DNA from: a virus
Direction: 5' to 3' (one strand)
Length of the DNA: 62,920 bases
Virus record (IMG/VR): IMGVR_UViG_3300037808_000193
Coordinates: 1-62,920 of that record
Shown: in pieces, positions 1-62,920 of the stretch
Layout: each line of letters starts with the position of its first letter
How positions within the stretch are numbered: the first letter of the stretch is position 1
Notes under the pieces: generated by a model
What the model was told of the DNA's origin: nothing
What the model saw: only the letters and a program-made list of their open reading frames with translations
Database searches by the model: none
Translations under genes and position numbers: made by a program

Positions 1-568
1 TGTTCTCATTCCACGAACCCATCTGGTTGGTGACACCAACAGCAACGGTGAGTCCTGTCACTTGAAGTGGAGCCGTGCTATCAGTGGCTGCTACCTGAGT
101 GTCAGTGACCCAATCACTAACGAGGTTGAACGTTGAGATCGAACGCACACCCAGGTCGTAGGTGACCCCGCTCTCCAGACCATTGATTCGGTAGTTGTCC
201 GACGCAGTGGTGGTGGCGTAGGTGTACTCAGAGTCCCCCGACCTCTTCCACCTGACCTCGAACATCGCCACCTTGGCAACAGAGGTGTCTGGGAACGTCC
301 ATGCAAGGTTGATCCAGACGTTGGTGGCATCTGCACCTGTCGTTGGTGTGAGCCCTGTAACGACATCTGGCGTACCTGTGACCAGTGGCAGGCCACCGCC
401 ACCTTCACCAACCTCTGGTCCTCCACCCACGGTGAGAGAGCCGGGGATGTGAACTCCCGATGCACCGATGATGAGGTTTCTGGCCAGATTCGTTTCGAGC
501 TTCTTGAGCCGACGATCCAGGTCCCAAAGGATGTTGTTGGGCTTGGGTGTTTGGTAGACGCTGCTCAT
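1..568 (-). CDS. Tail fibre, N-terminal part (cut by window edge)
   Basis: The frame is open from ATG at 568 to the window edge and encodes the first 189 residues of the same fibre that is complete at 60796-62871. Residues 1-60 form an N-terminal attachment region with a Gly-rich hinge, followed by a fibronectin type III-like domain. The start is set by a near-perfect Shine-Dalgarno sequence, AAGGAGGTGAT, a few bases upstream. It lies directly downstream of the baseplate hub gene. Compared with the complete copy it has three amino-acid differences, so it is an allele and not a degraded copy. It is truncated only by the window. Confidence 0.85.
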   Translation of the reverse strand, partial: MSSVYQTPKPNNILWDLDRRLKKLETNLARNLIIGASGVHIPGSLTVGGGPEVGEGGGGLPLVTGTPDVVTGLTPTTGADATNVWINLAWTFPDTSVAKVAMFEVRWKRSGDSEYTYATTTASDNYRINGLESGVTYDLGVRSISTFNLVSDWVTDTQVAATDSTAPLQVTGLTVAVGVTNQMGSWNEN

Positions 569-617
569 GTCAACATCACCTCCTTAGTTATTATCATGCC
601 TGGTTAAATTCAGCGGT
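1..617. repeat. Left copy of 617-bp imperfect terminal repeat
   Basis: Matches 62304-62920 base for base without gaps, except for 16 substitutions that I counted by eye (53, 203, 212, 218, 236, 272, 305, 338, 361, 371, 377, 381, 382, 411, 440, 509). Twelve are silent in the fibre reading frame and the other four change three residues (V/A, V/N, V/I). Positions 541-617, which hold the ribosome-binding site and the end of the hub gene, are identical. The synteny on both sides fits overlap of a circular map better than a duplicated gene. Confidence 0.9.
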
Positions 618-2273
618 GTACACTCCGCTCGCACAATCAAGTGTGAGACGAATCAATTTCATAGATCGTGTTGTCCAGTTGATATTTCCCCATGTGCCAT
701 TGATGGTCACTGTGTCACCAGGTAGGAGGTTGCCAGCAATGACAGCAGCGAAGTCACTGTCTGTCAGGGTGCAGGTGAACGTTTCGATGGTGTCCTTCCT
801 GCTGGCCAACTCACCGGCTGCAAACTCATCGAGCTGGTCGATGTCCCATCCAGTAGGTGCCCTGAGAACCTCTTCCCAAGCGATCCCCAAGTCAGTGGTG
901 TCGGAGGCGCCTGCCTCTTCTCGATCAGGCCCAGAGCCATCACCAAGGACAGTGATCGAGTTGGCAACGGGAGCACCATCACGGACGTAGTTGGTGATTG
1001 CAATGATGTTCGAGCTAGCACCATCAATCTGCAGGTTGTAGGTCGTCTTGGCTGAACCCAGCGGTCTACCGAACTTGATGTACCGGATGGTGTCGACACC
1101 ATTCCACGACACTCTGAGGTCTAGGCCGTTCTCGATCTCAGTCAGTGACTTGATGGCCTCCCAGATGTTCTCGTGGTCAGCGTGCTGATAGGCGATGGCC
1201 AGGTCAGTGCCGATGCTGGAGTTTGCAGGGTCACCAGTGATGTTGAGGTCATCTTTGCCAGATGGCCCTGTTTGCCCAAGAACTGTCAGGCCTTGTGCAT
1301 GGTCAACTAGCCCTTCGGCAATGACCAGGATGTCTGACCCTGTTCCCGAGCTTCCGTAGAAACTGAGCGACTCCTCCAGATACAGGCCGATGCTGTCCCA
1401 GTAGATAGCCGAGTTCGGAGAAGCTGAGCCACCTGGCCAGTAGAGCCTGATCTCGACCGTTTCCCCTCCATACACCAAGATCTCGAATTCGACCCTGATC
1501 CACTCATTGCGTGCAGTGGTGTCATCGATGCGGGTGTACCAGTGGCGTCCTGTCCAGACGTTGCTGAGCTGGGTCTGGATGTAGAAGCCTCGGAAGTCGA
1601 AGGGTTTCCCGTTGTAGGTGTAGGTGCCATCGTCACGGATGTAGAACCACGCCTTGCACACCACCACGTGGAAGAAGTTCTCCCCGGTGAACAGAGCCGC
1701 CGTCTCTTGGATGACCTGGTTGTCTGTCCCGTGGTAGTCGTCGGGATCGATGGGAGAGTCGATTGCATCCCCATTGGTCCTGACATCAGCGGCCCTGTTG
1801 TCACCAAGTATTCTCAGGCTCTGGGTGCCCGTCTTGAAATACGTGGTGTCGTAGGACATAACAATGTCAGTACCGGGATCGTTCTCACTCCACCCTGTGC
1901 CCAACTCCATGTCACCGTTGGTGAGCAGGTTGGTCCTGGCTGAGTCACCCACGTACCGCTTCTCGAAGTAGTAGGTGAGGCCCTGGCAGCTGACCATCAG
2001 GTGAGAGGCAGTCAACTGAGTACGGGTGACGATCCCCCAGAACACCGTGGTGCTGTCACGCTCGATGCGGATCTCACTATTGATCGACATCTCGGTGATG
2101 CTGCCAACACTGGCGTGATCGACCGGAATCTTCAGAGTTGCTGCATCATGGTCGTTCAGCACCCAGGTGATCTTGTCAACTTGGGCATCGAACTCACCAC
2201 TGCCGGTATGGATAGTGGCGATCGTGGCTCCGAGGTTGTCCCCGTCCACGACATACACCGTGTACGTGGTCAT
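594..2273 (-). CDS. Baseplate hub / tail protein (Gp37-like) with inserted carbohydrate-binding-like domain
   Basis: 559 residues. The first ~110 residues and the last ~220 resemble the phage tail hub family (siphovirus Gp37-like / gp27-like): a beta-rich start, a 'VFWGIVTR' strand, and a C-terminal domain with 'PGDTVTINGTW'. Between them, from about residue 115 to 310, lies a segment beginning 'NLLTNGDMELGTGWSEN', which is typical of carbohydrate-binding jelly-roll modules. It probably forms the tail-tip hub and contacts host glycans through the insert. It sits between the distal tail protein and the fibre, as expected for a tip protein. The fold assignment is inferred from motifs and position. 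Confidence 0.7.
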   Translation of the reverse strand: MTTYTVYVVDGDNLGATIATIHTGSGEFDAQVDKITWVLNDHDAATLKIPVDHASVGSITEMSINSEIRIERDSTTVFWGIVTRTQLTASHLMVSCQGLTYYFEKRYVGDSARTNLLTNGDMELGTGWSENDPGTDIVMSYDTTYFKTGTQSLRILGDNRAADVRTNGDAIDSPIDPDDYHGTDNQVIQETAALFTGENFFHVVVCKAWFYIRDDGTYTYNGKPFDFRGFYIQTQLSNVWTGRHWYTRIDDTTARNEWIRVEFEILVYGGETVEIRLYWPGGSASPNSAIYWDSIGLYLEESLSFYGSSGTGSDILVIAEGLVDHAQGLTVLGQTGPSGKDDLNITGDPANSSIGTDLAIAYQHADHENIWEAIKSLTEIENGLDLRVSWNGVDTIRYIKFGRPLGSAKTTYNLQIDGASSNIIAITNYVRDGAPVANSITVLGDGSGPDREEAGASDTTDLGIAWEEVLRAPTGWDIDQLDEFAAGELASRKDTIETFTCTLTDSDFAAVIAGNLLPGDTVTINGTWGNINWTTRSMKLIRLTLDCASGVYTAEFNQA

Positions 2274-2276
2274 GTC

Positions 2277-2726
2277 TTAGATACCTGCTTGAAGATCTGG
2301 GTTTGCTGCTATGTAGGTGACTGACCAGCTGAGTGTCGAAGGTGACCCTCTCACAAAGCCGATCTGTGGCTGCTGGCGAAGCCTAACGAGAGCGTGACGA
2401 GTGCCAGCAGGCTCGTACACGATGACCTTGCCATCAGCAGAGACTGCATCGGTGATGTTCTCGAACATCTGCATGGCTTCCCACCAGTCAGAGCCCGATG
2501 CAATGACAACTATGCCTGCAACAGTGATCGAGCGGGAAGCGTAAGTGGCATTGGTGATAACCGAACCATCGGTTGCCATCCTCTTCACCAAACGAACATC
2601 AGGAGCTTTGGAGCCCCAGCCTCGGATCTCACGTACCCACCAGATGTTGCCATCAGAGTCAGCCGTGTCATCGTTCGTGCGAAGGGTCGTAGGAGTGCTG
2701 TTCACCAGATCGATTCGAGTACCCAT
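2277..2726 (-). CDS. Distal tail protein (Dit-like)
   Basis: 149 residues, between the tape measure and hub genes, the usual place for Dit. The pattern of an N-terminal beta barrel ('REIRGWGSKAPDVRLVKR', 'YASRSITVAGIVV') and a C-terminal strand before 'SWSVTYIAANPDL' fits the short Dit family, without the extra carbohydrate-binding arm seen in larger members. It would form the hexameric ring between tail tube and hub. The stop of the tape measure gene and this ATG overlap at 2726, suggesting translational coupling. Confidence 0.7.
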   Translation of the reverse strand: MGTRIDLVNSTPTTLRTNDDTADSDGNIWWVREIRGWGSKAPDVRLVKRMATDGSVITNATYASRSITVAGIVVIASGSDWWEAMQMFENITDAVSADGKVIVYEPAGTRHALVRLRQQPQIGFVRGSPSTLSWSVTYIAANPDLQAGI

Positions 2727-5443
2727 CAGTTGCCATTCCTCGGTGAAACGATGTCCCCGTAGACAATGTTCGGGTCGACACCGTTGAAGACGAACTGATC
2801 ACCAGTGCTCTGTGGGCCGCCCACTGGGAAGTTAGGCTCGAAGTCCTCGTAGGGAACATCTCTAGGGCCTGGTGCAGGTGGAAGGCTACCCTTACCGAAC
2901 CAGCTGTAGCTGAACACCAGCGGGTTGGCATCAATATCGGCAACAAGCTTCAGCCATGAAGGGAAAAGCTCTTCATCGAAGAAGACAGATAGATCATCGA
3001 GTTTGGACTGTGGGACGCCCAACCTCTCAGCCAACTCCTCAGCGGTCAGCCCCCAGTTGCTGGAAATCAGCTCCTGCTTTGCTTGAGCTGCCAAGAACGC
3101 TTCTTCTAGCCCAAGACCTTCTACTGACAAGGCCAGCGCCAAGTTCTCAGCGAGGGCCATCTGTTGCAGCTGGAACTTGGCAAGCTCTCTTTCACCCATG
3201 TTCAGAGCCTCAACCATGGTTCCGGTGGAGTCCTTGACCACTGCACCGAGGAGAGTCCCTGCTGCCTCTGGTCCCGCCATGATGATCTCCGAGACCGTCT
3301 TGGCATTGAGGCCCATCGACAGGGCCGTCTTGATGTTGTCGGTGAAGCTAGTGAACTCACCGATGGTGCCACCGAACAGCTTGCTGATCCCACCGGCTGT
3401 CGGGTTCTCCAGCTCGAACAGACCTGGGGCCACAGAGCCTGTAGCGCCAATGCTCCCTGCTACAGCGGCAGTTGCTTCGAGAAGATCCTTCTTCCAGTCA
3501 GCACCCGCCGCCGTGATGTAGTCAGCCATCCTCTGAGCGTGGAACATTGCATCCTTGGTGTACCGAGAAAGCTGGTTCCCTCCCTCGGCGAGATCATCAC
3601 CAACAGCTGGTCCGAAGACTGCGTTGTCCCTCATCTCCTGCTCCAGCTTCAGACGATCAATGTTGCCCCTGGCTTGCTGGCCCTTCTCGAATTCGATCAT
3701 CTGGTTGATGAAGGAGGCGGTTCCGTCACCTTCCAGCTTGAAGGACTGTCCACCCTCACCAGTGGTTATAACACCACTATCGTCATCACCGAACCTCAAG
3801 CTCTTACCACCAACGGCAAGCCTCAGGCCGGTATCGAAGTTGTAACCAGTTCCGTTAGCTCCAACGTTGGCGAACTGGTCGATGAACTTGTCGAGAGGGA
3901 TACCGTTGGCAATTAGCTGCTCTTGGAAACCAAGGTTCTGCCCGAGCTGGTTCTCGATGAACTCTCGACGCTGAGCGATTCGGTTGTCGTCATTCCTGAA
4001 GAGGCCAGATGCTTCAGGACCTATCTGCTGTCCCAGTCCTGGGTTGAATACACCTTGAGTAGTGAGAGCAAACCGGATGTTGTCCTGTGTGAGCTTACGA
4101 ATCTCGTACAGAGGGTTGGCCTTGGCAGCTGCAGCTCCAGCAGCATTGGCATCATCCGAGTGGCGGTCAAATACAGATACGGCCTGAGAGCTAGAGCTAG
4201 CACCACCAAGGAATGGTGCAGCAACAGCCGACAAAGCCAAGAGTTGACCAAACCCGAACCCTCCACCACCAGCAAGCATCGACAGGTTGCTGATTGCGTT
4301 GGCGAACTTGGCACCAGTCAGCAGGAGGATCACCGTGTTGAGAACTGGTGGGGCATCTGCCAACACCTGCATCAATGCAGTAAGCGCTTCAATCAGCGGG
4401 TTGAGGATGGTGATTGCCCCTTGGATGCCAACCATGGTCAGAAGCTGCAATGCTGGCTCGGCTGCTTCATAGAGGCTCATGAACGATTCGACCAGATCGA
4501 GGATATTCTCACCAAAGGTAGAAAGATCAGCATTCCTGGTCAGGTCGATGAAGAAGTCGATCATCCTCTCTGCTGCATCACCCATGCGCCCGATGATCGG
4601 GTAGAGAGCACCACCCTCTTCTGTGGCCTTGCGGAGCCCCTTGATGAGGATCTCCTGAAGGTCAACCCACTTGCCGTATGCCGGTAGCAACTGTTCACCT
4701 ACAGCTAAGTAGGTCTCCTGCACATGTCTATTGAGAGATCTCTGTCTCTTGCCTGCTGATTCCAGCGAGGCCTCGTAGGTGCCGGTGATGGTCGTTGCCT
4801 GTTCGAGGACGGCATTGACGATGGCCTGGGTCTTCTCGGTCTCGGTCAGAGCCTTGACCGTCTTGCCAAGCTCCTCTGCGTACTTCTTCATGGCGTTCTC
4901 AGGGGTGACCTGGACACCAGCGGTACGCAGGACTTCTGACTGCCTGGTGACAACGCCATAGAGGATGCGTTGCAGGGTGTCAGATGAATCCTTGCCCGAG
5001 AGCACAGCGAAGTCCTGTGATGCACGAGCCAGCTTCGGGAGTGAGTCGAGGTCAAGCCCCATCCTCAATCCCTGAGAAACGGTGGACTGAGCAACTGCTG
5101 TCGTGATGCCCAGATTCTTGATGGCTTCCACATAGCCCTGGATCTCAGCTACCCGCCTGCCATTCTGTTTCGACAGGTTCTCAAGCACGATGTCCATCTC
5201 TTGGACTCGTGACGCCACACTGATCGACTGCCGAGCAATGTTGGCAAGACCAGATGCCACCTTCTCGAACACACGGGCAGCAATGATGCCCCCGGCGATG
5301 TCTTTCATCCTGCTGAGGGCACCGTTGGCACGCCTGTTGTTGGACTCCATGCTCTTCATCGACCTGTCGATGGAGCCAACCTTGCGGTCCAGGTCTCGGA
5401 TGTCAGCACGGAAGGTGACTAGAACATCTTCGATTGTTGCCAT
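2726..5443 (-). CDS. Tape measure protein
   Basis: 905 residues, the second longest gene and directly after the tail chaperones. The N-terminal ~90 residues are a charged helix ('DIRDLDRKVGSIDRSMKSM') followed by 'IAGGIIAARVFEKVASGLA', the usual tape-measure start. Residues ~330-430 are hydrophobic with Ala/Gly/Leu-rich putative membrane segments, and the remainder is helical with a Pro-rich end. At roughly 1.5 angstrom per residue the length implies a tail of about 130-140 nm. The protein sets tail length and is expected to enter the envelope during DNA injection. Confidence 0.9.
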   Translation of the reverse strand: MATIEDVLVTFRADIRDLDRKVGSIDRSMKSMESNNRRANGALSRMKDIAGGIIAARVFEKVASGLANIARQSISVASRVQEMDIVLENLSKQNGRRVAEIQGYVEAIKNLGITTAVAQSTVSQGLRMGLDLDSLPKLARASQDFAVLSGKDSSDTLQRILYGVVTRQSEVLRTAGVQVTPENAMKKYAEELGKTVKALTETEKTQAIVNAVLEQATTITGTYEASLESAGKRQRSLNRHVQETYLAVGEQLLPAYGKWVDLQEILIKGLRKATEEGGALYPIIGRMGDAAERMIDFFIDLTRNADLSTFGENILDLVESFMSLYEAAEPALQLLTMVGIQGAITILNPLIEALTALMQVLADAPPVLNTVILLLTGAKFANAISNLSMLAGGGGFGFGQLLALSAVAAPFLGGASSSSQAVSVFDRHSDDANAAGAAAAKANPLYEIRKLTQDNIRFALTTQGVFNPGLGQQIGPEASGLFRNDDNRIAQRREFIENQLGQNLGFQEQLIANGIPLDKFIDQFANVGANGTGYNFDTGLRLAVGGKSLRFGDDDSGVITTGEGGQSFKLEGDGTASFINQMIEFEKGQQARGNIDRLKLEQEMRDNAVFGPAVGDDLAEGGNQLSRYTKDAMFHAQRMADYITAAGADWKKDLLEATAAVAGSIGATGSVAPGLFELENPTAGGISKLFGGTIGEFTSFTDNIKTALSMGLNAKTVSEIIMAGPEAAGTLLGAVVKDSTGTMVEALNMGERELAKFQLQQMALAENLALALSVEGLGLEEAFLAAQAKQELISSNWGLTAEELAERLGVPQSKLDDLSVFFDEELFPSWLKLVADIDANPLVFSYSWFGKGSLPPAPGPRDVPYEDFEPNFPVGGPQSTGDQFVFNGVDPNIVYGDIVSPRNGN

Positions 5444-5466
5444 CCCCGTCTACCTTCCGTACTGAG

Positions 5467-6098
5467 TCATCTGATTATTGTCGCCGGTCTCTGTCCTAGC
5501 TTCCCCGGCTTGTTCTGTGCTGTCTTGTTCTCACGTGACTTGATGTCACGATGCTCTTCGATCTTCTCCTGTTCGACCTTCAGGAAGACCATCCACTCTT
5601 GAAGCTTGGTCGAGGGCAAGGCCAGGATCTCGTCTACATCCACGATTCCCAGTTCCTTCGCCAGTGAGTAGGCGAAGTACCTCAGCCCCCGTTCCCTCAG
5701 TTTCCCTCAAGAGTCTCGACCTCCTCGTCCGTCATGCCCGAGAGGATCATGCCCTTCTCATACACACGGTCAAGAGCACGGCCGCTCTTGCGACCAAGGG
5801 CTTCGACATCACCTGGCTTGAAGAGGGTCTCCCCCTCCTCATCGACCATCACCCGAGCACAGAACTTGGCCCGAGTGTTGTCACTGTCGATGCGGGCAGT
5901 CTTGCCACGCCCCTTGATCATCGAGGCCTCGAAGGCGTCTCGATCTTTGCCGGTCAGCCCCTTGATCCAGACAGTGCCACCCCATTCAGGAACATCGATG
6001 AGTTCCATCTGGGTGTCGTCTGAAGCAAGGATGCTCTCAGCGGTGAGGGTCATTGGTGCCGGTGGCACCGTCTCCTCGTTAGTCGTTGTCTCCGTCAT
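5467..6098 (-). CDS. Tail assembly chaperone, long form made by -1 frameshift
   Basis: The short chaperone frame ends at 5697 with ...LEGN-stop. The codons just before that stop read GAG GGA AAC TGA, which contains the canonical -1 slippery heptamer G-GGA-AAC (5700-5706). After a one-base backward slip the frame continues CTG AGG GAA CGG and stays open for 78 codons to TGA at 5467-5469. It encodes a charged helical tail ('STKLQEWMVFLKVEQEKIEE' is part of it). This G/GT arrangement immediately before the tape measure gene is the hallmark of long-tailed phages. The extension has no plausible start of its own. Confidence 0.8.
5697..6098 (-). CDS. Tail assembly chaperone, short form
   Basis: 133 residues from the ATG at 6098. 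The frame is open further, to a TTG at 6131, but that start has no ribosome-binding site and lies inside the upstream gene. The N-terminus is acidic and disordered, then 'MELIDVPEWGGTVWIKGLTG' begins a compact domain with 'GDVEALGRKSGRALDRVYEK', a pattern common to gpG-type chaperones. It binds the tape measure protein during tail assembly and is not expected in the mature virion. A minority of ribosomes slip at its 3' end to make the long form. Confidence 0.8.
   Translation of the reverse strand: MTETTTNEETVPPAPMTLTAESILASDDTQMELIDVPEWGGTVWIKGLTGKDRDAFEASMIKGRGKTARIDSDNTRAKFCARVMVDEEGETLFKPGDVEALGRKSGRALDRVYEKGMILSGMTDEEVETLEGN
5700..5706 (-). promoter_or_regulatory. Programmed -1 ribosomal frameshift site (GGGAAAC)
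   Basis: On the minus strand the heptamer G-GGA-AAC lies in the right phase (X XXY YYZ) for simultaneous P- and A-site slippage, one codon before the zero-frame TGA. The next bases are GC-rich (TGAGGGAACGGGGGCTG), and I did not define a downstream pseudoknot by eye. Confidence 0.8.
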
Positions 6099-6363
6099 CG
6101 GCTTCGTCAGCCCCTTCAAGTGTGACCTCAATTGCGAGGTCGTCCGTGGTTACCACGTCACCATGAAGGTGAAGCTCTTCAGCTTCGTTCGACAGAGATG
6201 AAACGAATTCCTTCTCAGTCTTCATGCTGCATTCGATCTTCACCTTGGTCACGTTGTCACCTTTCGACCATGACAGGTCGACCTTGGTGACGGACTTCAG
6301 CTTACGTCCATCGGCGATACAGATGAGGTGACCATCTGCCCCGGTGTCAAAGATGAGTCTCAT
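6079..6363 (-). CDS. Small acidic protein between tail tube and chaperone genes
   Basis: 94 residues from ATG 6363, which sits two bases after the stop of the upstream gene (an alternative ATG is at 6393). The sequence starts 'MRLIFDTGADGHLICIADGR' and ends in an acidic tail. I recognise no family. Its place between the tail-tube genes and the chaperones, with a 20-base overlap into the chaperone gene, suggests a role in tail assembly or a small virion part. Confidence 0.6.
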   Translation of the reverse strand: MRLIFDTGADGHLICIADGRKLKSVTKVDLSWSKGDNVTKVKIECSMKTEKEFVSSLSNEAEELHLHGDVVTTDDLAIEVTLEGADEADDGDND

Positions 6364-6364
6364 A

Positions 6365-6976
6365 TCAGGGTCCAAACGAGAAGGATCGGCCATTGGCATC
6401 TGCAGCACCAGCAAACTGGATCTGCTCGATGACCAGTGAGTCCCAGTCACCCGAGTTGGTGACCTCGGAGATGTAGGCCCACATGGCACAGTCGGGTGTA
6501 CCGCTATACAGCTCGTAGAACGAGAGCACCACTTGGGTGTCGGCTACGAACTCGTCTTGGAAGTACTCGTCCCAGTTCTGCAGACGATCGATTGTGGCGG
6601 AGCAGTCCTTCACCACGGGGAGCCGGGACATGAATGCTGTGGATGCAGCACCCTGGATCAGCGTCGTGGAGTCTTCGTTCTGCCCCCTCAAGCTCCGTGA
6701 GTAGCCACGAGCCGAGGCGATCGATGTCATGGGCAGGTAGGTGCCGGTGCAAGTGGGAGCCACCACAACACCTGTGAAGGTGATCGTCCCGAAGAGACGG
6801 TCCACGGTGGAGATGGTGCCAGTGCTGGCAGTGATTGTTGCTGTCGGCGACCAGACACGCTTTGAGGTGTCAGTGATCTGCCAGACGTTGGACCCCAGGT
6901 CCGTCATTGCCTCCGTAGTGAAGGCAGCCGGTGTACCAGGAAGGTCCACATCTACGTTGTAGCCAACAGAAGTCAT
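6365..6976 (-). CDS. Tail-tube-like structural protein
   Basis: 203 residues, beta-rich, with a Ser/Thr-rich N-terminal half and 'DWDSLVIEQIQFAGAA' near the C-terminus, similar in layout to major tail tube proteins. It follows the smaller tail-tube gene (6989-7393) by 12 bases. One of the two is likely the main tube protein and the other a minor tube or tail-end protein. The assignment rests on position and composition, and no sequence motif is decisive. Confidence 0.5.
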   Translation of the reverse strand: MTSVGYNVDVDLPGTPAAFTTEAMTDLGSNVWQITDTSKRVWSPTATITASTGTISTVDRLFGTITFTGVVVAPTCTGTYLPMTSIASARGYSRSLRGQNEDSTTLIQGAASTAFMSRLPVVKDCSATIDRLQNWDEYFQDEFVADTQVVLSFYELYSGTPDCAMWAYISEVTNSGDWDSLVIEQIQFAGAADANGRSFSFGP

Positions 6977-6988
6977 GATGAACTCCTA

Positions 6989-7393
6989 TCAGACGAGGGC
7001 GACAGCGCCGGTACCTTCGAGAGAGATGGAAACCTCGACAGCCCCGTCGTAGGTGACGTTGGTGTCGAAGGTGGCGACCACGACTTGCTGCTTGAAGCCG
7101 TTGGTGCCATCAGGGAGCCACTGAGCCCACAACTCGGTGTAGCTGATCAACTCACCACGAATGGCAACCTGACCATTGGTGTCACCGGAGTCGTAGAAGC
7201 CCTGGATCTGGTACGACGCATCCTTGATGCCAGCGAGCCGCTGCATGTAGGTGTTGCCGATTTCGGAGATGTCGATGGTGCCACCACGCCAAGACATCGA
7301 TGCCGAACGAATCTCATCGACTGCGTAGTAGGTACCAGCTCCACCGGCGACTACCGAGACGTTGAATAGTGACGTGCTACCTGCAACTGCCAT
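6989..7393 (-). CDS. Major tail (tube) protein
   Basis: 134 residues with a GGGAG ribosome-binding site. Features shared with TP901-1-type tail tube proteins are an N-terminal 'MAVAGSTSLFNVSVVAG', a 'GGTIDISEIGNTYMQRLAGI' loop, a 'YQIQGFYDSGDTNGQ' strand pair, and a C-terminal 'VEVSISLEGTGAVAL'. It should polymerise as rings around the tape measure. It lies in the usual order: terminator, tube, chaperone, tape measure. Confidence 0.75.
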   Translation of the reverse strand: MAVAGSTSLFNVSVVAGGAGTYYAVDEIRSASMSWRGGTIDISEIGNTYMQRLAGIKDASYQIQGFYDSGDTNGQVAIRGELISYTELWAQWLPDGTNGFKQQVVVATFDTNVTYDGAVEVSISLEGTGAVALV

Positions 7394-7396
7394 GGG

Positions 7397-7639
7397 TCAG
7401 CTCCCTGCTGCTTCCAAGAGGCCGTGGTACTCGTAGTCACAGAGCTTGCACATCCAGTGCTCGCCTTTCCTGTCACCAAGCACCCCAAGATCGAATCGAT
7501 CGTTCGAGGGATGACTGCACTCGGTCTCTTCTTCCGGTTCTTCCTGCTCTGGAACGAGCATCGACGCCAGCTCTTCGATCTCTGCATCGAGCATGTCTCG
7601 AAGGGCAACAAGGCGTCGGTAATGGGCTCGCACATCCAC
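7397..7639 (-). CDS. Small zinc-ribbon-like protein
   Basis: 80 residues from a GTG at 7639. An N-terminal helix and acidic stretch are followed by a candidate zinc site: 'ECSHPSNDR', then 'MCKLCDYEYHG'. The spacing (Cys, His, then Cys-x2-Cys) resembles small phage zinc-ribbon proteins of unknown role. No clear ribosome-binding site precedes it, so the start is uncertain. It lies between the tail terminator and tube genes, an odd place for a zinc protein. Confidence 0.55.
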   Translation of the reverse strand: MDVRAHYRRLVALRDMLDAEIEELASMLVPEQEEPEEETECSHPSNDRFDLGVLGDRKGEHWMCKLCDYEYHGLLEAAGS

Positions 7640-7677
7640 AGGAAGATTGTCTCACAGGGTCACAGCGGATCTTGGAA

Positions 7678-8100
7678 CTACGCAGGCACCTTCATCACGC
7701 TGAAGTTCACGACATAGAGGGTCCGTTGCTTGTCATCTTGATCGACGACCGATGGAACACCCGTCGGCAACATCGAATGCCAGAGAGTCGAGCCCAACGT
7801 TGCCTCACGAACAGCAGCGGGTATCTCGGTATACAGCTCCCACACGTCGGTGTGTGCCTCGGCTGGGAACTTGGACCGACAGATGATCTGGATACCCAGA
7901 AGCTCCATGATTGCAGTGGCTCGACCGCCAAGTCCCCAAACTGGAGCTCCACCTGGGGTCTCTCGGATGAAACACCCTCTGTTGGGTGTCCCGGCCCACT
8001 CGGGAGAGCTGTTCCCGAAGATGTTGTGCCCCGTACCAGACTTGATCCACTGCGAGTACGTGGTGTCTATGTGATCAACGATCTCTTCGATGGTGCTCAT
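7678..8100 (-). CDS. Tail terminator-like protein
   Basis: 140 residues starting MSTIEEIVDHIDTTY. The ATG at 8100 overlaps the stop of the upstream gene (ATGA), which favours this start over the upstream in-frame one. The alpha/beta layout (an N-terminal helix, 'ELLGIQIICRSK', and a C-terminal 'TLYVVNFSVMKVP') and its position between the gp10-like and tube genes match tail-terminator/minor-capsid proteins that cap the tail tube. Function by position and fold impression. Confidence 0.55.
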   Translation of the reverse strand: MSTIEEIVDHIDTTYSQWIKSGTGHNIFGNSSPEWAGTPNRGCFIRETPGGAPVWGLGGRATAIMELLGIQIICRSKFPAEAHTDVWELYTEIPAAVREATLGSTLWHSMLPTGVPSVVDQDDKQRTLYVVNFSVMKVPA

Positions 8101-8495
8101 GATCCGAATGTTCCTGACATCTGCTGAGTCATGCTTGCCGACCATGAACGGCCCAACTTGGGCAGCTCTTCACGGAATGGCTTCTCCAGGTACTTGGGTC
8201 CAGTGCCAGGAGTCGTCCAGTTGGATCTCTCAGGCAGCTCGTGGACTCGCCACGCATACCTCGATGCAACACCACCGAACCCGAAGTTGACGACCACCTG
8301 ATGGTTGTTGATCTCGGGTTCCTCCACGAAGTTGGAATCCCTGAGATGACCATCCTTCATCGGGGTGATGGGAATGGCTTTGCCAATGATCACCCAAGCG
8401 GTCGTGGTGAATACCTTCCCGAATGCTTTCGGGGCATCCTTCACGTACTTCCGGCTGTGCTCAAGCAGCTTCGTCTTGACCTCGATGGTTGCCAC
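8097..8495 (-). CDS. HK97 gp10-like neck/tail-completion protein
   Basis: 132 residues. The pattern of an N-terminal helix, 'ITPMKDGHLRDSN', 'YAWRVHELPE' and 'GPKYLEKPFREEL' is characteristic of the gp10-like family (trypsin-like loop, HxE and GPxYLExP motifs). The protein joins the head-tail connector to the tail end. It is tightly packed with neighbours on both sides. Confidence 0.75.
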   Translation of the reverse strand: MATIEVKTKLLEHSRKYVKDAPKAFGKVFTTTAWVIIGKAIPITPMKDGHLRDSNFVEEPEINNHQVVVNFGFGGVASRYAWRVHELPERSNWTTPGTGPKYLEKPFREELPKLGRSWSASMTQQMSGTFGS

Positions 8496-8860
8496 TAGTC
8501 ACCTCTCACCCGAACTGTCTGGTGGTGGAGCTTCCCGTACTCGTCGTAGGCGATAGTCACCGAAGTGACCTCGAAGCTCACCAGTTCCAGACCGTCGTCT
8601 TGGAAGATCCCTTCCACAGTGATTCGATCACTCTCGTGGATAGGGACGTCATCGAGAAGGATGACCGATGCTGAGTGATGTCTATCCTCACCCGTGGCAC
8701 TGCGAGTCCTGCTCGGTGTGCTGTAGGAGAACCGGCACCTGAACGTGGCACTTGGTGACTCAGTGACCGTGCCCTGCCAGTCGGCATCGGACTTCGGGTA
8801 CTGGTGACCAATGAACACCAGCAGGTCTCCCCATTCAGCGAGAGCCTGTGCGTTGGTCAT
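8495..8860 (-). CDS. Head-tail stopper protein
   Basis: 121 residues with a small beta-barrel pattern ('SVILLDDVPIHESDRITVEG', 'DEYGKLHHQTVRVRGD'), typical of SPP1 gp16-type stopper/closure proteins that follow the adaptor gene. It should close the portal channel after packaging. It overlaps the adaptor gene by 4 bases and shares one base with the next gene. Confidence 0.65.
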   Translation of the reverse strand: MTNAQALAEWGDLLVFIGHQYPKSDADWQGTVTESPSATFRCRFSYSTPSRTRSATGEDRHHSASVILLDDVPIHESDRITVEGIFQDDGLELVSFEVTSVTIAYDEYGKLHHQTVRVRGD

Positions 8861-9333
8861 ATGTCAGCTCGAAGCTCGTTCGGGTTGTCCATGCCACCGG
8901 GGTTGTCGTGCATCCCCTTCGAGAAAGCACCTTGCTCGATCGACGTGTCGTTCGTGTAGGTCTCTTTCCGGCTCACCTTGTGAGCGGCCATCCATGGAAC
9001 ACCCGTGCTCTTGGCAGCCTCGGAACGAAGGTTGGCCGAAGTGTTTCTCAGGGTGTTGACCAGCTCCCCGTAATTGATGGTCAGGTCGTTGATCGTTCTC
9101 GACGCCATCCCAGCAAACCTGTTGGCGAGGGTGTCTGCAGCAAGGGCACCAGCCAGGTACTCGTTGTCTCCAGCCTCACTCAGGAAGTAAGCAATCTCCT
9201 GGTCACCCATGAGAGGGCGGGCCTCGTTGGTATCACCCAGATGCAGACGTGTACGGGCAAGCCTTCCGTCTGCCGAATCTGTCTGCAGAAGGTCGGGATC
9301 GTAGTTCCAGTTCACGCCTGCATCTAGTGACAT
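8857..9333 (-). CDS. Head-tail adaptor protein
   Basis: 158 residues from ATG 9333, preceded by a strong GGGAGGTGG site. The frame is open seven codons further, to a TTG at 9354. The mainly helical sequence ('RPLMGDQEIAYFLSEAGDNE', 'AAADTLANRFAGMA') is typical of gp15/gp6-type adaptors that bind the portal. It lies between the head genes and the stopper. Confidence 0.65.
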   Translation of the reverse strand: MSLDAGVNWNYDPDLLQTDSADGRLARTRLHLGDTNEARPLMGDQEIAYFLSEAGDNEYLAGALAADTLANRFAGMASRTINDLTINYGELVNTLRNTSANLRSEAAKSTGVPWMAAHKVSRKETYTNDTSIEQGAFSKGMHDNPGGMDNPNELRADI

Positions 9334-9354
9334 TCTCAGCCACCTCCCGTTCAA

Positions 9355-9837
9355 CTACGAGAGCATGGACTGTAGGCCGCTCACGAGGGTTGGCCTGTTG
9401 CTGTCCAGCTCTTCTGCCTGCATTACAGCCTCGATCGTATCGCTGTCTTGGCCCTCCATAGCAGACAACACCTCTTTGACGCTCAGATCGAGGAGAGATT
9501 CGATCGTCATCTCCTCCTGAGACTCTTCCTCAGGCCCTTCTGGCCCCACAGGCTCTACCTGGGGCTGGATGGGCTCTTGCACTGCCACAGCGGCCTGCTG
9601 TGGGGCGTTGGCCTCCTGAATCTCCCTGAGCTGTTGCTCTCGGTAGGCAGTGTGAGGGTTCAGAACATCTGGGTCGATCTCTGGGACGACGTAGCCCTCT
9701 GGGTATGCCCCTTCTCGAACCAAGCGGGAACGCAGCAGTGCATCGAGGTTGGGGAAGAACTCTGCCTCTGGGACAGGCTCACCCGGCTCTCTCCACTCTT
9801 CCCCGACCTTGATCCTCTTGTTTGCAATGAAGCCCAT
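9355..9837 (-). CDS. Hypothetical head-associated protein with Pro/Glu-rich middle
   Basis: 160 residues from ATG 9837 (GAGGAG six bases upstream; an ATG at 9843 lies too close to that site). The N-terminal ~55 residues form a small domain ('ANKRIKVGEEWREPGEPVPE'). The middle is Gln/Pro/Glu-rich and disordered, and the end is a helical segment with 'SLLDLSVKEVLSAME'. I recognise no family. It is the first gene after a terminator-like hairpin, just downstream of the capsid cluster. Confidence 0.6.
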   Translation of the reverse strand: MGFIANKRIKVGEEWREPGEPVPEAEFFPNLDALLRSRLVREGAYPEGYVVPEIDPDVLNPHTAYREQQLREIQEANAPQQAAVAVQEPIQPQVEPVGPEGPEEESQEEMTIESLLDLSVKEVLSAMEGQDSDTIEAVMQAEELDSNRPTLVSGLQSMLS

Positions 9838-9886
9838 GACCATCTCCTCAACGGTTACCCGCTCATCTTATCCCAGAGACAGAAGA

Positions 9887-9910
9887 AGCCGGGACCCGAA
9901 GGCCCCGGCT
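9887..9910 (-). terminator. Hairpin between capsid and connector genes
   Basis: AGCCGGG and CCCGGCT form a perfect 7-bp GC-rich stem around a 10-base loop. In the minus direction it is followed by TTCTTCTGTCT, a weak U-rich tract. It sits in the gap after the capsid-cluster gene ending at 9937. It could terminate or attenuate the abundant capsid message. Confidence 0.55.
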
Positions 9911-9936
9911 CAATCAGTGATCCCTCGGCAAAGGGG

Positions 9937-10410
9937 TCAGTCGGCTACGTCGTAGTCGATGTGAAGCACACCGACGAACTCAGCCCAGTCAGCCGAAGCA
10001 GCAGTGGTCACAACCGACACAGCGGTAGTGGCCAGAGCAGTTCCGACGAGAGCACCACCACCGGGGAAGATCCCGGTAGCAGCACAGCTCTGTGCAGCGT
10101 GGAAGCCATCAGCGTCACCGCCCGTTTCACCGACAGCAATGCCAGTGTTCAGGGTCTTGGTGCCACCAGTGGCCTCGGCAGTGGTGACCTCAAGGGTCAC
10201 CTCCCGCACGATGCAGCCTGCAGGCAGGTTCTCGGTGGTGTCCGTCTCTGAACCGTCTGCATTGGCAGTCAGAGCAATCGAGAGACGACCAGCCGTGAGG
10301 CCAATCTCCTCGGTCGCTTCGAGCGAGTCCAGACGAGTGTCGAACGCCTCGGTGTTGGCTGCAGCCTCAACGGTTGCAAGCTTGGCACGTTGGTAAAGCA
10401 GGACGTTCAT
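9937..10410 (-). CDS. Putative capsid decoration or head-fibre protein
   Basis: 157 residues, with a clear AGGAG site. It starts with a short amphipathic helix ('NVLLYQRAKLATVEAA') and continues as a Thr/Ala/Gly-rich beta domain ('CIVREVTLEVTTAEATGGTK', 'TLNTGIAVGETGG') with low charge, like virion surface proteins. It is 12 bases downstream of the major capsid gene and before a terminator. Decoration is an inference from location and composition. Confidence 0.5.
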   Translation of the reverse strand: MNVLLYQRAKLATVEAAANTEAFDTRLDSLEATEEIGLTAGRLSIALTANADGSETDTTENLPAGCIVREVTLEVTTAEATGGTKTLNTGIAVGETGGDADGFHAAQSCAATGIFPGGGALVGTALATTAVSVVTTAASADWAEFVGVLHIDYDVAD

Positions 10411-10422
10411 GACAGGCTCCTA

Positions 10423-11397
10423 TCAGGCCACGGCCGAGGTGAAGAAGTAACCAAGGTCACTCGCAATCACCTTCATGTCGTATGCCATCTCACCCTCAAC
10501 ACGATCTGCCTTGAGGTTCTGCTGACGGAACCGGCTGATGCGGGTACCGAAGGCAGATGCCCCGAGGAGACCACCCCAGGTGAACACGTAGCCAGCTGAG
10601 GGCTGCATGATGCCTGGGTTGGGGTTGGCGTAGCACAGGAGTGCGGACTTGCCGACGATGAACGCCATCGAGGCAGTAGCACCCTCGTTGGCAGTGTTCT
10701 TGATGGCGTCGGCAACGACGATCCGGCTCACTCCGAAGAGACCAGCCAGAAGATCCTCGGTCATCAGGCCACGCTGGGTGTACTTGATGCGGTCGAGGAT
10801 GTCTGCATGGTTCCGAAGGGTGGCAAAGACCTCATGGCCCATGACCAGCACGTTGGGCTTGTAGCCCGTGTTCTGCTGGACTCGGGTGAGGCCGTTCTGC
10901 ACATCCTGAATCGGATCGCTGGACACGTTGTCCCACTGAAGGAACTGGTCTCCAGTCGGGCCAGACGAAACGCCGGTCATGTCCTTCTCCCACACAGAGG
11001 TGGTCATGAAGGTCGAGGTCCAGTCCAGGTCCCGCTTCAGCATGAGCTGCTGAGTCACGAACTGGGTGGCCTCACGATCGACGTTGATCGGGTTGTCAGC
11101 ATTGGCACGAGTCTGGTCATCCACGTCCTTGTGCAGGGCGAAGACATCGCAGTAGTACGTGCCAGTGGTGAGGGTGTAACCCGAACCAGCAGACTCAGTG
11201 CCTGGGGCACGGAGAGCTGCATCGGTCCGATACCACTGGTCCTTGTCATAGCTGAAGTACTGATCAGCCTGCTTCTGGACGGTGATACGGGGGAACACCC
11301 GATCGGCGATGAAGTTGCGACCTTGGGTGTACGCAACAGAGATGGTGGTGAGCGGCCTACTGACGTGAACGTCAGATGGCGTAGGGGACGAAGGCAT
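10423..11397 (-). CDS. Major capsid protein (HK97 fold)
   Basis: 324 residues. Features include 'GRNFIADRVFPRITVQKQAD' near the N-terminus, a long E-loop/spine helix region ('DREATQFVTQQLMLKRDLDW'), and 'PNVLVMGHEVFATLRNHAD' in the A-domain, all typical of GpE/HK97-type capsid proteins. It has an AGGAG site, and the decoration-like gene at 11410 lies just upstream. Its first 14 residues contain 'SPTPSDVHVS', which also occurs inside the XkdF-like protease fusion, so it may be an assembly or processing signal. Confidence 0.85.
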   Translation of the reverse strand: MPSSPTPSDVHVSRPLTTISVAYTQGRNFIADRVFPRITVQKQADQYFSYDKDQWYRTDAALRAPGTESAGSGYTLTTGTYYCDVFALHKDVDDQTRANADNPINVDREATQFVTQQLMLKRDLDWTSTFMTTSVWEKDMTGVSSGPTGDQFLQWDNVSSDPIQDVQNGLTRVQQNTGYKPNVLVMGHEVFATLRNHADILDRIKYTQRGLMTEDLLAGLFGVSRIVVADAIKNTANEGATASMAFIVGKSALLCYANPNPGIMQPSAGYVFTWGGLLGASAFGTRISRFRQQNLKADRVEGEMAYDMKVIASDLGYFFTSAVA

Positions 11398-11409
11398 GGT
11401 TCAGATCTC

Positions 11410-11784
11410 CTAGGCCAGTGCCACTGGATCGGGATTGACGAACATGGTGATGACTTCCCCATCGGCACCAGCACTACGTGCCTGACCGATCACAAAGTCA
11501 GCTGAGGCTGCGACCTCTGCCCGACCATCAGCACCTGCAGTCAAGTTCTGACCGATGGTGATGGTAGCACCTGCGTACACCTTGCAGACCCCGAACGTGC
11601 AGACCGAAGCAGCTTTGCCAGCTGCATCAGGCTTGTTCTGGAGGATGCCGATGCACAGCTCTCCTTGAGAGGCTGCCACAGAGACATCGCCTGCCGTCTC
11701 CAACACCATGAACTCACGGTAGTTGGCCGACAGGTCGGCATCTGCTGGGAACGTCTCACAATGGTTCCAGTTGTCGGATGCCAT
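11410..11784 (-). CDS. Capsid decoration/cement protein (DUF2190-like)
   Basis: 124 residues. The pattern 'FMVLETAGDVSVAASQGE', 'GILQNKPDAAGKAASVCTFG' and 'KVYAGATITIGQNLTAGADG' matches the small DUF2190 capsid-cement family. It probably forms trimers on the outside of the capsid and stabilises it. It sits between scaffold and capsid genes, as in many actinophages. Confidence 0.75.
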   Translation of the reverse strand: MASDNWNHCETFPADADLSANYREFMVLETAGDVSVAASQGELCIGILQNKPDAAGKAASVCTFGVCKVYAGATITIGQNLTAGADGRAEVAASADFVIGQARSAGADGEVITMFVNPDPVALA

Positions 11785-11785
11785 G

Positions 11786-12703
11786 TCAGTTCACCTCCGA
11801 GGCGACGTGCTGTGCGTACAGGCTAGGGTTCTCGACGATGATCTCGTCGTATGCCTGGGCGTAGGAGATCTCACGCTCTTCGGACCGACGCTTGGCCAGA
11901 CCTTCCAGCTGATCTTCTGCCTTGGACACTTCTCCACCGAAGGAGTCGTTGCCCACGGTGCTGAAGAGCTTGCCAGCGAGGACCTGCTCATCGGCTGCCT
12001 TGAGAACCGTGTCGATGGCTTCCCACTCAGCAGTGTCGAGCTTGGCCTGTGCCGACTTCACGACGGGACCGAACTGATCGGCCTCCACCGGGAGGTTGGC
12101 GTAGTCCGAGCGGACCTTGCTGATGGCTTCCTTGATCAGTTGCTGGTCGTGCATGGCCTTGGTGATCTTCACTGCCTCAGCAGCATCACTCTTGGCCTTG
12201 CTCAGCTCCTGCTTCTGGGCCTCGAAAGCAGCTCGGACCGCAGGATTGGACTTCATGATCTTCTCCAGATCATCCGTCTCTTCCACGGTCTCTTCGTCAC
12301 TCTCTTCGGAATCTTCGTAGTACTCAGACTTGCTCACAGCGTCACGAGCATCACGGTCAGCAAGGAGATCGGCGACGCTCTTTTCGAGAGTGTCCTGATC
12401 CTCTTCGTCCGTAGTCAACTCATCGATGACGTCGAGAGCTGTGTCCAAGTCCTTCTGAAGGTCCTCGAAGTGAGCGAACTGCTCCTCCGTAAGGCCATCC
12501 AGATTGATCTGGGGCATAGCTTCCTCCTGGTCGTTGCTGGTGATCGTATCGCCAGTTTCGTCCTCACTTGAGAACTTCTCCAGCTCTTCGGTGTCATCTC
12601 TACTCTTGCTGAGAATGACATTTGCATCCTGGTTGGCACCAGCACCAACCAGAGAAACCTCGTCGTACTCCATTTCGGAGAGTTCTGTTTGTTCGTCAGG
12701 CAT
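11786..12703 (-). CDS. Scaffold-like protein
   Basis: 305 residues, very acidic and mostly helical with coiled-coil character in the middle (~75-200), immediately upstream of the cement and capsid genes. The first 35 residues contain 'DEVSLVGAGANQDANVILSK', a segment that commonly ends phage prohead proteases (SLV..GAN..A motif). Protease and scaffold functions therefore seem to be split differently here from the usual arrangement. It overlaps the XkdF-like gene by 8 bases. Confidence 0.65.
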   Translation of the reverse strand: MPDEQTELSEMEYDEVSLVGAGANQDANVILSKSRDDTEELEKFSSEDETGDTITSNDQEEAMPQINLDGLTEEQFAHFEDLQKDLDTALDVIDELTTDEEDQDTLEKSVADLLADRDARDAVSKSEYYEDSEESDEETVEETDDLEKIMKSNPAVRAAFEAQKQELSKAKSDAAEAVKITKAMHDQQLIKEAISKVRSDYANLPVEADQFGPVVKSAQAKLDTAEWEAIDTVLKAADEQVLAGKLFSTVGNDSFGGEVSKAEDQLEGLAKRRSEEREISYAQAYDEIIVENPSLYAQHVASEVN

Positions 12704-14069
12704 TCTTCAAGCCTCCAGATGGGTCGATATCAAACCCACCAGTTCCCTTGCGAGCAGCATCAATCAAAGCCTGCCCTGTCTTGCCTTCGCCCACAGCCCT
12801 CATAACACTTGGCTTCCACCGAACTTGGCCAGACCTGGTGACCTCACCAAGACGCACTCCATCTTTGGTGCTGATCTTCCTGCCCTCAACCTTTGTTCCA
12901 CCAGGAATAGCGACTCTTCGCACCTTTCCACCAGGCATCCGGTACGAAACAGTGCTTGTCCCAGCAGTGCCACCACCACGTTTGATATTGCCACCCTTGC
13001 CACCGCTAGCGGCCCTTCCACCACCTGAACCCGAGGTGAACCGACCATCAGAGCCATGGTTCATGTTGTACTTACGAAGCAGGACATGGGCCTTGCCCAG
13101 TGCAATCTTCTTCTGACGTCTGGTCACTTCATCATCTTCCGGTACGGTACTGACATGAACGTCAGACGGGGTGGGCGAGGTCTTCCTGAGACTGTTGCGC
13201 TGGCGAAGCTGAATCACCCTGAGAGCAGATGACGCCTTGTGAGGGAGTGATCCGATCTTCTTCTTGCGTGGCTTCTTCCTCCCACCACCAGCGTTGATCT
13301 TCTTGGCATGACGGACCGATGAGCGGGACAGGTGAGTGCTTGCCGGTGAGGAAGAGCTGAAGCCCCGGCTCACACCCTTGGGCAAGGCCTTGTTGACGTT
13401 GAGCTTCATCTGACGATCATGCATGGAATTCGAGATGCGAGCCGCCTTCTCTTTACTCATTCCCTTCCTCCGAAGTGCTTCGTAGATGTGGGGGTACTTG
13501 ATCGAAGGACCATGATCCCCTCCAGGATTCTTTCGACCTTTGCGCTTGCCACTGATGGTGATGGAATCACCTCTGACGTTTCCACGTCCATCAACTGTGA
13601 AGCCTGAATCGTCAGACTTGGCCACCTTGGCGGCCACGGTGGGAGGAGCTTGCCGACGACGGCCCTTCCCATGGACGGAGAACATCTTGTATCGGCCACT
13701 CTTCACGCCCTTCCAGACCGAATCGTCGTGGACCTTGTACCCCACCCACCAGCCTTCAGGCACAGTCCCTTCCTTGATTCCAAGAGCGGCCATCTTCTCC
13801 TTGGTGAAGACCACACTCTCGACCAGAGTGGCAACACCCTTCTGAACATGCTCAACGCCTCCGTCACGGCTCTTCAGTACGAAGTCATAGGCGGCACGCT
13901 CAAGATCGTCCTCATGCCGGATGTAGTCACCATCATGATCTACAAGGAGCTTGCCTTCCTTGTCCTTGTAGACCTGAGCCCAGCCAAAGACAAGCTGGCG
14001 GTCATCGTTGGTCTTGATGATCTCACAGTCAGTCACTTCATCACCATCTTGTTCTTGTGTAGTTCCCAC
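12696..14069 (-). CDS. XkdF-like prohead serine protease with long basic C-terminal region
   Basis: 457 residues. Residues ~15-150 match the XkdF/S78_2 protease family: 'VFGWAQVYKDKEGKLLVD', 'AAYDFVLKSRDGGVEH', 'VESVVFTKEKMAALGI' and 'WWVGYKVHDDSVWKGVKSG'. The remaining ~300 residues are basic and low-complexity. They carry three recognisable segments: a 'GGDHGPSIKYPHIYEALRRK' helix, 'SPTPSDVHVS' (also at the capsid N-terminus), and 'HGSDGRFTSG' (also in the MuF protein). These repeats suggest cleavage sites or docking points shared by head-assembly substrates. It overlaps the next upstream gene by 37 bases. Confidence 0.7.
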   Translation of the reverse strand: MGTTQEQDGDEVTDCEIIKTNDDRQLVFGWAQVYKDKEGKLLVDHDGDYIRHEDDLERAAYDFVLKSRDGGVEHVQKGVATLVESVVFTKEKMAALGIKEGTVPEGWWVGYKVHDDSVWKGVKSGRYKMFSVHGKGRRRQAPPTVAAKVAKSDDSGFTVDGRGNVRGDSITISGKRKGRKNPGGDHGPSIKYPHIYEALRRKGMSKEKAARISNSMHDRQMKLNVNKALPKGVSRGFSSSSPASTHLSRSSVRHAKKINAGGGRKKPRKKKIGSLPHKASSALRVIQLRQRNSLRKTSPTPSDVHVSTVPEDDEVTRRQKKIALGKAHVLLRKYNMNHGSDGRFTSGSGGGRAASGGKGGNIKRGGGTAGTSTVSYRMPGGKVRRVAIPGGTKVEGRKISTKDGVRLGEVTRSGQVRWKPSVMRAVGEGKTGQALIDAARKGTGGFDIDPSGGLKNA

Positions 14070-14374
14070 CCTCTGGACAGGTGACGGAACCGCTCATCCC
14101 TGGTCATAGTAGGCACTGCACCCTCGGTCTCCGTGATCTTCAGGAATCTGAGAGCCACGATCCACACAGCCAGTGGGTCTGAATGATCGATGAGTACAGG
14201 GGTTCCTTCATATCTGATAAGGGACCCTTGACAGTCAGAGAACACGTTCCTGAAGCCTCGATCGCCCTCAATCTTGCCAGGACGACGGAAGAGAACCTCG
14301 ACCGGGGTGTCATAGGGAGCCTTCTTCCACCGACCCTTGAAGGCGAACCTCTGGGGGTGTGGAGGCCGAGCCAT
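14033..14374 (-). CDS. Hypothetical protein in head operon
   Basis: 113 residues, basic at the N-terminus ('PHPQRFAFKGRWKKAPYD'), with a hydrophobic 'PLAVWIVALRFLKI' near the middle. No family is recognised. It overlaps the protease gene at its 3' end by 37 bases and abuts the small zinc protein upstream (shared base 14374), so it belongs to the head operon. Confidence 0.55.
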   Translation of the reverse strand: MARPPHPQRFAFKGRWKKAPYDTPVEVLFRRPGKIEGDRGFRNVFSDCQGSLIRYEGTPVLIDHSDPLAVWIVALRFLKITETEGAVPTMTRDERFRHLSRGWELHKNKMVMK

Positions 14375-14547
14375 CAGGCCAACATCCTGTGCTCATCACA
14401 CAGATAGCGGACTACATCGTTCCCAGTGTGCTGTCCCTTCACCACGTACCTCCTGGCAGGTGCCCTACACAGCGGTGAGCGGCAATCGAAGAAGGACCCG
14501 TCGTCATGGACGGGAAAGTCACCGAATAGCTCCGTGGAGGCTGACAT
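14374..14547 (-). CDS. Small Cys/His protein
   Basis: 57 residues from ATG 14547, inside the 3' end of the MuF gene (29-base overlap). The frame is open further upstream, but that part lies antiparallel to no signal and inside the MuF coding region. The possible metal site is 'FDCRSPLCRAPARR', then 'YLCDEHRM' (Cys-x4-Cys and Cys-x2-His). It resembles small treble-clef/zinc-finger phage proteins. The start is chosen by compactness. Confidence 0.5.
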   Translation of the reverse strand: MSASTELFGDFPVHDDGSFFDCRSPLCRAPARRYVVKGQHTGNDVVRYLCDEHRMLA

Positions 14548-16798
14548 CCACAGCTTCTCGATCTGCTGTGAATCTGATTCGGTCGACGTTGAAGTACTCC
14601 CGTCGTCGTGTGAATCGAGGCTCTTCTGGTCGCTGTCCCTCTGGGAGGTAGTCGATGGTGACGTGTGGTGTCCATCGGAAGTTCTTGGAGCACTCGATTC
14701 CATGCTTCTCCAGTCCAGCAACCAGAACTCGTCGGATCTCACTCAGGTTCCTAACCACGGGCTTCCGCCACCATGGAATCATCCCCTCTGAGTTGGGGCC
14801 AGGCTCGAATGTCCCGTAGTCCTGCTGAAGGAAGCCGAACGATGGTCCGAAGAGCATCCCGATTGCTTCCATCACCGACTCAATGTTCTTGCGGTCTTCT
14901 TCACTCAGTGTCGAGGCATCGTTGGTGAGAAACGCCAAGGTGATGTGATGATCACCAGGCTCTGTGCCACCTTCAACAGCGATCTGCTGAGACAGGCTCT
15001 CGGGAATGGGCACTGAGATCATGGCCCCACCATGGCTGGCCTTGTCCTCTTTGGTGATCGTCACCTTCAGAGCGTCTCGAACTTCCTTCCAGAATCCCAC
15101 GTCGTCCTTCTCCAGAGCAGCAGGGTTGTCACGCATCCAGCGGTTGATCACCTTCACAGCATCAGCAATGGACTTGCTCAGGGTGTTGGTGCTCTTGGTC
15201 CCGTTCCAAGCCACGTCCTCAGTCATCAGGAACTTGTCGAACCCACGAATGCTGGTGATGCCGGGGAGCAAGCTGTCACCGAACTTCGCCACGTAGTCAG
15301 AACCTGACATGAACGGTGGGTCGATGCTGCCCTGGCTGGAATTGAGGAACTTCTGAGCTACCCGAGCGGTCTCACCAGGACTTGGGGTGTAGCCGTACCT
15401 GGCCCAGACGTAGGCACCGTTGAAGTTGCCACCAGATGAAGCATTAACCTCCATGGTGTGGAAGCCAGACCGAGCATAGGAATCCTCCCACTCAGCCATC
15501 ATCTTGGTTCCCGCTCCTCTGCCCTGCAGCTCGGAGTTGACCTCGAAGAACTCGTTGACCACTACACCATCGTTTGGCCGAAGGGTTCGAGTGAACGAAC
15601 CAGCTTGACCACCATCCTGGTAGTAGAGCGTGCCTTCCACTGAGATCTCACTGTCGCCCCAGTCGTAGACAGAATCGACCTCAGCACGGATGACCTCACC
15701 ATTGGCAGTCTTGATCTCCCCCTCGAAGATGGCTGCAGCTTGAGCTTCAAGCTCCTCCTGCTCCAAGTTGCTGGCGGACCTAGACATGTCAGCAACCAAC
15801 AATCCACCACCTGGGCCACTAGTGAAACGACCATCAGACCCGTGGTAGGGGTTGAACTTACTAATGGTGACAAGCTCATTCTCAGTGAATGACTTAGCCA
15901 CATCGGTCGCCCTCACCAGACCAACAGCGCAACGGCAGTTTGGGTGGGCTGGGGGTCCTGGGTAGTTGACACTGTTGGTCGGTGAGGTGAAATCCATCCC
16001 GATAGCCCTGGTTTGCAGGTTCATCGGGGCACAGATCTTGCAGAGCCGCTCGTCAGCACCAGTGTGCCACTGCTGGACCAGCTCATTGGCGTCGATGTAC
16101 CCGTCGTTGATTGCCTGCTCCCAGGCGGCTCTTCGGCCGATGTTGGCAGCAGTGTGCAACTCAGTACGGGCAATGGTCTTGGCTCGACGGACAAGGTGAC
16201 GCTCAGCTGCAGCATCAGCCACCTTTCTGGCTACAGCAGCGGGATCACCGGCCCTGATCCTGGCGTTGTACAGGTTGGTGACAGCTTGAGCATCCCGAGG
16301 TGTGAGACCAATCATCGGCTTGATGATCTTGGCAGTCTCAGCGGTCGTAACGCCTTGGGTCCACGACGTTTCCATGGCCCTGGTGATTGCATCACGTGTG
16401 TTTGAAGAGATCCCGATCACCGTAAGAGCTGCATGGTTCCTGAGCTGAGTCACCACACGAGGGTCGTAGCCATCGAAGTGAGCTGACATTCTCACTGGTG
16501 TCTGGCGGAACTGCCGATCAGCCCAGGCATCGAAGTCCTTGGCAGTCTGCTGACCAGCACGAGCTTCCACCTCGGTGCTCACATTGCCAAGGAGCACCTG
16601 AAACCTGTTGAGCGGTGTTGCACCGATGTTGTTCTCGATGGAATCGAGGAAGGCACCGAGATCCTGACCTCTGAACGAGTTCTTCCATGCATTGATGAGG
16701 TTGAGGAATCCCTCGATGATGCGTCGTTCAGGGCGAGAGGGTCGGTTGGCAGGTGTTGGCCTCGTGCCCAGAACCGTGGGCTTCCGACGAAGAGGCAT
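14519..16798 (-). CDS. MuF-type minor head protein fused to GNAT-like and 2H phosphoesterase domains
   Basis: 759 residues, about twice a plain MuF protein. Residues ~1-300 are the MuF region: 'IARTELHTAANIGRRAAWEQ' (209-228), 'WHTGADERLCKIC' (244-256) and 'PPAHPNCRCAVG' (282-293), with the conserved Cys/His cluster. Residues 315-332 carry the 'FNPYHGSDGRFTSG' linker. Residues ~405-480 look like a GNAT acetyltransferase ('GRGAGTKMM', 'GAYVWARYGY'). Residues ~585-757 look like a 2H (LigT/2'-5' ligase-type) phosphoesterase with two HxT motifs, H618-I-T620 and H712-V-T714. MuF proteins sit inside the capsid with the portal, so the extra domains may be injected with the DNA. Its start overlaps the portal stop. 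Confidence 0.8.
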   Translation of the reverse strand: MPLRRKPTVLGTRPTPANRPSRPERRIIEGFLNLINAWKNSFRGQDLGAFLDSIENNIGATPLNRFQVLLGNVSTEVEARAGQQTAKDFDAWADRQFRQTPVRMSAHFDGYDPRVVTQLRNHAALTVIGISSNTRDAITRAMETSWTQGVTTAETAKIIKPMIGLTPRDAQAVTNLYNARIRAGDPAAVARKVADAAAERHLVRRAKTIARTELHTAANIGRRAAWEQAINDGYIDANELVQQWHTGADERLCKICAPMNLQTRAIGMDFTSPTNSVNYPGPPAHPNCRCAVGLVRATDVAKSFTENELVTISKFNPYHGSDGRFTSGPGGGLLVADMSRSASNLEQEELEAQAAAIFEGEIKTANGEVIRAEVDSVYDWGDSEISVEGTLYYQDGGQAGSFTRTLRPNDGVVVNEFFEVNSELQGRGAGTKMMAEWEDSYARSGFHTMEVNASSGGNFNGAYVWARYGYTPSPGETARVAQKFLNSSQGSIDPPFMSGSDYVAKFGDSLLPGITSIRGFDKFLMTEDVAWNGTKSTNTLSKSIADAVKVINRWMRDNPAALEKDDVGFWKEVRDALKVTITKEDKASHGGAMISVPIPESLSQQIAVEGGTEPGDHHITLAFLTNDASTLSEEDRKNIESVMEAIGMLFGPSFGFLQQDYGTFEPGPNSEGMIPWWRKPVVRNLSEIRRVLVAGLEKHGIECSKNFRWTPHVTIDYLPEGQRPEEPRFTRRREYFNVDRIRFTADREAVDVSLHGAIR

Positions 16799-18420
16799 TA
16801 CTCCCCCAGGGTGCTGAAGTCACCAGTGATAATGGCCTTCTTCACTTTGTCCCGACGAGCTTGAGCTTGGGATGCACTTTGCTGGCGGGATGCCTGCTCA
16901 AAGTCCTCTTTCCTTCGTCGGTCAGTGTCTTCCCGATCTTCCTTACGGTGACCTTCGGACGCCTCAGAATCCTCCCCACGTCTACGATCCGTATCGTCAC
17001 GATCCATGAGGTCTCGTACATTGGTGTCGTCCTGAGCTTCCTGTTGTTGAAGCAACGGCGATGTCGGCTCTGCGTCTAGGTCCTTCTCTGGGAGCCCAGC
17101 AATCTCTCGAAGCCATGCTTCCAGAGTGTCATCGGGGAACAGAGGCATTCCGATCCCCGAGAGCGTCTGCATGTAGGCCGCCATCTTCTGGAGGTCTGGT
17201 GACTCGATGTCACCATGCATGATCTTGGGTGGGTCTTCAACGTTGATGCCGTTGAGCCGTAGAAGGCGGGGAACTGCCTGTCGGTTGAGGATGGCAGCAA
17301 TGCTGTCCAGCCATGCACCAGTAGCCACGGCAAACAGGTCGGTCTTGTCATCGTGGAGGGCAAACGAGCCAGTGCTGTTGTGACCAACGAGGAGAAAGTC
17401 AGCAAGAGCAGCCATTGTGATCCGCTGGTCGTACCTCTGGATGATCGAGTTGGTGTCGAACTGACGAGCACCACCAGTGGACATCAGGGAGAGGTCGAAC
17501 ATCTTGTTGCCGTGTTCGTCATAGGCGAGAGGGAACATCACGCCCTCTTGCTCATCCCTACGGATGTTGACGATGATCTCCTGCATTGCGTTGAAGACGG
17601 CCTTCTTGTCAGCGGAGGCGTTGGCGTCGAAGAACTCGGGTGGTGCATAGCCCACCGGCAGACCTGCAAGGTCACGTTCGATGCCTGTGGCCTCGATCTC
17701 CTCGATCCTCTTCTTGAAGTACCAGGGCCGATAGGCACCCCGAAGCAGTGACCGCCCCTCTGGGTTGTTCTTGTGGCTCATCGTCCTGAACAGCAGAGCC
17801 TTCTCCATCGGGATGAAGGACATCTTGTAGAACGGAGGAGCTTGCTGCCACGCACCGAGGATCTCGCCACTTTCGGCATCAATGGCCCACGAGATGATGG
17901 TGTCCTGAGAACGGATGGAGAGACGGTGCCATCCGATCTTGCCGTCCTTGAAGCGGCTGTCGGGCTTGGAGTCGATCCTGCCCACCTCGTTCACGGAGAG
18001 GGATTGCTCCCCTTCACGCTTCTTGTAGACGATCTCGTGGAAGCTGTAGCCGAAGACCAGCATGGACAACACCTCGGAGATGAAGTCCTCCCAGGAATCG
18101 GCCATGTCCTGCATACATTCTTCGATGAACTCAGCGGCCTCTTCGGACCCATCACCCTCACCAGGGTCAACGTGCCACTCAGCCTGACGAATCAGCATGT
18201 CGATGACATGGAGCATCCCGCTCACCACGGGATCGTTGGTGCTCATCTCCCGGTAGACCTCGACGGCCCTTTGGCCCATCAGGGTGACCAGGAACTCCTC
18301 TGAGATGATGCCACCGAACCGCTTCAGGCCTGTCTGGCCCAGCTCAGTCATCTCGTCGTAGTTGAAGTCTTCGGTTCTAACACCAGCTTCGTGGAAGAGG
18401 TTTGCACCTGTGTCCGTCAT
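16798..18420 (-). CDS. Portal protein
   Basis: 540 residues, of the DUF935/Gp29-like portal type. Evidence is 'STNDPVVSGMLHVIDMLIRQ' and 'WHVDPGEG' near residues 60-90, a stem/wing region with 'LLFRTMSHKNNPEGRSLLRG', and a C-terminal, highly charged repeat ('DDTDRRRGEDSEASEGHRKE'). It forms the dodecameric DNA gate, and terminase docks on it. It lies between the terminase and MuF genes, with 1-base overlap to the latter. The charged tail is unusual for the family. Confidence 0.85.
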   Translation of the reverse strand: MTDTGANLFHEAGVRTEDFNYDEMTELGQTGLKRFGGIISEEFLVTLMGQRAVEVYREMSTNDPVVSGMLHVIDMLIRQAEWHVDPGEGDGSEEAAEFIEECMQDMADSWEDFISEVLSMLVFGYSFHEIVYKKREGEQSLSVNEVGRIDSKPDSRFKDGKIGWHRLSIRSQDTIISWAIDAESGEILGAWQQAPPFYKMSFIPMEKALLFRTMSHKNNPEGRSLLRGAYRPWYFKKRIEEIEATGIERDLAGLPVGYAPPEFFDANASADKKAVFNAMQEIIVNIRRDEQEGVMFPLAYDEHGNKMFDLSLMSTGGARQFDTNSIIQRYDQRITMAALADFLLVGHNSTGSFALHDDKTDLFAVATGAWLDSIAAILNRQAVPRLLRLNGINVEDPPKIMHGDIESPDLQKMAAYMQTLSGIGMPLFPDDTLEAWLREIAGLPEKDLDAEPTSPLLQQQEAQDDTNVRDLMDRDDTDRRRGEDSEASEGHRKEDREDTDRRRKEDFEQASRQQSASQAQARRDKVKKAIITGDFSTLGE

Positions 18421-18461
18421 GCCTCAGTCCTTAGGTCTCGTGGTCAGATGGTACTTCCTCA

Positions 18462-18581
18462 CTAAGGCTTCGCCCGAGACCGGAGCCACATCAGAGCAAA
18501 GATGACTGCTACGGGGAGTACGACCCACTTGGCGTACATCCCCAGCACCCACCACATCAGTTCTCGCTGGACCTCATCCAT
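18462..18581 (-). CDS. Small single-pass membrane protein
   Basis: 39 residues: MDEVQREL, then a hydrophobic stretch of about 24 residues containing 'LPVAVIFALMWL', ending RSRAKP. The charge pattern predicts an N-out or coupled single membrane helix. The ATG is four bases after the terminase stop and has no strong ribosome-binding site, so translation would depend on coupling. No family is recognised. It fills the gap between terminase and portal genes, leaving about 40 bases of spacer. Confidence 0.5.
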   Translation of the reverse strand: MDEVQRELMWWVLGMYAKWVVLPVAVIFALMWLRSRAKP

Positions 18582-18585
18582 GGCC

Positions 18586-19995
18586 CTACATGTTGGACCA
18601 GTAGTTGGCCTTCCCCAGAGACTCCGGCATGGTGATCATGATCTGACGTTGACGACCCGCCCAGCACATAGCACCAGCCACCACACTGTCAGGTGGGTGA
18701 GCCTTGCCGAACAGAGCGTCGATCGACACGTACTTGTGCTCAGCAAAGGCGAAGTCGATCATGGGTGAGGTCATCTCATCACTCTCGATTGCAGTGATGT
18801 AGTTGCTGAACAGATCAGTTCTACGTCGACCCGTCATGACAATCGGGGTCACCTTCGGCACGTCCAGGTAGTCATGGACCACATTGCCGACACCTGTTGC
18901 ATCGTGAACCAGCGGTGAGTCGAACTTCTGGCACCTACGGTTCACAGCCTCCACCATCATCGGCCATGGTCTACGGCCCATCCTTGACCAGGCAACACGC
19001 TTCCACGGTGTGCAGTCAGTGCGGAACGTATCGATGATGGTCCAGTCCCTCTCCTTGGCCCAGTCCACCCCGGTGACGTAGTAGCCGTGAGGATCAGGCT
19101 TCTCGAAGGTGAACTCCTGGCCTTCCTCGCCATCCACTCGTTTCCTCTTCGGATCACCGAACCCGAACAGGTGGTTCACCGAATCACTGTCGATGGCCCT
19201 TCCCTCGAAGCTTGGCTCCTGAAGGTCGTACTCGGTCTCCCACATGTGGCGGGACACCTCAGACTTCTTCCTCTGCACAGCGTCAATGGGCAGCCACCCG
19301 TGAGGCTCCATCGTCTCCCGATAGCACCATTCGTAGACAGGCCAGCCTTTCTCGTGCGCCCTGTTGAGAATGACGCTCATCGTCTTGTCTGGGTACTGGT
19401 GAGTAGATGACATCACAATCTGTGACGTGAGAGTGCTCGTACTCATCGGCTGGCCCAGAGACGATTCGAGGATGTCGTACTCCATCTCATCAATCTCATC
19501 GAGGCGGAGACGTTGGGGGTGAGGACCACGGACTGACTTCTGGGATGCCATCAGTGCTCGGACGTATCCACCATTGATCAGCTTGGTGTCGAACTTGGTG
19601 GGCTCCTTGGCCAGCATCCCCACTGGAGCTAGCGGTGCATCCCACATCTCACCCATCACCTCGACCACACGGAGGGACTGGAAGGACGATCCACCCAGAA
19701 CAGTCACCCCAGCTCTCAGGAGAGTGCTCTCAGCCATCGCTAGAGCAGCCAGCGTCTGGCTCTTGCCCCCGAACCCACGAGAGGCCTTCCAGACCGTTAC
19801 GGGGTATCTGGCAAAGAATGCATCAGCAAAGGCCTCGAACGGCGCCCTGTGGTTTGGGCACACCCTCTTGCGTGGGATCTCCATCCCGAATAGGGCCTGC
19901 ATGGCAAACCACAGCTCGTCATCAGTCTGTGGAGGACGCCGCATGACCAACGATGGTGTGGTCGGTCCTGTCCCCTGAGTTGCAAGGTCAGTCAT
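18586..19995 (-). CDS. terL: Terminase large subunit
   Basis: 469 residues. The ATPase domain has Walker A 'KASRGFGGKS' (70-79) and Walker B 'LRLDEIDE' (163-170). The C-terminal nuclease domain shows 'GVDWAKERDWT' (first acidic residue), 'HDATGVGN' and 'HPPDSVVAGAMCWA', typical of RNase H-type terminase nucleases. It drives packaging through the portal encoded next to it. A small-subunit candidate lies at 22131-22979, separated by four other genes. Confidence 0.9.
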   Translation of the reverse strand: MTDLATQGTGPTTPSLVMRRPPQTDDELWFAMQALFGMEIPRKRVCPNHRAPFEAFADAFFARYPVTVWKASRGFGGKSQTLAALAMAESTLLRAGVTVLGGSSFQSLRVVEVMGEMWDAPLAPVGMLAKEPTKFDTKLINGGYVRALMASQKSVRGPHPQRLRLDEIDEMEYDILESSLGQPMSTSTLTSQIVMSSTHQYPDKTMSVILNRAHEKGWPVYEWCYRETMEPHGWLPIDAVQRKKSEVSRHMWETEYDLQEPSFEGRAIDSDSVNHLFGFGDPKRKRVDGEEGQEFTFEKPDPHGYYVTGVDWAKERDWTIIDTFRTDCTPWKRVAWSRMGRRPWPMMVEAVNRRCQKFDSPLVHDATGVGNVVHDYLDVPKVTPIVMTGRRRTDLFSNYITAIESDEMTSPMIDFAFAEHKYVSIDALFGKAHPPDSVVAGAMCWAGRQRQIMITMPESLGKANYWSNM

Positions 19996-20004
19996 GCCCT
20001 CACC

Positions 20005-20298
20005 CTACAGGAGCAATTTCTTCCTCTTCGCCTGCACCATGATGTCGGCCAGTGCTTCAGCCGTCTTGCCATGGAACTTGGCTTGGTAGTCCCAGTAGTC
20101 GATGACCTTCAGCTCACACAGCATCTCGATGAGGACTTCAAGCCGGATCTGCGGGATCAGTTGCTCCCAACCCGTGGCCCCCATGCTGACCAGCTCTTGC
20201 ATCTTCGAGTGAGTGCTTGACTCCAGCTCCTCAATGCCATCTGGCGCTGGGCCGAACTTCTCGATCATCGGGCTGATGACTTCTTCATCCTGGGTCAT
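20005..20298 (-). CDS. Hypothetical protein upstream of terminase
   Basis: 97 residues from ATG 20298. The frame also opens further upstream, but a terminator-like hairpin (20318-20354) occupies that stretch. Helical, acidic N-terminal half ('EVISPMIEKFGPAPDGIEEL') and a basic C-terminus 'AKRKKLLL'. No family is recognised. Nine bases separate it from terL, so it is likely the first gene of the head operon. Confidence 0.55.
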   Translation of the reverse strand: MTQDEEVISPMIEKFGPAPDGIEELESSTHSKMQELVSMGATGWEQLIPQIRLEVLIEMLCELKVIDYWDYQAKFHGKTAEALADIMVQAKRKKLLL

Positions 20299-20317
20299 CC
20301 CGTGATCATAACGCAGA

Positions 20318-20354
20318 AAGCCCCACCCCTGGTTCTGCAACGGGGGTGAGGCTT
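20318..20354 (-). terminator. Intrinsic terminator
   Basis: In minus-strand RNA, AAGCCUCACCCC and GGGGUGGGGCUU pair over 12 bp with a single U-G wobble and a loop around GUUGCAGAACCA, followed by UCUGCGUU. It lies between the DNA-binding protein gene (20389-20805) and the head operon. It would separate the regulatory transcript from the structural one. Confidence 0.65.
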
Positions 20355-20388
20355 CTGGCTTGATGTCTGAGTTGCGAAGTTCAGGTGA

Positions 20389-20805
20389 TCAAGACACACG
20401 ATCCATGTCAACGATGTACCCGGCTCCCACACCAGCGTCTGTCAGCTGCCCGTAGGCCGCCTCAGCATCGTCGGTGAAGGTGGTGACACCATTGATTGTT
20501 GACATGAACCGATCTTCTCCGTTCCACAGAACACGAATGGCTTGAGCCATCGAGTACATGTTCTCGTGGGACACGTTCATCTTGAGGTCCCGGCGAAGCA
20601 GACAGGCCACACGGGCCACGACGACCTCTCGGCCTTCAATGAACTGAGTCATGTTCCCCTGGCCACTGTTCAAGTGATCGTGTGGAGACTGGTCGATGTG
20701 CAGCTTCGTAGCTCGGATGTAGCCACGCTCGCACCATCCGTGGAGGGTCGAGGCTGGGATGCCGTACTTGGCATCTAGTTCGTTCAGGGTCATGACAGCA
20801 TTCAT
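20389..20805 (-). CDS. MerR-like helix-turn-helix DNA-binding protein
   Basis: 138 residues. The N-terminus 'MTLNELDAKYGIPASTLHGW' plus 'CERGYIRATKL' is a winged helix-turn-helix of the MerR/excisionase type. The rest is a small helical domain without recognisable ligand site. It has the best ribosome-binding site of the region (GAGGAGGTGA, seven bases from ATG) and its own promoter candidate with an overlapping palindrome at 20824-20836. It is a good candidate for an autoregulated switch, and an alternative is a packaging accessory protein. Confidence 0.65.
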   Translation of the reverse strand: MNAVMTLNELDAKYGIPASTLHGWCERGYIRATKLHIDQSPHDHLNSGQGNMTQFIEGREVVVARVACLLRRDLKMNVSHENMYSMAQAIRVLWNGEDRFMSTINGVTTFTDDAEAAYGQLTDAGVGAGYIVDMDRVS

Positions 20806-20823
20806 TCTGTTTCACCTCCTCAG

Positions 20824-20836
20824 GTGATTAGTTCAC
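20824..20836. promoter_or_regulatory. Palindrome GTGA-N5-TCAC (candidate operator)
   Basis: GTGATTAGTTCAC, lying just downstream of the -10 candidate of the helix-turn-helix gene. One of five copies of the same half-site pair near start codons (others at 22043, 24220, 31129 and 46821). Confidence 0.5.
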
Positions 20837-20837
20837 C

Positions 20838-20866
20838 ATGGTAGCTCAGTGAGTGATTGGTGACAA
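20838..20866 (-). promoter_or_regulatory. Promoter candidate for the HTH gene
   Basis: Minus strand TTGTCA, 17 bases, TACCAT: five and four matches to the sigma-70-type consensus with ideal spacing, about 35 bases upstream of the ribosome-binding site. A palindrome overlaps the expected transcription start. Confidence 0.4.
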
Positions 20867-20936
20867 CATCTTTGGGAATTCGACTCTCACCGCACCAGAC
20901 GCAGATAGCTCAGCCTTGAGTTTCGGAGGCAACGTC

Positions 20937-21881
20937 TCACGCCTCGTCTTCTGTTGGTCTGTCGCTGGTTCCTGCTGCATGGTCACGTCTTGTACCCCTT
21001 GGATCTGGGATGGTTACTTTACCCCGTCTCCCCTCTCGGGTAGGAGTTTCAGATGCCTCCAACATGGAGAGGTAGATGGGCTCGTGAATCTGCACCCACT
21101 TCTGCGGTGGATCATCGGGATCGTGGTTGATGTCGGCAGTGCTGTCCCACCCCAAGGTGACATCTACCTCCCAACCAGCTGCATAGTCACCGTCTGGCTC
21201 AGCGGTCACACCAGCAGGCAGATCGAGATCCACCTCGATCATCAGCTTCCCGTCCACCACCTCTAGACGAGTGGTGTTCAGGGGTCTGGACATCTGTGGC
21301 TCATCTTTGCGGATGGTGATGGGGGGTTGACTGTTGAAGTTGTCGTTGGTGCTATCGGAGGTAACGATCTGGGACCACTGTGGCATCGACATGCCCTGGG
21401 CATTGACGTTCTCGTCGAAAGTAACCGGAGGAGGTGCAGACTGGCTCAGGCTCGCTTGTTTCTCGTAGTGCTGCCTGGCCTTCTCCAACTCTCGGGCCGG
21501 TGCCCCTATAGCTTGGGCATCAGCAGCCCGTCTCTCTTGCCGAGCACCTACAGTCACAGTACTAGCGGTAGTGATGACATCAGCTCTGCTGACCATGCCA
21601 TTGGCAACCCCGGCCATCCACGTTTGCTCAGGGGTTCTGCCCGTTGGCCCGTACTGATCGTTCAGGATTTCCAAAGCAAGGTGGAATCTGTCCTGCCTGT
21701 TCCGTTCGGCAGCATCGTTGTGACTGAACGAGCGGTGCATGGTGAGAATGTCATCGTCTGTGATGACACCATTGGCCACCTTCCGTACTACCTCTGGATC
21801 GTGATACCCACTCTCAGGTCCGAATGCTTGGTAGAGGAACTTCTTGGCCTCCAGGATTCGCCGTAGCCTAATTGCGTCCAT
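20937..21881 (-). CDS. Hypothetical protein with C-terminal GKVTI motif
   Basis: 314 residues from ATG 21881, which overlaps the stop of the small gene upstream by 11 bases. The N-terminal ~110 residues are helical ('RLRRILEAKKFLYQAFGPES'), then a linker, then a beta-rich domain from ~225 ('GKLMIEVDLDLPAG', 'GWEVDVTLGW'). The C-terminus has 'RRGKVTIPDPRG', the short basic GKVxV motif that recurs in early proteins. No family is recognised. About 130 bases of regulatory sequence separate it from the next gene. Confidence 0.55.
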   Translation of the reverse strand: MDAIRLRRILEAKKFLYQAFGPESGYHDPEVVRKVANGVITDDDILTMHRSFSHNDAAERNRQDRFHLALEILNDQYGPTGRTPEQTWMAGVANGMVSRADVITTASTVTVGARQERRAADAQAIGAPARELEKARQHYEKQASLSQSAPPPVTFDENVNAQGMSMPQWSQIVTSDSTNDNFNSQPPITIRKDEPQMSRPLNTTRLEVVDGKLMIEVDLDLPAGVTAEPDGDYAAGWEVDVTLGWDSTADINHDPDDPPQKWVQIHEPIYLSMLEASETPTREGRRGKVTIPDPRGTRRDHAAGTSDRPTEDEA

Positions 21882-22020
21882 TGAGTGCTCTTTCGATTCG
21901 GGCAGCACCTTCCCGTTCCCGGCTTGCCACCAGCTCTTGGGCCATGTTCTCGTCCATCCCACTGTTGATCAAGCGAGATAGCAGCTCGTCATCAGCTAGG
22001 TCATCCCAGTCATGCAGCAT
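21868..22020 (-). CDS. Small acidic protein
   Basis: 50 residues starting MLHDWDDLADDELLSRL, helical with an EREGAARIERAL segment. It has an AAAGGTGAA site and a palindrome 22 bases upstream of the ATG, and it overlaps the next gene by 14 bases. The layout resembles small phage regulators or anti-factors, but no family is recognised. Confidence 0.6.
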   Translation of the reverse strand: MLHDWDDLADDELLSRLINSGMDENMAQELVASREREGAARIERALNGRN

Positions 22021-22042
22021 CTTCGTTCACCTTTCGTTACTA

Positions 22043-22055
22043 GTGACTGTATCAC
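22043..22055. promoter_or_regulatory. Palindrome GTGA-N5-TCAC (candidate operator)
   Basis: GTGACTGTATCAC, here extended to CTAGTGA / TCACTAG (7-bp arms). It lies 22 bases upstream of the ATG at 22020 and overlaps the stop of the winged-helix gene. Confidence 0.5.
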
Positions 22056-22309
22056 TAGATGTCAGGGCTGAATACCTCGTCGTAGTAACCACGGTCCAGC
22101 TCGTACTCCAACAGCGACGAGCCTCGATGCTCAATCACCAGTCCGTGCCCCATCAGTCTCTTCAACACCAACCTCTGGCTGGCTTTCGGAATGTTCGTCA
22201 TTGCCGCCACCTGGGTGTTCGTCAGTCTCTTCCCTTGTGATCTTGACAAGAACGCCTTTGTCGTCGTTATGTCTGCCTTCGTCATCTTGCTCAGTACTGA
22301 TGCTATCAC
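22055..22309 (-). CDS. Winged-helix protein overlapping the terminase small-subunit gene
   Basis: 84 residues from a GTG at 22309 with AGAGGTGA six bases upstream. The pattern 'LTNTQVAAMTNIPKASQR', 'LVLKRLMGHGLVIEHRG', 'SSLLEYEL' is a MarR/PadR-type winged helix-turn-helix with wing. The gene overlaps the 3' end of the small-subunit gene by 179 bases in another frame. The overlapped part of that protein is an acidic low-complexity tail, which makes such overprinting tolerable. Likely a transcription regulator, so it is a candidate reader of the GTGA-N5-TCAC sites. Confidence 0.6.
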   Translation of the reverse strand: MIASVLSKMTKADITTTKAFLSRSQGKRLTNTQVAAMTNIPKASQRLVLKRLMGHGLVIEHRGSSLLEYELDRGYYDEVFSPDI

Positions 22310-22979
22310 TCTCGCTCACCTCTTCACTCTCGATGCGTTGTTCAGCTCTTTGTACCATCTCTCGGTCCACAACGGTAGGGACGGGGAGATTGCTGATCGA
22401 CTCCTCACTTATTACTTCGGCATCTACGATCCCCATATCAAGGCCTTCTGCCTCAGCAGCTTTGACTACTTCAGCACGAGCATCCCGCAACGCTTGGATG
22501 TACTCGACACTGTTGCCCTCGATCACCACGGTGTGTCGGGACTCCATCGTCCCCGAAACGTTCATGTCGATCTTCTCTGCGGCATCGGTACCGAGGAACT
22601 TGGCTCGTCGGTCCATGACCAACAGCATCCGGTCCATAGCTCTGAGCTTCTGATCGTAGGAAGCATCCTCATCACGGAAGATGGCGAAACACTGAACCGT
22701 CATCTCGTCGAGACGTGCCAGCTCCAGGTTCACTACGTCTTCAGCCCCGACATCAAGCAGGATCTCCTTCAGACCTCGCTGGACGGCTTGGTGGGCCGAG
22801 GATGGGTCGTTGTAGCCCAGCTCGTCTGCAATCTGCCTGAACGTCAATCCAGCCTTGCGTAGTTCGATGGCATTGGTGGTCCGTTCAGTGACGGCCTCCA
22901 GATGCTTCATCTCATCGTTCTTGCGTTGAGCAGGGGAACGGCGGCTCTTCACAGGCTTCTCTGGTCGATCTGCCACCAT
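22131..22979 (-). CDS. terS: Terminase small subunit
   Basis: 282 residues. The helix-turn-helix 'AIELRKAGLTFRQIADELGY' (about 37-56) is followed by 'DPSSAHQAVQRGLKEIL', 'LELARLDEMTVQCFAIFRD' and 'MDRRAKFLGTD', a pattern typical of actinobacterial phage small terminase subunits. The last ~70 residues are acidic, Glu/Asp/Ser-rich and probably disordered. It recognises the packaging site and recruits TerL. The separation from terL by four genes is unusual. Confidence 0.7.
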   Translation of the reverse strand: MVADRPEKPVKSRRSPAQRKNDEMKHLEAVTERTTNAIELRKAGLTFRQIADELGYNDPSSAHQAVQRGLKEILLDVGAEDVVNLELARLDEMTVQCFAIFRDEDASYDQKLRAMDRMLLVMDRRAKFLGTDAAEKIDMNVSGTMESRHTVVIEGNSVEYIQALRDARAEVVKAAEAEGLDMGIVDAEVISEESISNLPVPTVVDREMVQRAEQRIESEEVSESDSISTEQDDEGRHNDDKGVLVKITREETDEHPGGGNDEHSESQPEVGVEETDGARTGD

Positions 22980-23401
22980 CAGATCCCCTCAATAGTGGTA
23001 CGTCGAGGAATGTCTACAGTCACCCGACTCCGCCCAGTTGGTTGCACTTGATCCTCTTCGTTCATCTTCTGAACCTTCTTCTCCCAATCACTACTGGTGT
23101 GGGGATCACTAGCGAAGATCACCTTCGACTGGTCCTTCGTGAGAATCACCCACTTGGCACCATGAACAGTCCCTTGAGAGGCATCCTTGAATTTCGGGGT
23201 GACATACACATGGGGGTTACGGAAATGAGCTATGTCCCGAGCTTGCCCCGACAAAGGGCCGCCTTCGATGATCAGGACACACGTGCTGAGATACTCATCC
23301 CACTCTTCCCATGTCTTGCCCCTGTAACCATCGGGGAGACGACAGACAACGGCATCCCAATTGCCACTGTCGAGCAGATCCCCGAACTTGTCAAAGCTCA
23401 T
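22979..23401 (-). CDS. Hypothetical protein with C-terminal RVTV motif
   Basis: 140 residues from ATG 23401. The frame is open upstream but overlaps the small Cys-rich gene. Segments such as 'DAVVCRLPDGYRGKTWEEWD' and 'HVYVTPKFKDASQGTVHGAK' look like a compact alpha/beta domain. The end, 'TGRSRVTVDIPRRTTIEGI', carries the basic short motif shared by early proteins. It shares one base with terS downstream. Unknown function. Confidence 0.55.
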   Translation of the reverse strand: MSFDKFGDLLDSGNWDAVVCRLPDGYRGKTWEEWDEYLSTCVLIIEGGPLSGQARDIAHFRNPHVYVTPKFKDASQGTVHGAKWVILTKDQSKVIFASDPHTSSDWEKKVQKMNEEDQVQPTGRSRVTVDIPRRTTIEGI

Positions 23402-23579
23402 CGTCTCGCCTCTTCCCTGAGGCCCACTCGTTATGCCCCACGAAGCACCAAGGGCTACTGTCACGGCTACAGCGGTAGAACTGAGCTTTGGGGCACGCTT
23501 CACACCCTTCGTACACAGGGATGGCGTCATACCTCTCCCCCTGTTCTCCCTTCCGTCGCTGTCTCAGCTCTGGAATCAT
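23391..23579 (-). CDS. Small Cys-rich protein
   Basis: 62 residues. A cluster of Cys and His in 'EGCEACPKAQFYRCSRDSSP', then 'WCFVGH', suggests a zinc or iron-sulfur site (Cys-x2-Cys, Cys-x7-Cys, His). It overlaps the next gene by 11 bases. Unknown role. Confidence 0.55.
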   Translation of the reverse strand: MIPELRQRRKGEQGERYDAIPVYEGCEACPKAQFYRCSRDSSPWCFVGHNEWASGKRRDDEL

Positions 23580-23589
23580 GGTGACTCCC

Positions 23590-23838
23590 TCACATGTAGA
23601 TATGAATGACTATACCGTGAGAAAGTGACACGGTTTGGAAGAAGTCCATATGTTCGGGAACATCAGCGGCGTTACCAGTGAAGAGCACGAAGAACTTGGT
23701 GATGGTGTCACCTGGCTCGAACCAAACAACAGGGATACCCGTCTTGCCCTCTTCCCCGAATGACAAGATCCGCTCACACCGGATGGATAACTCCCCCAGT
23801 CCCTCGAACTTCTCCTTGTACACAAGTCGTTCTGTCAT
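23590..23838 (-). CDS. Hypothetical small beta protein
   Basis: 82 residues, alternating charged and hydrophobic strands ('GLGELSIRCERILSFGEEG', 'FFVLFTGNA'). ATG 23838 with GAGGAAG upstream overlaps the preceding stop by 4 bases. No family is recognised. Confidence 0.5.
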   Translation of the reverse strand: MTERLVYKEKFEGLGELSIRCERILSFGEEGKTGIPVVWFEPGDTITKFFVLFTGNAADVPEHMDFFQTVSLSHGIVIHIYM

Positions 23839-24107
23839 GGTGACTTCCTCACTATTGGTACTCCCGCTATTACGAGAGCGTCGTACTCTGCTTCATTGAT
23901 GTTGATTCGGTCAACACCGTCTTCGTCCTCGAAGTTCACTACGTGGCGGCAACCATGCGTCTCTTCCTCGTACTCAAACACCGTCCACTCGAAGTCCACT
24001 CTGAGCAAACGACCGATGGTGAGCAGTCGTAGGTTGGCCAAAGTCGCTGTTTCCAGTGCCAGACGTGCTGTTCGTGCTTCGTCGGGAAACGATTCACCTC
24101 TAGCCAT
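23835..24107 (-). CDS. Hypothetical small protein, first gene of leftward packaging operon
   Basis: 90 residues, with an N-terminal helix ('RTARLALETATLANLRLLTI') and an acidic middle ('EYEEETHGCRHVVNFEDEDG'). It is the first gene after the divergent intergenic region at 24108-24219. No family is recognised. Confidence 0.55.
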   Translation of the reverse strand: MARGESFPDEARTARLALETATLANLRLLTIGRLLRVDFEWTVFEYEEETHGCRHVVNFEDEDGVDRININEAEYDALVIAGVPIVRKSP

Positions 24108-24219
24108 CGGTCATCTCATTCACAACTCACCTCTCATGTCGTTGTGACCGTGAATTTACTACGTGTTCGAGCATGTGTCACAGATACGTAACAAATAGTT
24201 TGGGTGATGTAGTAACCTA
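24108..24219. promoter_or_regulatory. Divergent intergenic region
   Basis: 112 AT-rich bases between leftward and rightward genes. It should hold promoters in both directions, but I see no convincing -35/-10 pair. On the plus side a TAGTAA hexamer lies about 10 bases from the GTG start, compatible with a very short or leaderless transcript. Confidence 0.4.
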
Positions 24220-24232
24220 GTGATCATGTCAC
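24220..24232. promoter_or_regulatory. Palindrome GTGA-N5-TCAC over the start codon
   Basis: GTGATCATGTCAC contains the GTG and ATG starts of the plus-strand operon, so a bound protein would block transcription or initiation there. Confidence 0.5.
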
Positions 24233-24462
24233 CACCAGAAGAACCTGTACCCAATGACCTTTCGTCCCTACCTGATGCGGGACTACCTGGGGATATTCGG
24301 GAGTCAGTAGATGTCCTTGCCCGAAACTACTCACAAGCCATCACAGCCATGATGGAAGCAGGACTCAGCGAAGGTGCTGCCTGCTACATGGTTGCTGTCA
24401 CCTTTGGGAAGATTGGGGTGATCTTGCTGCCACCATCAGCCATTACGGAGAGGGAAGAGTGA
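24220..24462 (+). CDS. Small helical protein, plus-strand operon
   Basis: 80 residues from GTG 24220, or 78 from ATG 24226. The candidate operator GTGATCATGTCAC (24220-24232) covers both start codons. Acidic N-terminus ('PNDLSSLPDAGLPGDIRESV'), then helices with 'AITAMMEAGLSEGAACYMVA'. First of three overlapping rightward genes in an otherwise leftward region. Unknown function. Confidence 0.6.
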   Translation: MIMSPPEEPVPNDLSSLPDAGLPGDIRESVDVLARNYSQAITAMMEAGLSEGAACYMVAVTFGKIGVILLPPSAITEREE

Positions 24463-24635
24463 TCCCGACCCCGAAACCCGTACCACCCAAGAAGCCATGG
24501 CTCTGTCGTCTCGGCCTTCACAAGATGAGATACACGAGAGACATGGAAGAAGGGAAGCTTCAGCTGTTCTCATGCGAGAGAGCTGGCTGCTTCGTTGGTG
24601 ACATTCACATCAACCGAGAATGGGAGAGACCATGA
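24459..24635 (+). CDS. Small zinc-finger-like protein
   Basis: 58 residues from GTG 24459 overlapping the previous stop (GTGA), with AGAGGG upstream. Basic Pro/Lys-rich start, then 'WLCRLGLHKM' and 'LFSCERAGCFVGDIH', giving a Cys/His and Cys-x4-Cys pair of a small zinc finger. Unknown function. Confidence 0.6.
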   Translation: MIPTPKPVPPKKPWLCRLGLHKMRYTRDMEEGKLQLFSCERAGCFVGDIHINREWERP

Positions 24636-24727
24636 GCCAAGAACGAAGGGATCTTCTCGTTCAACGAAAGCACGAACTCACCAGTGAGCTTGGTGAGCTA
24701 AACATGAAGTTCCCAGTACCGGCGTAG
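24632..24727 (+). CDS. 31-residue helical peptide
   Basis: ATG overlaps the previous stop (ATGA). Sequence MSQERRDLLVQRKHELTSEL and a short tail form one charged amphipathic helix. Supported only by the coupling and reading frame. Confidence 0.45.
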   Translation: MSQERRDLLVQRKHELTSELGELNMKFPVPA

Positions 24728-24730
24728 GCC

Positions 24731-24759
24731 CGATGGCTCACCCGAAAGTGAGTACATCG
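24731..24759 (+). terminator. Hairpin after the plus-strand operon
   Basis: CGATG-g-CTCAC / GTGAG-ta-CATCG nested stem with a CCGAAA loop, four bases after the last stop codon. No U tract. Confidence 0.5.
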
Positions 24760-24854
24760 AATGATCAAACCCGACCATCAAGGCGAGCCATCCTCCACCG
24801 ACACTTGATGCACTTGTGGTCATGAGTACATTCATGGTCAGAACGTAACAAGGA

Positions 24855-24870
24855 CGGTCCCGAAGGACCG
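24855..24870. terminator. Short stable hairpin in convergent region
   Basis: CGGTCC-CGAA-GGACCG, a 6-bp GC stem with a four-base loop between convergent transcripts. Works as a structure on either strand. Confidence 0.45.
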
Positions 24871-24890
24871 CCCCTGCCAGTATTGCTTGG

Positions 24891-24948
24891 TTCTCTCATC
24901 TGCTCCGTCTCATCTGAGGAGTGATGAGGGTCCACCAGATGAGAGAAT
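24891..24948. repeat. 12-bp inverted repeat between convergent genes
   Basis: TTCTCTCATCTG (24891-24902) and CAGATGAGAGAA (24937-24948) are perfect complements, with an inner CTCATC/GATGAG pair in the loop. It ends at the stop of the leftward gene and could be a terminator or a site for a dimeric protein. Confidence 0.6.
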
Positions 24949-25166
24949 TACCGTCGGCCAATGGTGCTGTTGAAGGTGATGGTGCCGTTGCGGATGGTGC
25001 CGACGCTGTTGCCTCGACCACGACCTGCCAGGCTCACTCGGTTGCCCGAGATGCTGACCTGATGAAGCGTTCCGCCTCCACGGACGAAAGTCTTGCCACC
25101 ACGACTAACAGGTTGACGTGACTGACCTGCCAGACCGGAAATGGCTCCACGAGTTACGTTGCCCAT
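24948..25166 (-). CDS. Small Gly/Arg-rich basic protein
   Basis: 72 residues with AAGGAGA before the ATG. Low-complexity sequence ('SRQPVSRGGKTFVRGGGTLH', 'RVSLAGRGRGNSVG'), basic and Gly-rich, suggesting nucleic-acid binding or a disordered peptide. Last gene of the leftward early operon. Confidence 0.5.
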   Translation of the reverse strand: MGNVTRGAISGLAGQSRQPVSRGGKTFVRGGGTLHQVSISGNRVSLAGRGRGNSVGTIRNGTITFNSTIGRR

Positions 25167-25228
25167 TTGTCTCTCCTTGAGTAGGAACCCCAGGATAGGT
25201 GACGCACCCGCTCATTCCCGATACTTCT

Positions 25229-25417
25229 CTATGAGGTTTGCCCCGTGGTTGCTGGGCTAACCCCACTTTTCATCCAGTGCAACTCTTGGCCCTCTGGTGT
25301 CTTACGAAGGTGCATGATCTTCCAGCCGTTGATAGCTCTGCCCTGCACACCAGGCGGTATCACACGACTCAGTGGGTAGTGGGTCACATGGAGGTGAGTG
25401 ACTTCATCACTTTCCAT
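25229..25417 (-). CDS. Hypothetical small protein
   Basis: 62 residues, with 'THLHVTHYPLSRVIPPGVQG' and 'GWKIMHLRKTPEGQ'. The ATG overlaps the previous gene's stop region by 11 bases. No family is recognised. Confidence 0.5.
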   Translation of the reverse strand: MESDEVTHLHVTHYPLSRVIPPGVQGRAINGWKIMHLRKTPEGQELHWMKSGVSPATTGQTS

Positions 25418-25568
25418 AGCCTGCCTTCCTCAGTTCGTTTCGGATGTCGAGCAGACGATCCTGAACCTCGTTCAGCGGAAGAGTGGACACACCACTGGCC
25501 TTCCTCTCGACCAACTCCGACAGGTAGTAGTCGACCTCAACGATGAAAACCTTCTTCTTCTCAGTCAT
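25407..25568 (-). CDS. Hypothetical 53-residue protein
   Basis: Sequence starts MTEKKKVFIVEVDYYLSELV and ends with a helix 'DRLLDIRNELRKAGYGK'. The ATG overlaps the stop of the ParB-like gene by 8 bases. A compact beta-alpha arrangement; no family is recognised. Confidence 0.55.
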   Translation of the reverse strand: MTEKKKVFIVEVDYYLSELVERKASGVSTLPLNEVQDRLLDIRNELRKAGYGK

Positions 25569-27087
25569 GGTCACCACTCATCTTGTCGAAGTCATCGACC
25601 CCGGCTTCCTCCTGCTTGTGACGATCGAACACAGCACCTCGCCTGATCTCAGCTCGGTTGGCCAGGAAGTGAATCCTCTCCACCCCGAGGCTGGTGTGAT
25701 CGAGTAGCTCCACGATCCGCCTTGCCGGGTTGCCTCCATAGACCAGCAGGTTCTTCGGCTTGAGCTTGCCGATGATCAGCTTCATGGCCTCTGCGTAGTC
25801 AGTCTCCTCACCGATGCCACTGATCGACTGACCTTGGAAGCTCAGCCATGGCAGACCCACTGGGATACCCGCACAGCTCAGGTCGATAGCCCATTCATCG
25901 AGACGGAAGGGCTGAACGTCGGGGATGATCTTGATCCCCACCTCCTGCATGTACCGACCAACCCACTTGGCCCGGTAGGCATTGAAGACGTTGAGAGCAT
26001 CAGGCCCGTTGGTGAACAGCGAGAAGTTGGGTGTGAGTGCTCCCAGCATCCCGACACGCATCATCCGGCTGACGTAGTAGCTCGGGTACTCCCAGAACGG
26101 CTCGAAGTGGCGGTCATGGGTGTAGAAGCCCATGTAGGCACGATCGAACGGAAGACCTGAAGCTGAGTCCACCCCGGTGTTGTAGAGGTAGTGGCTCACA
26201 CCATCATCTGGTGTTGCATCACGTCCCGCCCATGTCGTCAGGTCTTCAGGCAGATCATCGAGGACCATCCCGATGCTCAGCTCTGGGATGTCGAAGATGG
26301 CATTCCCTGGTGGGAAGTTCACATCATCCCGAAGCATGATCATCGACTCTTCGTCACCCTCAACATCATCGAGGCTGGAGATCTTCTTGGTGCCGACAAG
26401 CTTGGGCTCCCGCTCATCCACCACATCAGCTGCCTCGACCTCGTTGTCGAAGTCTTCGTCGTCAAGATCCGTGTCGTCCTTGACTCCGACAGCATCATGC
26501 ACAGAGTCGGGGTCCTTGCTGACAGGGATGTTCGGCATCGAGATCTTGGGTCCCGCACCAGTGTTCCCAATCTCTGGGCCACGAAGAAGGCTGGGGTCGA
26601 TGGGCTTGTTCTCCTTGGCTGCGTCCATGACCCTCTGAGCAGCCGCCTGAGAGAAGCCAGTGCCCTTCAGGTTGGGTACACGGCTCAGCACCTTTGCAAG
26701 GATGTCCTGACGGTACGTGCCTGCATCAGCCAAGGCATTGTCGGCCAACACCATGTTCTCGGCCTGCTCGGGAGTAGCCCTCACCCAGCAGGTGGCTACG
26801 AACTCTCGCTCCCCCGGCTCAATGTGGATGTTCAGGTCGTCATCGTGGAACCCGTTCTCGTTCAGATACACCATGCCCTTGTGGGTGTGGTTGCCAGCAA
26901 GGATCACGTCATCGACCCGGTTGGCCAGGATCGGACGGAATTGACCGTTGACAGCTAGGGACTCTGCGATCCCCTCGACATCTCCGACCCGAGGGTTGTC
27001 CTCGTAGTACTTCAGGTCATCGACGTGGACCATGGTGATTTCATGATCGACCACGATCCCCTCGACGTGCTCTACCTCAGCCATCAC
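25561..27087 (-). CDS. ParB-like nuclease domain fused to DUF4417-like domain
   Basis: 508 residues. Residues ~15-170 are ParB-like: 'VHVDDLKYYEDNPRVGDVEG', 'LILANR'-type strand, 'VILAGNHTHKGM' and 'QAENMVLADNALADAG'. A long acidic linker (~190-290) leads to a C-terminal region matching DUF4417 ('LTPNFSLFTNGPDALNVFNA', 'WAIDLSCAGIPVGLPWLSFQ', 'YGGNPARRIVELL'). ParB-like phage proteins often act as DNA nucleases or methylation-linked CTPase relatives. The DUF4417 role is unknown. It is the longest accessory early gene, and the fusion is unusual. Confidence 0.75.
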   Translation of the reverse strand: MMAEVEHVEGIVVDHEITMVHVDDLKYYEDNPRVGDVEGIAESLAVNGQFRPILANRVDDVILAGNHTHKGMVYLNENGFHDDDLNIHIEPGEREFVATCWVRATPEQAENMVLADNALADAGTYRQDILAKVLSRVPNLKGTGFSQAAAQRVMDAAKENKPIDPSLLRGPEIGNTGAGPKISMPNIPVSKDPDSVHDAVGVKDDTDLDDEDFDNEVEAADVVDEREPKLVGTKKISSLDDVEGDEESMIMLRDDVNFPPGNAIFDIPELSIGMVLDDLPEDLTTWAGRDATPDDGVSHYLYNTGVDSASGLPFDRAYMGFYTHDRHFEPFWEYPSYYVSRMMRVGMLGALTPNFSLFTNGPDALNVFNAYRAKWVGRYMQEVGIKIIPDVQPFRLDEWAIDLSCAGIPVGLPWLSFQGQSISGIGEETDYAEAMKLIIGKLKPKNLLVYGGNPARRIVELLDHTSLGVERIHFLANRAEIRRGAVFDRHKQEEAGVDDFDKMSGDHD

Positions 27088-27373
27088 TTCTCCTCTTACG
27101 GATGATTCGTTTGCGATCTGATTCTGTCAGCCCGCCACAGAACCCGAAAGGCTCAGATGAGGTGACATCTTCATATTCTATGATCCACTCACGGCAGTCT
27201 GCGAGCACTGGACAACCATTGCAGATGTCCCTGGCTGTTCTGATCCTCGACCACTTGCCGTTCTCACCACGGGAGTCCTCGAAGTTGTTGCGTGGGAAGA
27301 AGAGATGGGTCAGCCCCTTACAGGCGGCTCGTGTAAGCCACTCTCGCTCCGTGGAAGTAGACACAGGCAGCAT
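27077..27373 (-). CDS. WhiB-family iron-sulfur transcription regulator
   Basis: 98 residues from ATG 27373. Four cysteines in WhiB spacing: C18, C51, C54 and C60 (C-x32-C-x2-C-x5-C in 'CNGCPVLADC'), followed by the turn 'GFCGGLTESDRKR' and a basic C-terminus 'IIRKRRSDG'. WhiB proteins bind sigma factor region 4 and a 4Fe-4S cluster, and they occur only in actinobacteria and their phages. It could redirect host RNA polymerase. It overlaps the resolvase gene by 56 bases and the ParB gene by 11. Confidence 0.85.
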   Translation of the reverse strand: MLPVSTSTEREWLTRAACKGLTHLFFPRNNFEDSRGENGKWSRIRTARDICNGCPVLADCREWIIEYEDVTSSEPFGFCGGLTESDRKRIIRKRRSDG

Positions 27374-27806
27374 CAATCAGATCTTGGTCCTCGTGGATGC
27401 CACCGAAGCCCTCAGTGTGGGCGATGAACCAGTCCGTGACCTTCTCTTTCGATGCATTCCCATTCCCCACTACCGATTTCTTCCACTCAGTATTGGGGAC
27501 CAAGGTTACTTCTGCACCGCTGATATGGAGTGATGCTTGTGTTGACCCACTCACAAACGCCAACGGGAGTACTGAACGAGTGTTCTTCGGATGGATGAAG
27601 GGAGCCTCGATGTAGGCGAGGTGGAGCTGGTCCTGGCAGTACTCGTTGGTGAACTTCCGAGCTGACCTGAATGCCTGAGCTGCCCTCACACCATGGTCGT
27701 CTGACTTCCACTCGTAGGAGATCCAACGGATGGTGTCGTCAGTGTCGGAGTGCCAGACGATGGCTGTCTTGCGGGAGCTGAGGTCCCAACCCGACACGAC
27801 AGTCAT
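27318..27806 (-). CDS. RuvC-like Holliday junction resolvase
   Basis: 162 residues of RNase H fold: 'GWDLSSRKTAIVW' (catalytic Asp on the first strand), 'LAYIEAPFIHPKN' (acidic second), and 'EDQDLIDAACVYFHGARV' (C-terminal Asp pair). 'SVVGNGNASKEKVTDWF' is the conserved mid-region. It would cut branched DNA before packaging. Confidence 0.75.
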   Translation of the reverse strand: MTVVSGWDLSSRKTAIVWHSDTDDTIRWISYEWKSDDHGVRAAQAFRSARKFTNEYCQDQLHLAYIEAPFIHPKNTRSVLPLAFVSGSTQASLHISGAEVTLVPNTEWKKSVVGNGNASKEKVTDWFIAHTEGFGGIHEDQDLIDAACVYFHGARVAYTSRL

Positions 27807-28015
27807 CCTGCATTGGCCTCTTCCTCTGCATACTCCTCATTGAGGATCATGGCTTCCTGCTCTGCCGACATCTCGGCATGAGGGTGGCCCTTGAGGAACC
27901 TCGCCACCACCTTGTGAGCTGGTGGAGCGTTGTCGAAATACTCAACCTCGTCGGTGTCGTAGACGATCCAAGTTCCATTGGGCAACTCGGTGCATTCATA
28001 TCTCATCTGGTGCAC
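27803..28015 (-). CDS. Hypothetical small acidic protein
   Basis: 70 residues. 'PNGTWIVYDTDEVEYFDNAP' then helices ending 'NEEYAEEEANAG'. AGGAG site; overlaps the resolvase gene by 4 bases. No family is recognised. Confidence 0.5.
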   Translation of the reverse strand: MHQMRYECTELPNGTWIVYDTDEVEYFDNAPPAHKVVARFLKGHPHAEMSAEQEAMILNEEYAEEEANAG

Positions 28016-28161
28016 TCCTCACACGTGATTAGCGACTCCCAGGATGCAAAGTCAACATCCATCATAGGCACACCCGACTTGACCGTGGCTGTTGCCCCAC
28101 ACCTGGCAGTTAGTTCCCTCTTGCCCTTGCCCGACTTCGAGTCCTTGAGCATGTGAGTCAT
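28003..28161 (-). CDS. Small zinc-binding-like protein
   Basis: 52 residues from ATG 28161, eight bases after the upstream stop. 'LTARCGATATVKSG' and 'SLITCEECTR' supply Cys residues for one metal site. The upstream extension of the frame overlaps the preceding gene, so the short start is preferred. Confidence 0.5.
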   Translation of the reverse strand: MTHMLKDSKSGKGKRELTARCGATATVKSGVPMMDVDFASWESLITCEECTR

Positions 28162-28168
28162 TCTGCAA

Positions 28169-28414
28169 CTAGCCATTGGACACGAACTCATATGTCTGGC
28201 TGAAGATCTCGGGCTTGCAGGGGTAGAACTCGCCATGTACCCCCTTGATTATCCAGTCACCAATGTTTGCCACCATGGTCCCTTCAAGAGTGTCAATCTT
28301 GATTCCTCCCTCACGCCTTACCTTCCCGCCACACCACCTAACCAACTCGCCCACCCTCTCATAGGTGACAAGATCAGCTTCGATGATGACTGGCTTCTTC
28401 CGGTACTTAGGCAT
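28169..28414 (-). CDS. Conserved phage protein, PGDYG-like
   Basis: 81 residues from ATG 28414. 'MPKYRKKPVIIEADLV', 'GDWIIKGVHGEFYPCKPEIF' and 'QTYEFVSNG' are the strongly conserved signature of a small protein found in very many phages. The biochemical role is not known to me. It overlaps the upstream gene's stop by 8 bases. Confidence 0.7.
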   Translation of the reverse strand: MPKYRKKPVIIEADLVTYERVGELVRWCGGKVRREGGIKIDTLEGTMVANIGDWIIKGVHGEFYPCKPEIFSQTYEFVSNG

Positions 28415-28853
28415 CTGGGTCCTCGAATCGTGCTTCAAACAACATCTGCTCATACGTCAACCTGCGACTTCCAAGCTCACTGGACCTCTTGCACATCTCG
28501 GTGAACATCCTCAACTCCCCAGTACGAAACTTGTACCCAGGGTCACCTTTGGTGATATGGCCATCAGCTTCCATTCGATGAAGATCAATGGTGATTTCTG
28601 CAGCACGTGAGTAGTAAGCATCCGCCACCTCCTGAAGAGTCATGACACCTTTGTCGATAGGTGGCTCCACCCTCCCCATAAGCACGTCCTTCATCTCATC
28701 CAATTCGTCTCTCAACTGTTGGACGGCCACTGCTCCGTGATCGACCCTGAAGAAACGGAGGGGAGGCCGACGCTTGCGGTTACCTTTCCCCTCTTTCCCT
28801 TTCTTGTTGGCAGATCCACCCGTGACACGGACACGTCTTGGTCCCTCGGCCAT
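28407..28853 (-). CDS. Hypothetical protein with very basic N-terminus
   Basis: 148 residues from ATG 28853 with GAGGAG upstream. The first 45 residues are Lys/Arg/Gly-rich ('GSANKKGKEGKGNRKRRP'), and the rest is helical ('LTYEQMLFEARFEDPDA' at the end). The basic part overlaps the last 47 codons of the Cas4-like gene in a different frame, so both proteins have low-complexity basic ends there. Possibly DNA-binding. Confidence 0.55.
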   Translation of the reverse strand: MAEGPRRVRVTGGSANKKGKEGKGNRKRRPPLRFFRVDHGAVAVQQLRDELDEMKDVLMGRVEPPIDKGVMTLQEVADAYYSRAAEITIDLHRMEADGHITKGDPGYKFRTGELRMFTEMCKRSSELGSRRLTYEQMLFEARFEDPDA

Positions 28854-29614
28854 TCCTTGCTCCTCTCGCACACATCTGTGTAGTTGCAGCCCCGATAGGC
28901 ACCGATCTTCTCTTTGCAGTCAGGCAACATTTCGGGGAGTTGCTTTAGTTCTATCACCGACCTCGAACTCTTCACGTACCTCAGAATCTCATCGGTGATG
29001 AGCGGATCACGTTCGATACGGAACTCTTTCCAATCGTTGGTGTCCTTGTTCTCGTACAGCACGTACCAGAGATCCATCCCGGTCAGCAGCATGTAGGCGT
29101 GAACCTGCCAGATGTGATGCTCCAGCGGTCTCTTCATCCTCACGATGATCGTGTACTGGTAGCTGTTGCACCCTTTGATCTCGACGCCAAAGTTCTCGGC
29201 AAAGTTCACACCATCAGCAGTGCCGATCATCCCGTGGTCCTGCATCAGATGTTCGATGGTGTCGATGACCCCACACTCCAGCAGAACGGCTTGCCATCTC
29301 AGGTGTCGCCAGTGACCATCGAGGAACAGGTTGCTGAGGACAGCATTCCTGATCTCGTCACGTCCAGCATTCTGAGTAGCACCCAACCATTGGAAGACCC
29401 CTGCCCGGTAGCAGTGAAGGCTCAACGAGCTAGCAGCAAACGAGCTGTGCCTGATACGTCCAGAGCCCGCCAGCTGGTTGGTGATGATCTCGATGGTCTC
29501 CTCTGAGTAGTAGGGACCAGGGTCGAGCATCATGTACTTGGTGACAGCGGGAGTGATGGCCAGCTTGCCCTGAAGCCCGATCGAGATCTTGCTCAGATTG
29601 GGTGTGGATCTCAT
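28712..29614 (-). CDS. Cas4/RecB-like PD-(D/E)XK nuclease
   Basis: 300 residues. Nuclease core: 'GTADGVNFAENFGVEIKGCN' (Asp, then Glu-x-Lys), 'HIWQVHAYMLLTGM' (Gln) and an early His in 'FLDGHWRHLRWQ'. The C-terminal Cys group 'DCKEKIGAYRGCNYTDVC', together with an upstream Cys ('SLHCYRAG'), suggests a 4Fe-4S cluster as in Cas4/AddB. Family members resect DNA ends 5' to 3'. It is located with RecA and RuvC. The tail carries 'KRGKVTASVG', the shared short motif. Confidence 0.75.
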   Translation of the reverse strand: MRSTPNLSKISIGLQGKLAITPAVTKYMMLDPGPYYSEETIEIITNQLAGSGRIRHSSFAASSLSLHCYRAGVFQWLGATQNAGRDEIRNAVLSNLFLDGHWRHLRWQAVLLECGVIDTIEHLMQDHGMIGTADGVNFAENFGVEIKGCNSYQYTIIVRMKRPLEHHIWQVHAYMLLTGMDLWYVLYENKDTNDWKEFRIERDPLITDEILRYVKSSRSVIELKQLPEMLPDCKEKIGAYRGCNYTDVCERSKEWPRDQDVSVSRVDLPTRKGKRGKVTASVGLPSVSSGSITEQWPSNS

Positions 29615-29763
29615 TCGACCTTCTTCAGCGTGTCTTTGTTGAGCGTGACTGGAGGTGACCCATCTCGGTTGTCAACCTTGACCCACCGCCAGTCTCCCCA
29701 CTCACCAACTATATACCCACTGATAGTAGGACCAGCTGTCACTCTGTCACCAGTATTAGTCAT
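29611..29763 (-). CDS. Hypothetical 50-residue beta protein
   Basis: ATG 29763; stop overlaps the nuclease ATG (ATGA). Sequence starts MTNTGDRVTAGPTISGYIVG and continues 'EWGDWRWVKVDNRDG'. Small SH3-like barrel impression only. Confidence 0.55.
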   Translation of the reverse strand: MTNTGDRVTAGPTISGYIVGEWGDWRWVKVDNRDGSPPVTLNKDTLKKVE

Positions 29764-30188
29764 CTGCGATACACGTACCCTTCAAGGACGATGCCATTGG
29801 CAAACTCCACCACGTAAAGGGCGTCCTTCCCCTCCTTGGCAGACTCACGAAAGTGCTTGGCAAGTTCATCAGCACCCAACGTGTGACTCTTGTTAGCCAT
29901 CTTGAACTCACCTACCTCATCGGCATTTGAGGCATCACCCTTGATCTTTCCAGCACCAGAATTTGGGTGAGGTCTCATGTTGTAGACCTTGGCGGTCGGT
30001 GCCTCGTTCTCCCGGCCCTTCACCTGAGGGGTCTTCTCCTTGTACGGGAAGAGATCGTCCCGATCCACTGACCGACAGTCCTTGCACACCTCGAACCGAA
30101 CGTTGGTGTGGTTGATGCACCGACACTGGCGGATCACCTTGTCACAATCACTACACCTGGTGATCCCATGACCAAGCAAGCTACTCAC
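29760..30188 (-). CDS. Zinc-ribbon protein next to RecA
   Basis: 142 residues from GTG 30188, overlapping the RecA stop by 8 bases. The N-terminal 'RCSDCDKVIRQCRCINHTN' and 'VCKDCRSVDRDDLFPY' form a two-zinc-knuckle ribbon. The C-terminal half has 'LAKHFRESAKEGKDALYVVE'. Position suggests a DNA-repair or RNAP-associated role. No family is assigned. Confidence 0.6.
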   Translation of the reverse strand: MSSLLGHGITRCSDCDKVIRQCRCINHTNVRFEVCKDCRSVDRDDLFPYKEKTPQVKGRENEAPTAKVYNMRPHPNSGAGKIKGDASNADEVGEFKMANKSHTLGADELAKHFRESAKEGKDALYVVEFANGIVLEGYVYRR

Positions 30189-31128
30189 TCAGCTTCTCCC
30201 AAATTCCATCGAGCAACTCTTGGTCGTCTGACATGGCGGCCTTGAAGGCGTCCTTGCCTCTGACCTCAGTGTCCCCAAACTTGTACGTGCCCTTCTTCGG
30301 CTGGGTGATGATCCCTTCGAGCATGGCTGTATCGAAGACGAACCCGAGATCATCCACACCATCCCCGAACATGAAGGTGAACTTCACCTCCTGGTGCGGC
30401 CTGGACAACTTGCTCTTCTCAAGGTGGGCTCGGATCACCTGCCCGATCACCCTCTTGTCTTCCTTCACCTTGGACGACTTGAACATGGCCACCCTCATCG
30501 AGGAGTAGAAGGGCAGAGCCTTCCCGCCTGGCGTAGTTACTGGTGAACCAAAGGTGATTCCGACATTCATCCTCGTCTGATTGATGAAGAGGAGTGCCGT
30601 GTTGTTGTTGTACGTGGTGATCTTACGAAGGGCCTGTGACATGAGAGCCGCCAACCTGGCTGGTTGCACTGGATCTCGGGAAGACTTCTCGGCTTCTGTC
30701 TTCGGGAGAGTGGCAGCTACTGAGTCCCAGACGACCAGGCCTACTCCTGCTCGGACGAGGGCGACTGTTGCGTCGACGGCTTCTTCACCAGTCTCAGGGT
30801 GCATGACGATGAGCTTCTCGGTGTCGACACCAAGGGCGTCAGCCCAGCTCGGGTCGAATGCATTCTCCGTGTCGATGATGGCGGCCGTGAGGTCGTTGTC
30901 TTGGGCAACAGCACATGCACTGAGGCCAACGTATGACTTGAGCGTTGAGAAGTCTCCGAAGATCTCCGTCGCCCTCCCCATCGGAAGCCCGCCACCGAGA
31001 AGATAATCAACAGGAGTAACACCAGTAGGTAGGTAATCGACAACAAGAGAAGGATCTGAACCAAGTTTGATGACATCGCTACCTAGCTCCTTGTTGATCA
31101 CGTTCATCAGCTCTTTGGCTGTCGTCAT
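30181..31128 (-). CDS. recA: RecA-like recombinase
   Basis: 315 residues. Walker A is the variant 'GDFSTLKS' (58-65; Leu replaces the usual Gly before Lys64), Walker B is 'GLVVWDSVAA', and the L1/L2 region is recognisable in 'LLFINQTRMNVGITFGSPVT' and 'TPGGKALPFYSSMRVAMF'. No LexA-like or intein insertion. It catalyses strand exchange in phage recombination-dependent replication, next to a nuclease and resolvase. A GTGA-N5-TCAC palindrome touches its ATG. Its start lies 50 bases inside the upstream gene. Confidence 0.85.
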   Translation of the reverse strand: MTTAKELMNVINKELGSDVIKLGSDPSLVVDYLPTGVTPVDYLLGGGLPMGRATEIFGDFSTLKSYVGLSACAVAQDNDLTAAIIDTENAFDPSWADALGVDTEKLIVMHPETGEEAVDATVALVRAGVGLVVWDSVAATLPKTEAEKSSRDPVQPARLAALMSQALRKITTYNNNTALLFINQTRMNVGITFGSPVTTPGGKALPFYSSMRVAMFKSSKVKEDKRVIGQVIRAHLEKSKLSRPHQEVKFTFMFGDGVDDLGFVFDTAMLEGIITQPKKGTYKFGDTEVRGKDAFKAAMSDDQELLDGIWEKLSE

Positions 31129-31660
31129 GTGATGTGGTCACTTTCATCGTTACCTTCCCACGGCCAGACTTGGCCGGGGACATATCTACAATCTTCTGGG
31201 TGAGTTCGTCGTCAGACAAGCGGAACATCTCACGAACCATCTTCAAGTCACCGAGGTCAAGCTCACAATCGGGGTCTTCATCACCACGGTTCATGTCATA
31301 ACCCAAGTCAGCGATCGTCTCGACTATCCGCACCCACAAGTGCTTCTTCTCTGGTGCCAGAGGGACACCTGCATCGACGCCTGACATGGCGTACTTCTGC
31401 ATGGCAGACCTCACCCTCTCTGCATTACGAGAGTCCTTGGCTCGTGACTTCACTGTCACCCGGCCACCCTCCATCGACATGCGAGTTTCGATGTTGGTCT
31501 GAGTCACAGCCAGAGACTCGAACAACTCCTGTGGGAAGTTGACGATGACCTCGTAGCCGAGAGTCTCTGGATCTTCCGAGATGGTTCCGGTCAGAATCGA
31601 CATGCACATCATGAAGAGTGAGTAGTCGCCCTGTCCGAGCCTCTGCCAGTCCTCAGCCAT
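31079..31660 (-). CDS. Hypothetical protein with C-terminal GKVTM motif
   Basis: 193 residues, alpha/beta N-terminal half ('SIRNFPQ'-like strands, 'LGYEVIVNFPQELFESLAV'), a helical middle, and a basic/polar tail with 'SGRGKVTMKVTTSHDDSQRA'. It sits between polymerase and RecA genes and shares one base with the polymerase stop. Unknown function. Confidence 0.6.
   Translation of the reverse strand: MAEDWQRLGQGDYSLFMMCMSILTGTISEDPETLGYEVIVNFPQELFESLAVTQTNIETRMSMEGGRVTVKSRAKDSRNAERVRSAMQKYAMSGVDAGVPLAPEKKHLWVRIVETIADLGYDMNRGDEDPDCELDLGDLKMVREMFRLSDDELTQKIVDMSPAKSGRGKVTMKVTTSHDDSQRADERDQQGAR
31129..31141. promoter_or_regulatory. Palindrome GTGA-N5-TCAC at the RecA start
   Basis: GTGATGTGGTCAC abuts the RecA ATG (31128), inside the 3' end of the previous gene. 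Confidence 0.45.
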
Positions 31661-34326
31661 CAGAGCCCCAGAGACCCGAGTGCCCCAGCATCTTGCAGCT
31701 TGAGTAGCACTCCGTTGAATTCACCATTGGCTGCATAATTCTTCCCTCCTGATACAGCTCTACTATCCGTATTGTTTATCAGATCATCAATGGTGTCGAA
31801 AGGTGCGTTGGTGAATATCTCACTAGCCGCCTTGATGCCAATCCCATCAATCGAGGACAGGCCCTTTCGGATTCCCCTCCTCTTCTTGTCGATGGTCCAC
31901 ACGTCACCAGAGATGTTGACATCGGGTGGCAGGATTCTGATCCCCAGCCTCCTCGCCTCCCTGACGTAGAGCTTCTCCTTCGGAGTGCCAGCTGTCGTCT
32001 CCAGCACTGCCGTCATGTACTCCAGCGGGTGGTGGGTCTTGAGGTAGGCAGCCTGGTAGCCCATCAATCCGTAGGCAGTGGCGTGAGCTTCGTTGAACCC
32101 GTAGTCGGCAAACCCTTTCATCTGATCCCAAACCCAATCTGCCTCTCGGCTACTCATGCCAGCAGCAACACAGTGAGCCTTGACAGCGCCACTGAACTCT
32201 CGGAACACACCATGGGACATCGTGAGCTGAGATCCCGACGCCTTCACTGCATCGAGGAACTTGTTCATCAGCTCGTAGCCCATGCCAAGATCCCGCAGGA
32301 TGTCCATGACTTGCTCCTGGTAGAGCACCACGCCCTGAGTCGTCTTCAGCGCCTTCTCGATACAGGGGTGAGGGTAGTCAGGGGGTGGGACACGCTTGAA
32401 TCGACGGTCGATGAACGTGTCGGTCTGGCCAGTCTTCATAGCTGCGGGCCTGAAGAGGGCCATGGCGTCGATGCAATCCTTCACCGTCCTCGGCTTGAGC
32501 TTCTTCGTTCCCCAAGCGTTGGCCTTGCCATCGAACTGGAAGATGCCGTTGTTCGGCTCCACCTTGCGGAGTGCCTTGAACGTCTCCTGGTCCTTGAGTG
32601 GAATCCACCCGAGACCATCGAGTGGGTCACGGTCGATCATCTCCAAGCACCGACGCATGGTGGTGAGTGTCCTCAGCCCGAGGAGGTCGAGCTTCACGAA
32701 GCCCAGCGCCTCCACTTCCTTCATCTCATACTGGGTGACGGTGTTCTTGCTCGATGGGATGAGCATGGTCGGCACGTAGTCAGAGATCGGTAGCCCTGGT
32801 GGCTCGATGATGAACCCGGCAGCGTGCGACCCTGGTGCCTTCGAGATGTCCAGGCCACCCAGACTCCTGATGATCAGCTGCTCGTCTTCCGGCAGATCGG
32901 AGATGGTGTCGACCCATCCGTACTTGGCCTTGAAGTCTTCTGGACCCATGTCCCGACGTTTGCGGGAGATGTACTGCACGAACAGTGACCCCCGGTCATA
33001 GTCATCGACACCCATGGAGTTGTAAGTGCCAATCTGACAGATGGTGTACTTGTCACTCAGGTAGTCAACGATGTCCTGACGGCGAGTGTCCTCTACGTCT
33101 ATGTCGATATCTGGTGGCTTGGTCCTGTCTTCGGTCATGAACCGATCGAACCCGACCTTCCATTCGATGGGGTCGATGTTGGTGATGTCGAGCATGTAGC
33201 AGACGAGTGACCCGTTGGCCGATCCTCGAATGTTGAGGAGGATGCCCTGCTTCCTGGCCCAGCGGCACACCTTGGCCACGAAGAGCAGGTAGTCAGCAAA
33301 CCCCGTCTTCTCGAACACCTCGATCTCGTGCTTGAGCCTCTTCATGTACTTCGACGGGATGCTGTCTGGCCACCACTCTGCAGCTGCCTTCCACAACAGG
33401 TTCTCCATCGACCTCTGCGGGTTCTTGGCCACGTGTGGCACTTGGAACCTGTAGTTGTCGATAGCTGGTATGGCCATCTTGTTCAGGTCGATGATGTCTC
33501 TGAAGGACGCCAGAGCTGCGTTGTAGACCCGCTGGGTCGTCCTGGTCTCGGCGTAGTGGTCCTTGATCCACTTCTGCTTGCACAGGTGATAGGCGTCACC
33601 AGGGAAGGCCGCATCGTCGTCTGGGTCCAGGCCATGGATGACCATCCTCTTCATTGCGTCGTGCAACGGGACCTGATCGAGGTGGCAGTAGTGAGAGTCG
33701 TTGGTGATGACCACTGGGATGCCGGTCTTGTTGGCGATCTCCCAAAGTGCCTCGGTGATGCTGACATCATCAGATGAACCATCCGGCTGGATGGTGTTGT
33801 GCATCTGAGTCTCGATGTAGGTGTGAGGGAACCTCTGGGCAAACCACTGGGCGATGCCTATGGCTCTCTGCTCACCATGGTTCAGCAGAGTCTGGATCAG
33901 AATCCCGAAGAAGCAACCTGTGGTGATAAGGACATCAGCACCACAACGCTGGGCAAGAATGTCCAGGTCGTCGAAGTCGATCCTTGGCTTCCGGTGGAAG
34001 GCTGATCTTTGGTGAGAGCGGGACGATAGCTCGACCAATCCCTTGTACCCGTCGAGGTTCAGAGCCAACACACCCATGTGGTAACGCTTGGCGTCCTTGT
34101 CGGCCTTGTCGTGGACGAGGTAGAACTCCTCGCCAGGGAAGGGCGCAAGGTTGTGTTTCTTGCTGGCCTTGTATAGCTCGATCGTTCCCGACATGTTCCC
34201 ATGGTCGGTGAGAGCTATCCCCGGCTGATTGTTACGTGCAGCAGTCTCGACCATCTCAGTCACTGAGCCCATGGCGTCTAGCGATGAGTAGTGGGAGTGT
34301 GCGTGCAGATGAAAGAACGAACCCAT
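31660..34326 (-). CDS. dnaE: DNA polymerase III alpha subunit (DnaE-type)
   Basis: 888 residues against about 1,160 for bacterial DnaE. The PHP domain begins 'FHLHAHSHYSSLDAMG' (His6, His8, His10). The polymerase palm has 'RGSANGSL' (368-375) and the catalytic triad 'PDIDID' (D406, D408, D410). A thumb/fingers region follows, and a short helix-hairpin-helix ('SSIDGIGIKAASEIF') lies near residue 840. The C-terminal OB-fold and tau-binding region are missing, so clamp-loader contacts may differ. I found no clamp or separate proofreading gene; proofreading could come from the PHP domain. It would be the main replicative polymerase. Confidence 0.9.
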   Translation of the reverse strand: MGSFFHLHAHSHYSSLDAMGSVTEMVETAARNNQPGIALTDHGNMSGTIELYKASKKHNLAPFPGEEFYLVHDKADKDAKRYHMGVLALNLDGYKGLVELSSRSHQRSAFHRKPRIDFDDLDILAQRCGADVLITTGCFFGILIQTLLNHGEQRAIGIAQWFAQRFPHTYIETQMHNTIQPDGSSDDVSITEALWEIANKTGIPVVITNDSHYCHLDQVPLHDAMKRMVIHGLDPDDDAAFPGDAYHLCKQKWIKDHYAETRTTQRVYNAALASFRDIIDLNKMAIPAIDNYRFQVPHVAKNPQRSMENLLWKAAAEWWPDSIPSKYMKRLKHEIEVFEKTGFADYLLFVAKVCRWARKQGILLNIRGSANGSLVCYMLDITNIDPIEWKVGFDRFMTEDRTKPPDIDIDVEDTRRQDIVDYLSDKYTICQIGTYNSMGVDDYDRGSLFVQYISRKRRDMGPEDFKAKYGWVDTISDLPEDEQLIIRSLGGLDISKAPGSHAAGFIIEPPGLPISDYVPTMLIPSSKNTVTQYEMKEVEALGFVKLDLLGLRTLTTMRRCLEMIDRDPLDGLGWIPLKDQETFKALRKVEPNNGIFQFDGKANAWGTKKLKPRTVKDCIDAMALFRPAAMKTGQTDTFIDRRFKRVPPPDYPHPCIEKALKTTQGVVLYQEQVMDILRDLGMGYELMNKFLDAVKASGSQLTMSHGVFREFSGAVKAHCVAAGMSSREADWVWDQMKGFADYGFNEAHATAYGLMGYQAAYLKTHHPLEYMTAVLETTAGTPKEKLYVREARRLGIRILPPDVNISGDVWTIDKKRRGIRKGLSSIDGIGIKAASEIFTNAPFDTIDDLINNTDSRAVSGGKNYAANGEFNGVLLKLQDAGALGSLGL

Positions 34327-34369
34327 ACGGACTCACCTCCGTTCTTAGTTTGCCACCTAGAAATGAGTG

Positions 34370-34400
34370 AGGGGTAGGCCCGGTGGGAAGGCCTACCCCT
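34370..34400 (-). terminator. Strong hairpin after the SSB-like gene
   Basis: AGGGGTAGGCC and GGCCTACCCCT form a perfect 11-bp stem with a 9-base loop. In the minus direction it is followed by CACTCATTTCT. It lies between the SSB-like and polymerase genes and probably lowers polymerase expression relative to SSB. Confidence 0.7.
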
Positions 34401-34482
34401 CTGCCAGGTCGGTGGGTCCCTGACAAGAACCACACTACCTGACTATTGGTGAGAACGCAACCCTAGATTAGGATCGCATCTT

Positions 34483-35436
34483 TCAGGTGACGGCATCCTC
34501 GATTGCGTCGATGTAGACCTGACGGTTCTTCGACGACACCTTGAGGCCGATCTCCTTGGCCAAGGTGCGGAGTGCAGTGATCTTCATGTCTGGCAAAGCG
34601 TCGAGGTCAACGGTGATGGACTCTTCGTCATCATCAAGGTCTTCATCATCGTCATCGTCCAGATCGAAGTCATCGTCGTCATCATCGTCTTCGTCATCAT
34701 CGAGGTCTTCGAGGTCGTCGTCATCTTCCTCGTCTTCCTCTTCATCTTCATCTTCATCACGACTTGCCCGGCGAGATCCCTTCCTCGTGGTGGGCTTGGC
34801 TCGTCCCGACTTGTCCTTCGGCTTACGACGTGGCTCCTCTTCTTCCTCGTCATCGTCATCCACATCGTCAATGTCATCGTCGTCGAAGTCGTCCTCTCCC
34901 GAGACCGCCTTCTCCCACTCCTCGTACATGCCGATGAGGAATTCCTCAGTGTCGACGACCTTGTACTTCTTGAGGTTGATCTTCGACTCGTCCATGGGAT
35001 CGAACCGATATCGGGTGTCGGTTCCCTTGCCCCGACGAGTCAGCTCGAAGTCACGGTCCATGATGGTCCCACGCTTCTCGCAACGAGCAAGCAGATCATC
35101 TGCCAGTGACGACGGCAGCTTCATCGGGTAGACCTTCCCCTCCTCAATATCGAGGACACAGGTCATCACCCGCTTTGAAGGACCGAAACGTCCACCGGAT
35201 GCTTCTCCGTCATCACCCTCTACAAGGGGACGGAACATCCTGACCTCTTCATCGAAGACCTCTCGGTAGCCAGTCCAACCATCGGGCTCGGTGAGGAATC
35301 GCACCATCACGTCTTCATCTTCCCCGATGAACTTGACGAAGTGCTCTCCACCTCCCTGCTTCAACCTCTTCTTGGCTTCTTGGATGGAGCCGAATTTGCC
35401 CCCTCCTTGAAGCTTGACCTTCTTCTTCGTTGCCAT
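34483..35436 (-). CDS. SSB-like protein with long acidic linker and SAP-like C-terminus
   Basis: 317 residues from ATG 35436 (AAGGGAG site). Residues ~1-165 look like a phage ssDNA-binding core, with 'RMFRPLVEGDDG', 'MTCVLDIEEGKVYPMKLPSS' and 'RYRFDPMDESKINLKKYK'. From ~175 to 265 there is a basic patch inside an extreme Asp/Glu run. The last ~40 residues 'PDMKITALRTLAKEIGL' are a SAP-type DNA-binding helix pair. Acidic tails of SSBs recruit partners, but a DNA-binding module after the tail is unusual. It stands alone between terminators, upstream of the polymerase gene. Confidence 0.65.
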   Translation of the reverse strand: MATKKKVKLQGGGKFGSIQEAKKRLKQGGGEHFVKFIGEDEDVMVRFLTEPDGWTGYREVFDEEVRMFRPLVEGDDGEASGGRFGPSKRVMTCVLDIEEGKVYPMKLPSSLADDLLARCEKRGTIMDRDFELTRRGKGTDTRYRFDPMDESKINLKKYKVVDTEEFLIGMYEEWEKAVSGEDDFDDDDIDDVDDDDEEEEEPRRKPKDKSGRAKPTTRKGSRRASRDEDEDEEEDEEDDDDLEDLDDDEDDDDDDDFDLDDDDDEDLDDDEESITVDLDALPDMKITALRTLAKEIGLKVSSKNRQVYIDAIEDAVT

Positions 35437-35723
35437 GTTGCTCCCTTGAGCTGATCTTGACACCGCCAGTGACTCACGTACTGACTGGTGATAACCATAT
35501 CACAGAGGTGTGATTCGGTGTTCCATGACCCTACTGACGGGGTGGGACATTACGTTTCACCTGCATCCGAAGGACATATATAGGAGTAACGGTGGTTGCT
35601 GCTCCTGAGTCCAGGCGAGAAGAAACCCCGACCCAGTACGTCGGGCCGGGGCTGCTTCCCTAGCAACTCGGAGGTGAGTGGCTCCGAACTTGTCTCTCTA
35701 CTTATAGGAAGGATTGCTGTTAC
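35437..35723. other. Gene-free region upstream of the SSB-like gene
   Basis: 287 bases. It contains a 6-bp inverted repeat GTGATA-ACCA-TATCAC (35488-35503), a TATATA-containing AT-rich patch (~35578-35584) that may be a -10 for the SSB-like gene, and a terminator (35626-35651). I see no open frame with a ribosome-binding site. Confidence 0.6.
35626..35651 (-). terminator. Intrinsic terminator
   Basis: In minus-strand RNA, CCCCGGCCC pairs with GGGUCGGGG (9 bp, one G-U) around GACGUACU, followed by UUUCUUCUCG. It ends the operon of the DUF6283-like gene. Confidence 0.7.
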
Positions 35724-36119
35724 TCACGGTCTCCGCAACTTCCTCTGAGCCTTGACGATCTTGTCGATTTGGTCCTCAGCTTCTGGGGTCAACGGCATCA
35801 GGCCGTTAGCTCTCGCTTCCTCGCCTGAACCGAACACCTCGACACCACTCGGCTCTGGGGGTTCGATCCCATATATACGCAGAGCGAGTAACTCGTGGTG
35901 ATGACCTCTGTTGCTGTGACAATCACCCCAACCACGGCACATCTTCTGTGTCTCACCCAATCCTGACCAGTGGCACAGGAACTTGGCTGGTGGTTGATGC
36001 ATCGTCTCCGCATCGAACTCGACGAGCTTGTCGTACTCGTCTGGGTGCCACACAGCTGGTGGAACGTCCTTGCGGTACGGACACGAGGGACATGGAACGT
36101 CCCTGAACTCCTCAATCAT
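35724..36119 (-). CDS. Conserved phage protein, DUF6283-like
   Basis: 131 residues from ATG 36119 with GTGAGGTGAG upstream. The N-terminal 'VPCPSCPYRKDVPPAVWHPD', 'HQPPAKFLCHWSG' and 'CRGWGDCHS' carry the Cys/His pattern of a small family common in actinobacteria and their phages (DUF6283 as I recall). Possible metal binding; unknown function. It is preceded by a two-hairpin intercistronic element. Confidence 0.65.
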   Translation of the reverse strand: MIEEFRDVPCPSCPYRKDVPPAVWHPDEYDKLVEFDAETMHQPPAKFLCHWSGLGETQKMCRGWGDCHSNRGHHHELLALRIYGIEPPEPSGVEVFGSGEEARANGLMPLTPEAEDQIDKIVKAQRKLRRP

Positions 36120-36138
36120 CTGACTCACCTCACTTTCT

Positions 36139-36190
36139 CCTGCCCTGAGAGCAGGTGGAACCCCACCACCGAAGTGATGGGGAACCATCT
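36139..36190 (-). ncRNA. Two-hairpin intercistronic element A
   Basis: Minus-strand order: AGATGGTT, stem CCCCATCAC-TTCG-GTGGTGGGG (36161-36182), TTCCA, then stem CCTGC/GCAGG (36139-36155), then the ribosome-binding site of the gene ending at 35724. It begins five bases after the upstream stop. Same architecture as elements B-E. Confidence 0.75.
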
Positions 36191-36194
36191 GGCA

Positions 36195-36641
36195 TCAGAG
36201 TGACGATTCCCAAAGGTTGATCTCTTTGACAATCTGCTTGTCGATCCGAATCGCTCGGAACGGCCACTTCTCGGCCCGAGTGCAGACACGAGCTACATGG
36301 TTGCCCTTGCGTATCGTCCACTGCGTCTCGGTGGTCTTGCCTGTGCGATGTCCGCAGGCAAGCACATCCATCTCGTTGTGATTTGGTGCCTTCGACGCTG
36401 GCTGATCCAGAGCAACGATCACCGTCCAGTGTTTGCATCGGGTACAGAACCCGAGCCACATCCAGTCAATGCCTTTGCCCTTCTGATCGCCGTCGTAGAT
36501 CATCACGTAGGAGTCGGAGGAATCCAACACCTGACGGATGGTCGTCGGTGACGGGCCAATGCCGAACTCCCCAGGGGTTCCGCCCTGGGTGATCAGGATT
36601 CCGTGCATGAGGTCCATTGCTTGCTCGGTATCAGTCATCAC
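36195..36641 (-). CDS. Hypothetical protein with Cys pair
   Basis: 148 residues, 'GEFGIGPSPTTIRQVLDS', 'IDWMWLGFCTRCKHWTVIVA' and 'DVLACGHRTGKT' give a Cys-x2-Cys and Cys-x-His group. The ATG overlaps the previous gene's stop, so this is the one gene in the block without its own hairpin leader. Unknown function. Confidence 0.55.
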   Translation of the reverse strand: MMTDTEQAMDLMHGILITQGGTPGEFGIGPSPTTIRQVLDSSDSYVMIYDGDQKGKGIDWMWLGFCTRCKHWTVIVALDQPASKAPNHNEMDVLACGHRTGKTTETQWTIRKGNHVARVCTRAEKWPFRAIRIDKQIVKEINLWESSL

Positions 36642-37027
36642 TTCACCGTCACTCTCAGGTAGGGCCTCTTGGGCGTTTCGGTTGTTGCTGATTCGATCAA
36701 CTTCTCGTCGATCTCTCCCAGCGCCACCGCTGCTTCGAGGAGCTTGGGGTCGATCACCTTCTTGGTGACCTTCTCCACTACATCCTCTGGCAGATTGTCC
36801 AGAAGCTCTACCGGGTCGATGTTGCGAGTGACTCCTGCCACGAGGGCAATTTGGACATCACCACGTGAGGTCCCCCGAATGAGGTCCCTCTCCATGTCAC
36901 CTTTGACCATCGTTTCGATGATCTGCTCTTGGAAGGATCGGTACTCCGCCTCGGACTCCTCCTTGGACTCCTTGGCATCGAGCATGTTCTCGACCCAACT
37001 CAGCTTGATCTTGGCTGGTTTCGCCAT
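36638..37027 (-). CDS. Hypothetical helical protein with C-terminal RVTVK
   Basis: 129 residues from ATG 37027 (GGAGGTGAGAA upstream). Starts MAKPAKIKLSWVENMLDAK; helical and charged throughout, ends 'TPKRPYLRVTVK' (short basic motif). Possible DNA- or RNAP-associated factor. Preceded by element B. Confidence 0.55.
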   Translation of the reverse strand: MAKPAKIKLSWVENMLDAKESKEESEAEYRSFQEQIIETMVKGDMERDLIRGTSRGDVQIALVAGVTRNIDPVELLDNLPEDVVEKVTKKVIDPKLLEAAVALGEIDEKLIESATTETPKRPYLRVTVK

Positions 37028-37050
37028 GATCTTCTCACCTCCGTTTGTTT

Positions 37051-37101
37051 CCTGCCGGATGACAGGTGGAAGGGCACCTCCGAAGAGATGCCCAACCATC
37101 T
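37051..37101 (-). ncRNA. Two-hairpin intercistronic element B
   Basis: AGATGGTT, stem GGGCATCTC-TTCG-GAGGTGCCC (37072-37093), TTCCAC, stem CCTGT/GCAGG (37051-37066), then the GGAGGTGAG site. It starts three bases after the stop at 37104. The first stem changes five base pairs compared with element A while keeping pairing and tetraloop. Confidence 0.75.
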
Positions 37102-37103
37102 AC

Positions 37104-37229
37104 CTACCGACTGCCTGACCAGTAGCTCCTAAGCAGCTCGAACTGTCCGTTGGACATCATCGCCACGATCAGAATCACGATCACGACGATGGCTGTCCAT
37201 GTCAGGTTCCTGAACGTTGTCTCAGTCAC
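37104..37229 (-). CDS. Small single-pass membrane protein
   Basis: 41 residues from GTG 37229, overlapping the upstream stop by 8 bases. MTETTFRNL is followed by a hydrophobic helix of about 18 residues ('AIVVIVILIVAMM') and 'FELLRSYWSGSR'. Likely inner-membrane peptide in the early operon. No family is recognised. Confidence 0.6.
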   Translation of the reverse strand: MTETTFRNLTWTAIVVIVILIVAMMSNGQFELLRSYWSGSR

Positions 37230-37689
37230 GTCGTGCCGAGCTTTGTGTCGGGATGTTCACCTTGACCTTGCCACCACGCCTCGGAGCAGATGGCCTGCCT
37301 GCCGCCAGGAGGGCGTCGACATCCAACTCGTCCAGAGTCTCGATGGTTTCGGTGACCATGGTGATGTAGTCATCAGCATCCTCTTCGGATACGTCAGACG
37401 TGTCGATGCCTGCGTACTTCTGCAGCATCGCCTTGGTCATCAGGTTAAGCACCCCGAGTGTGTTCGGGTCCCAGTCGAGGAACAGTCCGTTCCGCTTGGG
37501 AAGCCACTCTCCCTTACGAGCTGACCAGTACCACTCCCGAAGGTTGACGTGATGCGTGACGGTCGGGCCGTCATACTTCGTCATCTCCACGAGAGTCGCC
37601 ACCAGCTTGCTCTTGTCTTCTACCAGGACGTGCTCGAAGAGCGTCTCAATGTCCTTGTAGTCAGGCTTGGGTGTCGCTTGCTTTGCCAT
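37222..37689 (-). CDS. Hypothetical protein, PC4-like impression, C-terminal GKVKV
   Basis: 155 residues from ATG 37689. 'VTHHVNLREWYWSARKGEWL' and 'PKRNGLFLDWD' resemble the strand-turn signature of PC4/YdbC-type ssDNA-binding coactivators, but I am not sure. The C-terminus 'RRGGKVKVNIPTQSSARRD' carries the shared motif. Preceded by element C. Confidence 0.5.
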   Translation of the reverse strand: MAKQATPKPDYKDIETLFEHVLVEDKSKLVATLVEMTKYDGPTVTHHVNLREWYWSARKGEWLPKRNGLFLDWDPNTLGVLNLMTKAMLQKYAGIDTSDVSEEDADDYITMVTETIETLDELDVDALLAAGRPSAPRRGGKVKVNIPTQSSARRD

Positions 37690-37709
37690 TGTTCTCACCT
37701 CACTGTTGT

Positions 37710-37765
37710 CCTGCTGAGTAGCAGGTGGAAGCTCACCCCCATGGTTAGGGGATGAGCAACCATCT
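37710..37765 (-). ncRNA. Two-hairpin intercistronic element C
   Basis: AGATGGTT, stem GCTCATCCCC / GGGGGTGAGC around TAACCAT (37731-37757), TTCCAC, stem CCTGC/GCAGG (37710-37725), GTGAGGTGAGAA, ATG. It begins two bases after the stop at 37767. Compensatory changes relative to A, B and E. Confidence 0.75.
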
Positions 37766-37766
37766 A

Positions 37767-37862
37767 TCACTCAGCCTTGGTGATCTGATCCAACGCAACC
37801 TCGGCAATACGAAGCTTCGCCTTCAGGATCTCGATCTCACGCCGTAGCTGTTTCTTGGTCAC
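37767..37862 (-). CDS. 31-residue coiled-coil peptide
   Basis: GTG at 37862 overlaps the upstream stop (GTGA). The sequence begins MTKKQLRREIEILKAKLRIA, a charged heptad-like helix. Supported by coupling and exact fit between the neighbouring gene and element C. Confidence 0.45.
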   Translation of the reverse strand: MTKKQLRREIEILKAKLRIAEVALDQITKAE

Positions 37863-38308
37863 TTGCCACCACGAGTCTGAACCTTGACCTTGCCGGTGGC
37901 CTTGGCTACCGGCTTCTTCTTGGCCGTGGCTTTCTTCGTGGTAGGTGCTGTCTTCTTGGCTGCCGCAGCTTTGGGTGTTGCCTTGGTCGGAACCTTGGCC
38001 TTGCCCTTGGGCCGTTCCTGCTTCTTGGCAGAATCGGCCTTGGCTTTGGACTCCCTCCGAGCTTTGCGTGCCGATCGTTCGGCAAACGCTTCCTCAGAGT
38101 TGAGTTCCTTCACCCGTTCCTCGGTGCCTTCGCCTCCGACAAGACCAACTCCAGGGATCTCCATGATCCCGTCTGAATTGATCGTCTCGAAGATCACCAT
38201 GGCCAGAGCGTCGAGAACTTCCTCGACATGCTTCTTGGCGTCCGATGTGCGACACCTCGTCTTCACTGCGTCATAGACAACCGATCCTACGATCTCTTGA
38301 CCTGACAT
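37859..38308 (-). CDS. HU-like DNA-binding protein with histone-H1-like tail
   Basis: 149 residues from ATG 38308. Residues 8-60 resemble HU: 'VVYDAVKTRCRTSDAKKHVE' then 'LDALAMVIFETINSDGIMEI' and 'PGVGLVGG', without the full DNA-binding arm. The rest is Lys/Ala/Pro-rich ('KKTAPTTKKATAKKKPVAKA') and ends GKVKVQTRGGK. It probably compacts phage DNA or remodels the host nucleoid. Preceded by element D. Confidence 0.65.
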   Translation of the reverse strand: MSGQEIVGSVVYDAVKTRCRTSDAKKHVEEVLDALAMVIFETINSDGIMEIPGVGLVGGEGTEERVKELNSEEAFAERSARKARRESKAKADSAKKQERPKGKAKVPTKATPKAAAAKKTAPTTKKATAKKKPVAKATGKVKVQTRGGK

Positions 38309-38329
38309 GTGATTCTCACCTCCGTTATT

Positions 38330-38380
38330 GGTGCCGGTTAGCACCATGGGATGCACCCTCCCCGAAGAGAGGATGCACCC
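38330..38380 (-). ncRNA. Two-hairpin intercistronic element D (divergent member)
   Basis: Stem 1 (38349-38380) pairs GGGTGCATCC-TCTC with GGGA-GGGTGCATCC through 14 bp (two G-U pairs and a G-U in the inner part) closed by TTCG. Stem 2 is GGTGC-TAACCG-GCACC (38330-38345), then GGAGGTGAGAA. The sequence differs from A, B, C and E but the two-stem plan, UUCG loop and position right after a stop are the same. Confidence 0.65.
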
Positions 38381-38386
38381 GAGTTG

Positions 38387-40327
38387 TTAACCGGCCGTTG
38401 CGACGACGCTCCGCATTGCTCGAACAACCATGGCCTTGGTCATGGTCACAACGTCGTCGAAACTCTCGACGTTGCTAGCCACACTGCAGCCATGATCACC
38501 ATGAGACACAGCTCCGTTGATCCCGTACAGGGCAGTAGTCACGCCCGCACGGTTCATCGACTGGATCACTTCATCTCCTCGATTGCTGGCCCAGTGACCA
38601 TCGGTCACCGTGACCATCATCCGAATCGAATCTGAATCCCTCGACAGGAGCCAGTGTGCTGATTTGCTCAAGCAATCGCCTGGGTCAGTGCCTCCCCTCA
38701 TCTTGAAGGAGAGCATCTCACCAGACTTTGCTTTGTCACCCACGTCATAGACGATGAATGACTCGGTGTTGTAGGCGTACACCACACAGTCTCCGCCAAC
38801 CTGGTCGACGGAACGCTTCAGCAGCCAAGCAGCCCGAGCTACTTCACTCGACATCCCGGCCATCGACCCTGAGATATCCAGGGCAACCGCCATGTTGATA
38901 CGAGTTGCGTAGTCATTGTCTTGGAACGAGTCGAACGGTTCCCGAAGGAAGCGTTCGCCAGCTTCAGCTTGCATGATGCGTGAGATGTTGGGCCGACCGA
39001 GACGGTCAGGTTCCCAAGCACCCTCAGCCTGAACACGAAGGTCCCCGAAGACACGAACGATCTTCTTGGAAGCCATACGGTCATCGCCAGTAGCACTCAC
39101 TGGGGAGCCGTCGATCCTTTCGGTATCAACGCCCTTGCCCTGTGACATCACCTGTCGAATCGACTCAAAGATCTCATCGAGATGCTCACTGGCGACTTCA
39201 CTGTCCTGTGCCTCTGATTGAGCCTGGAAGAGTTCCGAGGTGATCTCGTCACTCGTCCAGTCGTTGACATCAGGACTATCACTCCCTGCCGACTCCCCAC
39301 CTGGGGTGTCGCTGGAAGATTCGTCTGTGTTATCCGAACCATGGTCATCACTGGCAGCCTCACCAGAGGTTTCCCCCTGGCCATCCTGCCCGACATCCCC
39401 ATCGTTGCTGTCCACTTGCTCTTGCTCTTCGTCGTTGTCGCCGTCCATGTCGTCATAGTCGACATCGTGGGACTCGATGTGTTGTGCGTCGGCATCTTGA
39501 CTATCTGCCTTCGCACCATCTCGACGCTGACGCCCCGTCTTCTCTGAATCGTCAGGACCACCCCTCTCGGGACGATCCGGCCAGTGACCAACTCCTGATG
39601 CTTGATCACCGTTCGCCATCCTCTCGGAGCCCGAAGGCATACCCGATTCGTTGGATGGCTTGGTGATGATCGTGTGGATACGATCCACAATCACTCTCAC
39701 ATCCGACTCGGAAGACGGAGTGAGTATCAGTCGTTGGTACTGCCTGACCAGAGATTCGATCTCGTCAGCGTGCCCACTTGGCTCGAACATGGCCTTCGCA
39801 CCGTCCCTCAGAGACTGAGGAAGGTAGTGACGGCCACACACGAGAAGCCACAGCCCGTCGTCCACGTTCTGGAGTCCGCCCCTGAGGTTAACCAGGAGGT
39901 CTGTCACCAGATTGGTAAAGAGGTCTTCAGCCACTTCGTAACGACTGACGAACAAACGCTCGATGCGTTGGTCCTCCAGAACGTTGAAGATGAACATCTT
40001 CAGCGTGTCGCCGAAGAAGCTGCCAGCCACCTTGTACCAAAGGTCAAAGGGTGTGTAGAGCACGTGTGCCACTTCGTGGTAGTTCACACCGATCAGGTTC
40101 CGAAGAAGTGATCGGGTGAGATCCGGTGGTGTCCCATCTGCTCGTCGCCCGTACTTGGTTACGTTGAAGGTGATAACACCACCATCGGTCCATGCAGGAG
40201 CATTCGCAAGATGAGCACTGTGTGGATGACCACGAGTGACTCTCAGCTTGGTATGTCCGGTGATGATCTGATCCGTCTTCTGAAGGACCCTCATCGCCGC
40301 ATCAAGCTTACGCTCAATACTTATCAT
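38387..40327 (-). CDS. Putative metallopeptidase-VWA protein (CobT-like partner)
   Basis: 646 residues. The N-terminal domain has 'GVNYHEVAHVLYTPFD' (HExxH: H84, E85, H88) and 'FNVLEDQRIERLF' (E118, candidate third ligand), as in putative metallopeptidase-VWA proteins. Residues ~255-360 are an acidic linker. A C-terminal VWA domain has the MIDAS 'ALDISGSMAG' (D484, S486, S488). In cobaltochelatase and MoxR systems such VWA proteins are partners of the AAA ATPase, which here is the next upstream gene. Phage role unknown. Preceded by element E. Confidence 0.75.
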   Translation of the reverse strand: MISIERKLDAAMRVLQKTDQIITGHTKLRVTRGHPHSAHLANAPAWTDGGVITFNVTKYGRRADGTPPDLTRSLLRNLIGVNYHEVAHVLYTPFDLWYKVAGSFFGDTLKMFIFNVLEDQRIERLFVSRYEVAEDLFTNLVTDLLVNLRGGLQNVDDGLWLLVCGRHYLPQSLRDGAKAMFEPSGHADEIESLVRQYQRLILTPSSESDVRVIVDRIHTIITKPSNESGMPSGSERMANGDQASGVGHWPDRPERGGPDDSEKTGRQRRDGAKADSQDADAQHIESHDVDYDDMDGDNDEEQEQVDSNDGDVGQDGQGETSGEAASDDHGSDNTDESSSDTPGGESAGSDSPDVNDWTSDEITSELFQAQSEAQDSEVASEHLDEIFESIRQVMSQGKGVDTERIDGSPVSATGDDRMASKKIVRVFGDLRVQAEGAWEPDRLGRPNISRIMQAEAGERFLREPFDSFQDNDYATRINMAVALDISGSMAGMSSEVARAAWLLKRSVDQVGGDCVVYAYNTESFIVYDVGDKAKSGEMLSFKMRGGTDPGDCLSKSAHWLLSRDSDSIRMMVTVTDGHWASNRGDEVIQSMNRAGVTTALYGINGAVSHGDHGCSVASNVESFDDVVTMTKAMVVRAMRSVVATAG

Positions 40328-40357
40328 GTTCTCACCTCTTGTTAGTTGCTAAACCAC

Positions 40358-40412
40358 CCTGCCTGAGAAGCAGGAGGAAGGGCACCCCTTCGCAGAGGGA
40401 TGCCCAACCTTC
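40358..40412 (-). ncRNA. Two-hairpin intercistronic element E
   Basis: AGAAGGTT, stem GGGCATCCCT / AGGGGTGCCC around CTGCGA (40380-40405), TTCC, stem CCTGC/GCAGG (40358-40374), then 40 bases and GAGGTGAGAAC before the ATG. Starts seven bases after the ATPase stop. Confidence 0.75.
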
Positions 40413-40418
40413 TATCTC

Positions 40419-41303
40419 TCAGTCTTCGTACTCGACTCCGTACTCCCTTTCCAGGTCCGCACGGTTCAGGTCGAACACGTTCTTGACTGCCATCTTCTCG
40501 TCTGCAGAGAACGCATTGACGAAGTTGTCGATCGCACCGTCGAAGCTCACGGCTTGAGCAAGTTGCTCAAACTCCATGAGCTGATTCGTGGCCACGGGAG
40601 TTTCGATGTTCCCCTCGTTGTGCTGAGCCCTGATCTGTCGGGCAATTCGCAGCAACGTATTGGAGAACACCAGCTGCTCCTCGGTCACGTCGTCGTAGTC
40701 GAACGACATCTTCACGGCGAACCGATTCTTGAATGCGTAGTTCAGGGGCCTCGTACCCTCGTAGTCGGGGTTGTAATCGCCGATCACCAGCAGCTTGCTG
40801 TTGGCAATGATGATTTCACCACCGTTCTCCACGAGAGAGATGGTCCGACGTTTGTCAGTCAAGCCGAACATGGTCGCAGCCACCTTGGCAGGGAGGAAGT
40901 TCACCTCGTTGAGGAGGAGAACGCCACCGTGCCTCGCCAGCTTGGTCACAGGTCCGTCTTGCCAGACGTAGCCAGCACCAGTCTTCTTTGGTGCGTAGGT
41001 CCCGAACAGCATCGCCGGATCGGCAGCACCGTTGCATGGAACGCTGTAGACGGGGAAGTTGTTGCGTGCTGCGTAGGCGTATACCGCACTGGTCTTGCCA
41101 GTGCCGGTTGGGCCGTCGATCAACACGCTGTACCCGAGCCGATGGGCTTCGCCGAGGAACTCGAACTCACTCACACCAGATGACACTTCCCGACTGATGT
41201 AGTCGGTGTCGTACCAGCTGGGGGGAATGAGGTCCGCAACCTCTTTGTTCCAGGCCGGGGCCTTCTTCTTCGTCGCAGTCTTGGTTGTTGTAGCAGTAGC
41301 CAT
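40419..41303 (-). CDS. CobS/MoxR-like AAA+ ATPase
   Basis: 294 residues. Walker A 'DGPTGTGKTSAVYAYAAR' (K70), Walker B 'GGVLLLNEVNFLP' (N132-E133, with Asn where Asp is usual), sensor 'LLVIGDYNPDYEGTRPLNYA' and an arginine-finger region 'LNYAFKNRFAVKM'. It pairs with the metallopeptidase-VWA protein downstream. CobS-like genes are known in several phages but their role there is not established. The N-terminus is a Thr/Lys-rich tag. Confidence 0.8.
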   Translation of the reverse strand: MATATTTKTATKKKAPAWNKEVADLIPPSWYDTDYISREVSSGVSEFEFLGEAHRLGYSVLIDGPTGTGKTSAVYAYAARNNFPVYSVPCNGAADPAMLFGTYAPKKTGAGYVWQDGPVTKLARHGGVLLLNEVNFLPAKVAATMFGLTDKRRTISLVENGGEIIIANSKLLVIGDYNPDYEGTRPLNYAFKNRFAVKMSFDYDDVTEEQLVFSNTLLRIARQIRAQHNEGNIETPVATNQLMEFEQLAQAVSFDGAIDNFVNAFSADEKMAVKNVFDLNRADLEREYGVEYED

Positions 41304-41433
41304 TTCTGTTCACCTCACGTTGAGTTGCGTAAGGAGGACAAGATGTAGCTAAACACCTCGCCCTCCACAGAAGACACCGAGCAAATTACAAGTTGCTAAG
41401 TGGTCATTAGATCAGTCGCAGCTGACTTTACAG

Positions 41434-41772
41434 TCAGGGTGTGACATCCATCATCGGTGGCCAGGATGCTTGTGAGGGTGTAGGGGCGTCTTCCGCCCCG
41501 GTGAGATCAGCTTCTGACCAGCATTCCCGGTATGCACACTGTGCAGCCCAGGTGATTGCCTTGTAGTAAGCCTTCGCCCAGTCACCCTCGTCATCCCACT
41601 TGAACGTCTTGATGATTGATGGTCGCCGACGGTTTCCCTGTCGGTCATGAGAGGGACCGTGACCAAACACGGTCACTTTGGAGGCTTCCGCATCGGGATC
41701 TTGCAATACCCGATAGGTGCATCCCATCCCTTCGATGGTTGCCATCGTCATCTCTTCGATCGTAAGCGTCAT
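41434..41772 (-). CDS. Hypothetical protein, first in leftward early operon
   Basis: 112 residues from ATG 41772 with GGAG at the right distance; the frame is open further to 41883 but without a site. 'MATIEGMGCTYRVLQDPDAE', 'IIKTFKWDDEGDWAKAYYKA' and 'WAAQCAYRECWSEAD' look like a small alpha/beta protein. Unknown function. It follows the gene-free region. Confidence 0.55.
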   Translation of the reverse strand: MTLTIEEMTMATIEGMGCTYRVLQDPDAEASKVTVFGHGPSHDRQGNRRRPSIIKTFKWDDEGDWAKAYYKAITWAAQCAYRECWSEADLTGAEDAPTPSQASWPPMMDVTP

Positions 41773-42467
41773 GGTTACTCCGTTCCGCCCGATGTCCTCT
41801 GTGGAGGTGAGGTGAGAATTCTGTTCTGATCGGCATCGCCCGTCACATTGGGCTCGGACCGTATGGATTGCTAGGCACTTCAACAGCTTGGGAACCGCAT
41901 CTCCTGGTCTTCATCTACCTCCAAGAGCCCTTCCACAAACCTCTGTAATCCACAGACGACCATTCGCCACTTCAGAATACTGACTTTATGTCATCCTCTC
42001 ACTAGGTGAGATTCTGACCTCTCAGGCTGCACGTGCGTTCCTAGCTCATGCATCGCCCGAACGGTTACCTATCACTTTCACGGTGGGATACTTGCTCCCA
42101 TCGACAATTACTCGTGATCCCTTGCCATTGTCAGCGTGTCCGAAGGCTTGCTCTATCGCCTGCCGGTTGCTTCTCTGTTGATTGTCAAGATGCGTCTTAG
42201 TCAAGTCTGACCGACACCATCGAAGTAGCTAGGCTCCCGCCCCTCATAAGTGGGCTTTGCAAGATCACGAGACCGGACTACCAAGGGTCGATTCCGTAGG
42301 GTTCTAACCCCTACCTACCCTGCCGAATTACAGAATTCAGAACACTTGCCACTAGGGCCAACAGAGGTTTGATCCTCCGCCATGTTGTTCTCACGGCTTG
42401 TCACTCAGTCGTTCTCACTCTTGCCATGGCACGCATAGTCCAACGATCGGACCGTTCCTAGTTGTCC

Positions 42468-42496
42468 TAGCCCCGTAGCCGATTGATACGGGGCTA
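42468..42496. repeat. 10-bp perfect hairpin
   Basis: TAGCCCCGTA and TACGGGGCTA around GCCGATTGA. Inside the gene-free region, no neighbouring stop codon to explain it as a terminator. Confidence 0.7.
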
Positions 42497-42726
42497 AGTC
42501 CCTGGTCATGCCTAGCGTTCGATTGTCAAGGTGCTAGATCCCTATTGGAACCCATTGGGAGCTGTCACCCAGACTCCCAGTCTGAGCCATCACTCCCGGC
42601 CCGAGTAGACCGAATCACCGACCTACTCACCTAGGACACTATCACAGCTAGTGAGGTTGTAACAGGGACCCTAGGGGTCCCCTGTCGGCACCCTGGCACC
42701 CTGGCAGTAGGCCTAGGGTCACCACT

Positions 42727-42788
42727 AGCACAGAATCGATTCTAAGGCCTCTCAGAGCCGTTCTAAGGCCCTACTAGGATTCTGTGCT
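42727..42788. repeat. 11-bp inverted repeat enclosing two direct repeats
   Basis: AGCACAGAATC and GATTCTGTGCT flank two copies of TTCTAAGGCC. It could form a long cruciform; candidate origin or protein-binding element. Confidence 0.7.
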
Positions 42789-42997
42789 ATGGGTATAGCC
42801 AAACACCCTGGCAAGCTCTTAGAGAGCCTCTCAGGCACCTCTCCTGGCAAGTGAGGTTTCTAGCACCTAGGCCACATTGACCAGCCCGACCCCTCACTGA
42901 GATCATATGAAAGGTCATGAGATAACCAAAGATTCCATTCTCACCTGTATCATGACTTTCCAGGTATTTCATGCAATTCTAGGGAGGATGTGATTCT

Positions 42998-43068
42998 GGC
43001 AGAAATTCAGCGACACTCAGCATTTCTGTTTTGGGCTTCTGAGGCAGAAATTCTCTCGTCGCTCAGTA
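42998..43068. repeat. Pair of direct repeats upstream of the H1-like gene
   Basis: GGCAGAAATTC followed by a CGnC(n)CTCAG end occurs at 42998-43022 and 43043-43067, spaced 45 bases. ATTTCTG between them makes an inverted copy of CAGAAAT. It resembles multiple operators in a promoter region. Confidence 0.6.
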
Positions 43069-43161
43069 CTGGTGATCTCAGCTCGAAATGTGAGAAAGTT
43101 ACCTACCGCATCTTCAGATGATAGAGTGACAATTGCACCACCAGTAACTAGGAGAGAACTG

Positions 43162-43632
43162 ATGGCGGAAGAAGCAGTTGAGACAGTCAAGCTGGACCCT
43201 CTCACAGGGACCACCATTGGCACCCAGTCATGGGTCATCGCTACTGAGATGGCAGCTGGTGGAGAGGGCAAAGGGGAGGTGATCGACCGCATCAAGGCCA
43301 GAGTCCCCGAGACCACACGCTCAGGGACCCCCAACCCGATAGCTCAGAGAGTCAACACAGTGCTCACGCAGCTTCGCCAGAAGGGCTGGACCGTCGAGGA
43401 GTCATGGAAGCTCGTCCCTCCAGCAGAGGGAGAGGCACCCAAGCCCAAGGCACCAGCCAAGAAGCCTGCCAAGAAGGCGGCCTCCAAGACCAAGAAGGCT
43501 CCTGCCAAGAAGACAGCAGCAAAGCCCAAGGTCACTGAGAGGGCAGCGGTGACCAAGGAGGGCAAGGTCGTACCAACCAAGCCCAAGGTGACCGGGAAGC
43601 GTAAGATCGTGAAGAAGAAGGTGACTGCCTGA
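43162..43632 (+). CDS. Histone-H1-like DNA-binding protein
   Basis: 156 residues from ATG 43162 with GGAG upstream. An N-terminal ~90-residue domain contains 'GEVIDRIKARVPETTRSG' and 'PIAQRVNTVLTQLRQKGWTV', a possible winged helix, then Lys/Ala/Pro repeats ('PAKKPAKKAASKTKKAPAKK') and 'TGKRKIVKKKVTA'. The only long plus-strand gene, facing the primase. It probably binds DNA; an early nucleoid-remodelling role is a guess. A near-match to the palindrome (GTGACAATTGCAC) lies 23 bases upstream. Confidence 0.65.
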   Translation: MAEEAVETVKLDPLTGTTIGTQSWVIATEMAAGGEGKGEVIDRIKARVPETTRSGTPNPIAQRVNTVLTQLRQKGWTVEESWKLVPPAEGEAPKPKAPAKKPAKKAASKTKKAPAKKTAAKPKVTERAAVTKEGKVVPTKPKVTGKRKIVKKKVTA

Positions 43633-43660
43633 CCCGCCCTTGGGCAATCACTTTCTAGGA

Positions 43661-43684
43661 GGCCGGGGTGTGGAAGCCCCGGCC
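43661..43684. terminator. Bidirectional terminator between convergent genes
   Basis: GGCCGGGG-TGTGGAAG-CCCCGGCC, perfect 8-bp stem, with TTCTTC on the plus side. Stops the H1-like and primase transcripts. Confidence 0.8.
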
Positions 43685-43688
43685 TTCT

Positions 43689-44552
43689 TCATGTGTATCG
43701 GTCCGCAAGAGCACGAAGCTTCTTGGGCTTCATCTCCCCAGGGTCCTTGGCTTTGACCCCATCCTTGCGTCGACCGAACATCTTCCCGTCTACCCGACGT
43801 AGGTTCAGAACGAACTGCTCGTGCTTCAGCCTGTCGTAGATAGCCGCCTCAGCCTCTTGCCCAGCTCTGTCGTTGTCGAGCATGAGGATGATGTCCGTAG
43901 CACCCATCCTCCGCAGCTCACCGACCTGATAGTCACTGATCCTCGAACCCAGGATGGCTACAGCACTCATGCCGAACTGGTCGAGCTTGATTGCGTCGAG
44001 TGACCCCTCACAGATGAAGATCGGCATGTCATACGACCTCCAAGCCCCGAACAGGATCTCGCTGATCTTCGAGCCCTTGGGGTACTTGTACCGGACCCTC
44101 ACGTCATGGTCGAGATACCGACGGATGATTCCCCTCAGCCTTCCCATGTGGTTCCTGTACGGGATGGTTACCGCATTCCTCATGGGGTCGTAGCCGAGAT
44201 CCCACTTCTCCACGATGTTGTTGTCGAACCCACGCTCTCCCCAGTAGGGATGCATCACGCTCTGGCGGTACTTCCTCAGCACGTGCTCAGGTAGAGCTTC
44301 TTCAGGCTCCAGAGACAACCGTTCAAGGATGCTCTTGCCCGACAACATCGAGGTTGCCTCTGGAGCCACACCTATAACGCCACCAAGGTGACCGCCCTTG
44401 CCACAAGCGTGGCAGTAGTACAGCCCCTTCTCGACGTTCACCCTCATAGAGGGATTCGTGTCCTCATGGAAGATGCAGAGGCAATCCCACTCATCACCAG
44501 ACTTAGATCTGATGTCGAGATTACTCTCCGCCCACTGCTCATATTCTCTCAT
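43689..44552 (-). CDS. DnaG-type primase
   Basis: 287 residues. Zinc finger 'CLCIFHEDTNPSM' and 'YYCHACGKGGH' (C26, H29, C47, C50), then a TOPRIM domain with 'FICEGSLDAIKLDQFG' (catalytic Glu) and 'LMLDNDRAGQEAE' (DxD-type). No helicase fused; helicase is separate at 47729-49012. Makes primers for the DnaE-type polymerase. Confidence 0.85.
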   Translation of the reverse strand: MREYEQWAESNLDIRSKSGDEWDCLCIFHEDTNPSMRVNVEKGLYYCHACGKGGHLGGVIGVAPEATSMLSGKSILERLSLEPEEALPEHVLRKYRQSVMHPYWGERGFDNNIVEKWDLGYDPMRNAVTIPYRNHMGRLRGIIRRYLDHDVRVRYKYPKGSKISEILFGAWRSYDMPIFICEGSLDAIKLDQFGMSAVAILGSRISDYQVGELRRMGATDIILMLDNDRAGQEAEAAIYDRLKHEQFVLNLRRVDGKMFGRRKDGVKAKDPGEMKPKKLRALADRYT

Positions 44553-44564
44553 GAGATTATGGTA

Positions 44565-45881
44565 TCACCCCAGATTGATGACACCGGCTCCTTGAGTGAC
44601 GGTTCTTGGAACCCTGCCAATCCCACCATGGTTGACCGTCACAACAGGGTGACGGTCAGTAGACGATCCCTTGCACAGAACATCACCCGCAGGCCAGTTA
44701 CCGATGAACTCACACCCCGTCACAGTCACCCGTGGGAACTCACCAGCTGGAACAGTCTGGTAGACCCGCCCTGATCCGGCCATCACTGCTGCATTGACAA
44801 TCGGGTGATCGTGACGCTGATCCCCTGCATCGAAGGTGCATCCGACCACAGTGATCTGATCACTACCGACCACAGGATCAGACTTGGCGATCTCATTGAG
44901 AGAGCTGTTCCTCAACACCTTGACTGGAGTGTGCATCCCTGAGAAGTGACAATCTCTGATGTTGATGTTGCGGGCACCCCACTTGTGGATGACAACACCT
45001 TCACCACCCTGGCTTGTTGACCCAAGAGGTGCAGCACCTGGGTCACTCCAGCTGTAGGGATCGACGCTGTTCCTCGATGGGCCAATGACAGTGCAGTTCT
45101 GAATCACCCAGTTGTCGCCGCCCTTGATGTCAATGAAGTTCTCACCAATCCTCAAGTTGGGTCGACCGGCAATGGTGAACCTCTCACCCGTCCACTCTGC
45201 AGTGCAGTTCTCAATGACCACCCCGTCAGAGTTGTAGCTGTGGATGCAGTCCGCACCGATATCGAGGAAGTCACAGTGGTGGATGTGGATGTTCTTGACT
45301 CCACCACCCATCCAGAAGACCACGGTGTCCCTGTTGATGCTGGTGTGGATGAACCTGCTGCAGCGGACGTTGTAGATCTCGATGTCCTGGGCACCATGCA
45401 TCTGGACGAAGTAGCCAGTGGAGGCTCCCTTGTTCCCAATGTGCTCGATGTCCCTGATGACGACATGCCTGTCGTTCTTGCCCAGGTAGATCATCCCAGC
45501 GACCGTTGCACCTGGCTCGGCCATGATGGTGATCGGTTTGTCTGCTGTCCCCTGGATCGGAGGATGGTTGGCCGGGAGGATGGTGACGTGAGCCCGAGCT
45601 GGGTCAGGGTGAGCCTCCATCACATAGGTGTCCCCAGGCTGAGCCGCCGCCATAGCGCTGGCCAGGTTCTTCACTCCTGCCCGAACCATGATTGCGTCAT
45701 CTGGAACGACACCACCAATGGGGTCAGGGACACCATCTTCACCACTGCCATCATCCGGTGGTTCATCAGTCGGCGGGTCATCTACAGGAGGCACATCACC
45801 AACCTTCAGCCCTTCAGCAATGTTCCAGATGCTCTGGCTGTGAGCCTGGATAGCCGTCATTTCGTCTGTCAGTGACATCAT
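44565..45881 (-). CDS. Right-handed beta-helix protein
   Basis: 438 residues. After a Pro/Asp-rich linker (~30-60), the body from ~65 shows rungs such as 'RHVVIRDIEHIG', 'AQDIEIYNVRCSRF', 'KNIHIHHCDFLDIG', 'DGVVIENCTAEW', 'NWVIQNCTVIG' and 'ITVVGCTFDAG', typical of pectate-lyase-like parallel beta-helices. Phage beta-helix proteins are usually tail spikes or depolymerases. No signal peptide. It is odd that it lies between primase and helicase genes rather than with the tail genes. Confidence 0.7.
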   Translation of the reverse strand: MMSLTDEMTAIQAHSQSIWNIAEGLKVGDVPPVDDPPTDEPPDDGSGEDGVPDPIGGVVPDDAIMVRAGVKNLASAMAAAQPGDTYVMEAHPDPARAHVTILPANHPPIQGTADKPITIMAEPGATVAGMIYLGKNDRHVVIRDIEHIGNKGASTGYFVQMHGAQDIEIYNVRCSRFIHTSINRDTVVFWMGGGVKNIHIHHCDFLDIGADCIHSYNSDGVVIENCTAEWTGERFTIAGRPNLRIGENFIDIKGGDNWVIQNCTVIGPSRNSVDPYSWSDPGAAPLGSTSQGGEGVVIHKWGARNINIRDCHFSGMHTPVKVLRNSSLNEIAKSDPVVGSDQITVVGCTFDAGDQRHDHPIVNAAVMAGSGRVYQTVPAGEFPRVTVTGCEFIGNWPAGDVLCKGSSTDRHPVVTVNHGGIGRVPRTVTQGAGVINLG

Positions 45882-45883
45882 CA

Positions 45884-46204
45884 CTACTTCCGCTTGAGCT
45901 TGACCTTACGAGGTAACTTGATGTCACTACCATATCTCCTCAGCTGCTTTACTTCGTTCTTCCAGCGGAATGGGGTCATTGGCAAGCAGATGTTACAGAT
46001 CCGGTAGAACTTCCCGTGGTCACAAGGGATGCCGTTGCAATGGAGCTTCTCACAGCGGGAGTACTTCAACCGGCACAGCTCACACCGAGCTTCTCCCTTG
46101 GGTTCCGGCTTCTTGCGTGGCGGCTTCTCAGTCGCCTTCCATGCCTGGAGCTTCGGTCTCGTCTTCTGAGATGAGGATGAGGATTTCTTCTCCGTTGGAG
46201 CCAT
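45884..46204 (-). CDS. Cys-rich basic protein
   Basis: 106 residues, a Lys/Pro/Ser-rich start, then 'CELCRLKYSRCEKLHCNGIP' and 'CDHGKFYRICNICLPM', at least seven Cys plus His for two metal sites, and a basic end 'LPRKVKLKRK'. It resembles zinc-stabilised HNH-like or recombination endonuclease precursors, but the HNH catalytic pattern is not complete. Overlaps the next gene by 77 bases, so the start may be further in. Confidence 0.55.
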   Translation of the reverse strand: MAPTEKKSSSSSQKTRPKLQAWKATEKPPRKKPEPKGEARCELCRLKYSRCEKLHCNGIPCDHGKFYRICNICLPMTPFRWKNEVKQLRRYGSDIKLPRKVKLKRK

Positions 46205-46403
46205 AGACCATCACCTCTCCCGTCCCGTAGCTAGTGAAGATCTCGATCATGCCGAGCTTAGTTTCCAAGAGGATCATCACATCATCGTCATCATCTGGCT
46301 CGATGGTGACAACAAGATCTCTGCTTTGGTACTCACCCCAGTAGTGGGCGATCGGAACCTCTCCATGGCGTGAAGAGTTGAGCTGTGCTGGCCAATCAGG
46401 CAT
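46128..46403 (-). CDS. Hypothetical acidic beta protein
   Basis: 91 residues from ATG 46403 overlapping the upstream gene by 8 bases. 'DLVVTIEPDDDDDVMILLET' and 'GMIEIFTSYGTGEVMVYGSN' indicate a small beta sheet. No family is recognised. Confidence 0.5.
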   Translation of the reverse strand: MPDWPAQLNSSRHGEVPIAHYWGEYQSRDLVVTIEPDDDDDVMILLETKLGMIEIFTSYGTGEVMVYGSNGEEILILISEDETEAPGMEGD

Positions 46404-46701
46404 CTGGGGTCTCCTTGGTACTGCTCCTGGTCGGCTCCGTATGGAGGCAGTCTTCATCCCCGGCATCGTGGTGAGCACACTCACAATTGGGAAAGACATC
46501 AGCTTCCAAGTTCCACCATGCAGCACCGAGCTTGGTGCTGATGTGGTCGATGCTCCGCTTCATGCCCTTGTGCCAGTTCATGTCGTTCCGGTCAGTGGTT
46601 GGGCAGTTGCTCATCTCCACACTGAACTTCTCACAGGCGATCATAAGAGCATCGTATTGTGATTCTGTCACTCGTAGAACGAGAGTCTTGGTCGTAGTCA
46701 T
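46396..46701 (-). CDS. Hypothetical protein
   Basis: 101 residues, 'TKTLVLRVTESQYDALMIAC' and 'GMKRSIDHISTKLGAAWWN', with a Cys/His group 'NCECAHHDAGDEDCLH' near the C-terminus. It overlaps the small membrane peptide gene upstream by 4 bases. No family is recognised. Confidence 0.5.
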   Translation of the reverse strand: MTTTKTLVLRVTESQYDALMIACEKFSVEMSNCPTTDRNDMNWHKGMKRSIDHISTKLGAAWWNLEADVFPNCECAHHDAGDEDCLHTEPTRSSTKETPDA

Positions 46702-46805
46702 ATCGTGTACTCGTCGTACACCTGGCTCTGCTCTTCCTCATCTTGGGTGAGAAAGTAAGCAGCAGCAAATGATCCTACGAAGACACCCGCTAAGAACTTG
46801 AACAT
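46698..46805 (-). CDS. Small membrane-anchored acidic peptide
   Basis: 35 residues: MFKFLAGVFVGSFAAAYFLT forms a membrane helix, followed by an acidic tail. Strong site GAGGAGGAACT before ATG 46805, and a palindrome directly upstream. No family is recognised. Confidence 0.6.
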   Translation of the reverse strand: MFKFLAGVFVGSFAAAYFLTQDEEEQSQVYDEYTI

Positions 46806-46820
46806 AGTTCCTCCTCACGA

Positions 46821-46833
46821 GTGATCTTATCAC
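46821..46833. promoter_or_regulatory. Palindrome GTGA-N5-TCAC (candidate operator)
   Basis: GTGATCTTATCAC, extended to AGTGA / TCACT, 15 bases upstream of ATG 46805. Confidence 0.5.
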
Positions 46834-47231
46834 TAATGAGGGTGGGGGTGACACTGCCACTGACGCCACGGGTTTCCGTGTTGGCCATCTCGTGCTGTGA
46901 CATCAGCGGCCAGCTCAATGGCAAGAACAGGGTCGTACCTGTTGGCAGAACGTGTTAGGGGTTCTGACCATCCCGACCTCTCAGCTTCCCGGTTCCAGGT
47001 ACCAGCGAGGAACTGGAAGATTCCTCCTGCTGTGCTGTCGGGGTTCTTGGCTGTCGACTTCCATGTGGACTCACACCCGACGACTATCGAGGCCTTCTCA
47101 GAATCAGTCGTCGCATGGTCATCGAACACGTACTCCAGGTATGGACGAATGTTGTTCTCACATTGATCGGGAGTACCACACTCGCTCCTCGCCACCATCA
47201 TCATCCACACCACTAGTAGCAGCTCTCCCAC
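46833..47231 (-). CDS. Exported transglycosylase/lysozyme-like protein
   Basis: 132 residues from GTG 47231 (GGGAG upstream; alternatives are a TTG at 47252 and ATGs near 47200). A short hydrophobic start 'GELLLVVWMMMVARSECG' looks like a signal or anchor. The mature part has 'VVGCESTWKSTAKNPDSTAG' (catalytic Glu), 'GIFQFLAGTW' and 'YDPVLAIELAADVTA', the transglycosylase/Rpf-like lysozyme pattern. It may help DNA entry, or lysis as a second cell-wall enzyme. It lies far from the holin-amidase cassette. Confidence 0.65.
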   Translation of the reverse strand: MGELLLVVWMMMVARSECGTPDQCENNIRPYLEYVFDDHATTDSEKASIVVGCESTWKSTAKNPDSTAGGIFQFLAGTWNREAERSGWSEPLTRSANRYDPVLAIELAADVTARDGQHGNPWRQWQCHPHPH

Positions 47232-47748
47232 TCTTCTCTCCCTTGAAGTCAAGGTCGATCAGCTGCATAGCGACGGCTAAAGCCTGCAATTGCACATAGG
47301 CAAACGTTCGGTACACGTCCTTATGTCCCTGGACGTGGATCGGCTGATGACCAGACCCAGAGAGTACAGCGTCCAACCCTGGAGATACATCCCCAGCGTG
47401 ACAACAGTCGAACCCGATCCACCACACGTTGGTCTCAGTCACGTCGATGACACCAGCAAAGGTGAGGCCGCCATGGCAATACACCTCATCCTCAATATAG
47501 GGGTAGCCAACTCCATATAGAGGATCACCTTCGGTGACACCTGCATACCCACACCAGTGACCAGTCACGTCATGGCGGAGAGCAAAGCACTTCATCGTCT
47601 TGCCCTGGTAGGTCATGTTCCAGAAGGCATAGTCAGGCTCGGTCATCCATGGGCCATCTGCCCAGGTGCTCTTGTCGATGTGCCTGTCTTGCCCCGAAAC
47701 TAGCCCGCTGATGGTGTCAGCCAGCTGCTCAATCGTCTCGGTCATCAT
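47158..47748 (-). CDS. Conserved phage protein of unknown function
   Basis: 196 residues. 'YAFWNMTYQGKTMKCFALRH' , 'TGHWCGYAGVTEGDPLYG' and 'WWIGFDCCHAGDVSPG' form a signature seen in many phage hypothetical proteins. Overlaps helicase by 20 bases and the lysozyme-like gene by 74. No enzymatic motif identified. Confidence 0.6.
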   Translation of the reverse strand: MMTETIEQLADTISGLVSGQDRHIDKSTWADGPWMTEPDYAFWNMTYQGKTMKCFALRHDVTGHWCGYAGVTEGDPLYGVGYPYIEDEVYCHGGLTFAGVIDVTETNVWWIGFDCCHAGDVSPGLDAVLSGSGHQPIHVQGHKDVYRTFAYVQLQALAVAMQLIDLDFKGEKSGRAATSGVDDDGGEERVWYSRSM

Positions 47749-49012
47749 CTTTGTCCTTCATGTCCTGAGCTTGGTCATACGTGATCTCGCTGAACTCACC
47801 ATCGTTGGGTAGGAACTTCGTCCAGAAGGTGATCCCATCACGTCCGTGCCGATACTTTGCCAGGTTCACCCGGTGAACAGAGCGGGAATACTGCTGCAGC
47901 ATGATCACGGCGTCAGCGTCTTGGCCGATCGAGTCTCCGTAGGCCAGATTCTCTACTCCTGGGATGTCACGCTTTCCTGCCCCGGCCCTGTTCAACTGAG
48001 CAGCTGTGACGATGGGGACCTGATAGCTCATCGCCAGAGTCTTCAGTTCACCCGAGAGTTTCTGCACTGCCCTCCAGTCGTCACCGATCATGGACATCAG
48101 CGTCATGTAGTCGATGAACACCACATCGGGCTTGTTGCGCTCGATGAGGCTGGCGATCTCTAATGGACCTACCTGGCCTCGACCACGGTCAGAAACATGG
48201 AGCCTGCCTGGGTAGTGACCCGGCACCTTCTTGAGCCAATCCCTATATGTAGAGGGACCAACATGACCAGTGGTGAGTTCCTGACTAGTGAACTTCAGGT
48301 GACCCGCTGCCTTGTGCATCTGGTTGCTCATCACGGTGTGAGCCCTGACGAGAATCTGTTCTCGTGGTTGCTCCAACGAACAGAACTGCACTGCGTACCC
48401 GGCTTTGACGGAAGCGACTGCCATGTTGACGAGAGCCCAGGTCTTGCCTTGCCCGAGACGAGCACCGACCACCCAGAGGTGGCCTGGCATGGGTCCACCA
48501 GTCCTTGCGTCGAGCGTGTCGTATCCGGTGGGTGTACCCGATGCCCCGTGCTCTTTGATCCTGGCAGCGAGGCCTCTGATGTACCGATAGGCAGCATCGA
48601 AGTCGGCTATGGCGTCATGATCACCATCGGCTCCATCCAGCTCTGTTCTCAGCCCGACGATGCCGAGGTGAAGCTCACGCAGAACCTCATCGACCATGCC
48701 CCTGTCCTCGATGCCCTCTACACCCCGTTCAAGGAGCCGCTTGAGCACGAACTGGGAGTGCTGGGCATGGACCTCTTCTACTAGGGGCTTGGCCTCTCCT
48801 GCGTCGGTTCTCAGGATCTTGAAGTCTGGGAAGCGGGACTTGAAAGAGTTCTGGCCTGGAGACTTTGCGTACTTGGTGACGAACCTCTCAATCCACACCC
48901 ACTCTTTCTTGTGGATGTGGAAGTGGTTCGAGTTCACCCCATGCTTTGCTGCAGTCCGGTAGTCACGATGCTTGACCACATAGCTGATCAGCACCGATTC
49001 TGGATTCGCCAT
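47729..49012 (-). CDS. DnaB-type replicative helicase
   Basis: 427 residues. RecA-like core with Walker A 'VVGARLGQGKTWAL' (K190), Walker B 'PDVVFIDYMTLM', 'IVTAAQLNRAG' and 'DSIGQDADAVIMLQ'. The N-terminal ~120 residues form the helical primase-interaction domain. It unwinds DNA for the DnaE-type polymerase and works with the primase three kilobases downstream. Confidence 0.85.
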   Translation of the reverse strand: MANPESVLISYVVKHRDYRTAAKHGVNSNHFHIHKKEWVWIERFVTKYAKSPGQNSFKSRFPDFKILRTDAGEAKPLVEEVHAQHSQFVLKRLLERGVEGIEDRGMVDEVLRELHLGIVGLRTELDGADGDHDAIADFDAAYRYIRGLAARIKEHGASGTPTGYDTLDARTGGPMPGHLWVVGARLGQGKTWALVNMAVASVKAGYAVQFCSLEQPREQILVRAHTVMSNQMHKAAGHLKFTSQELTTGHVGPSTYRDWLKKVPGHYPGRLHVSDRGRGQVGPLEIASLIERNKPDVVFIDYMTLMSMIGDDWRAVQKLSGELKTLAMSYQVPIVTAAQLNRAGAGKRDIPGVENLAYGDSIGQDADAVIMLQQYSRSVHRVNLAKYRHGRDGITFWTKFLPNDGEFSEITYDQAQDMKDKDDDRDD

Positions 49013-49061
49013 CTACTTATCACCTCACGTGTTGTAATCATCAAGGTATCCCAGAAAGGAA

Positions 49062-49111
49062 GAAGGTGCCAGGACCCCTCTCCCCCGACGGGATGAAGTC
49101 CTGACACCTTC
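49062..49111 (-). terminator. 14-bp stem before the helicase gene
   Basis: GAAGGTGTCAGGAC and GTCCTGGCACCTTC pair with one U-G, enclosing GC-rich bases. It separates late tail-side genes from the helicase, with about 50 bases to the helicase start. Terminator or processing site. Confidence 0.6.
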
Positions 49112-49168
49112 TCGCAGTCAAACGTGAGGTGAGTCACTGCTTGATCTACATCATAGGTGATTACAACA

Positions 49169-49501
49169 TCAGATGTCTATCACCGTGCAAGGCCCGTAGG
49201 CGATGGTGTTCGTGAGACCTCCGATGGTCACACGCAATCGGTACCAGTAGATGCCGGGTACCGGGATGTCTGAGTTCGACACGCTGACGATGCATACCCC
49301 ATCGGTGTCGTCACCCGAGACAGAACCTGCCTGGCTGAACTGCAAGTTCTCGTCGCTGTTGTTGTCGTAGACGTAGAGGGTGATGTTTGTCTGGCCGGTG
49401 AAGTCGTACTTGCCACGGGTCCCATCAGCCAGCTTGCGTCGGACGGTGAATGACAGCTGCGGGTCATCACCATGCTGTAGCTCGATCGGGTGACGGCTCA
49501 T
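49169..49501 (-). CDS. Small beta-sandwich virion-like protein
   Basis: 110 residues, 'TGQTNITLYVYDNNSDENLQ', 'GIYWYRLRVTIGGLTNT', 'YGPCTVIDI' resemble the N-terminal BppU/accessory baseplate domain type. Last gene of the late operon. Assignment by pattern only. Confidence 0.55.
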   Translation of the reverse strand: MSRHPIELQHGDDPQLSFTVRRKLADGTRGKYDFTGQTNITLYVYDNNSDENLQFSQAGSVSGDDTDGVCIVSVSNSDIPVPGIYWYRLRVTIGGLTNTIAYGPCTVIDI

Positions 49502-49632
49502 TGGCAGGATTCACATCCCTCTGGGTTCTCCAGATCACAGGCTTCGTAGTCGACCTCGATCGGCTCGTCCTCTTCAGCCATCCATTCATCAAGATCGTCA
49601 AGATCCTGCTCGCCCACGTTGATCAAGCTCAC
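49498..49632 (-). CDS. Small acidic protein with Cys
   Basis: 44 residues from GTG 49632, overlapping the surface-protein stop by 4 bases. Begins MSLINVGEQDLDDLDEWMAE; three Cys near the C-terminus. Its stop overlaps the next ATG (ATGA). Confidence 0.5.
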   Translation of the reverse strand: MSLINVGEQDLDDLDEWMAEEDEPIEVDYEACDLENPEGCESCQ

Positions 49633-50333
49633 GTTGTCCTCTTCCCTACCTTCACCCCGATGGTGACCAGGATGACTCCTGCTGACGCCAAGAGTAGTGC
49701 CAGGTATGCAATGGCAGTGGAGCTACTCCCGGTGCAAGCCAAGCCGCCAGGAGGGCACTCATCCTCTGGAGGAGTCGGGATGGTGGTCGTCACCACAGGA
49801 GTAGAGGTGGTGGTGTCGATGTGAGGCCTGGTCGTGGTGGTGATGACGGGAACAGTGGTAGTGGTGCTCGGCGGGGAGCCTGTGCAACCAACGACCGTCA
49901 CCATGGCCAAGACACTGTTGGCTGAGTCAGCAGGGGTATTGCCATGGACAACACGCCACTGGGTCTTCGAGCCCCGTTCGTAGGTACCGAGCGGGATGTC
50001 GATCAGCTCGATCACATCATCGGGAAGATCGGGAGACAGTGCAGTCACTGTCCCATCGTCGAACTCCACGTAGACGTTCTCCCCGGCCTGGATCTTGTCA
50101 GTCGGGTGAGACTCGTAGTCAGCGAGGTGAGTGACGGTGACGATGAACTCATCACCAACGGGGACACTGACCCAAGCAGTAGGTCCATCCCCGGCAACGA
50201 AACGGGCCGACTGAACGGAAGTCGTCTCACAGTAGGGAGCAAAGTAGTCGGGGTCTTCTTGAGCCCCCGCTTCATTGGTCATGCCTACGAGTAGTGAGCA
50301 GATCACCATCGTGACAATGATTCGGAATTTCAT
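49629..50333 (-). CDS. Sortase-anchored surface protein (LAxTG signal)
   Basis: 234 residues with all parts of a cell-wall anchored protein: a signal peptide (1-24, 'IIVTMVICSLLVGMTNEAGA'), a ~120-residue beta domain with two Cys pairs (35-150), a Thr/Pro-rich stalk (156-190), and the sorting signal LACTG (198-202) followed by a hydrophobic helix (206-227) and KVGKRTT. LAxTG is the motif of class E sortases of actinobacteria. The phage would use host sortase to display it on the cell surface. Possible superinfection exclusion or adhesion. Strong GGAGGCGAG site. Confidence 0.8.
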   Translation of the reverse strand: MKFRIIVTMVICSLLVGMTNEAGAQEDPDYFAPYCETTSVQSARFVAGDGPTAWVSVPVGDEFIVTVTHLADYESHPTDKIQAGENVYVEFDDGTVTALSPDLPDDVIELIDIPLGTYERGSKTQWRVVHGNTPADSANSVLAMVTVVGCTGSPPSTTTTVPVITTTTRPHIDTTTSTPVVTTTIPTPPEDECPPGGLACTGSSSTAIAYLALLLASAGVILVTIGVKVGKRTT

Positions 50334-50465
50334 CTCGCCTCCACGGCCAGGTAATAGGTATGACTTATTACCTTATCACCTTTTGAAATTATGAAAATCC
50401 CTACTAGTTACCTAATCAGCTACTACCAGATACCTCCGGTATCTAGTACTACCTGACATGGCCTG
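50334..50465. promoter_or_regulatory. AT-rich intergenic region with hairpins
   Basis: 132 bases, among the most AT-rich of the window. Contains AGATACC-TCC-GGTATCT and AGGTAAT/ATTACCT inverted repeats and a ...TTATTACC stretch. Likely a promoter for the surface-protein gene and/or a terminator for the repeat protein. Confidence 0.5.
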
Positions 50466-53400
50466 TCAAATTTCGTGAGTGATTTCTTGAGAAGCTGTGA
50501 TCTGTTCACCGCTTGTGTCTTCCGCTACTACCTCATGTTCGTAGCTCACAAGAACATCAATCTCTGACTGGTCGAGGGAGACAACTTCTGTTCCCGCTTC
50601 AATTTCGATTCGGTGTTGGAAGTACCTACTTGCCCGGTACAGGAACTCAGTGACGACAGTGCTGAGTGTTCCGGCAAACGTGACAGCGCCAGTGAAGGCC
50701 CTATGCAATGTTGAAGCGTTGGATTCAGTTCCCGATGGTGACAAGGTTCCATCGAGTGATGCACTGACCTTCTTTGTTACCTGGCCAGTACTACTGGTCG
50801 TGCCGGTAGTTGTCTTGCGGGCCTTCTTGACAAGAGCACCAGCCCAAGTCATTGCTCCAGCCATGGCTCGACGGAAGGTACCGGAGGTGGAAACAGCTCC
50901 AGAACTGCTGAGAGAGCCTGAGAGCGGGTGTGAGGTCTTCCTGCTCAAGGTGCTGCTGGAGGACACAGAACCAGTCACCGCTCGTCCTGTGAGATTCTGA
51001 AGCACTCCTGACGGGGTGATGGCACCTACCAGGGACAGGAGCTTCAGCTTGATCGTGCTGATCGTGGCCTCAGGGGTGATGGTCCCCTCAGTCGAGATCT
51101 GGGCTTCCTTCGTGATCCCGCCACTAGAGGCCAAAGACCCAACCTTCGAGGTGAACACCTTCACCTTGAGAAGACCGGCCATGGTGACCGTGCCCACGAC
51201 AGCCAAGAACTCTGCCGAGAGGGTCGCGAGGGTTCCTGCAAAGGTCACCACTCCCGACAGGGTGGTGGAGACACCCTTGATCAGAGTGTTGGTCGGGGTG
51301 ATCGTTCCATCGACCACCTTCCCCACCTTCCTGCTCAGGGTGGCCGAGGAGGAGACAGATCCTGAAGAGGAAATGCCTGGCTTCTTGAGCATGGAGCCCG
51401 CACTGGAAATAGCTCCCAGCACTGAGGTCGAGACACCCTTGGTGATAGCCCCTGCCGAGGTCACAGCTCCGGTCAGAGCAAGGACAGCAGAGCGGACAGA
51501 AGACTGGACACCCGACGGGACAAGACTGCCCCCAAGTAGCACCTTTGCCCTGTTCAGGAGGGTGCCAGCACTGGACATTCCACCGGACATCGAAGTGGAC
51601 GTTCCACGGGCCAAAGTGGCATCAGGAGTGACTGTTCCAGCGACCACCTTCTGGGCCTGATTGGTAAGCACTCCTGAACTACTGGCTGATCCAGTGAGGG
51701 AACGCTGAACCTTCATCACCAAAGAACCAGCAAGACTCATGGTTCCGGCTATTGCCTGCTGGACCAACCCAGCGATGTAGTTGGTGGCCAGGGTGGCGGC
51801 AGAGGTGACTGCTCCCGCCAGTTTCTTCCCTGCCTTGTTGAGCAAGGTTCCCGAGAGAGGACCAATCACCACGATGTCGTCGTAGTAGGTGTCCATCGGG
51901 TTGAGGCTGTCGTCGTAGTCCTCACCAGGACGGAGCGATACACGGATGTTGTCGTAATCGGCAGTAGCTGTACCTGTGATGGTGTGCTTGGTCCAGTCGG
52001 ACTCGATGGTCAGCTCGTTGGTGCCGATGTAGGCGATCCACTCTGAAGCAGTCCACCCATCGTCGTATGCCTGCAGACCCATCCAGCCCTCGGAGTTGGT
52101 GACTCGACCAACAGGCGACCCCGTGTGCTTGACCCAGAACTCCAGAGTGAAGGTGGCCCCTGACTTGATGGGTGAGTGACCGATCCCGGTGGTGGTTGCA
52201 ATGTAGTGGTCTGCAGTAGTCCCGTCTTCGAGGTAGTGGAAGCTCAGGGTGCCGCTGTGGGCCTCAGAACTGGACTCTTCCCACGTGTCGGCACCGATCG
52301 GGTTGTACCAGCCACCGATGTCGTTGGCACCACCCGTGTCATCGGCATTGATGGTGTGTTGATCCCCGAGCTGACCTACCAGCGACTTCTGGGCCTGCTT
52401 GACCAAGGCCCCAGCACTGCTCACAGTTCCTGTGAGGGCACGAGAGATCTGACGCACCAGAGTGCCAGCAGATGTCACGGCACCCGTCAGTGGCTTCTGA
52501 GTCTGCTTCACGAGGGAACCAGCAGATGTCACAGAGCCCGTCAGAGAGCGCACGAAGGCCGAGACAGTGCCCAACACCCCTGAAGAGGTCAGAGAGCCGC
52601 TCAGCGTGGTCTGGGTCTCCTTGACGAGAGTGGAGCCGAAGGTCATGCCGCCTGACAAGGACAGCATCTTCAGGAAACTGGTTGCCAGAGCACCAGCGGA
52701 CGACATGGCTCCGGTGAACGCAAGCTGAGCCTGCTTGACCAGGACACCGGCCGATGTCACTGCACCAGCCAGCACCTTGGAGGGCTTGCGTGCCAGAGTG
52801 CCTGCCGATGAGATTGAGCCCGTGAGTGGCTTCTGAGGTTCCTTGGTGAGCTGACCCACACTGTCGATGTCCCGCATCTGAGCCAGCGTCAGGGCCTGAT
52901 CAGTAATCATCAGGAAGTCGAAGTCGACCTGACTACTGACGACCCCGAGGTCGGGAGAGAACCACGGGTCAGTACCAGCGAGGTGGAAGCCGGTGCCGAG
53001 GGTGTAAGTGTCGTCAACCTCAAACTCACCATCGAGGTACAACGAGCCGGTGCCATCGCTGCGGACAACCCACCCGATGGTGTGCCACTCGTCATCGCTG
53101 ACGTGACCCATCGGCCCGCCGTAGATGGACTGGTTGGCTCCACCCGAACTGTCAATCCTGAGGTACAGCCGGGAATTGGTGCCGTCCTGTGAGATCACCA
53201 ATCCACTCGTGCCGTAGTTCATCCATGAGAACCAAGTCCTGTAGCTGGCGTCGACTTGGTTGCTCTTGAAGCGGAACATGATGGTGGTGTCACCACCCGA
53301 GGCAAAGCCTGCTGGCATGTCGAGCTGGAGCTGTTCGGTCACTGCCTCGGTGTCTCGGAAGCCACGACCAGAGAGGCCGTCGACGAAGGTGGAGATCGTC

Positions 53401-55556
53401 TCTGTCACGATCGCTTCGGTGCCGTAGTTGGTCACCGTGTCGTTGTCGAAGGTGAACATCCACTCGGTGGTGGTGAGGTCCAGGTCGTGAGGGATGAGGT
53501 ATCCCTCCAGCGGTTTCTGAGCCTGCTTGGTCGTGACTCCAGCTGAAGTAGCTGCACCAGCAAGCCCCTTCTGAACCTCCATGGTGAGGGCACCAGCAGA
53601 GGTCATGGTGCCAGCTACTGCCTGGGTCTCACTCCCGGCTGCAGCAAAGGTGATCTTGGCGGTGTTCGTGTAGGTGTCAAGCAGGCTGTCGTCACTCTTG
53701 ACGATCCTGAATTCGATCTGCTCACCTTCAGCATCAGTCGTCCCCTTGATAGCCCAGGCGACCTCTGAATGGTTGTTCGAAGCAAGGTCGATGGCATCTG
53801 TGCCGTTCTCATCATCCCAGACACGGCCTGTGGTGAAGGAGCCAGTGCCACCAGTGATCCGAGCTGAACTGATGGCTTCACCAGAGGCAGTGATGAAGCT
53901 CGATGCCGACATCTTGACCATGACGGCCCGATGCACAGTGACAGCGAACCCGGTCTCGTTAGTGCCGCCCGTGTCGTTGGTTACGTACATCCACAGGCCA
54001 CCGGGGGTCTGAGTTCCGATGTCAACGGTGATGTCGATGGACGTGTCGGCCCACGAGGTGACGGTCTGGGTGGTCTTGGTGGTGGAAGCCGTGTAGGTGG
54101 AGTGACTACCCAGCTCGACCTTGCCTGTGCCCTGAGCGGCCTCGTAGTTCGTGCCAGTCAAGGTGATCAGGGTGTCTTTGTCCCTGAAGTCCTCGTCGGT
54201 CTCGACGTCGGTGATGGTCGGGTCGGCGGGTGGGAACAGACTCGAAATCCGAACGATTGAAATGCCACCGGACTCGTTGACGAGACTGCCCGATGCTGTT
54301 CCGATCCGGTCGTTTCTGAAATACACCGAGTCGTTAGCGGATAACCCGGTCAGTAATGTCGCCGTAGCCAACGCAGCAAAGCCTGCTGTGCCGGTCCCTC
54401 GGTTGTAGGCAGCAGCGCCCGCCGTTTGGTCGTTAGTGGTATTCACTCGGAAATGGGCAGACGGGACAGCTCTAGTCACTGCCTCATAGGTGAGGACCGC
54501 TTGCGAGGCCATCGCCAAATAATCACCGGCGTTATCGACATCAAGATTCGTGTTCCCCGTCGAGTGGGTGAACGCCGCCGTGTCGATGTAGGGGTTCGTG
54601 TCCCACGCAAAGTCCGTGGCCGCAGTGTTGAAGTCGCCGGTCGTCGCTTCCACGATGATCGCTTCGGCACCGGCTGGGAGTTCCACTAGCTGCATAGTGC
54701 ACCCGAGGAAATCTTCGCCGCCATGCTCACGAGAAACGACCTCTAGCGCAGCGTCGTCACCAGATGTCACGTCGAGAAGACAGACGTTCGAGTAGCCACC
54801 CCAATCAGAATTGTCGGTGTCTCGAATATATGTTTGGGAGTACGAACCGGGAACCGGGGTCCCGCCTTGCGTCACCCGGCCCTGATACTCCGAGCGGCTG
54901 ACCGGGTTAACCTCCGTGCTCTTTATCGAGTAGACAGCCAACACCAAATTGTTGGTAGCCATGTCAACATTCACGCCAGTCCGGGTGAACGTCGCATCCT
55001 CTTCGACCGTGGCATCCAGCACCGAGACAGCCGCGTTGTTGGCGGTAGCTGTTACCGCCGACCCCTCATAGCGGCCATAATCCCAAGTGTCATCGAGCTT
55101 GAGGATCGTGATACCGGAACGATCAGCTACCCGGTTCTGCGTCCCCGTAGTCGAGTTGTCTATCCGCTCGCTGCGGACTTGTAACTCGTCGCCGGTGCCG
55201 GTAGTCGTAGAGACGTTGATAATCGCCGCCGAGAACGTGACGTGTTCCTGCGAGCCCGAATTCTTGCGGATGTATCCAGTAGAGAATCCCTCGTCAAGCT
55301 CGGTGCCCGCCAACGTGAACGTCGTCTTCCAGTTCAACCGTTCGTTGTTGGTGGTGTCTGTCGTCCCGCACTGATCCGAGCACAGCACCAGGAAGTGGCC
55401 GGTTTCCCCGAGCGTGAACGTGCCAGCCGAGTAGGTGATACCCGTGCCGACGTTGGCGACTGCGGTGTCCCACAGGAGCAACAGGTCAGAGCCAGCGTCA
55501 GGAATGGTGTCCGTGTTGGACGCATTCCTCATGATCTTGTAGTCACCGGCCGTCAT
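50466..55556 (-). CDS. Giant repeat-rich tail or appendage protein
   Basis: 1,696 residues from ATG 55556, which overlaps the upstream stop (a GTG lies 21 bases before). Residues ~1-450 form a virion beta domain, ~455-545 an IPT/TIG-like domain ('PTITDVETDEDFRDKDTLIT'), then a LamG/concanavalin-like domain ('GTGSLYLDGEFEVDDTY'), and a carbohydrate-binding-like domain ('WEESSSEAHSGTLSFHYLED'). Around and after them lie about 31 copies of a ~20-residue repeat (G-[AST]-V-T-S-A-G-x-L-x-K), which probably folds as a beta-solenoid rod. Likely a long adsorption fibre. The first ~1.3 kb of the gene (54240-55560) is richer in CpG than the rest, suggesting a mosaic junction. Confidence 0.7.
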   Translation of the reverse strand: MTAGDYKIMRNASNTDTIPDAGSDLLLLWDTAVANVGTGITYSAGTFTLGETGHFLVLCSDQCGTTDTTNNERLNWKTTFTLAGTELDEGFSTGYIRKNSGSQEHVTFSAAIINVSTTTGTGDELQVRSERIDNSTTGTQNRVADRSGITILKLDDTWDYGRYEGSAVTATANNAAVSVLDATVEEDATFTRTGVNVDMATNNLVLAVYSIKSTEVNPVSRSEYQGRVTQGGTPVPGSYSQTYIRDTDNSDWGGYSNVCLLDVTSGDDAALEVVSREHGGEDFLGCTMQLVELPAGAEAIIVEATTGDFNTAATDFAWDTNPYIDTAAFTHSTGNTNLDVDNAGDYLAMASQAVLTYEAVTRAVPSAHFRVNTTNDQTAGAAAYNRGTGTAGFAALATATLLTGLSANDSVYFRNDRIGTASGSLVNESGGISIVRISSLFPPADPTITDVETDEDFRDKDTLITLTGTNYEAAQGTGKVELGSHSTYTASTTKTTQTVTSWADTSIDITVDIGTQTPGGLWMYVTNDTGGTNETGFAVTVHRAVMVKMSASSFITASGEAISSARITGGTGSFTTGRVWDDENGTDAIDLASNNHSEVAWAIKGTTDAEGEQIEFRIVKSDDSLLDTYTNTAKITFAAAGSETQAVAGTMTSAGALTMEVQKGLAGAATSAGVTTKQAQKPLEGYLIPHDLDLTTTEWMFTFDNDTVTNYGTEAIVTETISTFVDGLSGRGFRDTEAVTEQLQLDMPAGFASGGDTTIMFRFKSNQVDASYRTWFSWMNYGTSGLVISQDGTNSRLYLRIDSSGGANQSIYGGPMGHVSDDEWHTIGWVVRSDGTGSLYLDGEFEVDDTYTLGTGFHLAGTDPWFSPDLGVVSSQVDFDFLMITDQALTLAQMRDIDSVGQLTKEPQKPLTGSISSAGTLARKPSKVLAGAVTSAGVLVKQAQLAFTGAMSSAGALATSFLKMLSLSGGMTFGSTLVKETQTTLSGSLTSSGVLGTVSAFVRSLTGSVTSAGSLVKQTQKPLTGAVTSAGTLVRQISRALTGTVSSAGALVKQAQKSLVGQLGDQHTINADDTGGANDIGGWYNPIGADTWEESSSEAHSGTLSFHYLEDGTTADHYIATTTGIGHSPIKSGATFTLEFWVKHTGSPVGRVTNSEGWMGLQAYDDGWTASEWIAYIGTNELTIESDWTKHTITGTATADYDNIRVSLRPGEDYDDSLNPMDTYYDDIVVIGPLSGTLLNKAGKKLAGAVTSAATLATNYIAGLVQQAIAGTMSLAGSLVMKVQRSLTGSASSSGVLTNQAQKVVAGTVTPDATLARGTSTSMSGGMSSAGTLLNRAKVLLGGSLVPSGVQSSVRSAVLALTGAVTSAGAITKGVSTSVLGAISSAGSMLKKPGISSSGSVSSSATLSRKVGKVVDGTITPTNTLIKGVSTTLSGVVTFAGTLATLSAEFLAVVGTVTMAGLLKVKVFTSKVGSLASSGGITKEAQISTEGTITPEATISTIKLKLLSLVGAITPSGVLQNLTGRAVTGSVSSSSTLSRKTSHPLSGSLSSSGAVSTSGTFRRAMAGAMTWAGALVKKARKTTTGTTSSTGQVTKKVSASLDGTLSPSGTESNASTLHRAFTGAVTFAGTLSTVVTEFLYRASRYFQHRIEIEAGTEVVSLDQSEIDVLVSYEHEVVAEDTSGEQITASQEITHEI

Positions 55557-56905
55557 AAGAGGGGTACGTCTTCCCACTCGGACGCAGGGTCACCAACTAC
55601 TCGCCACTGCAGCTTGAACGTTGTGGAGTCTGGATCGTCCACGGCTTGTATCTGCTGCCTCAGAATGGTGGTGGTCTCAGATGCTCTGCTGCCTTCGTCG
55701 GTGTCTTGTGCTTCGAGTGCCGTGGCAGTTGTGGGGTCAGCGTCATCGTCGTACCACCGGAAGCTGTTCTGCTCCAGGGTCGATCCTGCATCGAGCAACA
55801 GAGCAATCAGCCACGAGCCACCCTCCGTGCCCTCGATCCGGTTGAAGGCAGCGCTCTTGCCCTTGACGTCCATGTCCATCGTTGCCGATGCACCGTCACC
55901 TGTGTAGACGTGAGCACCACCACCACTAGTGGCGAGGTTAGATGCGCCATTCACCATGGCTGTCTGCTCGTGAATAACGGTTCCGTCGATGGTGACCTGG
56001 ACGTACACGCCACCACCCGAGCCGCTGGCGTTGACCTCTGACAGGTAGCTGTTCAGCAACAGCCACTTGTTCGTGCCTCCGCCACCATTGATGGTGATGG
56101 AGTCATGTTCGGTGTAGCTAGTCGATGTCGTCTGAGTTTGGGTGGTGTCGTTGTTGTAGTCGGCGTCCTCGAAGGTGTCGGCATTCAACAACAGGCATTG
56201 CCATCCGTTGCACAGAGCTATGTCTAGAATGTCGTTGTAGTCCAAGTCGATGGTCTGAGACCCGTTCGGTGCGATCCTTGCCACCGAGACGAACGGCTCG
56301 AACTCATCGTTGCTGTTGTACTGCGGGTCCATCTCTGAGATCACAGTTCCACCAAGGGTGATCCTGGAACTGGTCCCGCTGGCTGCTACTGAGTTGGCCA
56401 TCAAGGCCGAAGAGATCATGTAGTAAGTGCCACTGGCAGGAGTGAAGGTGGCGTACTCAGCCCACGCTGCGCCGTTCTGACTCCTGTCAGTCAGGTCTTC
56501 ATGCCAAACATCCCCGGTCTCTTCCTTGAGGGCGATGATGGAGATATTCCTGATGTGAGCAGTGTCAAGAGCAGCGGTTGTCAGGAATTGCATCTTCATC
56601 GTCTTCGAGGTGCCATCACCCTCGAAGGTGGCCAACTGGATGAAGGAGCGGTACCGATAGTCGGTGGTGTCGTCCTGGTGAGGGTTGTGACCGATCAGAT
56701 CCCCATAGCTCGTTCCATCCACCACGGTCTGAGCACGGGTAGTTGCACCATTGTTCTCAGCAGCAAGATCGAAGCTGAAGATGACGTACCACGTGCCAGT
56801 AGAGAAGCTGGCCGTGAGGTGACTGGCGACGTTGGTGTCAGTCAGCGAGGTAGAGGTCGTGTTCTCTTCGGTTGCCCGGTAGACGCTCTCATAGGTGCGT
56901 GCCAT
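55553..56905 (-). CDS. Tail/appendage structural protein
   Basis: 450 residues, Thr/Ser/Asn-rich beta protein with no signal peptide. It contains tandem jelly-roll-like halves: residues ~25-165 and ~165-330 each have pairs of 'TWYVIFSFDLAAENN' / 'TYYMISSALMANSV'-type strands. The C-terminal ~70 residues ('NSFRWYDDDADPTTATALEA') are a WxV-rich beta domain. It sits between the helical adaptor-like gene and the giant repeat protein. Probable fibre base. Confidence 0.6.
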   Translation of the reverse strand: MARTYESVYRATEENTTSTSLTDTNVASHLTASFSTGTWYVIFSFDLAAENNGATTRAQTVVDGTSYGDLIGHNPHQDDTTDYRYRSFIQLATFEGDGTSKTMKMQFLTTAALDTAHIRNISIIALKEETGDVWHEDLTDRSQNGAAWAEYATFTPASGTYYMISSALMANSVAASGTSSRITLGGTVISEMDPQYNSNDEFEPFVSVARIAPNGSQTIDLDYNDILDIALCNGWQCLLLNADTFEDADYNNDTTQTQTTSTSYTEHDSITINGGGGTNKWLLLNSYLSEVNASGSGGGVYVQVTIDGTVIHEQTAMVNGASNLATSGGGAHVYTGDGASATMDMDVKGKSAAFNRIEGTEGGSWLIALLLDAGSTLEQNSFRWYDDDADPTTATALEAQDTDEGSRASETTTILRQQIQAVDDPDSTTFKLQWRVVGDPASEWEDVPLL

Positions 56906-56918
56906 GCCGCACCCCTAC

Positions 56919-57338
56919 TCAGTCTGGGGTCGTCGGGATAGACGACCGATCAGGGACGTGCTGGGTACGAATGATCCGACGTTGGATCTGAGCCAAACGC
57001 TTCACGGCCAGCAGCAGATTGTTCCTGCCTGCGCCCGTAGTGAGGTCCAGCCCCTCAACAGACCCGATGATCAGATCGAGCTGACCCAGAGCGTTATCTC
57101 TCAACGAGAGCCTGTCTGGGTCCTTGCCAGCATCTGGGTCGTAGATAACCGAGTTGAGGATGGCCTGAATCTCTTCATCGCTGAAGGTCCCGGTCCCGTC
57201 GAGGATCGAAGAATCATTCGATCCCTGTTCACGTTCCCCCGTAAGCCCCCACCCTTCGGGGAGTTGCCTGGCAGGGTAAGCGGCTGTGAGAGCTTCATGA
57301 ATCTGCTGGAGGTTCACCTGACCAGTAGTCAGGGCCAT
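56919..57338 (-). CDS. Helical virion-associated protein
   Basis: 139 residues, 'VNLQQIHEALTAAYPARQLP', 'FSDEEIQAILNSVIYDPDAG' and 'AVKRLAQIQRRIIRTQ' are helices. 13 bases after the next upstream gene's end on one side, so it is in the tail operon. No family is recognised. Confidence 0.5.
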   Translation of the reverse strand: MALTTGQVNLQQIHEALTAAYPARQLPEGWGLTGEREQGSNDSSILDGTGTFSDEEIQAILNSVIYDPDAGKDPDRLSLRDNALGQLDLIIGSVEGLDLTTGAGRNNLLLAVKRLAQIQRRIIRTQHVPDRSSIPTTPD

Positions 57339-57341
57339 GGA

Positions 57342-58076
57342 TCAGCCTCCAGCAGAGATGGTGAGGTCGTAGGTGGTCTCCAGGCTGTCCGAGGATGCCA
57401 GGTTGATCACGGAGAACACAGAGCGGTCCATGAGGATGCCTGAGCCCACGGTGGCCGAGGTGAGAATGCCATGCTCCACAACGGCTGCAGAAGCATCCAC
57501 GGTATTGGTGGCAACCGTCTGGAAGATGTTGGCGGATGCACCTTCGACCTGAGTACCAGTAGCACGGGTGTTGTCGGCCGTGTACTGGGTGGTCAGCTCA
57601 GTGGCAATGTCGGTATTACCAATGGCTTCAGCCGTGCTGGCTGTACCGATGCCGTGGTATATGTAGTCACCCAAGCCAAGGCCATCGACCAGCTCGTCCA
57701 CAACGTCGTTGACGAATGCGGTTGTCACCACCTGCATGGACACCAGGCCAAGGTCGTAGACCTGGCCGAACTGCTCAGTCTTGGGACCCTTGAACACTTT
57801 GATCCAGAGTGAGCCGGTGAGGGTCGGAAGACCGAGCGCCCGAGCGGGTGCCCACTTACGAATGCCCCTCTGGATGTTGACGAGGTTCCTCGTCTTCCAG
57901 CTCCGAATGTCCTTCGGCTGGTTCCGATGGGGAAAGGCGTTCTCCCACACATGCCTCAGGGTGTACGGGTTCCCCGCCTGAGGGTGTGGAAGGGAAGGGT
58001 TCTCGATACGCCCGTTCCCTCGGATGACCCGCATACCAAGCTCACCCGTCGGCTGAGCGTTTCCGTCGTTACGCAT
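57342..58076 (-). CDS. Virion structural protein, conserved in actinophages
   Basis: 244 residues. 'GDYIYHGIGTASTAEAIGNT' and 'YTADNTRATGTQVEGASANI' plus 'VVEHGILTSATVGSGILMDR' are a pattern I recognise from many phage structural proteins annotated as hypothetical. N-terminal half is basic ('DIRSWKTRNLVNIQRGIRKW'). Function not established. Confidence 0.6.
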   Translation of the reverse strand: MRNDGNAQPTGELGMRVIRGNGRIENPSLPHPQAGNPYTLRHVWENAFPHRNQPKDIRSWKTRNLVNIQRGIRKWAPARALGLPTLTGSLWIKVFKGPKTEQFGQVYDLGLVSMQVVTTAFVNDVVDELVDGLGLGDYIYHGIGTASTAEAIGNTDIATELTTQYTADNTRATGTQVEGASANIFQTVATNTVDASAAVVEHGILTSATVGSGILMDRSVFSVINLASSDSLETTYDLTISAGG

Positions 58077-58112
58077 AGCAACTCCCTGCTGATGAGTGCG
58101 TCTTGGGTGACA

Positions 58113-58139
58113 GAGTAGCCCGCCTAGAGGCTGCTACTC
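58113..58139 (-). terminator. Hairpin between holin and structural genes
   Basis: GAGTAGCC / GGCTgCTACTC with an 8-base loop, in the 70-base gap upstream of the structural gene at 58076. Separates the lysis cassette from tail genes. Confidence 0.5.
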
Positions 58140-58147
58140 GGAACTGC

Positions 58148-58456
58148 TTACTGTGGCGGGAGTGGGTTGCCACCACGGTCAACTGGCCCGTCATAGGTAG
58201 GAACGGTGCCAAGGCCGGTGTAGGCCTGCAGGGTTCGGATTACGAACCCCACGAAGCCACCCAGAGCAGCCATAGCTGCCGACACAGCAGCAGCCGCCAG
58301 GACAGAGAGATCAGGGAACTCTGCCGAGCCACCCGTCCACTCCTGCACTGCTTGAAGCGCACCAATGACTGAAGTGGCGAAGAGTGCGATGAATGTCCAC
58401 AAGGCAGTGAACAAAGCTGGCTTGAGGCCAGGGAGCTTGGTGAATAGATCACTCAT
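58148..58456 (-). CDS. Holin
   Basis: 102 residues with two membrane helices (about 13-34, 'PALFTALWTFIALFATSVIG', and 51-73, 'LAAAAVSAAMAALGGFVGFV') and a short polar C-terminus. It lies in the cassette with the amidase endolysin, as for class II holins. Confidence 0.75.
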   Translation of the reverse strand: MSDLFTKLPGLKPALFTALWTFIALFATSVIGALQAVQEWTGGSAEFPDLSVLAAAAVSAAMAALGGFVGFVIRTLQAYTGLGTVPTYDGPVDRGGNPLPPQ

Positions 58457-58461
58457 TGGTT

Positions 58462-59004
58462 CTAGTCTTCCTCTATTGGGTCAATGACTTGGACGATGTT
58501 GCTGGTAGCAAAGATGGCTTGGCGCTTGTCTCCAGCTCCAACCTCGCCGACGATCAGGAACTCATAGATTCCTGGGTTCAGTGGGAGGCCATCGACGTGA
58601 TCGAGGACGATGCCCTCAAACGTCTCTGTCTCGCACTGCTCCGAGGCAACGAAGCTGAGAGGAGCGTTTCTGATGAGAAGAGCCACACGAGTGTTGGTCT
58701 CAGGATCAACGAGCCACATGGAACCTACCCCTGCCACGTCTTCGTCGACACACACGTTGCGGATCAACGAATAGGTCCCGTCGATCTCGATGACGTCGGG
58801 CACGATCTCGAACTCGTACACCTCGACCGGATCATAAGGGCCATCACCCCTAGAAACTGCAATGAGGACACCTGTCATGAACACCATGAAGATGATCAAA
58901 GCAGCTACGACACGGCGCCCACACATGACAGCTAAGTCGTCATCCCAGAAGACCCTCTCGAATCTTCCTGAACTGATGTGGCCGGTCTCAACGTCAACTG
59001 ACAC
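58462..59004 (-). CDS. Membrane-anchored protein in the lysis cassette
   Basis: 180 residues. A cytoplasmic N-terminus (1-30), one membrane helix ('VVAALIIFMVFMTGVLIAVS', 32-51), and a ~125-residue exported beta domain with two conserved Cys ('NVCVDEDVAG', 'ASEQCETETF'). Possible spanin-like or lysis-regulation role in a monoderm-like or actinobacterial envelope. Confidence 0.55.
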   Translation of the reverse strand: MSVDVETGHISSGRFERVFWDDDLAVMCGRRVVAALIIFMVFMTGVLIAVSRGDGPYDPVEVYEFEIVPDVIEIDGTYSLIRNVCVDEDVAGVGSMWLVDPETNTRVALLIRNAPLSFVASEQCETETFEGIVLDHVDGLPLNPGIYEFLIVGEVGAGDKRQAIFATSNIVQVIDPIEED

Positions 59005-59321
59005 TACGTGCCTTCCAGAAGCTGCAAGCGATTGTCTTGGCGCTCTTGGTGAGCATCTATCTGTGGCTTCCAGATTGTCACATCTCGGACGTGATCCTTG
59101 ATACTTGTGATCTCGGCCATGACGGTCTCGTGGTTCTCGTCGATCTTCCTGTTGGTCCCCTTGAGGCGATCGGGCACCGTACCGATCGACAGGGCAACAG
59201 GTGACGCAGGGTCGAAGTGCTGGTTGGTGTGAGACACCTTCTGAAACAGCCTCACCACCACAGCCATCAGAGGAGTTGTCCCACCAAGTACGGATAGTGC
59301 TATTGCAAGCCAGTCAGGCAT
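59004..59321 (-). CDS. Single-pass membrane coiled-coil protein
   Basis: 105 residues. N-terminal membrane helix ('PDWLAIALSVLGGTTPLMAV'), basic junction, then a coiled coil ('RKIDENHETVMAEITSIKDH', 'AHQERQDNRLQLLEGT'). Typical of lysis-cassette accessory or phage-tail-anchoring proteins. It shares one base with the next gene. Confidence 0.6.
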   Translation of the reverse strand: MPDWLAIALSVLGGTTPLMAVVVRLFQKVSHTNQHFDPASPVALSIGTVPDRLKGTNRKIDENHETVMAEITSIKDHVRDVTIWKPQIDAHQERQDNRLQLLEGT

Positions 59322-59404
59322 GTTCAGTCACCAACTTCTTTCTGTACCCCGAACACGTAGTCTGAATATTACTCCCGCACTTCTAGAGACCCCGTTAATA
59401 CTGC

Positions 59405-60391
59405 CTACCGATGGAAGTCAAATACACCACCATCTGATCCGATCATCTGAATCCACGAATCAGTGATCAGTATGGCGGTCACAATGTCACCAACGAGCTT
59501 TGGTGCGTAGTCCTTCATGAACGCCTGATGGTTACCTGGGTACCAAGCATCCCCGAAGGTGAAGATCCCACCATCACTACCGATGAGCCAGTAACCACTG
59601 CCTGTTGAAGTCGGCAACAACTTGGTGATCGGTGCAGCGATGTCATGATATGACAGATCACCATGGAAGGGAGCGTCGAACATGGGGATGACGGTCCCCT
59701 CGGTGTAGTACTTCCACATCGGGTAGCGGTACGTCTCTCGGTTGAACTTCCCAGCCGGAACCATCACGTAGTCGACCAGCTGCCCTCGACCGTCAGAGGT
59801 TTGTGGTGGAGCGTTCACCAACTGCTGGAGACGACGAGCCTCAGCGAGCAGCATCTCGATCTCACGAGCTGAGAAGCCTGGATCGAACCGACGCCATGGG
59901 TCTGCAGCTGCATGAGTGATGAACCCACGAGCACCACCCATGGCTTGCTCCCTGGTGAGTGACACCAGAGGGATATTCATGTCCACTGACCACTCAGCGA
60001 TGACCCTGGCAGCCTGAAGGGCGTACTCACCCTTGCCCTCATCATCGAGGTCCCAGGTCTCATCATCCCGGTACTCCTCGGCCTTGGTAGCCATGGAGAG
60101 GTGAGCCGCGTAGTGGTTGAAGCCGTACCTGCATCCCCACGAACGCATCTTGCGAGGGTTCCACATGTCAACCCTGGAGTCACGGTCAACGACGGTGTGG
60201 TAGCAGCCCGGTGAGCTACGACGCTGAAGGTAAGCGGCCATCTTCTCAGCGTTGTCATCTCCTAACACGTAGTCAGGCATTGACTGGGTGGTGTGAAGCA
60301 TGATGACTCGGAGTTCTTGAGTCAACGGAGCGCCCTGGCTAGAGGCGGGTGGATGCTCTTCGAGGTAGAAGGTGCCTTGTGTGTAGTTCAT
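59405..60391 (-). CDS. Amidase endolysin with GYWLIGSDGG repeat domain
   Basis: 328 residues. The N-terminal amidase_2/PGRP-like domain (1-190) has 'RVIMLHTTQSMPDYVLGD' (H33), 'CYHTVVDRDSRV' and 'GFITHAAADPWRRFDPG' (second His/Asp), zinc-dependent N-acetylmuramoyl-L-alanine amidase signature. The C-terminal ~120 residues are 'GSGYWLIGSDGGIFTFGDAW' and 'SWIQMIGSDGGVFDFHR', a cell-surface repeat family known mainly from Acidimicrobiia and other actinobacteria, likely the wall-binding part. It has no signal peptide and depends on the holin. Confidence 0.8.
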   Translation of the reverse strand: MNYTQGTFYLEEHPPASSQGAPLTQELRVIMLHTTQSMPDYVLGDDNAEKMAAYLQRRSSPGCYHTVVDRDSRVDMWNPRKMRSWGCRYGFNHYAAHLSMATKAEEYRDDETWDLDDEGKGEYALQAARVIAEWSVDMNIPLVSLTREQAMGGARGFITHAAADPWRRFDPGFSAREIEMLLAEARRLQQLVNAPPQTSDGRGQLVDYVMVPAGKFNRETYRYPMWKYYTEGTVIPMFDAPFHGDLSYHDIAAPITKLLPTSTGSGYWLIGSDGGIFTFGDAWYPGNHQAFMKDYAPKLVGDIVTAILITDSWIQMIGSDGGVFDFHR

Positions 60392-60720
60392 GCTTCTGAC
60401 CTCAGCTCTTCGAGTTCTTCCATCAGCTTCGTGATGATCACCTTGCCCTGGACGTTCTCTCTAGTGAGAGCAGCATTGACAAGGAGAAGCTCTTCAACCA
60501 TGCCACTGAGCAGCTCACCCGGCTTGTTGACGTTGATACCGCTCGGCGTTTGCGTCGCAAATGGCATCCTGATCGGCGGCAGCTCGGAGGGCTCCTCTGA
60601 TTGCTCGGAGGTAGTCCTCGTCACTTCCTTTGGGAGCTTCTTTGCCTCTTCCGACATCGGCTCTGGCAGATCCACTCTTGGATGACCTTCCCCAAATTCC
60701 TCTTTGTCTGTCATCGCCAT
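60388..60720 (-). CDS. Small helical protein between fibre and endolysin
   Basis: 110 residues with GAGGAG five bases before ATG 60720. Acidic disordered half, then a coiled coil 'SGMVEELLLVNAALTRENVQ' and 'GKVIITKLMEELEELRSEA'. Overlaps the endolysin start by 4 bases. No family is recognised. Confidence 0.5.
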   Translation of the reverse strand: MAMTDKEEFGEGHPRVDLPEPMSEEAKKLPKEVTRTTSEQSEEPSELPPIRMPFATQTPSGINVNKPGELLSGMVEELLLVNAALTRENVQGKVIITKLMEELEELRSEA

Positions 60721-60795
60721 CGCTTCTCCTCAGATCGGACACCAGTGGTGGCCTTGGTTGCTTTGATCGGAACCTCATGACCAAAGGTTACTTGA

Positions 60796-62871
60796 TCAGA
60801 TTCCTGCCTCGTTCATACGCCTGACTACATCCTGAAGGACTCGCCAGGGAACAGGCGTCAGGTAGTGGTCGTTGATCCCCACCGGAATGTCATCATCATC
60901 TCTGGGTGCTGCAAACGGCATGTGTTCTGCCACGTTCTCAGCGATGAACCCGATTCTGGGGCTACCCGGTGCTTTCTTGTAGCTGAAGTGAACGGGATCA
61001 ATGCTCTCAAGCATCTCGTATGCGTAGTCCAGCGTTAGTGGACGAACATCCTCTTTCACTCTGATGGACGATGAGAGGGTGCCGATGATGTTCCCGTCAG
61101 CAGCACGAGAGCTGTAGAGGGCTCGCTCGTCAGTAGTGGCAGAGACATCCTTGGAGTACCAGGAGGTCCCCAGATCCCACTTGGCGAGGATGGTTGCACC
61201 ACCAATTCCACCCAACAATCTCCCGTAGCTCGTGGAAGATCCGTCATACCAGTTGTCCAGGTGTAGCTCGTTACTCCAGGCATTGCCATGATCAAGCAGG
61301 AGTTCGGCACCCTCTGTAGCGTGATCCGAAGTGACTGTCAGTAGGCCAGCACTAGAGGCCCATGAAAGCGATGCGATCATGTCACCAGTGGGGTCCTCGA
61401 AGTAGATGTTCTCACCTTGCAGGTACACGTCGTCTGCAGCCATGAGGTTCAAGTCGTCCATTGACCTAATGGTGATTGAACCAGCAGTCTTGAAGTTCGG
61501 CGGAACTGCAGCGCCGTAGATAGTCGCTCCGCTCTGGGTGAAGATGTTGATTTGCGGGTATGGAGTAACTCCGCTCGCAGTAATGTTGATGTCATCACTA
61601 ATGGTGATCCCACCGTGGCCTTGACCGTCTAGATACATGGCTGTGTCAAACAAACCAACTCCCCAGGTGAGCTGGCCCGATAGGACACCGCCGTCATAGA
61701 GGGAAACGGACTGGCCAGATATTGATACGTAGTTACCAGATGACCCAGTAGCCAGAGTCCCCTCAATGGTGGCGTTGACTGCACTCAGAACACCAGCGGG
61801 CGTGACCTTGAAGTCAGAGTTCAGGTCACCGAACGCAGCATCACCCGACCACATGTTGCCCGTGCTGTCGATGTGCAGACCGTTGGCTCCACCGATGTTG
61901 AACCCGGTAGTGCCATCGAGGCCGGTGATCTTGATATCTGTGAACTCAGCGGACCCGTCACCCCTAAGGATGAGGGACGTACCATCAAAGCTTTCGATCT
62001 TGGAGTTGACCGAGTTACTGAGTGTGAGGATCTCAGTACCAATCGTTCCAGCCTTGATCTTGTCAGCGGTCAGCTCAACGATGTAGGCCGAGGGAATCAG
62101 GATCGTGTCGTCGTTGGCAGAGGTAGACCATGTGCCAGCGTTGCCTGACTTATCGACTCCTCTTACCCGCCAGTAGTAGGTCGTGTTGTTGTTCAGACCA
62201 TCGACGGTGAGAAGTGAGGCAGTGACTATCTGATCGACTGTCGGTGAGCCGAAGCCCGAGTTGTTGTCGACCTGCACCTGGTAGTGGGCGAGGTCAGCTT
62301 CACTGTTCTCATTCCACGAACCCATCTGGTTGGTGACACCAACAGCAACGGTGAGACCTGTCACTTGAAGTGGAGCCGTGCTATCAGTGGCTGCTACCTG
62401 AGTGTCAGTGACCCAATCACTAACGAGGTTGAACGTTGAGATCGAACGCACACCCAGGTCGTAGGTGACCCCGCTCTCCAGACCATTGATTCGGTAGTTG
62501 TCCGATGCAGTGGTAGTGGCATAGGTGTACTCAGAGTCACCCGACCTCTTCCACCTGACCTCGAACATCGCCACTTTGGCAACAGAGGTGTCTGGGAACG
62601 TCCATGCCAGGTTGATCCAGACGTTGGTGGCATCTGCACCCGTCGTTGGTGTGAGCCCTGTAATGACATCTGGTGTACCCGTGTTCAGTGGCAGGCCACC
62701 GCCACCTTCACCAGCCTCTGGTCCTCCACCCACGGTGAGAGAACCGGGGATGTGAACTCCCGATGCACCGATGATGAGGTTTCTGGCCAGATTCGTTTCG
62801 AGCTTCTTGAGACGACGATCCAGGTCCCAAAGGATGTTGTTGGGCTTGGGTGTTTGGTAGACGCTGCTCAT
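60796..62871 (-). CDS. Tail fibre with FNIII domains and C-terminal intramolecular chaperone
   Basis: 691 residues, complete. A short attachment region (1-45), a Gly-rich hinge ('GGGPEAGEGGGG'), two or more fibronectin type III-like domains (~65-250), a beta-rich shaft, and at the C-terminus a Peptidase_S74-type chaperone ('VKEDVRPLTLDYAYEMLESI', 'SPRIGFIAENVAEHMPF', helical end 'RVLQDVVRRMNEAGI'). Such domains trimerise the fibre and self-cleave. Start with AAGGAGGTGAT. Hub gene precedes it at the right edge. Confidence 0.85.
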   Translation of the reverse strand: MSSVYQTPKPNNILWDLDRRLKKLETNLARNLIIGASGVHIPGSLTVGGGPEAGEGGGGLPLNTGTPDVITGLTPTTGADATNVWINLAWTFPDTSVAKVAMFEVRWKRSGDSEYTYATTTASDNYRINGLESGVTYDLGVRSISTFNLVSDWVTDTQVAATDSTAPLQVTGLTVAVGVTNQMGSWNENSEADLAHYQVQVDNNSGFGSPTVDQIVTASLLTVDGLNNNTTYYWRVRGVDKSGNAGTWSTSANDDTILIPSAYIVELTADKIKAGTIGTEILTLSNSVNSKIESFDGTSLILRGDGSAEFTDIKITGLDGTTGFNIGGANGLHIDSTGNMWSGDAAFGDLNSDFKVTPAGVLSAVNATIEGTLATGSSGNYVSISGQSVSLYDGGVLSGQLTWGVGLFDTAMYLDGQGHGGITISDDINITASGVTPYPQINIFTQSGATIYGAAVPPNFKTAGSITIRSMDDLNLMAADDVYLQGENIYFEDPTGDMIASLSWASSAGLLTVTSDHATEGAELLLDHGNAWSNELHLDNWYDGSSTSYGRLLGGIGGATILAKWDLGTSWYSKDVSATTDERALYSSRAADGNIIGTLSSSIRVKEDVRPLTLDYAYEMLESIDPVHFSYKKAPGSPRIGFIAENVAEHMPFAAPRDDDDIPVGINDHYLTPVPWRVLQDVVRRMNEAGI

Positions 62872-62920
62872 GTCAACATCACCTCCTTAGTTATTATCAT
62901 GCCTGGTTAAATTCAGCGGT
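62304..62920. repeat. Right copy of 617-bp imperfect terminal repeat
   Basis: Same segment as 1-617 (16 differences, no gaps), containing the fibre N-terminus and the last 8 codons of the hub gene. See left copy. Confidence 0.9.
62897..62920 (-). CDS. 3' end of baseplate hub gene (partial, edge)
   Basis: Last seven codons and stop (...TAEFNQA) of the hub gene, identical to the end at 594-617. The rest lies outside the window. It shows that synteny continues past the fibre start and supports a circular map. Confidence 0.85.
   Translation of the reverse strand, partial: TAEFNQA

What the first reader, a model, noticed from the sequence alone, without database searches (positions are those of the whole stretch)
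36139..40412. Family of five two-hairpin intercistronic RNA elements with covarying stems
Five gene junctions in one operon (elements at 36139, 37051, 37710, 38330 and 40358) carry the same arrangement on the minus strand: a stop codon, 2-7 bases, AGAUGGUU (AGAAGGUU in E; not in D), stem 1 of 9-14 bp, UUCC(A)CC, stem 2 of ~5 bp (CCUGC/GCAGG or GGUGC/GCACC), a linker, and a GGAGGUGAG ribosome-binding site. Stem 1 sequences differ (CCCCAUCAC/GUGGUGGGG, GGGCAUCUC/GAGGUGCCC, GCUCAUCCCC/GGGGGUGAGC, GGGCAUCCCU/AGGGGUGCCC) but stay complementary, including a shared AU followed by a U-G pair. Three members have a C(UUCG)G loop. Compensatory change at five places shows selection for RNA structure. The elements avoid the coupled gene pair at 36638, so they seem to belong to junctions without translational coupling. 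Possible jobs: processing sites, transcript stabilisers, or insulators of translation. I know no described family with this layout.
Basis: partly seen in the sequence, partly recalled or inferred. Interest (0 to 1): 0.8.

Follow-up and report, generated by a model that had tools for sequence, protein, structure and literature searches.

The report
Two-state RNA punctuation between phage genes
Between the early genes of several unrelated phages of actinobacteria sits the same small RNA device, one hairpin plus a strand that can pair either with the end of the gene before it (often with its stop codon) or with itself, which suggests that ribosomes finishing one gene reshape the messenger RNA in front of the next.

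Summary
All five elements are in the window on the minus strand, at every uncoupled junction of the cobS-to-36 kb operon. The reading needs extending. AGAUGGUU and UUCCACC are not linear motifs: UGG/CCA pair across a UU/UU loop and extend stem 1. The segment holding stem 2 is also complementary to the region at the upstream stop codon, so each element has two exclusive folds, a long hairpin over the stop or two hairpins. The family is not confined to this phage. A covariance model built from four window copies finds copies in three unrelated metagenomic phage contigs and, weakly but at the right junctions, in cultured Streptomyces phages (Beephvirinae), where most early-operon junctions carry it. 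Across 17 aligned matches (two doubtful), 15 of 17 pairs change on both sides and 98.5% of cells pair. The joint two-state layout fits 40 of 60 junctions against 4-8% in shuffles. No Rfam family matches. A conserved bistable RNA element is well supported. Gating by the terminating ribosome, and the output (most likely mRNA processing and end protection, like T7 RNase III sites), are inferred. Cultured hosts make this testable.

The parts
36139..36198 (-). Element A: upstream stop TGA 36197-36195; weak outer strand CTGA 36198-36195; P2 UGG/CCA; stem 1 CCCCAUCAC 36182-36174 / GUGGUGGGG 36169-36161 with C(UUCG)G; stem 2 CCUGC 36155-36151 / GCAGG 36143-36139 with UCUCAG in its loop
   Evidence: the extended fold is weak here and the two-hairpin fold is the MFE
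37051..37111 (-). Element B: stop TAG 37106-37104; stem 1 GGGCAUCUC 37093-37085 / GAGGUGCCC 37080-37072 with C(UUCG)G; stem 2 CCUGUC 37066-37061 / GGCAGG 37056-37051; extended fold pairs GUCGG..GGUAG over the stop
   Evidence: no strict joint fit
37710..37775 (-). Element C: stop TGA 37769-37767; outer strand O GCUGAGUG 37775-37768 pairs O' UACUCAGC 37720-37713; stem 1 GCUCAUCCCC 37757-37748 / GGGGGUGAGC 37740-37731; alternative stem 2 CCUGC 37725-37721 / GCAGG 37714-37710
38330..38395 (-). Element D (divergent): stop TAA 38389-38387; O GCCGGUUA 38395-38388 pairs O' UAACCGGC 38340-38333; 14-bp stem 1 38380-38367 / 38362-38349 with C(UUCG)G; alternative stem 2 GGUGC 38345-38341 / GCACC 38334-38330
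   Evidence: not found by model R1, found by the structure-only scan
40358..40422 (-). Element E: stop TGA 40421-40419; O CUGAGAG 40422-40416 pairs O' UUCUCAG 40369-40363; P2 AGG/CCU (compensatory to UGG/CCA); stem 1 GGGCAUCCCU 40405-40396 / AGGGGUGCCC 40389-40380; alternative stem 2 CCUGC 40374-40370 / GCAGG 40362-40358
36124..36133 (-). SD GUGAGGUGAG of the gene after element A (ATG 36119)
37034..37042 (-). SD GGAGGUGAG of the gene after element B (ATG 37027)
37694..37703 (-). SD GUGAGGUGAG of the gene after element C (ATG 37689)
38315..38323 (-). SD GGAGGUGAG of the gene after element D (ATG 38308)
40331..40339 (-). SD AGAGGUGAG of the gene after element E (ATG 40327)
40419..41303 (-). CobS-like AAA ATPase gene, upstream of element E
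38387..40327 (-). CobT-like gene between E and D (weak family matches; similar to Gordonia phage proteins annotated CobT-like or von Willebrand)
37104..37229 (-). Unlisted 41-aa ORF with a hydrophobic stretch, GTG start overlapping the previous stop; its stop is the one in element B
37767..37862 (-). Unlisted 31-aa ORF, GTG start overlapping the previous stop; its stop is the one in element C
35724..36119 (-). DUF6283 gene, downstream of element A

Best explanation
The elements are copies of a cis-acting, two-state RNA element that punctuates early polycistronic mRNAs of actinophages. Shown by sequence: a constant hairpin 1 (8-14 bp, usually a UUCG or UCCG loop, a U.U internal loop and a 3-6 bp foot), followed by a strand S-O'-S'. 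S pairs S' to make stem 2, while O' (lying in the stem-2 loop, often running into S') pairs in register with a strand O at or just after the upstream stop codon, making one long irregular hairpin. The two folds share bases and largely exclude each other. Inferred: a ribosome finishing the upstream gene covers O, so translated transcripts take the two-hairpin form, while transcripts without a terminating ribosome take the long hairpin. Inferred output, most likely: mRNA processing and stability. The long duplex is a substrate for a double-strand endonuclease such as RNase III, and in the two-hairpin form hairpin 1 caps the upstream mRNA 3' end and stem 2 caps the downstream mRNA 5' end just before its SD, so that each cistron keeps its own protected, independently initiated message.
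For: Covariation: on 5 arms with trimmed loops, 100% of cells pair and 6 of 17 pairs have double changes; on 17 matches, 15 of 17 pairs have double changes and 98.5% of cells pair, against 45-61% when slid. Held-out homology: model R2 from window A, B, C, E hits L040 (52.6 bits), L329 (42.5) and L295 (30.7), and in whole Beephvirinae genomes its six best hits (E 4e-4 to 0.01) all lie at early-operon gene junctions in the coding sense. Phages without detectable shared proteins carry it. Second fold: O:O' register difference is 0 in 34 of 58 elements against 3.4% of shuffled ones; the joint O-H1-S-O'-S' fit is 40/60 against 4-8%; loop-upstream complementarity has mean score 12.0 against 9.4 (sd 0.33) with permuted loops, 0 of 2000. 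In most of 10 examples the long hairpin is the MFE, and blocking the 5' arm gives two hairpins in all five window elements. The same operon region has ordinary T-tailed terminators (35645-35627, 34401-34369), which the elements are not. T7 uses RNase III sites to split its early polycistronic mRNA (PMC4858673), and Streptomyces has RNase III, AbsB (PMC2936110).
Against: No RNA ends, RNase or translation data were available, so gating and output are inference. O overlaps or abuts the stop in many elements, but in others it lies 8-17 nt downstream, where a terminating ribosome may not reach it. Window A has only a weak O:O', and B, L040 and L329 give no strict joint fit. A pseudoknot in which O:O' and S:S' form together is not excluded, because O' often fills the stem-2 loop exactly. 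The duplex in L040 and L329 is short for RNase III. The 60 elements are not independent: many are orthologous junctions of related phages, and Zeigle and JXY1 are near-identical in this region.
Confidence: 0.42

Rival explanations
1. Plain RNase III-type processing sites of the T7 kind: the extended hairpin is simply cut to separate cistrons, with no sensing of translation; stem 2 is a 5' cap of the downstream product.
For: Same position as the T7 early sites (between early genes), long irregular duplex with internal loops; T7 precedent.
Against: Does not by itself explain why O so often includes the stop codon and why stem 2 reuses the same strand; the duplex is short in L040 and L329.
Confidence: 0.22
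2. Translation control at the junction: the stable hairpin right after the stop blocks post-termination ribosomes from drifting, or the long hairpin brings stop and next SD close together to favour coupling or reinitiation.
For: Present at uncoupled junctions with their own strong SD and absent at overlapping start-stop pairs; the long hairpin spans from the stop to just before the SD.
Against: Neither fold pairs the SD consistently; predicted SD accessibility did not change in a common direction with a ribosome placed at the stop.
Confidence: 0.2
3. A binding site for a phage- or host-encoded RNA-binding protein that regulates the early operon; the U.U loop and, in the window, the CAUC/GGUG core are the recognised parts.
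For: UU/UU loop and GG/CC foot are conserved across unrelated phages; repeated at many junctions.
Against: Most of stem 1 is free to change, and the CAUC/GGUG core is not kept outside the window and L040; no candidate protein is shared by these phages.
Confidence: 0.1
4. Transcription terminators or attenuators at each junction.
For: GC-rich hairpins in intergenic gaps.
Against: No T-rich tail; the terminator scan finds the two ordinary terminators in the region but none of the five elements; five successive terminators in one operon would silence its end.
Confidence: 0.04
5. Paralogous DNA repeats or DNA-binding sites without an RNA role.
For: Window copies share flanking words and probably arose by duplication.
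Against: Compensatory changes across unrelated phages, single-strand orientation and fixed place between stop and SD.
Confidence: 0.02

Closest known systems
T7 early RNase III processing sites (R0.3 to R1.3)
   Same: Hairpins with internal loops at junctions of early phage genes; would separate a polycistronic early mRNA
   Different: Here two exclusive folds are conserved, one partner strand covers or abuts the upstream stop, a second hairpin precedes the SD, and up to most junctions carry it. Cleavage not tested
SAS / ESAS of cluster K mycobacteriophages (PMC3203893, PMC12699233)
   Same: Repeated elements upstream of starts in the non-structural half of actinophage genomes, ESAS with inverted repeats
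   Different: ESAS has conserved 17-bp repeat sequence and a 13-bp SAS; here the arms vary freely with compensation and no SAS occurs in the window or in phage Manuel
Translation-sensing attenuators (trp-type leader peptides; speF leader, PMC6386406)
   Same: Alternative RNA folds chosen by where a ribosome stands
   Different: Here the proposed sensor is the stop of an ordinary full-length gene, repeated at many junctions, and no terminator hairpin with a T tail is present
T4 gene 32 operator pseudoknot and gene 60 bypass hairpin (PMC3014915)
   Same: Phage mRNA structures near starts or stops
   Different: Single-gene elements without this layout; here the downstream frame has its own SD and AUG

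Membership tests
Any Rfam 15 family | Match at or above the gathering score | tested here: not met
   No match in the window, only tRNAs in three Beephvirinae genomes; permissive scan gives one chance-level miRNA hit on the other strand
T7-type RNase III processing site | Intercistronic position between early genes | tested here: met
   Between stop and SD in the window, G001, G002, G003 and Beephvirinae
T7-type RNase III processing site | About two turns of interrupted duplex | tested here: inconclusive
   Extended fold has about 20-28 bp in C, D, E and many Beephvirinae copies; short in L040 and L329
T7-type RNase III processing site | Cleavage by RNase III in the internal loop | not testable with these tools
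   Needs RNA-end mapping or in vitro cleavage
SAS/ESAS of cluster K phages | 13-bp GGGATAGGAGCCC at the start, up to two mismatches | tested here: not met
   0 matches in the window and in Manuel
SAS/ESAS of cluster K phages | 17-bp inverted repeats of conserved sequence | tested here: not met
   Arms differ between copies with compensatory change
Intrinsic terminator | GC-rich hairpin followed by a T-rich tail | tested here: not met
   Scan of 34000-42500 lists none of the five elements but does list the terminators at 35645 and 34401
Ribosome-gated alternative RNA structure (attenuator-like) | Two conserved mutually exclusive folds | tested here: met
   Register and joint-fit tests; shared bases in C, D, E. 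A pseudoknot reading is not excluded
Ribosome-gated alternative RNA structure (attenuator-like) | Ribosome position changes the fold and gene output | not testable with these tools
   Only predicted by constrained folding

The most novel reading that the evidence does not exclude
A new class of phage RNA device, repeated at most junctions of early operons in unrelated actinophages, in which the stop codon of each gene is one strand of a switch (or pseudoknot) that reads whether that gene is being translated to its end and sets the fate of the mRNA before the next gene.
Probability: 0.35. Interest if true: 0.9.

Novelty: new variant of a known kind. Interest (0 to 1): 0.72.

Why it matters
Actinophage early operons are large and mostly uncharacterised, and little is known of how their polycistronic messages are cut, protected or balanced. 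An RNA element that recurs at most junctions in cultured Streptomyces phages and in unrelated environmental phages points to a general post-transcriptional device. Its two-state design with the stop codon as a partner makes a direct, testable link between translation termination and mRNA fate. It is also a ready-made part for building operons in actinobacteria.

Tried and rejected
Close relatives of the window: none by DNA in the phage collection or by single proteins in viral contigs; CobS relatives at 24-46% identity have other junction hairpins but not this element. Pattern hits in GTDB genomes were chance or coding matches without the stems. Lake-phage hits (L179, L182, L218, L241) fold into a similar-looking hairpin, were not placed at a junction and were set aside. 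R1 gave no match at E<=1e-4 in 61 genomes of one genus and 198 of one phylum reached through actinobacterial loci, but only 30-99 candidates per genome were scored, so this is weak evidence of absence. SD sequestration was modelled and gave no consistent direction. Terminator, ESAS, Rfam and DNA-repeat readings were rejected for the reasons given. A reversed-sequence control for the structural scan proved unsuitable because inverted repeats survive reversal; I used the opposite strand and shuffles instead.
Full report
Observation. The window is a 62,920-base IMG/VR virus record. Its CobS-like AAA gene is related at about 43% identity to proteins of Gordonia phages GMA6, DalanDe, Gray and UBSmoodge and Brevibacterium phage Cantare, so it is probably an actinophage; no close DNA relative was found. 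In the stretch from cobS (40419-41303) to the DUF6283 gene (35724-36119) every junction with a gap carries one, and the three overlapping start-stop junctions (36638; small ORFs starting at 37229 and 37862) carry none.

Anatomy. The words AGAUGGUU and UUCCACC are two sides of a helix: UGG pairs CCA across a UU/UU internal loop, and in E both sides change together to AGG and CCU. Stem 2 follows this foot without a linker. RNAfold and inspection show a further partner: in C, D and E the strand that holds the stem-2 loop and part of its 3' arm also pairs with the sequence at the upstream stop (C GCUGAGUG/UACUCAGC, D GCCGGUUA/UAACCGGC, E CUGAGAG/UUCUCAG). The long hairpin and stem 2 share bases, so they are alternatives. 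The extended fold is the MFE for B, C, D and E and the two-hairpin fold for A; blocking the 5' arm, as a ribosome at the stop would, leaves two hairpins in all five.

Homologues. A pattern scan of viral contigs with the window consensus gave 16 hits, of which one (L040, IMGVR_UViG_3300028800_000139) folds into the element between a stop and an SD-AUG. Two broader scans gave L295 and L329, at the same kind of position, and then L394, L399, L400 and the less complete L377. L394 is Streptomyces phage JXY1; L399 and L400 overlap and are relatives of the same group. A model built only from window copies A, B, C and E scores L040 at 52.6, L329 at 42.5 and L295 at 30.7 bits in 0.9 Mb. These loci were fetched by flanking words, but stem-1 complementarity and the place between stop and SD were not selected for. 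The same model, run on eight whole Beephvirinae genomes, seven of them chosen only by relatedness to JXY1, gives best hits at E 4e-4 to 0.01, the top six all at early-operon junctions in the coding sense. The window shares no protein detectable at tblastn 1e-6 with Beephvirinae, G001, G002, G003 or L377, so either the element moves between phages or the design has been reached more than once; the shared GGUU...UUCC foot favours common origin.

Covariation. On five arms with loops trimmed by me, all cells pair and 6 of 17 pairs change on both sides. On 17 cmsearch matches, which include two doubtful ones (L439 and a fragment of L447), 15 of 17 pairs change on both sides and 98.5% of cells pair, against 45-61% for slid structures and 68% for shuffled ones. 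That alignment is fitted to the model, so the percentage leans in its favour; the trimmed alignment does not have that bias.

Two-state test. Sixty elements were used: the five in the window, those from the other contigs, and all 55-125 nt gaps in the early region of eight Beephvirinae. Complementarity between the stem-2 loop and the region upstream of hairpin 1 is higher than with loops permuted among elements (mean 12.0 against 9.4, sd 0.33, 0 of 2000). The best upstream-downstream helix is exactly in register with hairpin 1 in 34 of 58 elements, against 3.4% in shuffles. The joint layout O, hairpin 1, S, O', S' fits 40 of 60, against 4-8% when upstream, downstream or both are shuffled, and in 30 non-redundant fits the O:O' and S:S' positions use several Watson-Crick types each. 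O often begins at or within a few bases of the stop codon, for example UGAGC/GUUCA, UGAAC/GUUCA and CUAGCA/UGCUAG at junctions of related phages. In many elements O' exactly fills the stem-2 loop, so a pseudoknot with both helices is possible; the register result argues that the continuous long hairpin is itself selected, and overlap of O' with S' in C, D and E argues for exclusive states. This is not settled.

Function. Shown: a conserved RNA structure with two conserved pairings, at uncoupled junctions of early operons. Inferred: the terminating ribosome masks O and favours two hairpins. Inferred: the output is processing and end protection. The position parallels the T7 early sites, where host RNase III cuts a 7-kb early polycistronic mRNA at five places (PMC4858673), and Streptomyces has an RNase III, AbsB, that acts on mRNA (PMC2936110). 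The elements are not terminators: the same region has two ordinary T-tailed terminators (35645-35627 and 34401-34369) and none of the five elements scores. SD occlusion is not consistent.

Known families. No Rfam 15 match. The ESAS elements of cluster K mycobacteriophages (PMC3203893) are the nearest actinophage precedent, but they have conserved repeat sequence and a 13-bp SAS that is absent here. The one open paper found that names Beephvirinae (Abafar) does not mention hairpins. Most subscription papers and all preprints are outside my reach, so novelty is stated only against what I could search.

Verdict. A real, conserved, previously unlisted RNA element family, now with cultured hosts. 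The mechanism is a reasoned hypothesis at about 0.4.

Noticed in passing
41884-43000: About 1.1 kb without convincing genes or tRNAs upstream of the early operon; Bendigovirus relatives have a gap of about 1 kb at the matching place (e.g. L010 7229-8408).
   Followed up: partly
L441 38664-38827 (also L442, L443, L444, L445, L446, L447 at matching places): A longer (about 160-210 nt) conserved structured segment in Beephvirinae early operons with CACGGUGAAGG-GCACAGG...CCUGUGC-CCUCUCCGUG arms and a conserved AUAAGUA; looks like a second RNA element.
   Followed up: no
L440 27732-27942, L442 41614-41845, L443 41488-41718: Another conserved intergenic segment with GUCCGCUAGGGCGUCCGCCCGGAGUC...GUGACGCUAGUCAC in Beephvirinae.
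   Followed up: no
L009 (Cantare) 8228-8305, 9877-9941, 12753-12818, 19314-19393: Repeated inverted repeat AUACAUAGA..UCUAUGUAU at several gene junctions of Brevibacterium phage Cantare; looks like a protein-binding (operator or stoperator-like) site.
   Followed up: no
L010 8929-9014, 9229-9318; L011 9299-9380: Bendigovirus junctions carry another hairpin type, CUCCGGGUG-stem followed by UUUCA, not this family.
   Followed up: partly
34483-35436: SSB-like protein with a very long Asp/Glu-rich stretch before its C-terminus.
   Followed up: no
L179, L182, L218, L241: Lake-derived phage contigs share a long GAUGGUU-stem-UUCCAUC hairpin; apparently not at a gene junction.
   Followed up: no
37104-37229 and 37767-37862: Two short ORFs (41 aa with a hydrophobic stretch; 31 aa) start inside the preceding stop codon and end at elements B and C.
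   Followed up: partly
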